Assembly (NCBI GenBank): GCA_039720395.1
Contig: CM077831.1
Coordinates: 3,514,003 to 3,578,002 of the forward strand
Source: Liquidambar formosana
Taxonomy: Eukaryota; Streptophyta; Magnoliopsida; Saxifragales; Altingiaceae
DNA length: 64,000 nt
Direction: 5' to 3'
In this document: piece after piece, positions 1-64,000 of the stretch
How positions within the stretch are numbered: position 1 is the stretch's first letter
Layout of the letters: every line of letters starts with the position of its first letter
Program-made: the position numbers and the translations under genes
Notes under the pieces: model-generated
The model's input: the letters and a program-made list of their open reading frames with translations, nothing else
Database searches by the model: none
Told to the model about the DNA's origin: nothing

Positions 1-1060
1 ATAATATTTTAAATGGTTTAAAATACAATTGGGGATTAAATTAAAATCTGGAAATTCTTAATTAAATGAAATTGATTTGTTTAATTAAGGAAACCCTAAT
101 ATTGGATATTTGAGTTATTTTAGGAAACTTTATATGTTTAAATTAATTTGATTAATTGGAACTAAAATGTCTTAAATGTTAAGACTTTATTTAATTCTGG
201 ATATTTTTGTTAATACCTAATAAGATTAGGATGCATTAATGAGATTAATGTAAATCATTCAAGAGAATTACCATAATGCCCATATGTTTTAATGCTTACA
301 GTTTTTCTTTACATTATGCAATGAGATTGTATGTATGTGTTTGGATGATGATTATGGACTATACCCTTTAAACCAATTGTGATTGGCCGTCTTATGAATG
401 GGATGTTATTATTTACAAGAGTTGTAATTTTATTAAGGTGATGTAATTTATTTGGGGCTTGCATGCCACCTTCTCTCTCCCTCTCTCTCTATCATTCTCT
501 TATGTACCCCACATTCCCCTTATGTATCCCTTTCTTTAAATTATGTAAATGTTATGTAATCGAGAGCGCACTAAGGAGCATGGTAGACCCAAAGGAGCAT
601 GATAGAGCCCAACAAGCCAATGGTGGAGACCATCAAGCCAAGGGAGCAGATTGAAGGACTTGAAAGCTTAGAGAAGTGTTTCAAGACAACATGCATGTTT
701 CGAATGTGTTATTTTATGATCACCTACACCCACCTTAGACCTTGGATTCAATCTATTGGCTTGGATTGAATCCTCTCAAAGTCCATAATTATCATAGTGG
801 GAGCTTTTAATGAGATTAATAGTGATAGCTCCAAATCCATAGATCGTTATATGTCTCTTCTTAGGGACTAATATCGATAAGTGGATTATTATTATTTTAT
901 GCTGTTCAATTTTTATTTATATGCATGAGATGTATGTTAATTTGATGAGACCCTTAAAAACCCCTCTATTTTAATATTAAGTTGGAAATGGAGAATACAT
1001 TAGGGAATGGATTCTTCATTGCCTTCCATCATTATAGGATCATCTAACGTCCCTTAATGT

Positions 1061-1093
1061 GGGTACCTGGCTGCAGACATGTAGGAGCTACCC
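1061..1093 (+). promoter_or_regulatory. Leader hairpin H0 with ACATGT in the loop
   Basis: The arms GGGTA and TACCC pair, followed by one mismatch and two more pairs. This leaves a 17-base loop (1069-1085) that contains the palindrome ACATGT at 1077-1082. The loop sequence otherwise differs from that of hairpins H2 to H4, so H0 is a weaker member of the cluster. Confidence 0.4.
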
Positions 1094-1151
1094 ATATTAA
1101 AGACATTACTTGAAACTATCACATATGTAGATATCATGGGGTGCCTAAGCT

Positions 1152-1188
1152 GGTATATACCAAGAAACTAACATGTGAGGTATATATT
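1152..1188 (+). promoter_or_regulatory. Leader hairpin H2, conserved 17-base loop
   Basis: The stem of ten pairs (eight Watson-Crick, two G-U) is made of GGTATATACC and GGTATATATT. It closes a 17-base loop at 1162-1178 reading AAGAAACTAACATGTGA. The same loop recurs in H3 and H4 on unrelated stems, and in elements D, E1 and C. The loop contains the self-complementary hexamer ACATGT. Confidence 0.7.
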
Positions 1189-1235
1189 TGGTGAAACATA
1201 CCTGTGTGAATGATGGGCTTAACTTAACTAGGGAA

Positions 1236-1266
1236 GTATTCCAAGAAACTAACATGTGAGGAGTAT
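1236..1266 (+). promoter_or_regulatory. Leader hairpin H3, conserved 17-base loop
   Basis: The stem of seven pairs (five Watson-Crick, two G-U) is made of GTATTCC and GGAGTAT. It closes the loop AAGAAACTAACATGTGA at 1243-1259. The stem sequence is unrelated to those of H2 and H4. This stem is weaker in E1 and C, where one pair is lost. Confidence 0.6.
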
Positions 1267-1329
1267 GTACCCCAGAGGCAAAACGATTGGAATTTGCTTA
1301 TGAAGCAATAGACAAAGAATTGTCTTCTT

Positions 1330-1380
1330 ACTGTGGGTTAGAAGTCAAGAAACTAACATGTGAGGCTTCTAGGTCACAGT
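1330..1380 (+). promoter_or_regulatory. Leader hairpin H4, longest stem, conserved 17-base loop
   Basis: The inner stem has nine pairs (TTAGAAGTC with GGCTTCTAG, including two G-U pairs). One mismatch separates it from an outer stem of seven pairs. Together they close the loop AAGAAACTAACATGTGA at 1347-1363. In element C the G-U pair next to the closing pair is replaced by G-C, which keeps the pairing. It lies about 160 bases before the gag start. Confidence 0.7.
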
Positions 1381-1507
1381 GGGACCCCAATCCCCATTAG
1401 GAATGAGATTCCTGAATTCCATTAGAGGGTGTATGGAATTTGATAAAATAATGGGAGGTACCATATGATTAAAGACCCGATCATTATGGATTAAAAATGA
1501 AATCTGA

Positions 1508-1533
1508 TTTTCTGTTTAATTTTCTGTATGTAG
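1508..1533 (+). promoter_or_regulatory. Candidate splice acceptor just before gag
   Basis: A pyrimidine-rich stretch ends in TATGTAG at 1533, nine bases before the gag ATG at 1543. D has the same sequence (minus strand, ending at 25878), and the acceptor remains recognisable in E1 and C although their gag ATG is lost. Paired with the GTAAGT donor in the LTR (for example 16431-16436), it would remove the roughly 3-kb leader. There is no transcript evidence. Confidence 0.5.
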
Positions 1534-1542
1534 ATCACCGTA

Positions 1543-3436
1543 ATGGCTCACCGCAACCCGTTATCCAACATTTTGGAAACCAACCGTTTAACTGGACCTA
1601 ATTATCTTGATTGGTTAAGGAATTTAAAAATCGTTTTGAATTATGAAAATATTACCTATGCACTTCAAAGTCCACTTCCCAATGCTCCTACTGAGGCTGC
1701 AACTCGGCAAGAGAAAGACGCTTATCAAAAGCGCATGGATGATGATCTTATGACGAGATGCTATATGATGGTGTCTCTAAGTCCTGAGCTTAAGAAGCAA
1801 TACGAGTCCATGGGAAGTGCACCCGAGATATTTGTCCACATACAAGAGTTGTATGGCAAAGAGTTCTTGCTTGAATGTGATGAATGGGTTGAAGTTCCTG
1901 CTTCCAATTCTATGCTCAAGCCTAAAGGCAAGGGAATAAGAAAGGGTAAGAGTACCCAAAGGAAGAGGAAAGGTAAAGGGATCTGTTTTTACTGCGGCAA
2001 AGATGGGCATTGGAAACGTAACTGCCAAGAGTATCTGAATACTCTGAGGAACCAACCTTCGGAAGGTATGGATTATGCTCTTATACTTGAGACTAACATG
2101 AGTGTTAGCTCTGCTTCCACTTGGGTACTAGATTCTGGTGCGAGTTCTCATATTTGTAATTCCATACAGGACCTAGTGGGAAGCAGAAGGCTGAGTAAAG
2201 GAGAAGTAACCCTACGAGTGGGAAATGGAGCAAACGTTGCTGCATTAGCCATGGGGACTTGCTGCTTGACTTTGCCTAGTGGGAGTAGTTTAGAATTATC
2301 AGGCTGTCTTTATATTCCAGAAGTTATAAGAAACATTATTTCTATTTCAGTATTATCTAAACAAGGATTTAGGTTTGTTTTTGAGGAGAATAAATGTTCT
2401 TTATTTAAAAATGAAGAGTTCATTACTTCTGGAGTTTATGTGAATGGCCTTTATTTTCTAAACTTTATTGCAAATGTTAATTGCATAGAGCATTATAGTT
2501 CTAAATTGAATGCAAACAAACCCAAGAGAACAAGAGATGAAGAAAACTCCGCATATGACTGGCACTTGAGACTAGGTCATATCAGTGAGAATAGGATTAA
2601 CAAGATGTGTAAGGATGGACAATTGGGTCCATTGGTTTCTATGCCCTTTCCAACTTGTGAATCTTGTTTACTAGGTAAAATGACCAAGTCACCTTTCACC
2701 GGTCACGGTGAGAGAGCAGTAGACATATTAGGATTAATACATAGTGATGTATGTGGTCCTATGAGCATACATGCTCGTGGAGGTTTCTCTTACTTTATAA
2801 CCTTTACCGATGATCATTCTAGGTACGGGTATGTGTACTTAATGAAGTACAAATCTGAAGCATTTGAAAAGTTTAAAGAATTCAGATATGAAGTAGAGAA
2901 ACAAACTGGTAAAAGTATTAAAGCTCTTCGATCGGATCGAGGAGGAGAATATTTAACTGGTGAGTTTTTAGATCATCTTGTTCAAGCGGGCATTCTATCT
3001 CAATGGACACCTCCTGGAACACCACAGCTTAATGGTGTGTCAGAAAGGAGGAATAGAACCTTATTGGATATGGTTAGGTCCATGATGAGTTACACTGATT
3101 TACCATTGTCCTTCTGGGGACATGCCCTGGAAACTGCCGCGTACTTGTTGAACAGAGTCCCAACCAAATCTGTCCCTAAGACACCGTATGAGATATGGAA
3201 AGGGAGAGCACCAAGCCTTAAACATATTAAGGTATGGGGTTGCACTGCATATGTAAAGACACATGATGCAACCAAGTTAGAATCAAGATCAATTAAATGT
3301 AGGTTTGTGGGATATCCTAAAGAGAGTTTAGGATATTATTTCTATTATCCTGATGAACAAAAGGTGTTTGTTAGTAAGTTTGCAGTATTTCTTGAAAAAG
3401 AGTTTATTCAAGAAGGAGGCAATAACAGGAAAATAG
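1543..3436 (+). CDS. Copia gag-pol polyprotein, first part (Gag, protease, integrase)
   Basis: This is the N-terminal 631 codons of a 1,219-residue Ty1/copia polyprotein. The start is the ATG after the candidate acceptor and matches D. Residues 1-105 are UBN2-type Gag. A CCHC knuckle is at C148, C151, H156 and C161. The protease motif WVLDSGAS has D197. The integrase zinc site is H341, H346, C372 and C375, and the catalytic triad D402, D465 and E501 has the 35-residue spacing. The Gag jumps from the UBN2 start to the basic region before the knuckle, lacking about 100 residues usual for such Gags; D shares this. The frame is cut at 3436 by E1 and resumes at 13129. Confidence 0.93.
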
Positions 3437-5094
3437 TGTTGGGAATCGAACAAGAGGGAAAAATACAAAGGCGGAATATAAAAATTTTTCCTACGATTCC
3501 CAATCCCATGAATCTAACTATGCATAACACAAAATCAAACCCTAACTACAAAGTGGGTTAGAACACTTACAGAATTTTTGTCTTCTCCTTTTTGCTCCAA
3601 GCTTTGATTCCGGACAGCGGTGAATGAGCAGCCCAAGTGTGCTGCCTCCAACGGTATCCACACCTAGCTAGAGCTTCAAGTCCTTTCTTTCTTCTTCCTT
3701 GTTGTTGCTAGAGGTGGAGAAGAGAGAGAGAGAGAAGAGAGCCTCCAAGGGGCTGGACGGCTAGGGTTTATTGTGCAAGCCTCTTATGCCATGTCACACA
3801 TAAGTGTGACTTATATAAGCAGCCCACTAAAGGGGGCTGGCCATGGGGAAGAAACCCTAATAGGGTTATGTGTAATTACACTTAATTGCACATTAACCCC
3901 TATTATTTGTATCAAATACAAATAGGCCTATAAAGAACTATTCTTTATTCATTAAAACCCTTTCTCTCATAGACTTTAAAGCCCTTCTTGCATGATCAGT
4001 GTGTGACCCATTGGGTTCACATCATTAAGTAGTAGGAATAGCACGAGGTGTGCACAATGGAACTCTTTCCATTTAGGGTCTAATTGGAACTCCTTCCAAT
4101 TCCCTAATTGATTATAACTCACTTATATCAATTAGGGCTTCTACTAACCATGAGTAACACCTAGCATATGGCTCATGGTGTGGTCCTTAATGAGGTGAAT
4201 AGTCATTTACAAAGAACCCTTCTGTTATAGTTTATAGGTTACAATTGCATCCTTCCTTCAACACAATGTCTCCAATTGAACTAATAGGACATGGAAGTCT
4301 GTCAAGTCCCTAGTTCAATTACTTTATACTCATTCATAGATATCAACTCATTGATGAACTCATGAAACTCTTTTCATATTCATCCTACCATGGCCATGGA
4401 TTTAATGAGTTATATTATGAATGCTATATGAGACATTCTCTCTCTTTTTCCTGAGAGTGATGGATCCCTTGTTGATCACTCACATGCCTTCATACACATA
4501 GCAGTAGGGCCAATGAACACCTTTGCAAACCCCTGAATAGGATTTGCACTTAGTGTTATCAAACTTCTAAAGCTACATGCATAAGGCAACTATGGTGTCT
4601 CAGGTCTAAGGATTACTTGTACCACTATAACAATGAGAAACTGATTGACAGGCAGGATAAAACTCCATTTAGTTTATCTCATATCTTTGGTCACATTCAG
4701 TGTACCTATTCTTATAATAGGCACCCACTTGTTGGTTGTAGTGTCTCCACACAAATAGCTTGAGACTAGCTATCCTCCTATAGAGTCAACCTAACAAGTG
4801 CTAGTCCTATGGTTCATTACTGTCCATCATAGTGAACCTTCAACTAGGAATGCTTAAGGAGTTTAGTACAGAGATATATCTATAGTCTCAAAATTACAAC
4901 TCTTTGTAATTCCATATTCTCAACTCTAACTCCATGGACATATTATGTAAATATAAATGATGCATATAAACATAATAGAATAAGCCCTTTTATTAAATCA
5001 ATAATAAATGTGACATACATAAATGAAATCAAATGATTGTTCCTAATCCCTAAACAATCATCTCTATGATTGGCTCTAGGGCATAATCCTAACA
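3437..5094 (-). repeat. E1 3' LTR (1,658 bp)
   Basis: In element sense the LTR runs from TGTTAG (5094) to CCCAACA (3437). It is followed on the plus strand by atctcccactt (5095-5105), which is the complement of the polypurine tract. It nearly matches the 11466-13123 LTR. Confidence 0.95.
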
Positions 5095-7990
5095 ATCTCC
5101 CACTTGCACTAAAGCCAATCGACCATGTATCGCATACCTATCTTCTCAAGATGTTGGTCTTAGACATAACCAATTATGTTTTAAAGCTTTAGTCAGTAGG
5201 TCTACAAAAACTTATGTAGATAATATCTTCTGTAATGTATCTATTACCTCTTCCAATGATTCCTCTAATCACTTGGAATTGTCACTCTATGAGTTTGGAC
5301 TTTTGATGAGACCGTGATTCCTATACTTGAGCTATAGACCCATTGTTGTCACAAAACAAGGTGTGGGCAACTCAATGGAAGGAACAACTCTAAGTTCTAA
5401 ATGAACTTATAGATCCAAACAGTCTCATAGACAATGCAACAATTAATTCACCCTTAATGATGGAATCCACTGTATCTTTCATACAGTTCTTCCATTAAGT
5501 ATTTCACCAACTAAAGTGAATATAAAATATACCCCATATGGATTATATCCAAATCCATATACCCATCTACTATGAGTTTACAATTTCCATATACAATCCA
5601 ATATTCCAAATTTGAATTGATTGATAACTATTTGTAACAATTACAACATAATAGATATCAGGTTCAATACATAGTGTAAAATAAGGCTTCTTAACACTTT
5701 AAGAATCTTACTTGTGTTATCCTAGGGCACATGCCCTTGAATAATGAATTCTTATCTGAAGTAAATCAGACCTCCCTTAGAATTCTCCATGTTGAACTCT
5801 TTCAACATTTCAACTATGTTTGATGATTTGGAGATACTTAGCAATCTATATGATCTATCTCTATAGATCTTATTGGATGCTTTTGCCAAATCTTTCATGA
5901 ATTAGTTTTTCTCCAAAAACTAAAACTTTACATTAGATAACATTCATATATCATTCATAATGATTATGATATCATCCATACTTAGGATAAAGAAAAACAA
6001 TCGCACTCCCACTAACCTTTTATACACTCATGGTCCATCTATACAATGAGAGAAATCAAACAATTTGATTACCTCAACTTTATAGATGTTCTAATTATGA
6101 GAACCTTGTAGTCTATTAATAGACTTCTATAACTTACACACTTTTATGGTTTTTCACCATTTGATATAACATCTTTATATCCTTTTTGACATATCTTATA
6201 TTCAAAATGTGTGTTTATAGATAACAAGATCCAAATGGATTTCAGCATAACTATTATCAAACAAGTTTCTTTATAGACAACTTTTTGCCTATGTTGAAAA
6301 CATTCTTAAATAGCCAAGCCTTTTAGGTCTCTACCTATCCATATTGGATTTAATGACTCTTAGTCATTTCTCGAGTTGATGTGAAACATCGTCTAGTCAT
6401 AATCAATAGGATTATCTTGGTGATCTTTATCACCAAAGAACAATTCTTTCATATTCTAATAGAGATACAATATCTCTCTTATGTTAAGAAATATCCAATT
6501 TGATCTATGAAAAGATTGTAGTGTAGTTAAGGGTTTTGTCTTAACAGAGACAAGGGTTGGATCTTTGTTCGTTTGTGGCTTTACAGACAATTCTATAAAT
6601 TCTATCTACTTTTGCATCTTTTTGAATGAACTCTTTCTCAAGAAAATCCAGCAAACATCCTAATGGACAACTTTTGTTCATTAGGGTAATAGAAATACTA
6701 TCCCAACCACTTTTGGGATATACCACAATTCAACACTTACTTGACCGTATTTCCAGATTGTCTACATTATGTTTCCAGACATACGTAGCACAAGCCCAAG
6801 CCTTAACTTCTATAAGCTGGGTTTCTTCCCATATCATATCTGATATAATTGGGACAAAACTGGAGTGAACCCTAAATTATCAATATGTAGCAATTTTAAG
6901 GTATATCCTAGATGGATACATTAGTAAAACTCATGATGGATCAAACCATATCTTAATAGGGTTCAATTTGTTCTCTTAGATTCACCATTGAGCTATGGTA
7001 TTCTAAGATGAGTCTACTATAATTGAATGCATGCTCTACATGACTGTATACATCACAATGTATAGTCAAATTATAAATGTAACTCATTCACTTCACCAAG
7101 TAAAAGATGGGTTTGGTCATCTCATAACCAAGTCATAATCGTTACATTTAAATGAGAGTCTCTACATCTCTTGTATTCTCGGAATACGTTGCATTCGCTC
7201 TAATTAGTCATTTAAATTCGGAAATCAAATTTCTAGAATGTCTTAAATGACTTAGTTAAGAAATAAGTTCCCAAAATTAATCTAGCAACTCTTGCTCTAT
7301 TAAAATTTTTAAAGGTAACTTATTATCTACTTAACTTTCTGCTTCGATTTAGATTATACTAGAATCCAAAAACCAAGAAACAGAACTAACCAACAATTTA
7401 GTTTAGAGCATGAACCAAAACTTCAAAAGTTTGGTTCTTCTAGGAAGACTGATACTTTATCAAGTTCCCTTTACAATACCTTATATTTACTACAAAATAA
7501 TTATATTTCTTTGTCTTTGACTTTTCAAGACTTGCTTTCCTCTATGCTTCCATTTTAAATCACATCTAGCTTCTCAAGCTATTCTATGTGATTAATCATT
7601 TTTCAAAAGAATGATTATTAATAAACAACTTTTATTACATCCTAGTCCAGAAGAAGTCCTTTATAACTACTATACTTTATAGTATTATTTTACTCACTAT
7701 ACAACCTTTGTATGTGATGTAGGACATCAAAGGCACTTGCATTGACTAATTTTGCTTCTGAAGCTCATTAGTCATAAATACTATCATATAGTATGGCAAC
7801 AAGATGACAATTGCGCATAGTGTCTTTTTCTTCTTAGGATGTTTTATGGAGGGCCTTTAATAAAAGGCCTAATAGCATATAAACAATCTTTTGAAATTGA
7901 GAACAATTCTCAATTTCCTAAGTCAATCAAAGAAATCGGGTTTAGTCAAACTATCAATATCCTATATTAGGAAATAGGGGTTTTGAGGTG
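5095..7990 (-). pseudogene. Decayed Copia pol remnant of E1
   Basis: Read on the minus strand, this stretch aligns in order with the D polyprotein. Recognisable patches include the RNase H end next to the purine tract (about 5220-5400) and integrase near 6900-7000. It is full of stops, small indels and A+T-biased changes, about 0.8 kb shorter than the intact gene, and lacks a gag ATG. C (37117-40025) has nearly the same decayed sequence. No product is expected. Confidence 0.85.
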
Positions 7991-8145
7991 AGTAATTAGG
8001 TAATCTACATAAACAAAGAATTAGATTTCATTTTTATCCATAATGATTGGGTCTTTAATCATATGGTACCTCCCACTATTTTATCAAATTCCATACACCC
8101 TCTAATGGAATTCGGGAATCTCATTCCTAATGGGGATTGGGGTCC

Positions 8146-8376
8146 CACTGTGACTTAGAAGCCTCACATGTTAGTTTCTTGACTTCTAACCCACAATAAG
8201 AAGACAACTCTTTGTCTATTGCTTCATAAGCAAGTTCCAATCATTTTGCCTCTAGGGAACATACACCTCACATGTTAGTTTCTTGGAATACTTCCCTAGT
8301 TAAGTTAAACCCATCATTCACACAGGTATGTTTCGCCAAATATATACCTCACATGTTAGTTTCTTGGTATATACCA
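8146..8376 (-). promoter_or_regulatory. E1 copy of the conserved-loop hairpin cluster
   Basis: The complement of the 17-base loop occurs exactly at 8164-8180, 8268-8284 and 8349-8365. The flanking arms pair well for the first and third copies and weakly for the second. Order and spacing match A, D and C. Confidence 0.65.
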
Positions 8377-9933
8377 GTTTAGGCACCCCATGATATCTCA
8401 TATGTGATAGTTTCAAGTAATGTCTTTAACATGGGTAGCTCCTACATGTCTGCAGCCAGGTACCCACATTAAGGGACGTTAGATGATCCTATAATGATGG
8501 AAGGCAATGAAGAATTCATTCCCTAATGACTTCTCCATTTTCAACTTAATATTAAATAAGAGGGGTTTTAAAGGGTCTCATCAAATTAACATGCATCCTA
8601 TGTATCAAAATTTAAACATATAAATTATGCTATTTATAATCATACATCTCATGCTATTATAAATCATACATCGCATGCTATTATATATCAACATATATAA
8701 AGTACCATATTTTGATATTAGTCCCTAAGTGAATAGGTAACATATACCAAACTATGGTATTGGAGCTAATACAATTATCTCATAAATTTAAGCTCCCACT
8801 ATGATGATTATGGACTTTGAGAGGATTCAATCCAAGCCAATAGATTGAATCCAAGGTCTAAGGTGGGTGTAGGTGATCGTAAAATAAACCATTCGTAACA
8901 TGCATGCTTTCTTGAAACACTTCTCTAAGCTTTCAAGTCCTTCAATCTGCTCCCTTGGCTTGATGGTCTCCACCATTGGCTTGTTGGGCTCTATCATGCT
9001 CCTTTGGGTCCACCATGCTCCTTTGGGTCCACCATGTTCCTTAGTGCGCTCTCGATTACATAACATTTACATAATTTCAAGAAAGGGATACATAAGGGGA
9101 ATGTGGGGTACATAAGAGAATGATAGAGAGAGAGGGAGAGGGAAGGTGGCATGCAAGCCCCAAATAAATTACATCACCTTAATAAAATTACAACTCTTGT
9201 AAATAATAACATCCCATTCATAAGACGGCCAATCACAATTGGTTTAAAGGGTATAGTCCATAATCATCATCCAAGCACATACATACAATCTCATTGCATA
9301 ATGTAAAGAAAAACTGTAAGCATTAAAACATATGGGCATTATGGTAATTCTCTTGAATGATTTACATTAATCTCATTAATGCATCCTAATCTTATTAGGT
9401 TTTAACAAAAATATCCAGAATTAAATAAAGTCTTAACATTTAAGACATTACAGTTTCAATTAATCAAATTAATTTAAAACATGTAAAGTTTCCTAAAATA
9501 ACTCTAATATCCAATATTAGGGTTTCCTTAATTAAACAAAACAATTTCATTTAATTAAGAATTTCCAGATTTTAATTTAATCCCTAATTGTGTTTTAAAC
9601 CATTTAAAACATTATAAAATTAATCAATATTAATTAAATAATTAATATAGGAATTAAATAAAATCATTAAAATGATGAATTAGTGTATTAGGGTTTCCTA
9701 AAACCCTAAACCCTAAATGCAAGCCCTAATCATTAAATTCCTTATGATTGGTCATTTAATGTCCAATCATTAAAACCCTAGGTTCATATGGTATTTAATA
9801 AAAGGGATTAGGGTTTAATTAATGCCAAATAGGGTATTAATTACCCTTAATTAATTACACTAATTAGGGTTTCCAAAACCCTAACCCTAGACATCATTAA
9901 TGGTATTAATTATGCCCTAACAATCAATAACCA

Positions 9934-9958
9934 TGATTGGTCATTTAATGACCAATCA
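9934..9958. repeat. Palindrome with 12-bp arms in the leader
   Basis: The arms TGATTGGTCATT and AATGACCAATCA flank a single central T. The same palindrome is in D (about 27752-27778) and C (about 41938-41963). A partial copy with one changed base lies about 190 bp away (near 9746-9770). It carries two inverted CCAAT boxes. Confidence 0.6.
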
Positions 9959-10069
9959 TTAACTCTTAATTAAGGTAATTAATATTCCAATTAGGGTTTT
10001 AATTAATGCCATAATGAAATTAGGGTTTCATCATTAACTCAAAATTAGGGTTTCATCCTTAACTCTATG

Positions 10070-10240
10070 CAGCCGTCACTACCAGGGGGCTGCCTGAGCT
10101 TGGCTAGGCTGCCATGGCCACCAACGACTGTGGGAGGCCATGGCCAGTCATGGGAGAACATCCTAGGGGTGTGGGACAAGCCTCTGGACACGTGAGAAGT
10201 GGTGGAAGTGGCTGCCATCATCAAGAACAATCAGGGTTTC
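10070..10240 (-). other. GC-rich island in the E1 leader
   Basis: This short block is much richer in G+C than the surrounding leader. It contains two copies of the palindrome GGCCATGGCC-type core and a 61-codon minus-strand frame (10230-10045). The frame is open in E1, D and C, but the changes among copies are mostly amino-acid changing, so coding is not supported. It may be a captured fragment. Confidence 0.45.
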
Positions 10241-11452
10241 CAAACCCATTGCTGGAGCCATTGTTGCAGACCTTGAAGGTCACAATAGCTTCTAAATCCT
10301 TATCAATTCGACTCTTCCATTGAAACCAGCTTTTGTATCATGTCCCTACATGAAATACTAAGCTAATAGAAGAGGTTTGGATGATCAAATCATCACCAAT
10401 TGTTCTAAACAATTAAAACAACAGTAGGCTGCCCAGAATTTGACAGCACACTGTCCATGATCAGAAATTGATTTAAAACCCAGCAAGATGAATGAATTAG
10501 GCTACCAAATGAATTTTCCCAGTATCCTACATGTCTTAGGAAACTAATGCAATTGGTTTCATGCAATTTGGAGTTCCCTAACTCAAGTTCTAATCAAAAC
10601 TCCATTGATGACTTTTCTGCAGAGAAAATCTGCTATGCTGTTCATGAAAAATTTTCAAACTTTTTGAATCTTTTTCCATCAAAACCTTTTTGAAACTTAA
10701 ATAAAATCATATACACATGATATATAATGATCCTACAATGATCTTCCATCATAAATACAGCAGCTTTAATTAGAATTAATTGCAAGAACCTTAGGGTTCT
10801 AAAACCCAGATTCAGCCTCCATGGTGTTCTTCTCCTTCTTCCTTCTGTTCTAGCATCTTAATCCAATTATGATGCATCTAAATGCTTGGGAACCTTTCCC
10901 TACCATGTCTAGAACATAACCCAAGTGGTGGCAACCATTGCCATGCCTTTGATCTCCATCAATAACTCAAAGTTGTGGCTATTGCATCATTCCCGAGCAA
11001 AACTGTCTTTCCAGACAGCCTGTAGTAAAAAATTCATAACTTTCACTACAGAACTCGGATTGACGCACCGTTTGTTGGGTTGGAAAGCTTATTCAAAGAG
11101 ATTTCTAACCATATATGGCTCGAAGATTTTGGAGAAGAACTCTGAATTCGGCAGGCAAAACAAGATGATGGTTTTTCATGGCAACCATGAAAACTGTTCA
11201 TAACAGTTTTATAAAACCCTAGTTTCCTTATTCTTCTTCTCCAAACTCAAACCCTATGCAACCTATTGCATCCATGGATACACTTAACCATCAATTAGAA
11301 GAGGAGTAGAAGAGAATTGACCTAGGGTTCCAAACCCTAGGTTCAGCCATGGAGGAAAACCAATTATGCAGAAAAATTTTTTCAGATTTTTGAATCATTC
11401 AACTACACCATAATTACCAGCCCATATGTATTTTGTATTATGCATAATCATG

Positions 11453-11464
11453 GCTTTGATACCA
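11453..11464 (-). promoter_or_regulatory. E1 primer-binding site (initiator Met tRNA)
   Basis: In element sense this reads TGGTATCAAAGC. It differs at one base from the standard TGGTATCAGAGC complementary to the 3' end of initiator Met tRNA, and is one base from the 5' LTR. Copies D and C have the perfect sequence. Confidence 0.85.
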
Positions 11465-11465
11465 C

Positions 11466-13123
11466 TGTTGGGAATCGAACAAGAGGGAAAAATACAAAGG
11501 CGGAATATAAAAATTTTTCCTATGATTCCCAATCCCATGAATCTAACTATGCATAACACAAAATCAAACCCTAACTACAAAGTGGGTTAGAACACTTACA
11601 GAATTTTTGTCTTCTCCTTTTTGCTCCAAGCTTTGATTCCGGACAGCGGTGAATGAGCAGCCCAAGTGTGCTGCCTCCAACGGTATCCACACCTAGCTAG
11701 AGCTTCAAGTCCTTTCTTTCTTCTTCCTTGTTGTTGCTAGAGGTGGAGAAGAGAGAGAGAGAGAAGAGAGCCTCCAAGGGGCTGGACGGCTAGGGTTTAT
11801 TGTGCAAGCCTCTTATGCCATGTCACACATAAGTGTGACTTATATAAGCAGCCCACTAAAGGGGGCTGGCCATGGGGAAGAAACCCTAATAGGGTTATGT
11901 GTAATTACACTTAATTGCACATTAACCCCTATTATTTGTATCAAATACAAATAGGCCTATAAAGAACTATTCTTTATTCATTAAAACCCTTTCTCTCATA
12001 GACTTTAAAGCCCTTCTTGCATGATCAGTGTGTGACCCATTGGGTTCACATCATTAAGTAGTAGGAATAGCACGAGGTGTGCACAATGGAACTCTTTCCA
12101 TTTAGGGTCTAATTGGAACTCCTTCCAATTCCCTAATTGATTATAACTCACTTATATCAATTAGGGCTTCTACTAACCATGAGTAACACCTAGCATATGG
12201 CTCATGGTGTGGTCCTTAATGAGGTGAATAGTCATTTACAAAGAACCCTTCTGTTATAGTTTATAGGTTACAATTGCATCCTTCCTTCAACACAATGTCT
12301 CCAATTGAACTAATAGGACATGGAAGTCTGTCAAGTCCCTAGTTCAATTACTTTATACTCATTCATAGATATCAACTCATTGATGAACTCATGAAACTCT
12401 TTTCATATTCATCCTACCATGGCCATGGATTTAATGAGTTATATTATGAATGCTATATGAGACATTCTCTCTCTTTTTCCTGAGAGTGATGGATCCCTTG
12501 TTGATCACTCACATGCCTTCATACACATAGCAGTAGGGCCAATGAACACCTTTGCAAACCCCTGAATAGGATTTGCACTTAGTGTTATCAAACTTCTAAA
12601 GCTACATGCATAAGGCAACTATGGTGTCTCAGGTCTAAGGATTACTTGTACCACTATAACAATGAGAAACTGATTGACAGGCAGGATAAAACTCCATTTA
12701 GTTTATCTCATATCTTTGGTCACATTCAGTGTACCTATTCTTATAATAGGCACCCACTTGTTGGTTGTAGTGTCTCCACACAAATAGCTTGAGACTAGCT
12801 ATCCTCCTATAGAGTCAACCTAACAAGTGCTAGTCCTATGGTTCATTACTGTCCATCATAGTGAACCTTCAACTAGGAATGCTTAAGGAGTTTAGTACAG
12901 AGATATATCTATAGTCTCAAAATTACAACTCTTTGTAATTCCATATTCTCAACTCTAACTCCATGGACATATTATGTAAATATAAATGATGCATATAAAC
13001 ATAATAGAATAAGCCCTTTTATTAAATCAATAATAAATGTGACATACATAAATGAAATCAAATGATTGTTCCTAATCCCTAAACAATCATCTCTATGATT
13101 GGCTCTAGGGCATAATCCTAACA
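11466..13123 (-). repeat. E1 5' LTR (1,658 bp) with promoter and splice donor
   Basis: This is the transcriptionally upstream LTR of E1. In element sense it has TATATAA (plus-strand 11840-11846) followed directly by the inverted repeat GTCACAC/GTGTGAC (11822-11839). A perfect GTAAGT donor lies near its 3' end (plus-strand 11594-11599). One base (11528 region, T against C in the other LTR) distinguishes the two LTRs by eye. Confidence 0.93.
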
Positions 13124-13128
13124 AATAG

Positions 13129-14894
13129 AACTCAAAGAATTGTCTGATGAGACACAAACCGACAGTGATCCCACCCCTGTCGCTGATGAGACAGAACCCA
13201 CTAATGTACCACAACCTCTCCGTAGATCGAGTAGGGTATCTGTTGCACCTGAGAGATATGGATTTCTCAACCATAATGCAGAGGAATTGTTCCTTGGTGA
13301 TAGAGAACACCCAGATGACCCTACTACTTATGGACAGGTGATTTCGGATATTGATTCGAACAAATGGCTGGAAGCTATGAAATCTGAAATGGACTCGATG
13401 TATTCCAACAAAGTCTGGACTTTAGTTGATCCACCAGAAGGTATAGTACCTATTGGCTGCAAATGGATTTTCAAAAGGAAGATAGGCTCAGATGGAAAGG
13501 TAGAGACCTACAAGGCTAGGCTAGTGGCAAAAGGTTACCGACAAAGACATGGTATTGACTATGAGGAAACCTTCTCGCCAGTGGCTATGCTTAAGTCCAT
13601 TAGGATCTTGTTAGCTATAGCTGCGCACTGCGATTATGAGATATGGCAAATGGATGTAATGACCGCTTTCCTTAATGGAAACATTGAGGAAGACCTTTAT
13701 ATGCAGCAACCTGAGGGTTTTACATCCAGTGGTGAGGACCACAAAGTGTGCAAGCTACAGCGGTCCATTTATGGACTCAAACAAGCTTCTAGAAGCTGGA
13801 ACATCCGATTCGATGAGGCAATCAAATCGTTTGGTTTCCTACAGAATATGGATGAACCATGTGTGTACAAGAAAGTTAGTGGGAGTGCGATTACCTTCCT
13901 GGTCCTATATGTTGATGACATTCTACTTATCGGGAATAAAGTAGAAACGTTATCAAAAGTGAAAGAGTGGCTTTCACAGAATTTCTCCATGAAAGATTTA
14001 GGAGAAGCATCCTATATTCTGGGAATAAAGGTCTATAGAGATAGATCTAAAAGGATGCTAGGTCTCTCCCAATCATTGTACATAGACAAAATATTGAAAA
14101 GGTTCAATTTAGAAGATTCCAAAAGAGGTCTAATTCCTGTTAGGCATGGAATCAAGTTGTCTAAAAACATGGCACCTAAAACTCCAGAGGAGATTGCGTA
14201 CATGAGGACGATTCCCTATGCTTCTGCAGTAGGGAGTCTAATGTATGCCATGTTATGTACAAGACCAGATATCGCTTTTGGTGTAAGTGTTACAAGCAGA
14301 TATCAGGCAGACCCAGGTGTGAAACACTGGGAAGCAGTCAAGGCTGTCCTTAAGTACTTAAGAAGAACTAAGGAACTTTTCCTTGTCTATGGAGGAAGAA
14401 ATTTAGAAATGGTTGGTTATACGGATTCAGATTTTCAATCTGACGATGATGATAGGAAATCAACATCGGGGTATGTTTTCACCTTGAATGGTGGAGCGGT
14501 AAGTTGGAGGAGCTGTAAACAGGATGTTACAGCGGACTCCACTACAGAGGCTGAGTACATTGCTGCATCAGAGGCTGCAAAGGAAGCTGTTTGGATAAAG
14601 AAGTTCATTACTGAACTGGGAGTAGTTCCTGCCATTGAGAAGCCCTTGCCATTGTTTTGTGACAACAACGGGGCTATTGCTCAAGCTAAGGAACCACGGT
14701 CTCATCAAAAGTCCAAACACATTGAGCATCGATTCCATGTGATTAGAGAGATCATTGGAAGAGGTGATATTAGCATACAGAAGATTCACACAACAGAGAA
14801 TGTAGCAGATCCCTTCACTAAAGCTATAACCCAAGAGCAGTTGGATCACCACAGACAGGAAATGGGTATTAGATACATTGTGGATTGGCTATAG
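13129..14894 (+). CDS. Copia gag-pol polyprotein, second part (reverse transcriptase, RNase H)
   Basis: This part continues the frame interrupted at 3436. The segment 13124-13128 is the duplicated target site. In polyprotein numbering the first catalytic Asp of reverse transcriptase is about 807 and YVDD is at 892-895. The RNase H acidic residues are in YTDSD (about 1064), TEAEY and CDNN (about 1143). The motif usually read MDVKTAF is MDVMTAF here, with K in D. The frame ends at TAG 14892-14894, immediately before the polypurine tract. Excluding E1 and one target copy, the two parts total 1,220 codons including the stop, exactly the length of D. Confidence 0.93.
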
Positions 14895-14897
14895 TGC

Positions 14898-14908
14898 AAG
14901 TGGGAGAT
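14898..14908 (+). promoter_or_regulatory. Polypurine tract of element A
   Basis: The purine-rich sequence aagtgggagat abuts the 3' LTR start TGTTAG. It is conserved as the complement at 5095, 22195 and 37117. It is the expected primer for plus-strand DNA synthesis. Confidence 0.85.
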
Positions 14909-16184
14909 TGTTAGAGTTATGCCCTAGAGCTAATCATAGAGATGATTGTTTAGGGATAAAGGAACAATCATTTGATTTCATTTATGTATGTCACATTTAT
15001 TATTGATTTAATAAAAGGGCTTATTCTATTATGTTTGTATGCATCATTTATATTTACATAATATGTCCAAGGAGTTAGATTTGAGAATATTGAATTACAA
15101 AGAGTTGTAATTATGAGACTGTAAATATATCTCTGTACTAAACTCCTAAATCATTCCTAGTTGAAGGTTCACTATGATGGACAGTAATGAACCATAGGAC
15201 TAGCACTTGTTAGGTTGACTCTATAGGAGGATAGCTGGTCTCAAGCTATTTGTGTGGAGACACTACAACCAACAGGTGGGTGCCTGTTAATAGAATAGGT
15301 ACACTGAATGTGACCAAAGATTTGAGATAAACTGAATGGAGTTTTAACCTGCCTGTCAATCAGTTTCTCAATGTTATAGTGGTACAAGTAATCCTTAGAC
15401 CTGAGACACCATAGTTATCTTATGCATGTAGCTTTAGAAGTTTGATAACACTAAGTGCAGATTCTATTCATGGGTCTGTAAAGGTGTTCATTGGCCCTAT
15501 TGCTATGTGTATGAAGGCATGTGAGTGATCAACAAGGAATCCATTACTCTCAGGAAAAAGAGAGAGAATGTCTCATATAGCATTCATAATATAACTCATT
15601 CAGTCCATGGCCATGGTAGTGTGAATATGGAAAGGAGTTTCCATAAGTTCATCATTGAGTTGATATTTATGAATGAGTATAAAGTAATTGAACTAGGGAC
15701 TTGACAGACTTCCATGTCCTATTAGTTCAATTGGAGACATTGTGTAAATGGAAGGATGCAATTGTAACCTATAAACTATAACAGAAGGGTTCTTTGATAG
15801 ATACATATTCACTTCATTAAGGACGACACCATGAACCATATGCTAGGTGTTATTCATGGTTAGTAGAAGCCCTAATTGATATAAGTGAGTTATAATCAAT
15901 TAGGGAATTGGAAGGAGTTCCAATTAGACCCTAAATGGAAAGAGTTCCATTGTGCACACCTCGTGCTATTCCTACTACTTGATGATGTGAACCCAATGGG
16001 TCACACACTGATCATGCAAGATGAGCTTTATAGTCTATGAGAGAAAGGGTATGAGTGCATAAAGAATAGTTCTTTGAGGCCTATTTATATTTGATATAAT
16101 TTATAGGGGTTATTGTGCAATTTAGAGAAATTGCATCACACCCTAATAGGGTTTCCCCCTATGGCCGGCCCCCCTAGTGTGGAC

Positions 16185-16213
16185 TATATAAGTCACACTT
16201 TATGATGTGTGAC
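16185..16213 (+). promoter_or_regulatory. LTR core promoter: TATA box plus adjoining inverted repeat
   Basis: TATATAA (16185-16191) is followed without a gap by GTCACAC, an 8-base loop and GTGTGAC (16192-16213). The seven-base arms are kept in nearly all LTR copies while the loop is 4, 6 or 8 bases. The transcription start should lie at or just after the inverted repeat. Confidence 0.75.
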
Positions 16214-16430
16214 ATAATCACAAGTTGAAATCCCAAGGGGCTGTCCAGATTTTCCAGCCTCCCTCTCTCTCTCTCCTCTCTTCTCCTTCACTAGCAACAA
16301 CAAGGAAAAGGTGGAAAGGACTTGAAGCTCTAGCTAGGTGTGGATACCGTTGGAGGCAGCACACTTGGGCTGCTCATTCACCGCTGTCCGGAATCAAAGC
16401 TTGGAGCAAAAAGGAGAAGACAAAAATTCT

Positions 16431-16436
16431 GTAAGT
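16431..16436 (+). promoter_or_regulatory. Conserved GTAAGT donor in the LTR
   Basis: This perfect plant 5' splice-site hexamer lies about 130 bases before the LTR end. It is present at the same place in the LTRs of E1, D, C and S2, and mutated to TTAAGT in S1. In a 5' LTR it would sit about 220 bases downstream of the expected transcription start. Confidence 0.5.
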
Positions 16437-16563
16437 GTTCTAACCCTCTTCATAGTTAGGGTTTGATTTTGTATATGCATAGTTAGATTCATGGGCTGTG
16501 GAATCAAAGGGAAAATTTTTATATTCCGCACTTCTATTTTTCCCTCTTGTATGATTCCCAACA

Positions 16564-17810
16564 GAAGAAACCCTAATAGGGTTATGTGTAATTACACTTA
16601 ATTGCACATTAACCCCTATTATTTGTATCAAATACAAATAGGCCTATAAAGAACTATTCTTTATTCACTAAAACCCTTTCTCTCATAGACTTTAAAGCCC
16701 TTCTTGCATGATCAGTGTGTGACCCATTGGGTTCACATCATTAAGTAGTAGGAATAGCACGAGGTGTGCACAATGGAACTCTTTCCATTTAGGGTCTAAT
16801 TGGAACTCCTTCCAATTCCCTAATTGATTATAACTCACTTATATCAATTAGGGCTTCTACTAACCATGAGTAACACCTAGCATATGGCTCATGGTGTGGT
16901 CCTTAATGAGGTGAATAGTCATTTACAAAGAACCCTTCTATTATAGTTTATAGGTTACAATTGCATCCTTCCTTCAACACAATGTCTCCAATTGAACTAA
17001 TAGGACATGGAAGTCTGTCAAGTCCGTAGTTCAATTACTTTATACTCATTCATAGATATCAACTCATTGATGAACTCATGAAACTCTTTTCATATTCATC
17101 CTACCATGGCCATGGGTTTAATGAGTTATATTATGAATGCTATATGAGACATTCTCTCTCTTTTTCCTAAGAGTGATGGATCCCTTGTTGATCACTCACA
17201 TGCCTTCATACACATAGCAGTTGGGCCAATGAACACCTTTGCAGACCCCTGAATAGGATCTGCACTTAGTGTTATCAAACTTCTAAAGCTACATGCATAA
17301 GGCAACTATGGTGTCTCAGGTCTAAGGATTACTTGTACCACTATAACAATGAGAAACTGATTGACAGGCAGGATAAAACTCCATTCAGTTTATCTCATAT
17401 CTTTGGTCACATTCAGTGTACCTATTCTTATAATAGGCACCCACTTGTTGGTTGTAGTGTCTCCACACAAATAGCTTGAGATTAGCTATCCTCCTATAGA
17501 GTCAACCTAACATGTGCTAGTCCTATGGTTCATTACTGTCCATCATAGTGAACCTTCAACTAGGAATGCTTTAGGAGTTTAGTACAGAGATATATCTATA
17601 GTCTCAAAATTACAACTCTTTGTAATTCCATATTCTCAACTCTAACTCCATGGACATATTATGTAAATATAAATGATGCATATAAACATAATAGAATAAG
17701 CCCTTTTATTAAATCAATAATAAATGTGACATACATAAATGAAATCAAATGATTGTTCCTAATCCCTAAACAATCATCTCTATGATTGGCTCTAGGGCAT
17801 AATCCTAACA
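16564..17810 (-). repeat. Partial Copia LTR F, the target of element A
   Basis: F begins in mid-LTR (corresponding to about 3853 in the E1 LTR) and ends in the terminal CCTAACA at 17810. Its other end lies beyond element A, outside the window. It is inserted in gypsy B protease-region sequence (right target side tggat). Whether it is a solo LTR or the end of a whole element cannot be seen. Confidence 0.85.
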
Positions 17811-19311
17811 TGGATGAGCGATGACGAGGTAGAGCACATAACTAGAGGGGGTCGCCATTTCAAGCCTCCGCATCTAGAATCTGACAACCCATTGGGAGAC
17901 TTGGAAGGAAATCGCCACCTCGACTTGCAAGAAGAGGAGGACGAAGTGCTTAGGCAATTGAGAAAGACTAATGCAAACATCACTATATGGGGTTTGCTCA
18001 TGGCCTCTTACAAGCATAGGCAGACCATCTTGAAGTTGCTCAACCAGATACAGGTCCCCGTGGACACGTCTCCGGAAAATTTGGTAAACTTGGTGAACCC
18101 AACCTCGAAGAACTCAACCATTATGTTCTCAGAGGCAAACCTACCTAAAAGTGGACCCAGCCATTCGCAAGCTATGTACATCACTGTTGACACCATGGGA
18201 AAGAGAGTTCCAATAGTCCTGATTGATAATGGTTCCACTCTTAATGTGTGCCTTCTCAGAATTGCCACCGTTTTGGGGTTGGATCCAACAGATTTCATGC
18301 CATTCGGGCAAACAGTGAGAGCCTATGATAACACCCGCAGAGAGGTGATTGGAGTGGTAACTTTGCCATTGATTATGGGGCTACAGAATTCAGAGTGGAG
18401 TTCCAAGTGCTAGATGTCCCGTTATGCTTCAATCTCTTGTTGGGAAGACCTTGGATTCATCCTACAGGGGCTGTCCCTTCTTCATTGCACCAAAAAGTCA
18501 AGTTCCCTTATAAAGGGGCCATCGTCACACTTCAAGGTGATTATGACTTAAAGTCGTCGAGGGTACCCATTTGCGAGATCAAGCTCGAGCCCGTTGGAGC
18601 ACCATTGTCTGGGTTCGAGTATGTTCAATGCATAGAGAAAGAGCCAGAACAGAGGGAGTTGATACCCCTCAACTTTTGTCCTCATGTCAACTTACATGTG
18701 GGGAACATAATGAAGAAAATGAGTTTCTTCCCAGGCATGGGACTAGGACGCCGTCAGCAGGGTATATCGGTATCCGTTTAGAGTCGCATTGTCACCTATA
18801 CCTTCGGATTGGGGTATGAGCCTTCCAAGAAAGACCATATGGAGATGTTGTAGAGAAGCAGAGAAATGGTCAAAGCAAAAGCAGAAGGGAGGGTGCCAGA
18901 TATTAGAATCTCGCCATACCGACCTACCTTGAATGGTTACTTTGTTAAGGAGGGGGAGGATTTCCAATTTTGTGGATTCCCCGAACCATCCATTGACAAA
19001 GCAACCAAGGCGAGAGTTCTGGGGTTTGAAATATTCTTCACTGAGTGGTATCCCATCACTGCAACGATGGTTGATGATAAAGCAATCAATGATAGCTATT
19101 GGGAAGAGAAGAGCGAGGACTGGGCAAAACAGATGGATTCGGAAGCCATGGTTACAATGTTTCAAGATACGATTCTTGCGGTGGAGGAATCGGATCTCGA
19201 GTGTTCTTCAATTCACCATGCAACCGTGCCGCTCCTTAATTGGTATCTTGAAGTGGGTACCATTGCAGAAATTCTCGAGGGCAAGGATCTCGACTTACCT
19301 GATAGTAGCTT
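17811..19311 (+). pseudogene. Gypsy B protease region (gag-pro 3' part), broken
   Basis: Frames at 17814-18413, 18395-18781 and 18866-19315 match the corresponding part of K. The retropepsin active site reads LIDNGS (about 18219-18236), and the flap-end motif LLGRPWIH is at 18437-18460. A glycine-rich MGLGRRQQGI stretch near 18740-18770 resembles a G-patch. A one-base frameshift lies near 18380, and at least one stop follows at 18779-18781, so no intact product exists. The upstream gag is cut off by LTR F. Confidence 0.85.
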
Positions 19312-19475
19312 GTAGGTTCTTTAGTAGCTTGTCTTGGCTTTCCTTTCAAATAAAGTGTCTCCGCCTAGCCCACCTTGTGGAGTTAGGAGTCGTTCCCTAG
19401 TTGTGGCACATGTGTTTTCTTTTCTTTGTTTTGTTAGTTCAGTCAATAAAGTGTGTTTCTTTTCATTATTTGCAG
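19312..19475 (+). other. Candidate intron between protease and reverse transcriptase (gypsy B)
   Basis: The stretch starts GTAGGT inside the protease-frame end and stops at TTTGCAG. Its removal skips the TAG at 19313-19315 and joins the two frames in phase. Gypsy K has the equivalent (61998-62169) with the same phase. Ogre-type elements are known for an intron at this place. Confidence 0.65.
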
Positions 19476-19504
19476 TGTTTCCTTTTTCTCTTCTATGGAT
19501 ATCT

Positions 19505-20538
19505 TGTTAGGATTATGCCCTAGAGCCAATCATAGAGATGATTGTTTAGAGATTAGGAACAATCATTTGATTTCATTTATGTATGTCACATTTATTATTG
19601 ATTTAATAAAAGGGCTTATTCTATTATGTTTATATGCATCATTTATATTTACATAATATGTCCATGGAGTTAGAGTTGAGAATATGGAATTACAAAGAGT
19701 TGTAATTTTGAGACTATAGATATATCTCTGTACTAAACTCCTAAAGCATTCCTAGTTGAAGGTTCACTATGATGGACAGTAATGAACCATAGGACTAGCA
19801 CTTGTTAGGCTGACTCTATAGGAGGATAGCTAGTCTCAAGCTATTTGTGTGGAGACACTACAACCAACAAGTGGGTGCCTATTGCGAGAATAGGTACACT
19901 GATGTGACCAAAGATATGAGATAAACTGAATGGAGTTTTATCCTGCCTGTCAATCAGTTTCTCATTGTTATAGTGGTACAAGTAATCCTTAGACCTGAGA
20001 CACCATAGTTGCCTTATGCATGTAGCTTTAGAAGTTTGATAACACTAAGTGCAGATCCTATTCAGGGGTTTGCAAAGGTGTTCATTGGCCCTACTGCTAT
20101 GTGTGTGAAGGCATGTGAGTGATCAACAAGGGATCCATCACTCTCAGGAAAAGAGAGAGAATGTCTCATATAGCATTCATAATATAACTCATTAAATCCA
20201 TGGCTATGGTAGGATGAATATGAAAAGAGTTTCATGAGTTCATCAATGAGTTGATATCTATGAATGAGTATAAAGTAATTGAACTAGGGACTTGACAGAC
20301 TTCCATGTCCTATTAGTTCAATTGGAGACATTGTGTTGAAGGAAGGATGCAATTGTAACCTATAAACTATAACAGAAGGGTTCTTTGTAAATGACTATTC
20401 ACCTCATTAAGGACCACACCATGAGCCATATGCTAGGTGTTACTCATGGTTAGTAGAAGCCCTAATTGATATAAGTGAGTTATAATCAATTAGGGAATTG
20501 GAAGGAGTTCCAATTAGACCCTAAATGGAAAGAGTTCC
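19505..20538 (+). repeat. Solo Copia LTR S1, left part
   Basis: S1 starts TGTTAG at 19505 and is interrupted after 1,034 bp by element D. It resumes at 30559 and ends CCCAACA at 31181, about 1,657 bp in total. The flanking duplication tatct (19500-19504 and 31182-31186) shows that one LTR occupies the whole insertion. S1 therefore arose by LTR-LTR recombination of a former element in gypsy B. Confidence 0.92.
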
Positions 20539-22194
20539 TGTTGGGAATCATACAAGAGGGAAAAATAGAAGTGCGGAATATAAAAATTTTCCCTTTGATT
20601 CCACAGCCTATGAATCTAACTATGCATATACAAAATCAAACCCTAACTATGAAGAGGGTTAGAACACTTACAGAATTTTTGTCTTCTCCTTTTTGCTCCA
20701 AGCTTTGATTCCGGACAGCGGTGAATGAGCAGCCCAAGTGTGCTGCCTCCAACGGTATCCACACCTAGCTAGAGCTTCAAGTCCTTTCCACCTTTTCTTT
20801 GTTGTTGCTAGTGAAGGAGAAGAGAGGAGAGAGAGAGAGGGAGGCTGGAAAATCTGGACAGCCCCTTGGGATTTCAACTTGTGATGATGTCACACATCAT
20901 AAAGTGTGACTTATATAGTCCACACTAGGGGGGGCCGGCCATAGGGGGAAACCCTATTAGGGTGTGATGCAATTTCTCTAAATTGCACAATAACCCCTAT
21001 AAATTATATCAAATATAAATAGGCCTCAAAGAACTATTCTTTATGCACTCATACCCTTTCTCTCATAGACTTTAAAGCTCATCTTGCATGATCAGTGTGT
21101 GACCCATTGGGTTCACATCATCAAGTAGTAGGAATAGCACGAGGTGTGCACAATGGAACTCTTTCCATTTAGGGTCTAATTGGAACTCCTTCCAATTCCC
21201 TAATTGATTATAACTCACTTATATCAATTAGGGCTTCTACTAACCATGAATAACACCTAGCATATGGTTCATGGTGTCGTCCTTAATGAAGTGAATATGT
21301 ATCTATCAAAGAACCCTTCTGTTATAGTTTATAGGTTACAATTGCATCCTTCCATTTACACAATGTCTCCAATTGAACTAATAGGACATGGAAGTCTGTC
21401 AAGTCCCTAGTTCAATTACTTTATACTCATTCATAAATATCAACTCAATGATGAACTTATGGAAACTCCTTTCCATATTCACACTGCCATGGCCATGGAC
21501 TGAATGAGTTATATTATGAATGCTATATGAGACATTCTCTCTCTTTTTCCTGAGAGTAATGGATTCCTTGTTGATCACTCACATGCCTTCATACACATAG
21601 CAATAGGGCCAATGAACACCTTTACAGACCCATGAATAGAATCTGCACTTAGTGTTATCAAACTTCTAAAGCTACATGCATAAGGTAACTATGGTGTCTC
21701 AGGTCTAAGGATTACTTGTACCACTATAACATTGAGAAACTGATTGACAGGCAGGTTAAAACTCCATTCAGTTTATCTCAAATCTTTGGTCACATTCAGT
21801 GTACCTATTCTATTAACAGGCACCCACCTGTTGGTTGTAGTGTCTCCACACAAATAGCTTGAGACCAGCTATCCTCCTATAGAGTCAACCTAACAAGTGC
21901 TAGTCCTATGGTTCATTACTGTCCATCATAGTGAACCTTCAACTAGGAATGATTTAGGAGTTTAGTACAGAGATATATTTACAGTCTCATAATTACAACT
22001 CTTTGTAATTCAATATTCTCAACTCTAACTCCTTGGACATATTATGTAAATATAAATGATGCATACAAACATAATAGAATAAGCCCTTTTATTAAATCAA
22101 TAATAAATGTGACATACATAAATGAAATCAAATGATTGTTCCTTTATCCCTAAACAATCATCTCTATGATTGGCTCTAGGGCATAACTCTAACA
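20539..22194 (-). repeat. D 3' LTR (1,656 bp)
   Basis: In element sense this runs from TGTTAG (22194) to CCCAACA-type end (20539). The polypurine-tract complement follows at 22195-22205. It has the same subtype and sequence as 28898-30553. Confidence 0.95.
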
Positions 22195-22205
22195 ATCTCC
22201 CACTT
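22195..22205 (-). promoter_or_regulatory. Polypurine tract of element D
   Basis: The plus-strand sequence atctcccactt is the complement of the tract seen in A. It lies directly against the 3' LTR and four bases from the pol stop codon. Confidence 0.85.
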
Positions 22206-22208
22206 GCA

Positions 22209-25200
22209 CTATAGCCAATCCACAATGTATCTAATACCCATTTCCTGTCTGTGGTGATCCAACTGCTCTTGGGTCATAGCTTTAGTGAAGGGATCTGCTA
22301 CATTTTCTATTGTGTGAATCTTCTGTATGCTAATATCACCTCTTCCAATGATCTCTCTAATCACATGGAATCGACGCTCAATGTGTTTGGACTTTTGATG
22401 AGACCGTGGTTCCTTAGCTTGAGCAATAGCCCCGTTGTTGTCACAAAACAATGGCAAGGGCTTCTCAATGGCAGGAACTACTCCCAGTTCAGTAATGAAC
22501 TTCTTTATCCAAACAGCTTCCTTTGCAGCCTCTGATGCAGCAATGTACTCAACCTCTGTAGTGGAGTCCGCTGTAACATCCTGTTTACAGCTCCTCCAAC
22601 TTACAGCTCCACCATTCAAGGTGAAAACATACCCCGATGTTGATTTCCTATCATCATCGTCAGATTGAAAATCTGAATCCATATAACCAACCATTTCTAA
22701 ATTTCTTCCTCCATAGACAAGGAAAAGTTCCTTAGTTCTTCTTAAGTACTTAAGGACAGCCTTGACTGCTTCCCAGTGTTTCACACCTGGGTCTGCCTGA
22801 TATCTGCTTGTAACACTTACACCAAAAGCGATATCTGGTCTTGTACATAACATGGCATACATTAGACTCCCTACTGCAGAAGCATAGGGAATCGTCCTCA
22901 TGTACGCAATCTCTTCTGGAGTTTTAGGTGCCATGTTTTTAGACAACTTGATTCCATGCCTAACAGGAATTAGACCTCTTTTGGAATCTTCTAAATTGAA
23001 CCTTTTCAATATTTTGTCTATGTACAATGATTGGGAGAGACCTAGCATCCTTTTAGATCTATCTCTATAGACCTTTATTCCCAGAATATAGGATGCTTCT
23101 CCTAAATCTTTCATGGAGAAATTCTGTGAAAGCCACTCTTTCACTTTTGATAACGTTTCTACTTTATTCCCGATAAGTAGAATGTCATCAACATATAGGA
23201 CCAGGAAGGTAATCGCACTCCCACTAACTTTCTTGTACACACATGGTTCATCCATATTCTGTAGGAAACCAAACGATTTGATTGCCTCATCGAATCGGAT
23301 GTTCCAGCTTCTAGAAGCTTGTTTGAGTCCATAAATGGACCGCTGTAGCTTGCACACTTTGTGGTCCTCACCACTGGATGTAAAACCCTCAGGTTGCTGC
23401 ATATAAAGGTCTTCCTCAATGTTTCCATTAAGGAAAGCGGTCTTTACATCCATTTGCCATATCTCATAATCGTAGTGCGCAGCTATAGCTAACAAGATCC
23501 TAATGGACTTAAGCATAGCCACTGGCGAGAAGGTTTCCTCATAGTCAATACCATGTCTTTGTCGGTAACCTTTTGCCACTAGCCTAGCCTTGTAGGTCTC
23601 TACCTTTCCATCTGAGCCTATCTTCCTTTTGAAGATCCATTTGCAGCCAATAGGTACTATACCTTCTGGTGGATCAACTAAAGTCCAGACTTTGTTGGAA
23701 TACATCGAGTCCATTTCAGATTTCATAGCTTCCAGCCATTTGTTCGAATCAATATCCGAAATCGCCTGTCCATAAGTAGTAGGGTCATCTGGGTGTTCTC
23801 TATCACCAAGGAACAATTCCTCTGCATTATGGTTGAGAAATCCATATCTCTCAGGTGCAACAGATACCCTACTCGATCTACGAAGAGGTTGTGGTACATT
23901 AGTGGGTTCTGTCTCATCAGCGACAGGGGTGGGATCACTGTCGGTTTGTGTCTCATCAGACAATTCTTTGAGTTCTATTTTCCTGTTATTGCCTCCTTCT
24001 TGAATAAACTCTTTTTCAAGAAAGACTGCAAACTTACTAACAAACACCTTTTGTTCATCAGGATAATAGAAATAATATCCTAAACTCTCTTTAGGATATC
24101 CCACAAACCTACATTTAATTGATCTTGATTCTAACTTGGTTGCATCATGTGTCTTTACATATGCAGTGCAACCCCATACCTTAATATGTTTAAGGCTTGG
24201 TACTCTCCCTTTCCATATCTCATACGGTGTCTTAGGGACAGATTTGGTTAGGACTCTGTTCAACAAGTACGCGGCAGTTTCCAGGGCATGTCCCCAGAAG
24301 GACAATGGTAAATCAGTGTAACTCATCATGGACCTAACCATATCCAATAAGGTTCTATTCCTCCTTTCTGACACACCATTAAGCTGTGGTGTTCCAGGAG
24401 GTGTCCATTGAGATAGAATGCCCGCTTGAACAAGATGATCTAAAAACTCACCAGTTAAATATTCTCCTCCTCGATCCGATCGAAGAGCTTTAATACTTTT
24501 ACCAGTTTGTTTCTCTACTTCATATCTGAATTCTTTAAACTTTTCAAATGCTTCAGATTTGTACTTCATTAAGTACACATACCCGTACCTAGAATAATCA
24601 TCGGTAAAGGTTATAAAGTAAGAGAAACCTCCACGAGCATGTATGCTCATAGGACCACATACATCACTATGTGTCAATCCTAATATGTCTGCAGCTCTCT
24701 CACCGTGACCGGTGAAAGGTGACTTGGTCATTTTACCTAGTAAACAAGATTCACAAGTTGGAAAGGGCATAGAAACCAATGGACCCAATTGTCCATCCTT
24801 ACACATCTTGTTAATCCTATTCTCACTGATATGACCTAGTCTCAAGTGCTAGTCATATGCGGAGTTTTCTTCATCTCTTGTTCTTTTGGGTTTGTCTGCA
24901 TTCAATTTAGAACTATCATGCTCTATGCAATTAAAATTTGCAATAAAGTTTAGAAAATAAAGGCCATTCACATAAACTCCAGAAGTAATGAACTCTTCAT
25001 TTTTAAATAAAGAACATTTATTCTCCTCAAAAACAAACCTAAATCCTTGTTTAGATAATACTGAAATAGAAATAATGTTTCTTATAACTTCTGGAATATA
25101 AAGACAGCCTGATAATTCTAAACTACTCCCACTAGGCAAAGTCAAGCAGCAAGTCCCCACGGCTAATGCAGCAACGTTTGCTCCATTTCCCACTCGCAGG

Positions 25201-25868
25201 GTTACTTCTCCTTTACTCAGCCTTCTGCTTCCCACTAGGTCCTGCATGGAATTACAAATATGAGAACTCGCACCAGAATCTAGTACCCAAGTGGAAGCAG
25301 AGCTAACACTCATGTTAGTCTCAAGTATAAGAGCATAATCCATACCTTCCGAAGGTTGGTTCTTCAGAGTATCTAGATACTCTTGGCAGTTACGTTTCCA
25401 ATGCCCATCTTTGCCGCAGTAAAAACAGATCCCTTTACCTTTCCTCTTTCTTTGGGTACTCTTACCCTTTCTTATTCCCTTGCCTTTAGGCTTGAGTATA
25501 GAATTGGAAGCAGGAACTTCAACCCATTCATCACATTCAAGCAAGAACTCTTTGCCATACAACTCTTGTATGTGGATAAATATCTCGGGTGCACTTCCCA
25601 TGGACTCGTATTGCTTCTTAAGCTCAGGACTTAGAGATACCATCATATAGCATCTCGTCATGAGATCATCATCCATGCGCTTCTGATAAGCGTCTTTCTC
25701 TTGCCGAGTTGCAGCCTCAGTAGGAGCATTGGGAAGTGGACTTTGAAGTGCATAGGTAATATTTTCAGAATTCAAAACGATTTTTAAATTCCTTAACCAA
25801 TCAAGATAATTAGGTCCAGTTAAACGGTTGGTTTCCAAAATGTTGGATAACGGGTTGCGGTGAGCCAT
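22209..25868 (-). pseudogene. D gag-pol polyprotein with one nonsense codon
   Basis: The minus-strand frame from ATG 25868 to the stop at 22209 is 1,220 codons including the final stop, the same length as in A. It has Gag with CCHC knuckle, DSGA protease, integrase with HHCC and D,D35E, reverse transcriptase with YVDD, and RNase H. The only break is a TAG at 24851-24849 (codon 340), where A has TGG for Trp, just before the integrase zinc site. Downstream codons stay in frame. Point differences from A include K for M after the first catalytic Asp of reverse transcriptase and TEVEY for TEAEY in RNase H. The same central Gag shortening as in A is present. Upstream Gag and protease could still be made. 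Confidence 0.92.
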
Positions 25869-28800
25869 TACGGTGATCTACATACAGAAAATTAAACAGA
25901 AAATCAGATTTCATTTTTAATCCATAATGATCGGGTCTTTAATCATATGGTACCTCCCACTATTTTATCAAATTCCATACACCCTCTAATGGAATTCGGG
26001 AATCTCATTCCTAATGGGGATTGGGGTCCCACTGTGACCTAGAAGCCTCACATGTTAGTTTCTTGACTTCTAACCCAAAGTAAGAAGACAACTCTTTGTC
26101 TATTGCTTCATAAGCAAATTCCAGTCGTTTTGCCTCTAGGGTACATACTCCTCACATGTTAGTTTCTTGGAATACTTCCCTAGTTAAGTTAAGCCCATCA
26201 TTCACACAGGTATGTTTCACCAAATATATACCTCACATGTTAGTTTCTTGGTATATACCAGCTTAGGCACCCCATGATATCTACATATGTGATAGTTTCA
26301 AGTAATGTCTTTAATATGGGTAGCTCCTACATGTCTGCAGCCAGGTACCCACATTAAGGGACGTTAGATGATCCTATAATGATGGAAGGCAATGAAGAAT
26401 CCATTCCCTAATGTATTCTCCATTTCCAACTTAATATTAAAATAGAGGGGTTTTTAAGGGTCTCATCAAATTAACATACATCTCATGCATATAAATAAAA
26501 AATTGAACAGCATAAAATAATAATAATCCACTTATCGATATTAGTCCCTAAGAAGAGACATATAACGATCTATGGATTTGGAGCTATCACTATTAATCTC
26601 ATTAAAAGCTCCCACTATGATAATTATGGACTTTGAGAGGATTCAATCCAAGCCAATAGATTGAATCCAAGGTCTAAGGTGGGTGTAGGTGATCGTAAAA
26701 TAACACATTCGAAACATGCATGCTGTCTTGAAACACTTCTCTAAGCTTTCAAGTCCTTCAATCTGCTCCCTTGGCTTGATGGTCTCCACCATTGGCTTGT
26801 TGGGCTCTATCATGCTCCTTTGGGTCTACCATGCTCCTTAGTGCGCTCTCGATTACATAACATTTACATAATTTAAAGAAAGGGATACATAAGGGGAATG
26901 TGGGGTACATAAGAGAATGATAGAGAGAGAGAGGGAGAAGGAAGGTGGCATGCAAGCCCCAAATAAATTACATCACCTTAATAAAATTACAACTCTTGTA
27001 AATAATAACATCCCATTCATAAGACGGCCAATCACAATTGGTTTAAAGGGTATAGTCCATAATCATCATCCAAACACATACATACAATCTCATTGCATAA
27101 TGTAAAGAAAAACTGTAAGCATTAAAACATATGGGCATTATGGTAATTCTCTTGAATGATTTACATTAATCTCATTAATGCATCCTAATCTTATTAGGTA
27201 TTAACAAAAATATCCAGAATTAAATAAAGTCTTAACATTTAAGACATTTTAGTTTCAATTAATCAAATTAATTTAAACATATAAAGTTTCCTAAAATAAC
27301 TCTAATATCCAATATTAGGGTTTCCTTAATTAAACAAATCAATTTCATTTAATTAAGAATTTCCAGATTTTAATTTAATCCCCAATTGTATTTTAAACCA
27401 TTTAAAACATTATAAAATTAATCAATATTAATTAAATAATTAACATGGGAATTAAATAAAATCATTTAAATGATGAATTAGTGTATTAGGGTTTCCTAAA
27501 ACCCTAAACCCTAAACGCATAACCCTAAACCCTAAATGCAAGCCCTAATCATTAAATTCCTTATGATTGGTCATTTAATGTCCAATCATTAAAACCCTAG
27601 GTTCATATGGTATTTAATAAAAGGGATTAGGGTTTAATTAATGCCAAATAGGGTATTAATTACCCTTAATTAATTATACTAATTAGGGTTTCCAAAACCC
27701 TAACCCTAGACATCATTTATGGTATTAATTATGCCCTAACAATTAATAACCATGATTGGTCATTTAATGACCAATCATTAACTCTTAATAAAGGTAATTA
27801 ATATTCCAATTAGGGTTTTAATTAATGCCATAATGAAATTAGGGTTTCATCATTAACTCAAAATTAGGGTTTCATCCTTAACTCTATGCAGCCGTCACAA
27901 CCAGGGGGCTGCCTGAGCTTGGCTAGGCTGCCATGGCCACCAACGACTGAGGAAGGCCATGGCCAGCCATGGGAGAACATCCTAGGAGTGTGGGACAAGC
28001 CTCTGGACACGTGAGGAGTGGTGGAAGTGGCTGCCATCATAAAAAACAATCAGGGTTTCCAAAACCCATTGCTGGAGCCATTGTTGCAGACCTTGAAGGT
28101 CACAATAGCTTCTAAAACCTTATCAATTCGACTCCTCCATTGAAACCAGCTTTTGTATCATGTCCCTACATGAAATACTAAGCTTCTAGAAGAGGTTTGG
28201 ATGATCGAATCATCACCAATTGTTCTAAACAATTAAAACAACAGTATGCTGCCCAGAATTTGACAGCATACTGTCCATGGTCAGAAATTGATTTAAAACC
28301 CAGCAAGATGAATGAATTAGGCTACCAAACGAATTTTCCCAGTATCCTACATGTCTTAGGAAACTAATGCAATTGGTTTCATGCAATTTGGAGTTCCCTA
28401 ACTCAAGTTCTAATCAAAACTCCATTGATGACTTTTCTGCAGAGAAAATCTGCTATGCTGTTCATGAAAAATTTTCAAACTTTTTGAATCTTTTTCCATC
28501 AAAACCTTTTTGAAACTTAAAGAAAATCATATACACATGATATATAATGATCCTACAGTGGATTTGCATCAAAAATACAGAAGCTTTGATTGAATTTAAT
28601 TGCAAGAACCTCTGGGTTCTAAAACCCAGATTCGACCCTCTTCAGAAAACCCAGTTTTCCTTTTTCTTCTTCTTCCAATTCAAACCCTATACAACCTTTG
28701 CATCAATGGTTACCCTTAACCATGATTTAGAAGAGGAGTAGAAGAAGAATAGACCTAGGGTTCCAAACCCTAGGTTCGGCCAGAGAGAAGAACAATTCTG

Positions 28801-28884
28801 TAGTAAAAATTCTCCAGATTTTTGAATCATTCAACTACACCATAAATTCCAGCCCATATGTATTTTGTATTATGCATAATCATG
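25869..28884 (-). other. D untranslated leader (about 3.0 kb)
   Basis: The leader lies between the primer site and the gag ATG. It ends with the acceptor-like sequence (plus-strand CTAC near 25878-25881). It holds the hairpin cluster (about 26035-26262), short frame 26955-26758, CCCTAAA repeats near 27493-27540, the palindrome near 27752-27778 and the GC-rich island near 27885-28060. It lacks the roughly 400-bp segment seen in E1 and C. No coding gene is supported. Confidence 0.85.
26035..26262 (-). promoter_or_regulatory. D copy of the conserved-loop hairpin cluster
   Basis: The complement of the loop AAGAAACTAACATGTGA is exact at 26048-26064, 26152-26168 and 26233-26249, with three different pairing stems as in A. 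In RNA sense it lies 165 to 400 bases before the gag ATG. Confidence 0.7.
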
Positions 28885-28896
28885 GCTCTGATACCA
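28885..28896 (-). promoter_or_regulatory. D primer-binding site (initiator Met tRNA)
   Basis: In element sense this reads TGGTATCAGAGC, the standard site for priming by initiator Met tRNA. It is one base from the 5' LTR. Confidence 0.92.
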
Positions 28897-28897
28897 C

Positions 28898-30553
28898 TGT
28901 TGGGAATCATACAAGAGGGAAAAATAGAAGTGCGGAATATAAAAATTTTCCCTTTGATTCCACAGCCTATGAATCTAACTATGCATATACAAAATCAAAC
29001 CCTAACTATGAAGAGGGTTAGAACACTTACAGAATTTTTGTCTTCTCCTTTTTGCTCCAAGCTTTGATTCCGGACAGCGGTGAATGAGCAGCCCAAGTGT
29101 GCTGCCTCCAACGGTATCCACACCTAGCTAGAGCTTCAAGTCCTTTCCACCTTTTCTTTGTTGTTGCTAGTGAAGGAGAAGAGAGGAGAGAGAGAGAGGG
29201 AGGCTGGAAAATCTGGACAGCCCCTTGGGATTTCAACTTGTGATGATGTCACACATCATAAAGTGTGACTTATATAGTCCACACTAGGGGGGGCCGGCCA
29301 TAGGGGGAAACCCTATTAGGGTGTGATGCAATTTCTCTAAATTGCACAATAACCCCTATAAATTATATCAAATATAAATAGGCCTCAAAGAACTATTCTT
29401 TATGCACTCATACCCTTTCTCTCATAGACTTTAAAGCTCATCTTGCATGATCAGTGTGTGACCCATTGGGTTCACATCATCAAGTAGTAGGAATAGCACG
29501 AGGTGTGCACAATGGAACTCTTTCCATTTAGGGTCTAATTGGAACTCCTTCCAATTCCCTAATTGATTATAACTCACTTATATCAATTAGGGCTTCTACT
29601 AACCATGAATAACACCTAGCATATGGTTCATGGTGTCGTCCTTAATGAAGTGAATATGTATCTATCAAAGAACCCTTCTGTTATAGTTTATAGGTTACAA
29701 TTGCATCCTTCCATTTACACAATGTCTCCAATTGAACTAATAGGACATGGAAGTCTGTCAAGTCCCTAGTTCAATTACTTTATACTCATTCATAAATATC
29801 AACTCAATGATGAACTTATGGAAACTCCTTTCCATATTCACACTGCCATGGCCATGGACTGAATGAGTTATATTATGAATGCTATATGAGACATTCTCTC
29901 TCTTTTTCCTGAGAGTAATGGATTCCTTGTTGATCACTCACATGCCTTCATACACATAGCAATAGGGCCAATGAACACCTTTACAGACCCATGAATAGAA
30001 TCTGCACTTAGTGTTATCAAACTTCTAAAGCTACATGCATAAGGTAACTATGGTGTCTCAGGTCTAAGGATTACTTGTACCACTATAACATTGAGAAACT
30101 GATTGACAGGCAGGTTAAAACTCCATTCAGTTTATCTCAAATCTTTGGTCACATTCAGTGTACCTATTCTATTAACAGGCACCCACCTGTTGGTTGTAGT
30201 GTCTCCACACAAATAGCTTGAGACCAGCTATCCTCCTATAGAGTCAACCTAACAAGTGCTAGTCCTATGGTTCATTACTGTCCATCATAGTGAACCTTCA
30301 ACTAGGAATGATTTAGGAGTTTAGTACAGAGATATATTTACAGTCTCATAATTACAACTCTTTGTAATTCAATATTCTCAACTCTAACTCCTTGGACATA
30401 TTATGTAAATATAAATGATGCATACAAACATAATAGAATAAGCCCTTTTATTAAATCAATAATAAATGTGACATACATAAATGAAATCAAATGATTGTTC
30501 CTTTATCCCTAAACAATCATCTCTATGATTGGCTCTAGGGCATAACTCTAACA
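28898..30553 (-). repeat. D 5' LTR (1,656 bp) with promoter and donor
   Basis: In element sense it carries TATATAA (plus-strand 29270-29276), then the inverted repeat at 29248-29269, and a GTAAGT donor (29025-29030). The candidate leader intron would span minus-strand 29030 to 25878, about 3,150 bases. Confidence 0.93.
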
Positions 30554-30558
30554 GTTCC

Positions 30559-31181
30559 ATTGTGCACACCTCATGCTATTCCTACTACTTAATGATGTGA
30601 ACCCAATGGGTCACACACTGATCATGCAAGAAGGGCTTTAAAGTCTATGAGAGAAAGGGTTTTAGTGAATAAAGAATAGTTCTTTATCGGCCTATTTGTA
30701 TTTGATACAAATAATAGGGGTTAATGTGCAATTAAGTGTAATTACACATAACCCTATTAGGGTTTCTTCCCCATGGCCAGCCCCCTTTAGTGGGCTGCCT
30801 ATATAAGTCACATTTATGTGTGACATGGCATAATAGGCTTACACAATAAACCCTAGCCGTCCAGCCCTTTGGAGGCTCTCTTCTCTCTCTCTCTCTTTTC
30901 CACCTCTAGCAACAACAAGGAAGAAGAAAGAAAAGGCTTGAAGCTCTAGCTAGGTGTGGATACCGTTGGAGGCAACACACTTGGGCTGCTCATTCACCGC
31001 TGTCCGGAGTAGAAGCTTGGAGCAAAACGGAGAAGACAAAAATCCTTTAAGTGTTCTAACCCTCTTCGTAGTTAGGGTTTGATTTTGTGTTATGCATAGT
31101 TAGATTCATGGGATTGGGAATCGTAGGAAAAATTTTTTATATTCCGCACTTCTATTTTTCCCTCTTGTTCGATTCCCAACA
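30559..31181 (+). repeat. Solo Copia LTR S1, right part
   Basis: This continues the LTR interrupted at 20538, after the target copy 30554-30558. Its donor-equivalent site is mutated to TTAAGT (near 31049). The LTR ends at 31181, and gypsy B sequence resumes with the duplicated tatct. Confidence 0.92.
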
Positions 31182-34100
31182 TATCTATGGCATGGATATA
31201 GATCCTAAGAATGACGTCCCTCCGGAGCTCGTCGAGCAAAGGAAAAGGGGCGTTACCGAACCTAACATGGATGAATTGGAATCAATCAATCTCGGGACAG
31301 ATGAATTGCCAAGGATAATTAAAATTGGGATAACTCTCTCACCTGCTGAAAAGGAAAAATTGATAAAACTTCTAAAAGCCAATATAGAGGCCTTCGCATG
31401 GTCTTATGAGGATATGCCTGGCATTGATCCAGATATTGTGCAGCACTACATCCCCACTAATCCTACTAGAAAGCCTGTAAAGCAGAAATTAAGAAGATTA
31501 AAACTAGAATGGGCTTTGAAAGTAAAAGAAGAGGTAACTAAACAATTAGATGCCGGGTTTCTCCAAGTTGTGGAGTACCCTGAATGGCTGTCTAACATAG
31601 TGCCTGTGCCTAAAAAGGATGGGAAAGTGCGAATGTGTGTTGACTTCCGCGACCTTAATGCTGCGAGCCCAAAGGATGATTTCCCTCTACCACATATCGA
31701 TGTGTTGGTAGACAGTACAGCAGGCCATGCTCTTCTCTCCTTCATGGATGGGTTCTCCAGTTACAACCAGATAAAAATGGTGCCTCGAGACATGGAAAAG
31801 ACGGCTTTTATCACGCAGTGGGGCACGTATTGCTACAAGGTAATTCCTTTTGGCTTGAGAAATGCCGGGGCTACTTACCAAAGAGCTACTACGACCCTAT
31901 TGCATGATATGATCCATAAAGAAGTAGAGGTGTATGTGGACGACATGATAGTCAAAAATGTAGACCGGGAAGGACATTTCGCGGCATTGGAGAAGTTCCT
32001 AGAACTGGCAAAGAAGTACAACCTCCGATTGAATCCTCAGAAATGCGCCTTCGGAGTCACCGTAGGGAAGCTGTTGGGTTTCATGATCACTAAGAGGGGA
32101 ATTGAAGTTGATCCAGGGAAGATAAAGGCTATCACGGAGATGGAGCCACCAAGAACTGAGAAGCAGATCAGGGGTTTTCTAGGGAGAGTTCAATACATAA
32201 GCCGGTTTATCGCTAATCTGACCATGGTTTGCGAGCCAATTTTCAAACTGCTTAAGAAGGGCGTGTCCAAGGAATGGAATGAGGATTGTCAAGAAGCCTT
32301 TGAGACCATTAAAAGGTATTTGAGCAATCCCCCAATCTTAGTTCCCCCACGGCAAAGTGAATCGTTACTGTTATACTTAACGGTTACTGAAACCGCGACG
32401 GGAGCCATGTTAGCTCAATACCTTGAAGGGTCAAAAAAGGAAAATGCCATTTACTACTTGAGTAAGAAAATGACAGATTATGAAGTAAAGTACAATGCGC
32501 TAGAAAAGGCTTGCATAGCATTGGTGTGGGCCACCCGAAAACTCCGTCATTACATGATGTCTTTCGAAGTCCTGTTGATAAGTCGATTGAATCCTTTGAA
32601 GTATTTGCTAGAAAAACCAATCCTATCGTACAGGACTGCTCGTTGGTCGCTTCTCCTCAACGAATTCGACATAAAGTACCAGGCGCAGAAGTCCATCAAA
32701 GGAAGCGTCGTTGCAGACCACTTGGCAAGTTGCCCTGTGTCATCGTCAACCCAATTCAATGATGAGTTCCCCGATGAAGACATCCTAGAAATCAAGAAGA
32801 AGGTTTGAAAAGTCTACTTCGACGGAGCTGCAAACAAAAGGGGATATGGAATAGGAGTGTTATTAGTTTCGCCCGAAGAAGTCTTCATGCCATTAGCAGT
32901 CAAGTTGGGGTTCGAAGCTACCAACAACATTACGGAGTATGAGGCCTGCATCCTAGCATTGGAAGTTGCGTTAGAATTGGGGATAAAAGAACTCGAGGTG
33001 TTCGGGGATTCGGCATTGATCATCTGTCAGATCAAAAGGGGAGTGGAAAACTCGCGACGAGAAGCTATTGCTGTATCATGCCTATTTGGAAGCATTAACT
33101 AAAGAGTTTGCAGAAATCGAGTTCAATTACTTGTCAAGAAACAAGAATCAGTTCGCTGATGCCTTAGCAACTCTAGCTTCAATGGTAGAAATACCAGAAG
33201 GAGGAAGCGTGAAACTGCTCGTGATCGAATGCAGAGAGAAACCTATTTATGGTTGTTCCATTCGAGAAGGGGAGGTAACAGATAACCACCCTTGGTTCTA
33301 TGACATAAGAAGGCTCATCGAGGAAAGGGAATATCCAGAGGGAGCATCTCGTATGGATAGGCGAATGCTGAGGAGATTGGCAAGCCATTATGTGGTATGC
33401 GGAGGAAAACTGTATTAGAGGTCTTACGACGGAGTCCACTTGCTGTGTGTCACGGAGGAAGAGGCTAGAAAACTCATCGAAGAAATTCATAAAGGAGTGG
33501 GGGCTCCTCATATGAATGGATACATGCTGGCTAAGAAGATTATGAGGCTAGGGTATTACTGGTCTACAATGGAAAGGGATTGTTATGCCCATGTCAAGAA
33601 ATGCCATAAGTGTCAGCTCTTCACTAATGGACAGCACTTGCCCTCCATGCCCTTAACAAGCATGTCAACTCCATGGCCGTCTGCAGTGTGGGGAATAGAT
33701 GTCATCGGACAGATTAAGCCGAAGGCATCTAACGGACATGAATACATCTTGGTAGCCATCGATTACTTTACCAAGTGGGTGGAAGCAGCTTCCTTCAAAG
33801 TTTTGAATGCTAAAAAGGTGGCGCAGTTCATACAGCTCAACATTATCTACCGATATGGGGTACCACATGAGGTCATTTCAGATAACGGTCAGCATTTTCA
33901 GAAGTAAACTAAAGAACTCTTGCAGAAATACAAGATCGTTCATTACTTGTCATCCCCGTATTGCCCACAAACTAACGGTGCAGTGGAAGCCGCCAACAAG
34001 AACATCAAGAAGACACTATAGAAAACGGCTGACACGTACACTGATTGGCATGAGAAACTACCATTGGCATTATGGGGGTACAGAACGTCAGTCAGATCGT

Positions 34101-34537
34101 CAACAGGGGCTACGCCGTATGCTCTAGTGTATGGAATGGAGGCTGTTCTACCAGTCGAATTAGAAGTTCCTTTGTTAAGGGTTGCTGTGGAAAGTCAGCT
34201 GGCAGAGGTAGACTAGATCAGAGGTCGTTATGATGAGTTGGCATTGCTAGATGAAAGGCGATTGAGGGCTCTCTACCATGTGCAAGGGTACCAAAGAAGA
34301 GTCGCGAGGGCATTCAACAAACATGTCAAAGACAGAGGCTTGAAGAAAGGGGATTTAGTGTTGAAAGAGATCCGAGCTCCAATTTTCGATCCGCGAGGAA
34401 AATTCAAACCAAGTTGGGGTGGACCGTATGTTATCAAGGAAATATTTCCAGCAGGGGCTGTTCGACTTATGGATTTGGATGGGATCAAGTTCGCTCGTCC
34501 TACCAATTTGGATCAATTAAAGAAGTATTATGTATGA
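31182..34537 (+). pseudogene. Gypsy B pol: reverse transcriptase, RNase H, second RNase H, integrase, broken
   Basis: The open run to 32808 holds reverse transcriptase (YVDD at 31933-31944) and the connected RNase H. A TGA at 32806-32808 replaces the Trp codon found in K. A second, archaeal-type RNase H follows (DGAANKRGYG onward) and a frameshift lies near 33050-33070. The integrase zinc region (H, H, C, C near 33490-33612) and catalytic core follow. Further stops lie at 33416-33418, 33905-33907, 34019-34021 and 34214-34216. The C-terminal GPY-type module WGGPYVIKEI ends at 34537. The domain order with dual RNase H is typical of Tat elements. No full product is possible. Confidence 0.88.
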
Positions 34538-34614
34538 AGCCTGCTAGGTTGAAAACCTGTAAGGGTGGCCTAGGCAAAAGTTAAGGCATTTGAACTACGA
34601 GGACCTGATTCCCC

Positions 34615-34708
34615 AAAAGAAAAAAAAGAAAAGAAAAAATAAAGAAAAAATAAAGAAAGAAAAAAAAAGAAAAAGAAAAAAAAAAGAGAAAAAAGAAAAA
34701 AAAGAAAA
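34615..34708 (+). repeat. Long A/G tract between pol and antisense gene (gypsy B)
   Basis: About 94 bases are almost purely A and G (two or so Ts). They lie between the pol stop and the 3' end of the antisense gene. GH has the mirrored tract at 56603-56654 in the equivalent position. It separates two convergent reading units. Confidence 0.7.
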
Positions 34709-34889
34709 CGGGGATATGTAGGCAGCCCATAAAGTTACATTGGGTGCGGTCCAAACAACACAATCACAGAAATCTCGAAAGTAGATTATTATTGGCAATT
34801 CATTTGAAACTAATTGTTTGACATAACAATTTATTGGTGTTAAGTAAAGGAACTATTGACATGCCATAGATATTCTATTCCTTGCATCT

Positions 34890-35459
34890 TTAAGTCCTTT
34901 TGAGTTTCTTCAGAGTTGTCTTGTCTACTTTCTTTCTTTCTCTCTCGAGTCTTCTTTTCTTTCGTAAGTCGTGGTCGTGGGATGCCTCTACTGCTTCGAG
35001 AATGTCTTCTCTGCAAAGCCCAAGTCTCGTGTCCTTGATAAGGTCATAAATTCTTTCTCGACGAGAAGTTTCCTTTTCGCCCAAATCATCCTTCAACCAT
35101 TGCTTGTATTCTTTACTCATCTCGAAAGGTCCTTCAGTGTTGGCGATCAGAGTCAATTTTAGGTCTGTAGGCCAGCGAGTCCTCGCCCACTTGATTATGG
35201 TAAGATCGACAGTTTCCACAGAGCAACAAGGTCCTATTAAGGACGGTATGGTTTGCATGGCGCCCATCTGGCGAAGAATTCTCGAAGTCCAATAGAAAGA
35301 AGTCGACCTTAGCCCTATGAGTTTGACAAAAACACACCCCGAGGTTCGAAAAAGTACCTGTTCTTTACACCCCCATGTGAAGACGTACCATTTGATGTTC
35401 CGCCATGACAGCGTTTGGAAATAACCCAACCAATCTCTTAAAGAGAATGGCCCAGGGAG
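34890..35459 (-). CDS. Antisense gene 2 of gypsy B (DUF7745/plant-mobile-domain-like), C-terminal part
   Basis: This minus-strand frame runs antisense to pol. It continues from 45265-45132 on the far side of element C, with matching phase at the duplication gggag. The combined stretch of roughly 234 codons has no stop although B pol is badly broken. It matches the plus-strand gene at 55619-56421 in GH. The sequence resembles the DUF7745-type proteins I recall from plant gypsy elements; that name is from memory. The C-terminal 60 residues are strongly basic and charged. The N-terminal part was lost when GH inserted, so it is partial. Confidence 0.7.
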   Translation of the reverse strand, partial: LPGPFSLRDWLGYFQTLSWRNIKWYVFTWGCKEQVLFRTSGCVFVKLIGLRSTSFYWTSRILRQMGAMQTIPSLIGPCCSVETVDLTIIKWARTRWPTDLKLTLIANTEGPFEMSKEYKQWLKDDLGEKETSRRERIYDLIKDTRLGLCREDILEAVEASHDHDLRKKRRLERERKKVDKTTLKKLKRT

Positions 35460-37116
35460 TGTTGGGAATAGAACAAGAGGGAAAAATAGAAGTGCGGAAT
35501 ATAAAAATTTTTCCTACGATTCCCAATCCCATGAATCTAACTATGCATAACACAAAATCAAACCCTAACTACGAAGAGGGTTAGAACACTTACAGGATTT
35601 TTGTCTTCTCCGTTTTGCTCCAAGCTTCTACTCCGGACAGCGGTGAATGAGCAGCCCAAGTGTGCTGCCTCCAACGGTATCCACACCTAGCTAGAGCTTC
35701 AAGCCTTTTCTTTCTTCTTCCTTGTTGTTGCTAGAGGTGGAGAAGAGAGAGAGAGAGAAGAGAGCCTCCAAAGGGCTGGACGGCTAGGGTTTATTGTGCA
35801 AGCCTCTTATGCCATGTCACACATAAGTGTGACTTATATAGGCAGCCCACTAAAGGGGGCTGGCCATGGGGAAGAAACCCTAATAGGGTTATGTGTAATT
35901 ACACTTAATTGCACATTAACCCCCATTATTTGTATCAAATACAAATAGGCCTATAAAGAACTATTCTTTATTCACTAAAACCCTTTCTCTCATAGACTTT
36001 AAAGCCCTTCTTGCATGATCAGTGTGTGACCCATTGGGTTCACATCATTAAGTAGTAGGAATAGCACGAGGTGTGCACAATGGAACTCTTTCCATTTAGG
36101 GTCTAATTGGAACTCCTTCCAATTCCTTAATTGATTATAACTCACTTATATCAATTAGGGCTTCTACTAACCATGAGTAACACCTAGCATATGGCTCATG
36201 GTGTAGTCCTTAATGAGGTGAATAGTCATTTACAATGAACCCTTCTGTTATAGTTTATAGGTTACAATTGCATCCTTCCTTCAACACAATGTCTCCAATT
36301 GAACTAATAGGACATGGAAGTCTGTCAAGTCCCTAGTTCAATTACTTTATACTCATTCATAGATATCAACTCATTAATGAACTCATGAAACTCTTTTCAT
36401 ATTCATCCTACCATGGCCATGGATTTAATGAGTTATATTATGAATGCTATATGAGACATTCTCTCTCTTTTCCTGAGAGTGATGGATCCCTTATTGATCA
36501 CTCACATGCCTTCACACACATAGCAGTAGGGCCAATGAACACCTTTGTAGACCCCTGAATAGGATCTGCACTTAGTGTTATCAAACTTCTAAAGCTACAT
36601 GCATAAGGTAACTATGGTGTCTCAGGTCTAAGGATTATTTGTACCACTATAACAATGAGAAACTGATTGACAGGCAGGATAAAACTCCATTCAGTTTATC
36701 TCATATCTTTGGTCACATTCAGTGTACCTATTCTCGCAATAGGCACCCACTTGTTGGTTGTAGTGTCTCCACACAAATAGCTTGAGACTAGCTATCCTCC
36801 TATAGAGTCAGCCTAACAAGTGCTAGTCCTATGGTTCATTACTGTCCATCATAGTGAACCTTCAACTAGGAATGCTTTAGGAGTTTAGTACAGAGATATA
36901 TCTATAGTCTCAAAATTACAACTCTTTGTAATTCCATATTCTCAACTCTAACTCCATGGACATATTATGTAAATATAAATGATGCATATAAACATAATAG
37001 AATAAGCCCTTTTATTAAATCAATAATAAATGTGACATACATAAATGAAATCAAATGATTGTTCCTAATCCCTAAACAATCATCTCTATGATTGGCTCTA
37101 GGGCATAATCCTAACA
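35460..37116 (-). repeat. C 3' LTR (1,657 bp)
   Basis: In element sense it runs from TGTTAG (37116) to the end at 35460. It is followed by the polypurine-tract complement atctcccactt (37117-37127). It differs from its partner at a few sites, for example at 35470 (A against C) and in the GTAGTCC/GTGGTCC block. Confidence 0.93.
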
Positions 37117-40025
37117 ATCTCCCACTTGCACTAAAGCCAATCGACCATGTATCGCATACCTATCTTCTCAAGATGTTGGTCTTAGACATAACCAATTATG
37201 TTTTAAAGCTTTAGTCAGTAGGTCTACAAAAATTTTTGTAGATAATATCTTTTGTAATGTATCTATTACCTCTTCCAATGATTCCTCTAATCACTTGGAA
37301 TTGTCACTCTATGAGTTTGGACTTTTGATGAGACCGTGATTCCTATACTTGAGCTATAGACCCATTGTTGTCACAAAACAAGGTGTGGGCAACTCAATGG
37401 AAGGAACAACTCCAAGTTCTAAATGAACTTATAGATCCAAACAGTCTCCTAGACAATGCGACAATTAATTCACCCTTAATAATGGAATCCACTGTATCTT
37501 TCATACAGTTCTTCCATTAAGTATTTCACCAACTAAAGTGAATATAAAATATACCCCATATGGATTATATCCAAATCCATATACCCATCTACTATGAGTT
37601 TACAATTTCCATATACAATCCAATATTCCAAATTTGAATTGACTGATAACTATTTGTAACAATTACAACATAATAGATATCAGGTTCAATACATAGTGTA
37701 GAATAAGGCTTCTTAACGCTTTAAGAACCTTACTTGTGTTATCCTAGGGCACATGCCCTTGAATAATGAATTCTTATCTGAAGTAAATCAGACCTCCCTT
37801 AGAATTCTCCATGTTGAACTCCTTCAACATTTCAACTATGTTTGATGATTTGGAGATACTTAGCAATCTATATGATCTATCTCTATAGATCTTGTTGGAT
37901 GCTTCTACCAAATCTTTTATGAATTAGTTTTTCTCCAAAAACCAAAACGATTAGGATGTCATTCATATATCATTCATAATGATTAAGATGTCATCTATAC
38001 TTAGGATAAAGAAAAACGATTGCACTCCCACTAACCTTTTATACACTCATGGTCCATCTATACAATGAGAGAAATCAAACAATTTGATTACTTCAACTTT
38101 ATAGATGTTCTAATTATGAGAACCTTGTAGTCTATTAATAGACTTCTATAACTTACACACTTTTATGGTTTTTCACCATTTGATATAACATCTTTATATC
38201 CTTTTTGACATATCTCATATTCAAAATGTGTGTTTATAGATAACAAGATCTAAATGGATTTCAGCATAACTATTATCAAACAAGTTTCTTTATAGACAAC
38301 TTTTTGCCTATGTTGAAAACATTCTTAAATAGTCAAGCCTTTTAGGTCTCTACCTGTCCATATTGGATTTAATGACTCTTAGTCATTTCTCAAGTTGATG
38401 TCAAACATCGCCTAATCATAATCAATAGGATTATCTTGGTGATCTTTATCACCAAAGAACAATTCTTTCACATTCTAATGGAGATACAATATCTCTCTTA
38501 TGTTAAAAAAATATCCAATTTGATCTATGAAAAGAATGTGGTGTAATTAAAGGTTTTTGCCTCAATAGGGGCAAGGGTTGGATCTTTGTTGGTTTGTGGC
38601 TTTACAAACAATTCTGTAAATTCTATCTACTTTTACATCTTTCTTGAATGAACTCTTTCTCAAGAAAATCCAACAATCATCCTAATGGACAACTTTTGTT
38701 CATTAGAGTAATAGAAATGCTATCCCAACCACTTTTAGGATATACCACAATTCAACACTTATTTGACCTTATTTCCAGATTGTCTACATTATGTTTCCAG
38801 ACAAACGTAGCACAAGCCCAAGCCTTAACTTCTTTAAGTTGGGTTTCTTCCCATATCATATCTAATATAATTGGGACAAAACTGGAATGAACCCTAAATT
38901 ATCAATATGTAGCAATTTTAAGGTATATCTTAGATGGATACATTAGTAAAACTCATCATGGATCAAACCATATCTTAATAGAGTTCAATTCGTTCTCTTA
39001 GATTCACCATTGAGCTATGGTATTCTAAGATGAGTCTACTGTAATTGAATGCATGCTCTACATGACTATATACATCACAATGTATTAGTCAAATTATAAA
39101 TGTAACTCCTTCACTTCACCAAGTAAAAGATGGGTTTGGTCATCTCATAACCAAGTCATAATCGTTACATTTAAATGAGAGTCTCTACATCTCTTGTATT
39201 CTCAGAATACATTGCATTCGCTCTAATTAGTCATTTAAATTCAGAAATCAAATTTCTAGAATGTCTTAAATGACCTAGTTAAGAAATAAGTTCCCAAAAT
39301 TAATCTAGCAACTCTTGCTCTATTAAAATTTTTAAAGGTAACTTATTATCTACTTAACTTTCTGCTTCAATTTAGATTACACTAGAATCCAAAAACCAAG
39401 AAGCAAAACTAACCAACAATTTAGTTTAGAGCATGAACCAAAACTTCAAAAGTTTGGTTCTTCTAGGAAGACTGATACTTATCAAGTTCCCTTTACAATA
39501 CCTTATGTTTACTACAAAATAATTATATTTCTTTGTCTTTGACTTTTCAAGACTTGATTTCCTCTATGCTTCCATTATAAATCACATCTAGCTTCTCAAG
39601 CTATTCTATGTGATTAATCATTTTTCAAAAGAATGATTATTAATAAACAACGTTTATTACATCCTAGTCTAGAAGAAGTCCTTTATAAGTACTATACTTT
39701 ATAGTATTATTTTACTCACTATACAACCTTTGTATGTGATGTAGGACATCAAAGGCATTTGCATTGACTAATTTTGCTTCTGAAGTTCATTAGTCATCAA
39801 TACTATCATATAGCATGGCAACAAGATGCCAATTGTGCATAGTGTCTTTTTCTTCTTAGGATGTTTTATAGAGGGCCTTTAAGAAAAGGCCTAATAGCAT
39901 ATGAACAATCTTTTGAAATTAAGAACAATTCTCAATTTCCTAAGTCAATCAAAGAAATCGGGTTTAGTCAAACTATCAATATCCTATATGTTAGGAAATA
40001 GGGGTTTTGAGGTGAGTAATTAGGT
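37117..40025 (-). pseudogene. Decayed Copia pol remnant of C
   Basis: This is nearly the same sequence as 5095-7990 in E1, including shared stops and indels relative to D. The high similarity of two already-dead copies shows that decay preceded their amplification. No product is expected. Confidence 0.85.
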
Positions 40026-43000
40026 AATCTACATAAACAAAGAATTAGATTTCATTTTTATCCATAATGATTGGGTCTTTAATCATATGGTACCTCCCAC
40101 TATTTTATCAAATTCCATACACCCTCTAATGGAATTCGGGAATCTCATTCCTAATGGGGATTGGGGTCCCACTGTGACCTAGAAGCCTCACATGTTAGTT
40201 TCTTGGCTTCTAACCCACAATAAGAAGACAACTCTTTGTCTATTGCTTCATAAGCAAGTTCCAATCATTTTGCCTCTAGGGAACATACACCTCACATGTT
40301 AGTTTCTTGGAATACTTCCCTAGTTAAGTTAAACCCATCATTCACACAGGTATGTTTCGCCAAATATATACCTCACATGTTAGTTTCTTGGTATATACCA
40401 GTTTAGGCACCCCATGATATCTCATATGTGATAGTTTCAAGTAATGTCTTTAACATGGGTAGCTCCTACATGTCTGTAGCCAGGTACCCACATTAAGGGA
40501 CGTTAGATGATCCTATAATGATGGAAGGCAATGAAGAATTCATTCCCCAATGACTTCTCCATTTTCAACTTAATATTAAATAAGAGGGGTTTTGAGGGTC
40601 TCATCAAATTAACATGCATCCTATGTATCAAAATTTAAACATATAAATTATGCTATTTATAATCATACATCTTATGCTATTATAAATCATACATTGCATG
40701 CTATTATATATCAACATATATAAAGTACCATATTTTGATATTAGTCCCTAAGTGAATAGGTAACATATACCAAACTATGGTATTGGAGCTAATACAATTA
40801 CCTCATAAATTAAAGCTCCCACTATGATGATTATGGACTTTGAGAGGATTCAATCCAAGCCAATAGTTTGAATCCAAGGTCTAAGGTGGGTGTAGGTGAT
40901 CGTAAAATAAACCATTCGTAACATGCATGCTTTCTTGAAAAACTTCTCTAAGCTTTCAAGTCCTTCAATCTGCTCCCTTGGCTTGATGGTCTCCACCATT
41001 GGCTTGTTGGGCTCTATCATGCTCCTTTGGGTCCACCATGCTCCTTAGTGCGCTCTCGATTACATAACATTTACATAATTTAAAGAAAGGGATACATAAG
41101 GGGAATGTGGGGTACATAAGAGAATGATAGAGAGAGAGGGAGAGGGAAGGTGGCATGCAAGCCCCAAATAAATTACATCACCTTAATAAAATTACAACTC
41201 TTGTAAATAATAACATCCCATTCATAAGACGGCCAATCACAATTGGTTTAAAGGGTATAGTCCATAATCATCATCCAAACACATACATACAATCTCATTG
41301 CATAATGTAAAGAAAAACTGTAAGCATTAAAACATATGGGCATTATGGTAATTCTCTTGAATGATTTACATTAATCTCATTAATGCATCCTAATCTTATT
41401 AGGTTTAAACAAAAATATCCAGAATTAAATAAAGTCTTAACATTTAAGACATTTAGTTTCAATTAATCAAATTAATAGAAACATATAAAGTTTCCTAAAA
41501 TAACTCTAATATCCAATATTAGGGTTTCCTTATTTAAACAAAACAATTTCATTTAATTAAGAATTTCCAGATTTTAATTTAATCCCCAATTGTATTTTAA
41601 ACCATTTAAAACATTATAAAATTAATCAAAATTAATTAAATAATTAACGTGGGAATTAAATAAAATCAATTAAATGATGAATTAGTGCATTAGGGTTTCC
41701 TAAAACCCTAAACCCTAAATGCAAGCCCTAAACATTAAATGCCTTATGATTGGTCATTTAATGACCAATCATTAAAACCCTAGGTTCATACGGTATTTAA
41801 TAAAAGGGATTAGGGTTTAATTAATGCCAAATAGGGTATTTATTACCCTTAATTAATTACACTAATTAGGGTTATCCAAAAACCCTAACCCTAGACATCA
41901 TTAATGGTATTAATTATGCCCTAACAATTAATAACCATGATTGGTCATTTAATGACCAATCATTAACTCTTAATTAAGGTAATTAATATTCCAATTAGGG
42001 TTTTAATTAATGCCATAATGAAATTAGGGTTTCATCATTAACTCAAAATTAGGGTTTCATCCTTAACTCTATGCAGCCGTCACTACCAGGGGGCTGCCTG
42101 AGCTTGGCTAGGCTGCCATGGCCACCAACGACTGTGGGAGGCCATGGCCAGTCATGGGAGAACATCCTAGGGGTGTGGGACAAGCCTCTGGACATGTGAG
42201 AAGTGGTGGAAGTGGCTGCCATCATCAAGAACAATCAGGGTTTCCAAAACCCATTGCTGGAGCCATTGTTGCAGACCTTGAAGGTCACAATAGCTTCTAA
42301 ATCCTTATCAATTCGACTCCTCCATTGAAACCAGCTTTTGTATCATGTCCCTACATGAAATACTAAGCTAATAGAAGAGGTTTGGATGATCAAATCATCA
42401 CCAATTGTTCTAAACAATTAAAACAACAGTAGGCTGCCCAGAATTTGACAGCATACTGTCCATGGTCAGAAATTGATTTAAAACCCAGCAAGATGAATGA
42501 ATTAGGCTACCAAACGAATTTTCCCAGTATCCTACATGTCTTAGGAAACTAATGCAATTGGTTTCATGCAATTTGGAGTTCCCTAACTCAAGTTCTAATC
42601 AAAACTCCATTGATGACTTTTCTGCAGAGAAAATCTGCTATGCTGTTCATGAAAAATTTTCAAACTTTTTGAATCTTTTTCCATCAAAACCTTTTTGAAA
42701 CTTAAAGAAAATCATATACACATGATATATAATGATCCTACAATGATCTTCCATCATAAATACAGCAGCTTTAATTAGAATTAATTGCAAGAACCTTAGG
42801 GTTCTAAAACCCAGATTCAGCCTCCATGGTGTTCTTCTCCCTCTTCCTTCTGTTCTAGCATCTTAATCCAATTATGATGCATCTAAATGCTTGGGAACCT
42901 TTCCCTACCATGTCTAGAACATAAGCCAAGTGGTGGCAACCATTGCCATGCCTTTGATCTCCATCAATAACTCAAAGTTGTGGCTATTGCATCATTCCCG

Positions 43001-43456
43001 AGCAAAACTGTCTTTCCAGACAGCCTGTAGTAAAAAATTCATAACTTTCACTACAGAACTCGGATTGACGCACCGTTTGTTGGGTTGGAAAGCTTATTCA
43101 AAGAGCTTTCTAACCATATATGGCTCGAAAATTTTGGAGAAGAACTCTGAATTCGGCAGGCAAAACAAGATGACGGTTTTTCATGGCAACCATGAAAACT
43201 GTTCATAACAGTTTTATAAAACCCTAGTTTCCTTATTCTTCTTCTCCAAACTCAAACCCTATGCAACCTATTGCATCCATGGATACACTTAACCATCAAT
43301 TAGAAGAGGAGTAGAAGAGAATTGACCTAGGGTTCCAAACCCTAGGTTCAGCCATGGAGGAAAACCAATTATGCAGAAAAATTTTCCAGATTTTTGAATC
43401 ATTCAACTACACCATAATTACCAGACCATATGTATTTTGTATTATGCATAATCATG
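40026..43456 (-). other. C untranslated leader
   Basis: This leader is like that of E1, including the roughly 400-bp extra segment (about 42815-43220), the palindrome near 41938-41963, the GC-rich island near 42070-42245 and the short frame 41156-40965. The latter gives the same 63-residue protein as A. No functional gene is supported. Confidence 0.8.
40170..40400 (-). promoter_or_regulatory. C copy of the conserved-loop hairpin cluster
   Basis: The exact loop complement is at 40188-40204, 40292-40308 and 40373-40389. The arms AGAAGCC and GGCTTCT of the first copy pair perfectly, where A, D and E1 have a G-U pair; this is a pairing-preserving change. Confidence 0.68.
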
Positions 43457-43468
43457 GCTCTGATACCA
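43457..43468 (-). promoter_or_regulatory. C primer-binding site (initiator Met tRNA)
   Basis: In element sense this reads TGGTATCAGAGC, one base from the 5' LTR. It is a perfect standard site. Confidence 0.9.
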
Positions 43469-43469
43469 C

Positions 43470-45126
43470 TGTTGGGAATCGAACAAGAGGGAAAAATAGA
43501 AGTGCGGAATATAAAAATTTTTCCTACGATTCCCAATCCCATGAATCTAACTATGCATAACACAAAATCAAACCCTAACTACGAAGAGGGTTAGAACACT
43601 TACAGGATTTTTGTCTTCTCCGTTTTGCTCCAAGCTTCTACTCCGGACAGTGGTGAATGAGCAGCCCAAGTGTTCTGCCTCCAACGGTATCCACACCTAG
43701 CTAGAGCTTCAAGCCTTTTCTTTCTTCTTCCTTGTTGTTGCTAGAGGTGGAAAAGAGAGAGAGAGAGAAGAGAGCCTCCAAAGGGCTGGACGGCTAGGGT
43801 TTATTGTGCAAGCCTCTTATGCCATGTCACACATAAGTGTGACTTATATAGGCAGCCCACTAAAGGGGGCTGGCCATGGGGAAGAAACCCTAATAGGGTT
43901 ATGTGTAATTACACTTAATTGCACATTAACCCCCATTATTTGTATCAAATACAAATAGGCCTATAAAGAACTATTCTTTATTCACTAAAACCCTTTCTCT
44001 CATAGACTTTAAAGCCCTTCTTGCATGATCAGTGTGTGACCCATTGGGTTCACATCATTAAGTAGTAGGAATAGCACGAGGTGTGCACAATGGAACTCTT
44101 TCCATTTAGGGTCTAATTGGAACTCCTTCCAATTCCTTAATTGATTATAACTCACTTATATCAATTAGGGCTTCTACTAACCATGAGTAACACCTAGCAT
44201 ATGGCTCATGGTGTGGTCCTTAATGAGGTGAATAGTCATTTACAATGAACCCTTCTGTTATAGTTTATAGGTTACAATTGCATCCTTCCTTCAACACAAT
44301 GTCTCCAATTGAACTAATAGGACATGGAAGTCTGTCAAGTCCCTAGTTCAATTACTTTATACTCATTCATAGATATCAACTCATTAATGAACTCATGAAA
44401 CTCTTTTCATATTCATCCTACCATGGCCATGGATTTAATGAGTTATATTATGAATGCTATATGAGACATTCTCTCTCTTTTCCTGAGAGTGATGGATCCC
44501 TTGTTGATCACTCACATGCCTTCACACACATAGCAGTAGGGCCAATGAACACCTTTGTAGACCCCTGAATAGGATCTGCACTTAGTGTTATCAAACTTCT
44601 AAAGCTACATGCATAAGGTAACTATGGTGTCTCAGGTCTAAGGATTATTTGTACCACTATAACAATGAGAAACTGATTGACAGGCAGGATAAAACTCCAT
44701 TCAGTTTATCTCATATCTTTGGTCACATTCAGTGTACCTATTCTCGCAACAGGCACCCACTTGTTGGTTGTAGTGTCTCCACACAAATAGCTTGAGACTA
44801 GCTATCCTCCTATAGAGTCAGCCTAACAAGTGCTAGTCCTATGGTTCATTACTGTCCATCATAGTGAACCTTCAACTAGGAATGCTTTAGGAGTTTAGTA
44901 CAGAGATATATCTATAGTCTCAAAATTACAACTCTTTGTAATTCCATATTCTCAACTCTAACTCCATGGACATATTATGTAAATATAAATGATGCATATA
45001 AACATAATAGAATAAGCCCTTTTATTAAATCAATAATAAATGTGACATACATAAATGAAATCAAATGATTGTTCCTAATCCCTAAACAATCATCTCTATG
45101 ATTGGCTCTAGGGCATAATCCTAACA
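43470..45126 (-). repeat. C 5' LTR (1,657 bp)
   Basis: It has the same TATA, inverted repeat (GTCACAC with loop ATAA) and GTAAGT donor as E1. It belongs to the E1 subtype rather than the D subtype. Confidence 0.93.
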
Positions 45127-45131
45127 GGGAG

Positions 45132-45265
45132 TTCAACTCGGCGCAGACAGAAGTGCTGGGGCCTGTATGGATTGATAGTGGTGGGAGATAGAAAGTTCAA
45201 GCGCTCGAGCAGCCACATTTGCAGTAAAAAGGGCCTACTTTCTAAAGGCGCTTTGGGGTTGCCAT
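45132..45265 (-). CDS. Antisense gene 2 of gypsy B, upstream fragment
   Basis: This 134-base open stretch joins in phase to 35459-34890 across element C. It matches 55728-55860 of GH. It is truncated at 45265 by the LTR of GH, so its start and first exon are missing. Confidence 0.65.
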
Positions 45266-48200
45266 GTGTGAACCCACGAAAAAAGCGCGGAGCCCACAAG
45301 GGTTTGGCAAAATGATAATAGGTATGAAAGATAACAAACAAAAAGGGAGTCGCCACCTCATTTTTTAGGGAAAAGAGGAAAACCACAAAAATGTTTTATT
45401 TTCAAAACCACATGACTCCATTAAAGGAAAAGCAAAGTCTTTGAAACCAAAAAATTGGATCCAGGGGCTAAGTTACGACATGGGAAAGTTCTGGGCAAAA
45501 GCCCATAGGCACCCACATCGCTCGAGTTGGTCTCTTAATTTAATTGGGCTAACTTAAGATCTTTTCCACTCAAATATCATCATATATCATCACAAGGCAG
45601 CATGCATATCATATATTTCATCCAATCATCCATGCATAATCACTCAAATAAAACAAAACAGAAAAAAGAAGAAAAGAAAAGAAAAGCATAGGATACTTGG
45701 ATCCTAGAACGGACTTGAGCCTCACGAAGAGCGCCTACGTACCATGTAGTGAAATACATGGATCAAAGTCCACGTAGTTCGAAAAGAATAGGGTTACAAC
45801 CTAATACAAACCTATGGTAAATACCCTAGGTTTCCTCATTTGAAAATACATTGATTTAATCCAAAACTGAAAACTTCCACAAGAGGAAAACTTTGATAAA
45901 AACCAGAATTTATTATTAAAGGAAACCCCTGATAATTTCCATAAGCTTGTATTAAGAAGTAACCCTAGGAGGGAGAAGAGAAAAGAAAGAAAAAGAAAGG
46001 TGAATTGGGGCACCTTCAAACCCTACTTACCTGAGCGCACAAGCTCCTAGCATTAGCCATTTCAGACCATTGCAGCTCTATTTGCAATAAGACAAGCATT
46101 GTACCTGTTTGCACCCTTACAAGTGCACAAAATCATGCAAAGAAAGCAATATGCAAATCTGGATAGAACCTTGACAAGGCCTAAAATCATCCATTAATCA
46201 TGCAAACAACAAGAATAATAAATAACTAAGGATTCTAACTCAATCCTACATGCAATGACTCGACTAACATGCATAAAAACCTACCAAAGACACACTAACA
46301 AGCATAAGAGACTCCAATAATATCAATAAACATGATAACAAAGCACATTCTATCCAAAAAGATGATATTTTATGCAAAATATGAAAATAGGCCTCCCTAC
46401 GGCGAGCTTTCTTAAGCGAAACTATCCTAAGATAATTTCACGTAAGAAAGTCATTATGGGGAGGTGCAATCAGCATATCCTACGTAAAATATATACCCTA
46501 GAACACAACAGAAGAGATTTCATGCTTAAACACATCACAGAAGACTCTCATACAAAACCTCACTCAACGAAAAGGATAATTATCCTTAGAAAAGGATAAT
46601 ATCTCCAAAAGACCTATAAAACCCACTACATGAATGCAATCCTAGCATGATTCAACTATATGCAGCATATATAGAATGACTATGATGAGCAACATCTCAA
46701 AAAGCTAAGTTAAGCATGTTGTATAAGACCTATGCAATTTCAGGGTTATCGAAACCCTAATCTCACAACTATGCATTAAAACCTATGAAACAACTCTAAG
46801 ACATGCTCAAATTATCATGAATATCATTCATATAGCATATATTGACTAACAGGAACATCCACACATGATAATAATCACAGCAACCTAAACATGTGAACTA
46901 TGCATGATTTAAGAAGATAGAACGAATAAGGCTATCAAATCCTTGGTAAACCAGGGATTATCAAGCATATAAAGCCATAAACTATCCTAAAATCATTCAT
47001 ATATCATCACATAAACATTGAATTCCATCCATAAGAAGAACAATCTCATGCACCATAACTATCCTAGAAGAAGAAGAAGAAAGAGAAGAAGGAGAAGCAG
47101 AAATTCATGTTCAGCATTGAAGGGATAGGCTTACCTCTTGTAGACTCTTCCTTGTCTTCAAACCTCTTGTTTCCTTGCTTGCTTGGGGTTGAAGAGCCTC
47201 CACTTGAAGTCCTTCTAGCTCTCCAAACTCGTAGCTCCCTCTCTCTCCAAGTGTAAAGTGCAATTAACCTCCCCCTATGTGCTGAATATCATGTCCTTTA
47301 TATAGAGAACTAGCCCCCTAAACCAATGGCTAGGATTAATTCATTAAATAATGATCCTAGGGCTATTAGAGACTCTCTTGGTGCTCAAACAACTCAAACC
47401 TACACACTCCTAAGATCAGACAAGTTGTTTTGGCGGAGGAAACCGTCAAAAGAGGGAAGATAGAGTCAGAGTTCGAGTTAAAAGACGATTCCTTGGGTGA
47501 CCAACTAGGCCTAGACGGTAAGCTGTTTGGGCTTGGACGGCTGACCGTCCAGCCCCGGACGGTTACCCGAGGCCCTCCTATTTCCGCTTCGGTTTTGACT
47601 TCTACTTGCTTCAGAAGTCCTAAAATCTTCAAATTAAGTCCGATTTTGACGAAATAAAAGCCAAAACGACCGTGTTTCGAAGGGGAACACATTTTTAGGC
47701 ATTTTAGGACAAAAATCCTCAACCATGGGTGCATGGTTAGGTTTTACAAAGGTGGTTAACCATGGTGCTTCACCGTCGCTAAGCTGGGTTTGTACACAAG
47801 GTCGAACCGAATGCTTTCTCAATCGAAAATTGATCTTTCTAAACATGTTTAGGACATAAATAAAGCCCAATTGTAGTTAAATGAGAGAAAATTGGTTGGG
47901 TCTTATGAGTCAATTTGAGCAAACCAAGAAAGGGTCTTTTAGCCAACCCGAACTATTACGAGCCGAATTGATCTTAAACCATTAATTCATGAAATTGAAC
48001 CTATATATGGATTCTATATAACCATATGAACTCAATGGAATGACTCGAGATTCATTCCAAAGTCAAATGGAAAATATACGGCTCAAAAGACGATTATGCC
48101 CTTAAAGTCGCAAAAGTTCTTATTGACTATCGAAATGAACTCCAAATCACTTCAAAATTCATACACATGATATTCAATGCTATAGAAACTCAATGCAAAA

Positions 48201-48279
48201 GACTAGACTAAAAAAGGACTCAAAATCCTACATGAAATGATATGTCCCAGCTAAGGTGACAAAAATGGGGTGTGACAGA
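45266..48279 (-). repeat. GH 3' LTR (about 3.0 kb)
   Basis: In element sense it starts TGTCACACCCC (48279) and ends GGGTTCACA (45266). The 5' LTR of K starts the same way and is clearly related but diverged. It contains a TATA-like TATATAA (plus-strand 47298-47304), a GGAGTCGCCACC block (45350-45361) that I recall as common in Tat-type LTRs, A/G-rich microsatellite stretches (45660-45690, 45970-46000, 47065-47100) and the inverted-repeat motif at 47544-47572. No gene is seen in it. Confidence 0.8.
47544..47572 (+). repeat. Inverted-repeat motif ACCGTCC/GGACGGT, copy 1
   Basis: ACCGTCC, a six-base spacer and GGACGGT are followed by TACCCGAGG. The same arrangement is at 50060-50088, with a degenerate copy at 54964-54993. 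An additional GGACGG lies just upstream (47535-47540), forming a second possible pairing with CCGTCC. Confidence 0.65.
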
Positions 48280-48292
48280 AGCCCCTCATTGG
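48280..48292 (-). promoter_or_regulatory. Likely purine-rich tract of GH
   Basis: In element sense the sequence before the LTR start includes TGAGGGGCTTC. It is purine-rich only in part. Its position directly upstream of TGTCACACCCC supports the role. Confidence 0.4.
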
Positions 48293-48330
48293 TAAACAAG
48301 TTTCACTTGTGAGCCAATGATCAAAGAACA

Positions 48331-48712
48331 ACCCATTTTTGTTTGATGGATTAATCTCATTAATACCAACAAACTCAAATGGAACCAAAAGGATAAACTT
48401 CGTCATATCCAAGCATGCGACGATTTCATCGAAGCAAAGAATTGATTGCATTTCTATGCATGCCAACTTCGTTGGTGCGCTCATGCAAATGCCTGCACTA
48501 ATTGCATTAGTGATATAACAACACATTTTTGTTTGATGGATTAATCTCATTAATACCAACAAACTCAAATGGAACCATAAGGATAGACTTCGTCATATCC
48601 AAGCATGCGACGATTTCATCGAAGCAAAGAATGGAATGCATTTCTATGCATGCCAACTTCGTTGGTGCGCTCATGCAAATGCCTTTACCATGCACTAATT
48701 GCATTAGTGATA
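48331..48712. repeat. Tandem duplication, unit about 190 bp
   Basis: The stretch beginning CATTTTTGTTTGATGG at about 48334 repeats from about 48524 with few changes, the second copy slightly longer. It lies in the 3' noncoding region of GH. Short frames on the minus strand (48568-48251 and 48794-48507) arise only from this duplication. Confidence 0.8.
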
Positions 48713-48859
48713 TCCACATGATCTTCTCATGATGCAAAGCTAGTTGCACTAGTGCATCACAAGGTATCCTACCAATTTCATTGGTAATCCTCAAAACGAG
48801 TTATTTCATCATCATTTCATGTGAGTTTGAATTAAATGTCCATCAATTCAAAACCAAGG

Positions 48860-49200
48860 GCATTTCATGCCAGTCTCACTGGGGATAACAAATGTGGTGA
48901 GTTATTTCATAACTCATGACTCATCAAATTATGATTTCATGCCACTTTCAGTGGAAACAACAAAGATATGGAGTTATTTCATAACTCTTGAATCATCATT
49001 TCATGTGAAATTATGCCACTTTCTGTGGGAGCAACAAAGACAAAGAGTTATTGCATAACTCATGGATCATTTCATGTCACTTTCTGTGGAAACAACAAAG
49101 ACAGAAAGTTATTTCATAACTCATGAATCATCATTTCATGTGAAATTATGCCACTTTCTGTGGAAGCCACAATGACAGGGAGTTATTTCATAACTCTTGA
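48860..49200. repeat. Imperfect tandem repeats, unit about 70-95 bp
   Basis: At least four units combine CCACTTTCTGTGGAA-like, AACAACAAAGAC-like and AGTTATTTCATAACTC segments with variable spacing. The element AGTTAT-TTC-ATAACT is itself an inverted repeat. No coding sequence is supported. Confidence 0.7.
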
Positions 49201-49205
49201 ATCGT

Positions 49206-49735
49206 CATTTCATGTGAAATTGTCTTTATCACATGATATGAGACCCAATTGCAAGTCAATTGATTCAAAATCAAGCTCATTTCTTATCATTTCATGTGAA
49301 ACTATCCTTAACACATGGAACGACAATGTACTGGGAGTCATTCAACTCAAAATCAAGTTCATTTTATGTGAAATTGTCTTTATCACATGAAATGATAATG
49401 TATTGAGAGTCATTCAACTCGAAATCAAGTTCATTACTTATCATTTCATGTGAAATTATCTTTATCACATGAAATGAAATTGAATTGAGAGTTAATTGAT
49501 TGAAAATCAAGCTTATTTCATGTCATTTCATGTGAAATTATCTTTATCACATGATACAACATTGATTTTGAAAGTCAATTGATTGAAAAACAAAGTGCAT
49601 TTCATGCCCTCTTCACAAAGATAGCAAGTTACTTCGTAACTAGCATAGCTTATGAATCGTCATTTCATGTGAAGTTATCTTTATCACATGATTAGCAAGT
49701 CATTTCATGTGAAATTATCCTTATCACATGATATG
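49206..49735. repeat. Array of seven similar hairpin units
   Basis: Units start at 49206, 49288, 49360, 49442, 49524, 49661 and 49701. The best, 49442-49476, has 12-base arms CATTTCATGTGA and TCACATGAAATG around an 11-base loop. The others keep most of the pairing. Spacing is mostly near 80 bp. Confidence 0.75.
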
Positions 49736-50152
49736 ATATCACTATCATCTCCTAGAGAATTGACTTCCAAGACTTGAAAGTCAATCTATTCAACACCAAG
49801 CTCATTTCATGAGAAAGCCATTTATCATGGCTATTACAATTCCTCGTTATGTGGGCGAATACAATCACCCAAGATTCAAAAATTTCATTGAAACTTGATA
49901 AACTTGAGGGATATATTCATCCCATAACTCAAGGATTGCACAAAAAGTCAATTTGGAGAAGTTTAGAGGTCGCAAGCGCGCAAGACGGGGCAAACAGGCA
50001 AAGCGGGCTAAGGTGATCATCTGCCCTCAGATGGTCAACCGTCCAGGGCAAGGCGGCTGACCGTCCAAGGGGGGACGGTTACCCGAGGTCCTCATCTAAA
50101 AAAATTTTGGGTTTTTAACCCATGCTTGCACACTCACTTCCTCATTCTGAGT
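49736..50152. other. GH noncoding stretch upstream of the antisense gene
   Basis: A+T-rich sequence passes into a G+C-rich block (about 49970-50095) holding the inverted-repeat motif. The general make-up resembles 54890-55000 before antisense gene 2. No frame is supported. Confidence 0.5.
50060..50088 (+). repeat. Inverted-repeat motif ACCGTCC/GGACGGT, copy 2
   Basis: ACCGTCC, six bases and GGACGGT are followed by TACCCGAGG, on the same strand as copies 1 and 3. Before solo LTR S2 inserted, it was about 270 bases upstream of the ATG of the 52010-54675 gene. Confidence 0.65.
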
Positions 50153-51802
50153 TGTTAGGATTATGCCCTAGAGCCAATCATAGAGATGATTGTTTAGGGA
50201 TTAGGAACAATCATTTGATTTCGTTTATGTATGTCACATTTATTATTGATTTAATAAAAAGGCTTATTCTATTATGTTTATATGCATCATTTATATTTAC
50301 ATAATATGTCCATGGAGTTAGAGTTGAGAATATGGAATTACAAAGAGTTGTAATTTTGAGACTATAGATATATCTCTGTACTAAACTCCTAAAGCATTCC
50401 TAGTTGAAGGTTCACTATGATGGACAGTAATGAACCATAGGACTAGCACTTGTTAGGTTGACTCTATAGGAGGATAGCTAGTCTCAAGCTATTTGTGTGG
50501 AGACACTATAACCAACAAGTGGGTGCCTATTGCGAGAATAGGTACACTGAATGTGACCAAAGATATGAGATAAACTGAATGGAGTTTTATCCTGCCTGTC
50601 AATCAGTTTCTCATTGTTATAGTGGTACAAGTAATCCTTAGACCTGAGACACCATAGTTGCCTTATGCATGTAGCTTTAGAAGTTTGATAACACTAAGTG
50701 CAGATCCTATTCAGGGGTCTGCAAAGGTGTTCATTGGCCCTACTGCTATGTGTATGAAGGCATGTGAGTGATCAACAAGGGATCCATCACTCTCAGGAAA
50801 AAGAGAGAGAATGTCTCATATAGCATTCATAATATAACTCATTAAATCCATGGCCATGGTAGGATGAATATGAAAAGAGTTTCATAAGTTCATCAATGAG
50901 TTGATATTCATGATTGAGTATAAAGTAATTAAACTAGGGACTTGACAGACTTCCATGTCCTATTAGTTTAATTGGAGACATTGTGTTGAAGGAAGGATGC
51001 AAATGTAACCTATAAACTATAACAGAAGGGTTCTTTGTAAATGACTATTCACCTCATTAAGGACCACACCATGAACCATATGCTAGGTGTTACTCATGGT
51101 TAGTAGAAGCCCTAATTGATATAAGTGAGTTATAATCAATTAGGGAATTGGAAGGAGTTCCAATTAGACCCTAAATGGAAAGAGTTCCATTGTGCACACC
51201 TCGTGCTATTCCTACTACTTGATGATGTGGACCCAATGGGTCACACACTGATCATGCAAGATGAGCTTTAAAGTCTATGAGAGAAAGGGTATGAGTGCAT
51301 AAAGAATAGTTCTTTAAGGCCTATTTATATTTGATATAATTTATAGGGGTTATTGTGCAATTTAGAGAAATTGCATAAAACCCTAATAGGGTTTCCCCCT
51401 AGGGCCGGCCCCCTTAGTGTGGACTATATAAGTCACACTATGATGTGTGACATCATCATAAGTTGAACTCTCCAAGGGCTGGCCAGAATTTCCAGCCTCC
51501 CTCTCTCTCTCCCCTCTCTTCTCCTACTCTAGCAACAACATGGGAAAGAAGGAAAGGACTTGAAGCTCTAGCTAGGTGTGGATACCGTTGGAGGCAGCAC
51601 ACTTGGGCTGCTCATTCACCACTGTCCGGAATCAAAGCTTGGAGCAAAAAGGAGAAGACAAAAATTCTGTAAGTGTTCTAACCCTCTTTGTAGTTAGGGT
51701 TTGATTTTGTGTTATGCATAGTTAGATTCATGGGATTGGGAATCGTAGGAAAAATTTTTATATTCCGCACTTCTATTTTTCCCTCTTGTATGATTCCCAA
51801 CA
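50153..51802 (+). repeat. Solo Copia LTR S2 upstream of the plant-mobile-domain gene
   Basis: S2 is a complete LTR of 1,650 bp from TGTTAG to CCCAACA, with duplication tgagt at 50148-50152 and 51803-51807. It points the same way as the gene at 52010. Its TATATAA is at 51425-51431, the inverted repeat at 51432-51451 and the GTAAGT donor at 51669-51674. It could supply transcription to the gene. Confidence 0.93.
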
Positions 51803-52009
51803 TGAGTTTCTCTCTCTAAACTCTCATCCTATCCTCTCCAACTCTCATTCTCTCATTCCTACCTCGAAGACATTCAATCCAAACATCAAATGCATATCAA
51901 ATAACAACAAATCAAGCCCATTTAACAATCAAAACAACCAATTCACATCATCTTTGGAAATCAAATCAAATCAAACCCATTTTTCACAAACCCAACTCCA
52001 TCATCAAGA

Positions 52010-54675
52010 ATGTCATCAAGCAAGGACTCAAGCACCAAGTATCCATTCTATGGGGTCAAAAGCACATACAAGGCACCACTCTATGATGCTCCACAAGATA
52101 GGGTGTTGCTTGAACCCGACAAGCATCTCTCATTCATCCATTCCCAACAAGAAGTAAGTTTACCCAACTTAACACTTTTCTTTTGAATCTTTCGATTCTT
52201 TTGATGAAATTGCATTCCCTTCTACTTCTTTTGAATACCCCTTGGGTTGTTGAGTGATATCCCTTGATTTGGCAAGGATTGAACACACAAATTCTTTTCA
52301 TTTGAAAGCTTGAAAAATGGCACCCGCCAAGTGTTCGATAAAATTCCCAAGTGAAATAAAGATGTTCAATCTTCACCAAATCAAGGTATATCAACAAGTA
52401 AACATTCAAATGAGTAATATGCTATGATTTAGCAAGGATTGATCATACCAAATTCTTTTGTTTCAAGGCTTGGGAGGTGTCACCCACCAAGTGTTCGATA
52501 AAATGCCCAACTGATAAAAAAGTGTTCAATCCTTGCCAAATTAAGGCACATGAACAAGTAAACTCATAAACATCCATTAGCAATTCATTTCATGAATAAA
52601 AAAAAAACTTTTGACATTTTTTTAGAAAACAATTTGAAACCAATTGCTAGTGTAAGCTTATTATTTCCATGTTCTTTCAACTAACTCTCAAGGTATTTTC
52701 AATGGCTATAGCCCAACTTTCAGGACATGCGCACTTGGTCCTCTGTTAAAGGACTCATTGAATGGTGGCGGAACATGGAAAACTTCCAACCCATTACCAA
52801 GGGCTATGTCGAAAAGGCCGGTTTTGGTCCATTCCTAGACTCTTTGTGGAATGACCAATGTGATAGGCAAGCCTTGCTAGCCTTGTCTGAGCTATGGTGG
52901 GACACCACCAATACATTCCACTTTGGCTTTGGGGAGATGACACTAACCCCCAAGGACTTCACCATGATCACTGGCTTAAGCATTAAAGGCAAAAGCTTGG
53001 AATTCTATGAGGAGGCTCACATGGATGAGGATTATCTCCTAGCTTACCTTGGGATGGAAATCGAGGTAATCAAGAAGGCAGTGCGACGCACTTGGCTTTT
53101 CAACAAGTTTGCCAAACAAAGGGAGATCGAGGGTGAGAGCCCTGATTGTATTACAAGGGAATTCCTTCTGTACATGATCTCATGCACATTCTTTGCCGGG
53201 ACGGGCGACCTAGCCCCTTTGGGTCTTCTTGCAAGCATGGAGGATGTTGACAAGATTAGGAAATTCAACTGGGGAGGGGCTATTCTAGCCACTATGTATC
53301 GCACAATGTGTGACATGTCACACGGTGTGACTAAGGACTTCGGCGGGATGCCCTTTGTTTGGGAGGTAATGCTACTTCCCTTTCATTCCTTTTTATTTTT
53401 TTCTTATATTATCTTTTCTTTTTGACTCTTTTCTCAACTTTTGACAGGTTTGGTGCTATGAGTACCTCAACCTATGTCGCCCATCCCTTGCTGAGGAAAC
53501 CATTGAATGGCCTACCCTCAAGAATTACTCTCCTAGTTATGTGTCCATCCGGGCGGCGAATCGTCATGATTACGCCTTTGTTAGAGCTCACCTAGCAAGC
53601 CTCACTGCTGATATGGTGAAATTCTTTCCCTATTCTTTTCCTTTTCTTTTTACTCCCAATTTCTCATTTTGGCCTTTTGGACAGATTGAATGGAATCCAT
53701 GGAAGATATGGGTACCAATGCTACCCAAGCGATGCATTCCTAGCCTGATGCTGACTGGCAAGAGGGTACTCTTGGAAGGCCCCGTAGGTAGGTACTGGTA
53801 CCTAGGGGAGCGTGTCTTACGACAAGTCATGGGTGATGTGAATGCCGCCATGGCTCCAATGCCTCCACCACTTAACATGAGGCATGCTAACTTAATGGAG
53901 GGGGAAGAGTTGTGGGATGCCTTGAGAGGCTGGGATGCGGAGGAGTTCACTTCTTCTGACATTGCATATGACACTTTCTGTCTCCAATATTTGATGAGGC
54001 CCAGGGTGACAGGCCTTCCTCCTCAAGGGGTAAGTCTTTAACATTCTCCTAGCCTTTTCTTTTGGTAGAGACTCTATTTAATAGGTGAACACTTGCAGGG
54101 TCGACGAGCACGAGGGCATAGCTCAACAGTGGGCTCAGGAGTGGTTCCTGGCTCTGAGGATGATGAGATGGAGGGGGATAGGTCACTACCCTTGCCTCAG
54201 CCTAATTGGTTCATTGATTTGTGCAGTGGGTCGGACTTTGTCAAGACCGCCATCACTCATCCTGCCTTTGATGAATCCCCCAGGATCTACCCAAATCGAG
54301 AACAGGTGAGTTCTCTTTATGGGTATTTCTTTCTTTCTTTGAACATTACCTTCAATTTTATCCTTATTGATTATCCTAGGTGCCTGCGGCATATGCCCAA
54401 GAGTTTATTGACCTGAGTGAGGGCTTGAGGTGTGACCTTGTGAGGATGAGCCTAGCCAAATCTATGGCGGAAGCTCGTTTAGATGTCATGGTAAGTGTTC
54501 AACCCATTTTAAAGTTCCCATTTGTGGTTTTCAACCAACCCTATTCTCATACTTGACTTCTTTGCAATGAATTTTGTATATGCAGCCACCACCAGCAATG
54601 CGCCCTCCTAGAGCACCTCGTGGGGGTCGTGATGGAGCTGGGCCGAGCCGCAAAAGAAGCTCTGGGAATCGCTGA
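52010..54675 (+). CDS. Plant mobile domain (PMD) protein, seven exons, intact
   Basis: The exons are 52010-52153, 52724-53365, 53448-53615, 53685-54029, 54099-54305, 54380-54490 and 54586-54675. Every exon length is a multiple of three, and all six introns are GT-AG and phase 0 (570, 82, 69, 69, 74 and 95 bp). This gives 568 codons and TGA. I recognise an aminotransferase-like/plant mobile domain from features such as FGPFLDSL, LSELWWDTTNTFHF and VWCYEYLNLCRP; the C-terminus is Pro/Arg/Gly-rich. The first exon was chosen because its GTAAGT donor joins in frame to the acceptor before 52724. PMD proteins occur in plant nuclear genes and inside transposons. Here the gene lies antisense in gypsy GH. 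Its expression and role are unknown. Confidence 0.82.
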
Positions 54676-54963
54676 GTTCATTTACTTTCTTGTTGGGCTT
54701 GTAGAAACAATGAGACTATGGCTATCTTTTTGCATTTCATGCTTGTGTTTTGTAATTGCCACCTAAAACCAACTCTCTTATCCCTTGCTATGGATACTTG
54801 TTGTGCTTGTTTGAATCTATCATGATGATGTTATGGTGCCTTTCTCATGAAAATTTGAGTCAATGTGGGTTCATAGGAGTGAAAATGGCCTAAAAAGGCC
54901 ATCCGAATGCGAAAATAGGCAAAACCAGGCGAAATAGGGCAAAACAAGGCGTGAGCCTCGGGT

Positions 54964-54993
54964 GACCATTTGGCCCCGAACGGTTACCCGAGG
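54964..54993 (+). repeat. Inverted-repeat motif, degenerate copy 3
   Basis: ACCATTT, six bases and GAACGGT are followed by TACCCGAGG. The 3' half matches copies 1 and 2, while the left arm has decayed. It lies 170 bases before the ATG of antisense gene 2. Confidence 0.55.
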
Positions 54994-55078
54994 TTGACGC
55001 GTTTTTTCGCGATTTTTCAGGAATTTTGCGATTTTGACGGTTCTACTCCCTTTAGGACTCGAATTTGTGACCCTTTCC

Positions 55079-55086
55079 CTATAAAA
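55079..55086 (+). promoter_or_regulatory. TATA box of antisense gene 2
   Basis: CTATAAAA lies about 56 bases before the ATG at 55135. This is a suitable distance for a start about 25-30 bases downstream. It supports an independent promoter for the antisense gene. Confidence 0.55.
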
Positions 55087-55134
55087 ACACATGAGGGAAG
55101 TCTTCTAACTCACCTATTTTCATTGACAATAATT

Positions 55135-56421
55135 ATGGAAGCCTTGGATGGGTTCTTAAGAGGGTTTTTGGCAGTCATGGCTGCCAAAGACAAAACTGAG
55201 TTTAAGCGCTTCGGCTTGGAACCATTGCTTTCTATAAGGCACGTGAAGCTCGAGACGACCCTTCTCACTGCTGCTACATACTTCTGGGATCCTCAAATCC
55301 ATGTCTTTCGACTTAATTATGAAGAATTATGCCCAACCATAGAGGAATTCTGTGCTTTATTTGGAGTTTCGCCCGCAAGGCCATTCATTCTTCCTACACC
55401 TCGCTCTGATTACCTTGCTTCCTTCTCGGATTTTCTTGGCATTCCTCAAAGGGACGCAACGATCTTCGTCAAGGACCATATGGTGGACTTAATGAAGTTA
55501 GCAACCTCATTCTTGGCTCATGATAGCAAAGGTACTCTGACTTTCACCCCTCAAATTTAGTGTGCACTTGCTTTCTGTTTAATTGGTCGCTTTCTCATCT
55601 CCACCAGCACTCTTCAAGCCCCTGTTCAAATATGTGAGTTGGTTGCTCCTCTTCTCAAGCGACATAACATCATTCCCTTGGTATTAGCTGAAACCTTGAA
55701 TGGTTTAGATAAGGTTCATGGCAACCCCAAAGCGCCTTTAGAAGGTAGCCCCTTTTTACTACAAATGTGGCTGCTCGAGCGCTTGAACTTTTTATCTCCC
55801 ACCACTATCAATCCATACAAGCCCCAGCACTTCTGTCTGCGCCGAGTTGAGCTCCCTAGGCCATTCTCTTTAAGAGATTGGTTGGGTTATTTCCAAACGC
55901 TGTCATGGTGGAACATCAAATGGTACGTCTTCACATGGGGGTGTAAAGAGCAGGTACTTTTTCGAACTTTAGGGTGTGCTTTTGTCAAACTCATAGGGCT
56001 GAGATCGACTTCCTTCTATTAGACTTCGAGAATTCTTCGCCAGATAGGCGCTATGCAAACCATACCGTCCTTAACAGGACCTTGTTGCTCTATGGAACCC
56101 GTCAGTCCTACTATAATCAAGTGAGCGAGGACTCGCTGGCCTACAGACCTGAAATTGACTCCGATTGCCAACACTGAAGGACCTTTCGAGATGAGTAGAG
56201 AATATAAGCAATGGTTGAAGGATGATTTGGGCGAAAGGGAGGCTTCTCGTCGAGAAAGACTTTATGACCTTACCAAGGACACTAAACTTGGGCTTTGCAG
56301 AGAAGACATTCTTGAGGCAGTAGAGGCATCCCACGGCCATGACTTACGAAAGAAAAGGAGACTCGAGAGAGAAAGAAAGAAGACACACAAGACGACTCTG
56401 AAGAAACTCAAGAGGACTTAA
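55135..56421 (+). pseudogene. Antisense gene 2 of GH (DUF7745/plant-mobile-domain-like), broken
   Basis: The first exon begins MEALDGFLRG and contains FRLNYEELCPTIEEFCALFG. The frame reaches a stop at 55558-55560 unless an intron (candidate 55532-55618, GT-AG) is removed, after which it continues in phase with QICELVAPLL. Two nonsense codons follow: TAG 56020-56022, where B has TGG, and TGA 56122-56124, where B again has TGG. The charged, Lys/Arg-rich C-terminus ends at 56421. It is homologous to the open antisense gene of B. The domain name is from memory. Confidence 0.7.
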
Positions 56422-56602
56422 AGACTCAAGGAATAGAATATCTATGGCATGTCGATAGTTCTTTTACTTAACACCAATAAATTGTTATGTCAAACAATTA
56501 GTTTCAAATGAATTGCCAATAATAATCCACTTTTGAGATTTTTGTGATTGTGTTGATTGGACCGCACCCAATGTAACTTTATGGGTTGCCTACGTATCCC
56601 CG

Positions 56603-56654
56603 TTTTCTTTTTTCTTTTTTTTCTTTTTTTTTCTTTCTTTCTTTTTTTTCTTTT
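56603..56654 (-). repeat. Pyrimidine tract between antisense gene and pol (GH)
   Basis: About 50 bases of T and C form the mirror of the A/G tract at 34615-34708 in B, in the same relative place. Confidence 0.65.
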
Positions 56655-56731
56655 GGGGAATCAGGTCCTCGTAGTTCAAATGCCTTAACTTTTGCCTAGG
56701 CCGCCTTTACAGGTTTTCAACCTAGCAGGCC

Positions 56732-57092
56732 TTATACATAATACTTCTTTAATTGATCCAAATTGGTAGGACGAGCGAACTCGATCCCATACAAATCCAT
56801 TAGTCGAACAGCCCATGCTGGCAATATCTCCTTGATGACGTACGGTCCACCCCAACTCGGTTTGAACTTTCCTCGTGGATCGAAAATTGGAGCTCGGATC
56901 TCTTTCAATACTAAATCCCCTTTCTTCAAGCTTCTCTCTTTGACATGTTTGTTGAACGCCTTTGCGACTCTTCTCTGGTACCCTTGCACATGGTAGAGAG
57001 CCCTCAATCGCCTTTCATCTAGCAATGCCAACTCATCATAACGACTTTTGATCCAGTCCACCTCTGCTAGCTGACTTTCCACTGCAACCCTT
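56732..57092 (-). pseudogene. GH pol, integrase C-terminal fragment
   Basis: The minus-strand frame matches the end of B pol, including WGGPYVIKEI, and ends at 56732. It retains the Trp codon (TGG, in VDWIKS) that became TAG in B. The rest of pol is cut off by insertion of K at 57093; the target side is ccctt (57088-57092). Confidence 0.85.
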
Positions 57093-57665
57093 TGTCACAC
57101 CCCATTTTTGCACCACCTTACTAGGGCTCATCATTTCATGCATGTTTTTGTTTTGTTTTTGAGTCTAGTCACTTGCATTAGTTTTCTAGAGTCACAAGGA
57201 CAATGGATATGAATTTTGGTTCAAATTGGAGTTGATCTTGAGGGATAATAAGAGCTTTTGTGACTTGAGGGGCATAATCGTCTTTTAAGTCCCAAACTTT
57301 TCATTTGACCTTGGAATGATCTCCAAATTGTCAATTGGAGTTCATATAGATGCATAAGAGGTATTTTTAGTGTCAATTTGGTAAGTCAATGGCTCGGGAT
57401 TAAAATGGCTCGATGTGGTTCAAGTTGGTTAATTGACCCTTCCTTGGGTTAGCTCTAATTGACTCACAATTACCAACCAAATCTTTTCAAATTGACTTTC
57501 ATTAGTCATCATTTTACCCTCAAAAGTGTTTCATGAAGTTCAATTTTGATATGGCCTGATGATGAGTTTAGGGTGGTTATTTACGGATTATCCTTGAAGA
57601 ATTAGTGCGAATCACAGCATGAGATTTTTGGTTAAAATGAAAAGAAAATTATTTTATTAAATTAG
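57093..57665 (+). repeat. K 5' LTR, first part
   Basis: This start of a 3-kb-class LTR is related to the GH LTR but visibly diverged over its first 250 bases. It is interrupted at 57666 by a Copia LTR with target side attag (57661-57665). The rest is probably lost in the assembly gap. Confidence 0.75.
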
Positions 57666-58125
57666 TGTTGGGAATCGAACAAGAGAGAAAAATACAAGTG
57701 CGGAATATAAAAATTTTTCCTATGATTCCCAATCCCATGAATCTAACTATGCATAACACAAAATCAAACCCTAACTACAAAGAGGGTTAGAACACTTACA
57801 GAATTTTTGTCTTCTCCTTTTTGCTCCAAGCTTTGATTCCGGACAGCGGTGAATGAGCAGCCCAAGTGTGCTGCCTCCAACGGTATCCACACCTAGCTAG
57901 AGCTTCAAGTCCTTTCTTTCTTCTTCCTTGTTGTTGCTAGAGGTGGAGAAGAGAGAGAGAGAGAAGAGAGCCTCCAAGGGGCTGGACGGCTAGGGTTTAT
58001 TGTGCAAGCCTATTATGCCATGTCACACATAAGTGTGACTTATATAGGCAGCCCACTAAAGGGGGCTGACCATGGGGAAGAAACCCTAATAGGGTTATGT
58101 GTAATTACACTTAATTGCACATTAA
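57666..58125 (-). repeat. Copia LTR fragment J
   Basis: This is the first 460 bases (plus-strand order) of an E1-type LTR. It is interrupted by a second LTR after attaa (58121-58125). The remainder is not present before the gap ends. Confidence 0.85.
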
Positions 58126-58386
58126 TGTTGGGAATCGAACAAGAGGGAAAAAATTCAAAGGCGGAATATAAAAAATTTTTCCTACGATTCCTAATCCCAT
58201 GAATCTAACTATGCATAACACAAAATCAAACCCTAACTACGAAGAGGGTTAGAACACTTACAGGATTTTTGTCTTCTCCGTTTTGCTCCAAGCTTCTACT
58301 CCGGACAGCGGTGAATGAGCAGCCCAAGTGTGCTGCCTCCAACGGTATCCACCTAGCTAGAGCTTCAAGCCTTTTCTTTCTTCTTC
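58126..58386 (-). repeat. Copia LTR fragment L, nested in J
   Basis: A fresh LTR terminus TGTTGGG begins at 58126 inside J and runs for 261 bases into the run of Ns. It is another same-family insertion into a family LTR. Confidence 0.85.
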
Positions 58387-58486
58387 NNNNNNNNNNNNNN
58401 NNNNNNNNNNNNNNNNNNNNNNNNNNNNNNNNNNNNNNNNNNNNNNNNNNNNNNNNNNNNNNNNNNNNNNNNNNNNNNNNNNNNNN
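58387..58486. other. Assembly gap (100 Ns)
   Basis: Exactly 100 Ns is a conventional placeholder, so the true size is unknown. The gap hides the ends of L and J and part of the K LTR. Confidence 0.98.
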
Positions 58487-58950
58487 GACAGACTTGTAGG
58501 ACACTACGGTCTCACCTTTATGCACCCACAATTGTTTGTAATGATGCTATGCCGTGTTTGTGGTGTGAGGCTTTATATCTTATGCCCTTAATATAGACCT
58601 TTACCCTAGCCTTCGTTAAGGCCATGGGTTAGGAGGAATAAATTAAGGAAATAGGATGTAAAGCTATGTTTGTGATGTGCTAGTCCTAGGGGATTAATTA
58701 AACCTAATTGAAGGACTCTATGCCCTATTCTTTAAACATCCCTTAATCCATGACCCCTGTAAAGGTAATTGGATAAAAGGAATGAATTAATTGAACATGG
58801 TGTAGAGACCGAATTCATTAAGGAAAATATGGAGGTTTAGGACAGATCCTTAGGCTAAAGGTTAAAACTTTTCTATCCATAGACGTGCTGGCTTGGATCC
58901 GCAATCCACAAGGGCGCCTAGTGAGTGTTGAGTCCACCCATCAGACAGAC
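58487..58950 (+). other. K leader or LTR end before gag
   Basis: This noncoding stretch lies between the gap and the gag ATG. I cannot place the LTR end or identify a primer-binding site with confidence. No gene is seen. Confidence 0.5.
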
Positions 58951-60672
58951 ATGGCCGACGAAAGAAACTAGTAAGGGGCACTTCGACCTTGAGGCTTGCC
59001 TGAAAGCCATCATGGCCAAGCTTGATCATACCGCCGAGACATCCGATACCGCATTGAAAATGGCTCAAGAGAACCAACAGAAGATGGCGGATCTTGAACA
59101 AAATGGCTCTAAGGCCCATTCCTCGGGTATACCTCATGGGGCTGGCACCGAAGAGGGACCTCAATCCAATGAGAACACCAAGACAAGGGGGGAAAGTAGC
59201 TCGAAACCTGAGGTCACCGACCTAGAAGGGGAAGCCAAGGGGAAAGGTACTAGCAGTGATTTCCGTGTTAGCTAGCAAGGTAGAAGCTTTGGAGAGAACC
59301 ATAAAGGGATTCGCAGGGCTGATGACATGGTCGATGTGCGGACTCTATCCCTGTTTCCAACGGCTCATATTCCACTACAATTCAAGATGCCGGAGTTAGA
59401 AAAGTTCGATGGGACGGGTTGCCCTAAGACTCATTTGAAGATGTACGTGCGAGCTATGCACCCTCGAGGGGCTACTGACGAGCTTTTAGCTAAATGTTCC
59501 ATGAAACCTTGGCCACTTCTGCTTTGAAATGGTTCTTATCCTTGGATGAGAATAGAACCCGGACTTGGGAAGACATATGCAATGAGTTTCAGAGCACTAC
59601 AAGTATAACACAGAGGTGGACGTTACTCGAAGGGACCTAGAAACTACCAAGCAAGGGGCTCATGAAACTTTCTCCGCTTACATACAAGGTGGAGACAAAA
59701 GGCGTCGAGAATGACGGATAGGCCGAATAAGGAGGACCAAATTCAGTTAGTGGTTAAGAACCTGCTGCCCGTGTATCACAAGCACCTATTTGCCCACTAT
59801 TTCCCAAATTTCAAAGCTCTCATTGGGGCTGGCACGCAGGTTGAAGATGCTATCAATGATGGGACAATCAAGACTGAGGAAGTGAGGAGTCGCAAGACAA
59901 ACTTACTGGGAAGAACAATGCCGAGGTCAACACCATAACTCAACCAATCCAACCCTTTTCTCTCAATGATGTCAACCCACCTCGCCAATTCACTGACCTA
60001 TTCATGCCACTCGAAAGAGTCCTTGAAAAGCTCATAAGTCATGAACCTATTGAAGCCACTCGACCCAAGACCTCCACCAATCCCTTACCCAAGAGCTATA
60101 ATGAGAATGAGTACTGCAAGTACCACCAATCCAAAGGCCATGCCACCAATCGCTGTATTCGCCTTCGCCACCAAGTCCAAGACCTCATTGACAAGCAAGT
60201 CATTTCACCACCAACCCGTCCAAATGTCACCCGTAATCCTCTCCCATCACACAACAACACACCCCCACCTAACACCATAAATGCCATTGGGGTTGAATCC
60301 TCTCGCCCTCGCCATCCCATAAGACAATACACTCCGCTCCCCATGACCTTAACCCGTCTCTTCACCATTTGCCGCAATAACAGCCTTATCATGCCACTTC
60401 CACCAAAGCCAAGACCATCAACCCCTCACCAATATTGCCAATACCATCATGCACCCGGCCATGACACCGAGGCTTGTTCTATACTAAAGAAGATCATCCA
60501 AGACCTCATTGACCAAAAGGTTTTGTTGTTGCCAAAGAAATCTATCCAACAAGAGCTGAAAGAAAGATATGAAGCAGGGGATCCTCAGGTTGGCCTATTA
60601 GGTGAAGCGTCGGGGAAATATGATTACTATGTGCTGTACTCAAGCCCAAGTCGATATCAGATGAGCCGATAG
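58951..60672 (+). pseudogene. K gag, broken
   Basis: The ATG at 58951 reads MADERN and then TAG (58969-58971). Gag-like sequence continues in shifting frames: 58980-59275, 59327-59527 (MPELEKFDGTG), 59711-59938 and 60004-60672. The last carries two zinc-knuckle-like motifs, CKYHQSKGHATNRC and CQYHHAPGHDTEAC, as in Tat/Athila Gags. At least one stop and several frameshifts prevent a product. Confidence 0.8.
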
Positions 60673-60692
60673 TCCCTTCAGGTTGGGATGAC

Positions 60693-61997
60693 TTGCCGAC
60701 AGAGATGGAGAGCATCGACATGATAGAATGGGATGACTTGATGAATGACTCCGAGGAAGTCCATGACATATGGGCTAGCGATGATGAGTTGGACCATATA
60801 ACCAGAGGGGGTCGTCATTTCAAGCCCCCCCACCTAGAATCTGAAAATCCGTTGGAAGATTTGGAAGGGCAGAGGCGTCCTAGCTTGCAAGAAGAAGAGG
60901 ATGAAGTGCTTAGGCAGCTGAAGAAGACCAATGCCAACATTACTATTTGGGGCTTGCTCATGGCCTCGCATAAGCACAGACAGACCGTGTTGAAACTGTT
61001 GAATCAGATACAAGTGCCTGTTGACACATCCTCCGAGGGATTGGTACATTTGGTGAATCCAACTCCCAAGAACTCAACCATCGTGTTCACCGATGTAGAC
61101 CTACCTAAAGCGGGCCGAGCCATTCTCAAGCTCTCTATGTGACCGTTGACACTATGGGGAAGAGGGTTCCCACCGTTCTTATCGACAATGGGTCCGCACT
61201 GAATGTATAGTCCTCTCCGAACTGCCACTGTTTTGGGTTTGGGACCCACTGATTTCACGCCATCTGGGCAAACCGTAAGAGCTTATGACAACACCCGCCG
61301 AGAAGTAATAGGGGTAGTTACTTTGCCTCTTATCATGGGACCCACTGAATTTAGGGTGGAATTCCAAGTGTTGGATGTGCCGTCATGTTTCAACTTGCTG
61401 TTTGGGTCGACCTTGGATCCATCCTGCTGGGGCTGTGCCATCTTCACTCCATCAAAAGGTGAAGTTTCCTTATGAAGGAGCCATAGTAACACTTCAAGGG
61501 GACTATGAATTGAAACTCGCAGGTGTGCCTATATATGAGATACAACCTGAATCAGCAGCGATACCGCTATCTGGGTTTGATTATGTCCAATGCATTGAGA
61601 AAGAGCTGAATGAATCATCACGCCATTACTCTTCTATAAAGCAGTACATCCCATATACTTTTTATCCAAGTTCCGACCCAGCCGTGGCAGATAAAAGTTT
61701 TGGTGATAGATACTTCACAGAAGGGCCGAATCCTCAAAGTTTGACAAGTTGATACCACTCTATCCAAGATCTATATGGAAGCTTGAAAGAGGAAGACTGG
61801 GCAGAGAACCTTGATGCGGGGGCTATGACTGAAATGTTCCAAGACATGATCCTCACCGTGGAAGACTCGACCATTGAAGAACTCCAGGGTTCATCCATTA
61901 GCCATGCTACCGTGCCATTCCTGAATTGGTACCTTGAATGTGGTGTCATTGCGGAGATCCATGAAGAAGAAGACCTTGGCCTACCTGATAGCAGCTT
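60693..61997 (+). pseudogene. K protease region, broken
   Basis: This is homologous to B 17811-19311. It has the LIDNGS active site (about 61178-61195) but the frame is shifted around it. Further frameshifts lie near 61110-61210 and 61400-61430, where the flap-end motif of B is disrupted. The final part (61783-62001) is open and ends LPDSS at the intron donor. Confidence 0.8.
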
Positions 61998-62169
61998 GTA
62001 GGTGTCTTAGTTTAGTAATATTTCCCTAATTCAATAAGATGTATCTACTTTACTCACTTTTGTGGAGTCATAGTATTGATACAGATTTGTTTGTTTTCCT
62101 TCTTTCTTTTGTGTGTCATTCCCATTATTCCTAGTCAATAAAGTGTGCTTTCTTTCTCTATATATGCAG
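61998..62169 (+). other. Candidate intron between protease and reverse transcriptase (gypsy K)
   Basis: It starts GTAGGT and ends TATGCAG. As in B, splicing removes the TAG of the protease frame (61999-62001) and joins it in phase to the pol frame. It is 172 bp long against 164 in B, with a diverged interior but conserved ends. Confidence 0.65.
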
Positions 62170-64000
62170 TGTCTCTTTTCTCTCCTCTATGGATATTTAT
62201 GGCATGGATATAGATCCTAGGAACGATGTCCCCCCAGAGCTCGTTGAGCAAAGGAAAAGGGGCGTCACCGAACCTAATATGGATGAATTGGAATCAATCA
62301 ACTTAGGGACGAATGAATTGCCAAGAATAGTTAAAATTGGGAAAACCCTCTCCCCCGTTGAAAAAGAAAAGATGATCTCCCTCTTGAAAGCCAACATTAT
62401 GGCTTTTGCATGGTCTTATGAAGACATGCCTGGCATCGACCCCGATATTGTGCAACACTATATCCCCACTAATTCCCTAAAGAAGCCGGTAAAGCAGAAA
62501 CTCAGAAGATTAAAACCAGAATGGGCTCTAAAAGTAAAAGAAGAGGTAACTAAACAACTAGATGCGGGTTTCCTCCAAGTTGTGGAGTACCCCGAGTGGC
62601 TGTCGAATATAGTGCCTGTGCCTAAAAAGATGGGAAAGTAAGGATGTGTGTCGATTTCCGAGATCTCAACGCAGCGAGCCCTAAGGATGACTTCCCTTTA
62701 CCCCATATCGACGTGTTGGTGGATAGTACAGTGGGACATGCACTCCTCTCCTTCATGGACGGATTCTCCGGGTATAACCAGATAAAGATGGCGCCTCAAG
62801 ACATGGAGAAAACAGCCTTTATCACGCAATGGGGAACGTACTGTTATAAGGTAATGCCTTTTGGCTTAAGAAACGCTGGGGCTACTTACCAAAGAACAGC
62901 TACGACCTTATTGCATGATATGATCCATAAGGAAGTCGAGGTTTATGTCGATGATATGATCGTAAAGTCCGTGGATAGAGAAGGGCATTTCAAGGCACTA
63001 GAGAAATTCCTAGAGCGAGCAAAAAAGTACAATCTCCGTCTCAACCCACAGAAGTGCGCTTTTGGTGTCACTGCAGGCAAGTTATTGGGGTTTATGATCA
63101 CTCAGAGAGGTATCGAAGTGGACCCAAGGGAAGATAAAAGCTATTGTGGAGATGGAGCCGCCTAGCACTGAGAAGCAAATCCGGGGTTTTCTGGGAAGAG
63201 TTCAATACATAAGCCGATTCATTGCCAACTTAACCATGGTTTGCGAACCAATCTTCAAATTGCTTAAGAAAGGTGTGCCAAAAGTATGGAACGAAGAATG
63301 CCAAGAGGCCTTTGAGACCATTAAGAGATACTTGAGCAATCCTCCAATCTTAGTTCCCCCACGGCAAGGTGCGCCACTTTTGTTATACTTAACGGTCACC
63401 GAAACCGCGACGGAAGCTTTGTTAGCTCAATATCTCGAAGGGTCTACAAAGGAGAATGCCATCTACTACCTAAGCAAGAAAATGACAGACTATGAAGTGA
63501 AGTACAATGCAATTGAAAAAGCTTGTGTAGCACTAGTATGGGCGACGCAGAAACTCCGACACTACATGATGTCCTTCGAAGTGTTCTTGATAAGTCACAT
63601 GGACCCGTTGAAGTACCTGGTAGAAAGGCCAGTATTGTCATTCAGAACTGCTCGATGGTCAATTCTCCTCAACGAATTCGACATCAAGTACGTAAATCAG
63701 AAGTCTATCAAGGGGAGCGTCATCGCAGACTACCTAGCCAGCTGTCCTGTGTCATCATCTGCTCCATTCAACGATCAGTTCCCAGACGAGGACGTGCTAG
63801 AGATTGGCAGAAAAATTTGGAGAGTATACTTCGATGGGGCAGCCAATAAGAAAGGTTATGGGATAGGAGTCCTGCTGGTCTCACCCGAAGAGGCAGTTAC
63901 ACCGTTGGCGGTCAAGTTGGGGTTCGAAGCCACCAACAACATTGCTGAATATGAGGCCTGTATCCTAGCATTGGAAGCGGCACTTGAATTGGGGATCAAA
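62170..64000 (+). pseudogene. K pol: reverse transcriptase and RNase H domains, two frameshifts, open at window end
   Basis: The segment up to 62641 is open. It loses one base near 62628 relative to B, is open again at 62644-63165 with YVDD at 62944-62955, and gains one base near 63126. From 63131 it is open without a stop to 64000 (290 codons), covering the rest of reverse transcriptase, its RNase H and the start of the second RNase H. There the Trp codon that is TGA in B is intact. Integrase lies beyond the window. Confidence 0.87.

Follow-up and report, generated by a model that had tools for sequence, protein, structure and literature searches.

Three hairpins in the leader of a plant copia retrotransposon carry one and the same 17-nt loop on different stems, and they are kept in recently inserted copies that no longer code for proteins. 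This module may act in cis on the element's genomic RNA as a Psi-like signal; we judge the chances of this reading to be close to even. To our knowledge, little is known about how plant copia elements choose their own RNA and how protein-less parasites continue to be chosen.

The window, i.e. the whole stretch of 64,000 nucleotides that was analysed, contains nested copies of one copia family, which are named A, B, C, and E1 (B corresponds to element D of the earlier, sequence-only reading). The host element is a plant Ty1/copia LTR retrotransposon: it possesses LTRs and a PBS, a Gag zinc knuckle, an integrase, and an RVT_2 domain, the domains having been identified partly in A and partly in E1, on separate pieces. 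Element A is located on the plus strand and is split by the insertion of B; its gag-pol region up to this insertion (1543..3436) contains a zinc knuckle, gag_pre-integrs, and rve. The two LTRs of E1 (20539-30553, minus strand) align over 1655 bases with 0 mismatches. Its gag/protease frame (24849..25868, minus; zinc knuckle, Pol_BBD) and its pol frame (22209..24845, minus; SH3_retrovirus, RVT_2) are two separate frames in the list of ORFs. The E1 leader, which extends from the PBS to gag (25869..28896, minus), comprises 3028 nt and 107 AUGs. The PBS TGGTATCAGAGC, which we take to be that for tRNA-iMet, was found at 28885..28896 (minus), 1 base from the LTR end. The PBS of C (43457..43468, minus) is identical, and that of B (11453..11464, minus) differs in 1 base. 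Among the 120 of 154 gag matches listed, the best named relative is a Hibiscus protein, and many of the named relatives are from Hibiscus or Gossypium. Blocks of TTAGGGTTT / AAACCCTAA, which presumably resemble telomere repeats, are repeated in the middle of the leader (27484-27884, minus). Tandem repeats at positions 48899-49606 of the window are imperfect and have periods of 61-154 nt.

Elements B and C are non-autonomous. B (3437..13123, minus) resides inside A, is flanked by the target duplication AATAG, and has LTRs that differ at 1 of 1659 positions (99.9% identical). C (35460..45126, minus) is flanked by GGGAG, and its LTRs differ at 7 of 1657 positions (99.6% identical). These 5-bp target duplications and the near-identical LTRs indicate that both insertions are recent. 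No ORF of more than 80 amino acids is listed in the internal regions of B and C. Compared with E1, their coding remnants consist of blocks with 60-71% identity (63% for the first coding block of C), except for the 51-52 nt adjoining the 3' LTR, which are 84-85% identical. LTR and leader of both elements are of the family type; for C and E1, 140 mismatches were counted in 1646 aligned LTR positions and 161 in 2990 aligned leader positions (94.6% alike). B and C thus combine a family LTR and leader with a lack of coding capacity and a recent insertion. Being recent but coding-dead, they would have had to obtain their proteins from elsewhere, and they presumably moved in trans. Despite the decay of their coding regions, both have retained the hairpin module.

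The loop sequence AAGAAACTAACATGTGA has 12 matches in the window, three in each of the four leaders. All 12 are exact even if up to two mismatches are allowed; shuffled sequences lead one to expect 0.03 matches. The proposal of an identical 17-base loop in three hairpins, present in three exact copies in all four leaders, was thus confirmed. In A, the loops are located at 1162-1178, 1243-1259, and 1347-1363 of the module 929..1518 (plus). In the minus-strand leaders, they span 8164-8365 in B (module 8010..8597; loops 8164-8180, 8268-8284, and 8349-8365), 26048-26249 in E1 (module 25893..26482; loops 26048-26064, 26152-26168, and 26233-26249), and 40188-40389 in C (module 40034..40620; loops 40188-40204, 40292-40308, and 40373-40389). 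The full repeat unit comprises 20-21 nt, CAAGAAACTAACATGTGAGG. In the 718-Mb host genome, AAGAAACTAACATGTGA occurs exactly 7890 times (4056 + 3834), whereas its reversed control does not occur at all (0). Outside the host, neither AAGAAACTAACATGTGA nor gag and RT of the family were found in a viral contig collection, the 20-mer repeat was not found in a collection of genome contigs, and the hairpin module was not found in a plasmid collection. The hairpin region gave 0 matches at gathering score to the 4227 families of Rfam. Among the titles and openings of abstracts listed from an open-licence library (most subscription papers being beyond reach), none describes a plant copia leader with such a threefold loop.

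The hairpins in the leader are real. All 12 loop copies of the four leaders fold as hairpins when given 22 nt of flank on each side. In A, hairpin 1 extends from 1152 to 1188 and hairpin 2 from 1231 to 1272, the stem of the latter being rearranged in the B/C lineage. Hairpin 3, which the sequence-only reading had placed at 1330-1380, exists but is longer (1326..1384, 20 bp). About 2.5 kb separate the module from the PBS, and gag starts about 160 nt past the last hairpin. None of 100 shuffled sequences folds as well as region 1040-1400 (z = -4.65). For hairpin 3, none of 2000 flank shuffles was as good in energy or in number of pairs. Hairpins 1 and 2 gave modest values: 28 and 24 of 2000 flank shuffles, respectively, did as well in energy, and 281 and 196 did as well in the number of pairs. 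When 120-nt windows are compared, the best one of the module takes only rank 8 among 81 (z = -2.97), and scores of this order are also reached elsewhere on the antisense strand. The leader stretches 28177-28336 and 27657-27816 (minus) also beat their shuffles, with z reaching -5.25 at 28177-28296; their 120-nt folding scores exceed those of the hairpin module, and the antisense strand scores similarly. A survey of repeats with pairing arms of 6 bp in 20 ten-kb pieces and the window returned many chance cases, so that arms of this length alone prove nothing.

The three loops are identical over 20 nt, and the arms agree at just 5-10 of 20 positions on either side. The claim that the stems differ completely and yet pair holds with regard to pairing, but not with regard to complete difference: the 30-nt blocks of hairpins 1 and 2 are 90% alike. 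The left arm of hairpin 1 pairs even better with the right arm of hairpin 2 (-13.5 kcal/mol) than with its own right arm (-8.8 kcal/mol). Because hairpins 1 and 2 are partly alike, the module probably arose by triplication, after which the stems drifted apart, as far as this can be read from the sequences.

It had been suggested that the loops serve as a dimerisation site, in which ACAUGU forms a kissing contact with its counterpart in another RNA molecule and so joins two genomes. Each loop does contain ACATGT, and palindromic loops have precedents in retroviruses, according to the available parts of the sources (PMC5874298, PMC516450). However, a 6-nt palindrome is present in 22% of random and in 27% of real leader 17-mers, and the ACAUGU duplex ranks only 42nd of 64 self-complementary hexamers with -4.6 kcal/mol; the palindrome is thus neither beyond chance nor strong. 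In hairpins 1-3 it is exposed in the loop, except that a 2-bp inner pair of the minimum free energy (MFE) structure partly closes the loop over it, the open loop being 0.9 kcal/mol weaker. Moreover, three equal loops in one RNA could kiss each other. A fourth hairpin (hairpin 0; 1054..1100, plus) had been thought to hold ACATGT in a 17-base loop as well. This is not the case: the MFE structure has an inner stem CUGCA/UGUAG with a 4-nt loop, and ACATGT is inside this stem. A G-U pair of the inner stem is replaced by A-U in 4 of 41 copies, and shared changes at positions 1067, 1073, 1074, 1093, 1095, and 1096 of hairpin 0 keep their pairs. The sequence ACATATGT is indeed present at 1121-1128 of A, whereas B and C alter it by a 1-nt deletion. 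Taken together, kissing through ACATGT has no specific support, and we consider a dimerisation site improbable. The leader site CCUCACRUGU, which is complementary to the loop, was rejected as a conserved partner: among 19 sequences (16 of 20 fetched pieces that could be aligned, i.e. all except L067, L076, L082, and L083, plus E1, B, and C), pairing is broken in three (L066, L069, and L072).

In order to assess selection on pairing and sequence, 41 copies were aligned, namely 36 fetched copies, the four copies of the window, and L039. The 36 fetched copies are all those among the first 100 places listed, which are on one contig and were found via the exact loop; L039 stems from 20 ten-kb pieces taken at round coordinates. 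Thus, the exact loop was the basis on which 40 of the 41 copies were included. Substitutions occurring in at least two copies were regarded as shared and are mostly older than the insertions, and private substitutions mostly arose after insertion. The tested stems are those of the fold of copy A, and the expectation was derived by assigning mutations of the same types to stem positions drawn at random. Of the 13 shared stem substitutions in the 41 copies, 12 leave the pair intact, compared to 7.6 expected (P = 0.0011); the exception is position 1262. For private substitutions, the pair is kept in 5 of 12 cases, compared to 5.0 expected (P = 0.65). Fisher's test of shared versus private substitutions gave 0.0016 in the first count, 0.011 with position 1262 counted as a break, and 0.049 for transitions only, all of these P values being optimistic because related copies are not independent. 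One example of a pair-keeping change is that reported previously for C, where the U-G pair at 1345/1365 has indeed become C-G. Shared changes frequently disrupt the wider pairs that the same MFE structure has outside the hairpins; therefore, only the local hairpins are supported. Since shared changes keep the pairs and private ones do not, stem pairing was probably under selection before insertion, which ceased afterwards. Together with the retention of the module in recent, coding-dead copies, this contrast supports a role as a cis-acting RNA.

The same data argue against the possibility that the hairpins act at the level of DNA, for example by means of a 20-mer that binds a host transcription factor while the hairpin is incidental. 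An exact motif repeated at thousands of places would suit such an element, but binding to DNA would not explain why RNA-type pairs, among them G-U, are kept, and we consider this explanation hardly credible.

The module is common to three lineages, which were assigned by the author from similarity profiles; the adjoining gag either shows about 80% similarity or has decayed. Taking the best match within 1000-1545, each of the 36 fetched copies agrees with A at 93-99% of positions. The block is conserved among the compared copies and diverged both just upstream and in the downstream coding region. For example, A and C differ at 21 of 60 sites in 870-929 and at 16 of 478 sites in 1020-1499. In the third lineage, which accounts for 7 of the 41 copies, similarity to A is 78-87% at 860-959 and, in the two copies compared, 78-81% over the first 314 nt of gag. 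Compared to the majority of the E lineage, this lineage is changed at 0 of 169 loop and stem positions and at 4 of 312 spacer positions. The third-lineage copies L004 and L007 (and L066, L069, and L072) have a near-identical module, a gag start whose DNA is about 80% alike, and a diverged mid-leader. In the B/C lineage, 9 of 312 spacer and 3 of 169 hairpin positions are changed.

The spacers are therefore nearly as conserved as the hairpins, and constraint cannot be fully separated from exchange. The expectation that the loop is more conserved than its flanks was not borne out at a significant level: among the 41 copies, of which 40 were chosen by their loop, shared substitutions affect 1 of 51 loop and 20 of 312 spacer positions (Fisher P = 0.33). 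For all substitutions the numbers are 6 and 69 (P = 0.19), and the loop-based sampling gives this comparison little weight either way. At the level of the family, the loop thus does not significantly surpass its flanks; what speaks for it is that it is identical in the three paralogous hairpins of a single leader. Along the leader, the divergence of E1 and C amounts to about 13%, then 2%, 24% in one bin, and then 4%. Bin by bin, the two leaders (25869-28896 and 40020-43468, both minus) form a mosaic with 0/150 differences in two bins and 36/150 in another. The mosaic suggests recombination between helper-type and non-autonomous lineages. The conserved block may reflect either constraint or exchange via template switching.

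One could thus argue that the hairpins are relics of an old duplication which have no present function, and that the block owes its conservation to recent descent and to template switching among lineages packaged together. This would be in line with the mosaic divergence of the E1 and C leaders, with the conserved spacers, and with a loop that is not significantly above its flanks. It leaves the contrast between shared and private pairing unexplained, as well as the identity of three paralogous loops whose arms differ. We regard a relic as unlikely.

A further alternative is a control of splicing or translation via ACUAAC and AUGUGA, which are part of each loop. ACUAAC is what we take to be a branch-point-like motif, and within 1-1542 ACTAAC occurs in the three loops only. 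AUGUGA is a start codon immediately followed by a stop. Such start-stops make up 12 of the 107 AUGs of the E1 leader, and five of these 12 are located in the hairpin cluster (three being the loops). With 107 AUGs, ordinary scanning to gag is unlikely. On the other hand, the three loops are one repeated sequence, and seven start-stops are found elsewhere in the leader. No strong donor/acceptor pair was found with approximate splice-site matrices, by which an acceptor-like site immediately preceding gag takes the 10th rank in E1. A leader intron was therefore dismissed, as no convincing pair of splice sites was found; start-stop codons as the point of the loops are a weak candidate (12 of 107 leader AUGs) that was kept as a rival. 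Overall, such a control is quite improbable.

A packaging-type signal fits best, because the module is kept in recent protein-less copies, lies between PBS and gag, and displays one loop on different stems. Hairpins 1-3 would act as scaffolds that display, shortly before gag, three copies of the 17-nt loop. The repeated loop would be recognised by a protein acting in trans, most probably the zinc-knuckle Gag of the element itself, which would thereby select the full-length RNA for particles. Coding-dead copies with the module would then remain packageable by a helper. We infer that the acting form is RNA and not DNA, that a helper moved B and C, that Gag is the binder, and that packaging is the step concerned. 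Against the packaging reading, other bins of the E1 and C leaders are even more alike than the module (0/150 in two bins), and the conserved block could also be explained by recombination between the lineages. More speculatively, the module might be a detachable RNA "ticket" of about 500 nt, whose three loops are a packaging licence; lineages with unlike or dead proteins would keep it or re-acquire it via recombination and stay compatible with a shared helper Gag. This extension is rather doubtful. The family offers a natural experiment, in which a recent helper-type element is found beside recent protein-less copies that have a short module in common. As one, two, or all three of the loops can be disrupted, a packaging signal of a plant retrotransposon becomes directly testable.

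We claim membership of the module in none of the known systems; what follows are analogies. More distant analogues are the PAL sequences of Ty1 and the hairpins of fungal GalEa elements. According to the available part of the source, the PAL palindromes near the 5' end of the Ty1 RNA have been assigned to RNA dimerisation (PMC8396678). Ty1 PAL and pseudoknot resemble our case in being copia-type with palindromes, and differ in their location at the RNA 5' end rather than about 2.5 kb past the PBS. The Conserved Hairpin Site of GalEa is described, in the accessible part of the report, as following the 5' LTR of elements that have no PBS, with a conserved stem and a loop that is the least conserved part (PMC5445492). 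It is likewise a conserved copia hairpin; in contrast, our family has a PBS, and the loop is the constant part.

With respect to ecology, the nearest analogue is barley BARE2 with BARE1. In the part of the text available, BARE2 is a Gag-less partner of BARE1 that lost the gag start codon through an 8-bp deletion and is said to retain dimerisation and packaging signals (PMC3735527). Both cases consist of a plant copia element plus a protein-deficient partner (PMC3735527), but BARE2 has lost the gag start codon, whereas the whole reading frame has decayed in B and C. The available BARE1/BARE2 text mentions no triplicate loop, and "hairpin" and "kissing" have 0 occurrences in it (PMC3735527). With respect to design, the nearest analogue is the gammaretroviral pair of GACG hairpins: SL-C and SL-D of the MLV packaging/dimer-linkage region are neighbouring leader hairpins with the same GACG loop, as stated in the available parts of the sources (PMC5874298, PMC516450). 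The module differs in having the 17-nt loop AAGAAACTAACATGTGA instead of a GACG tetraloop, in having three copies instead of two, in belonging to a plant copia element, and in being known here from sequence alone. Common to both are adjacent leader hairpins that present identical loops on different stems, those of hairpins 1 and 2 being partly alike in our case.
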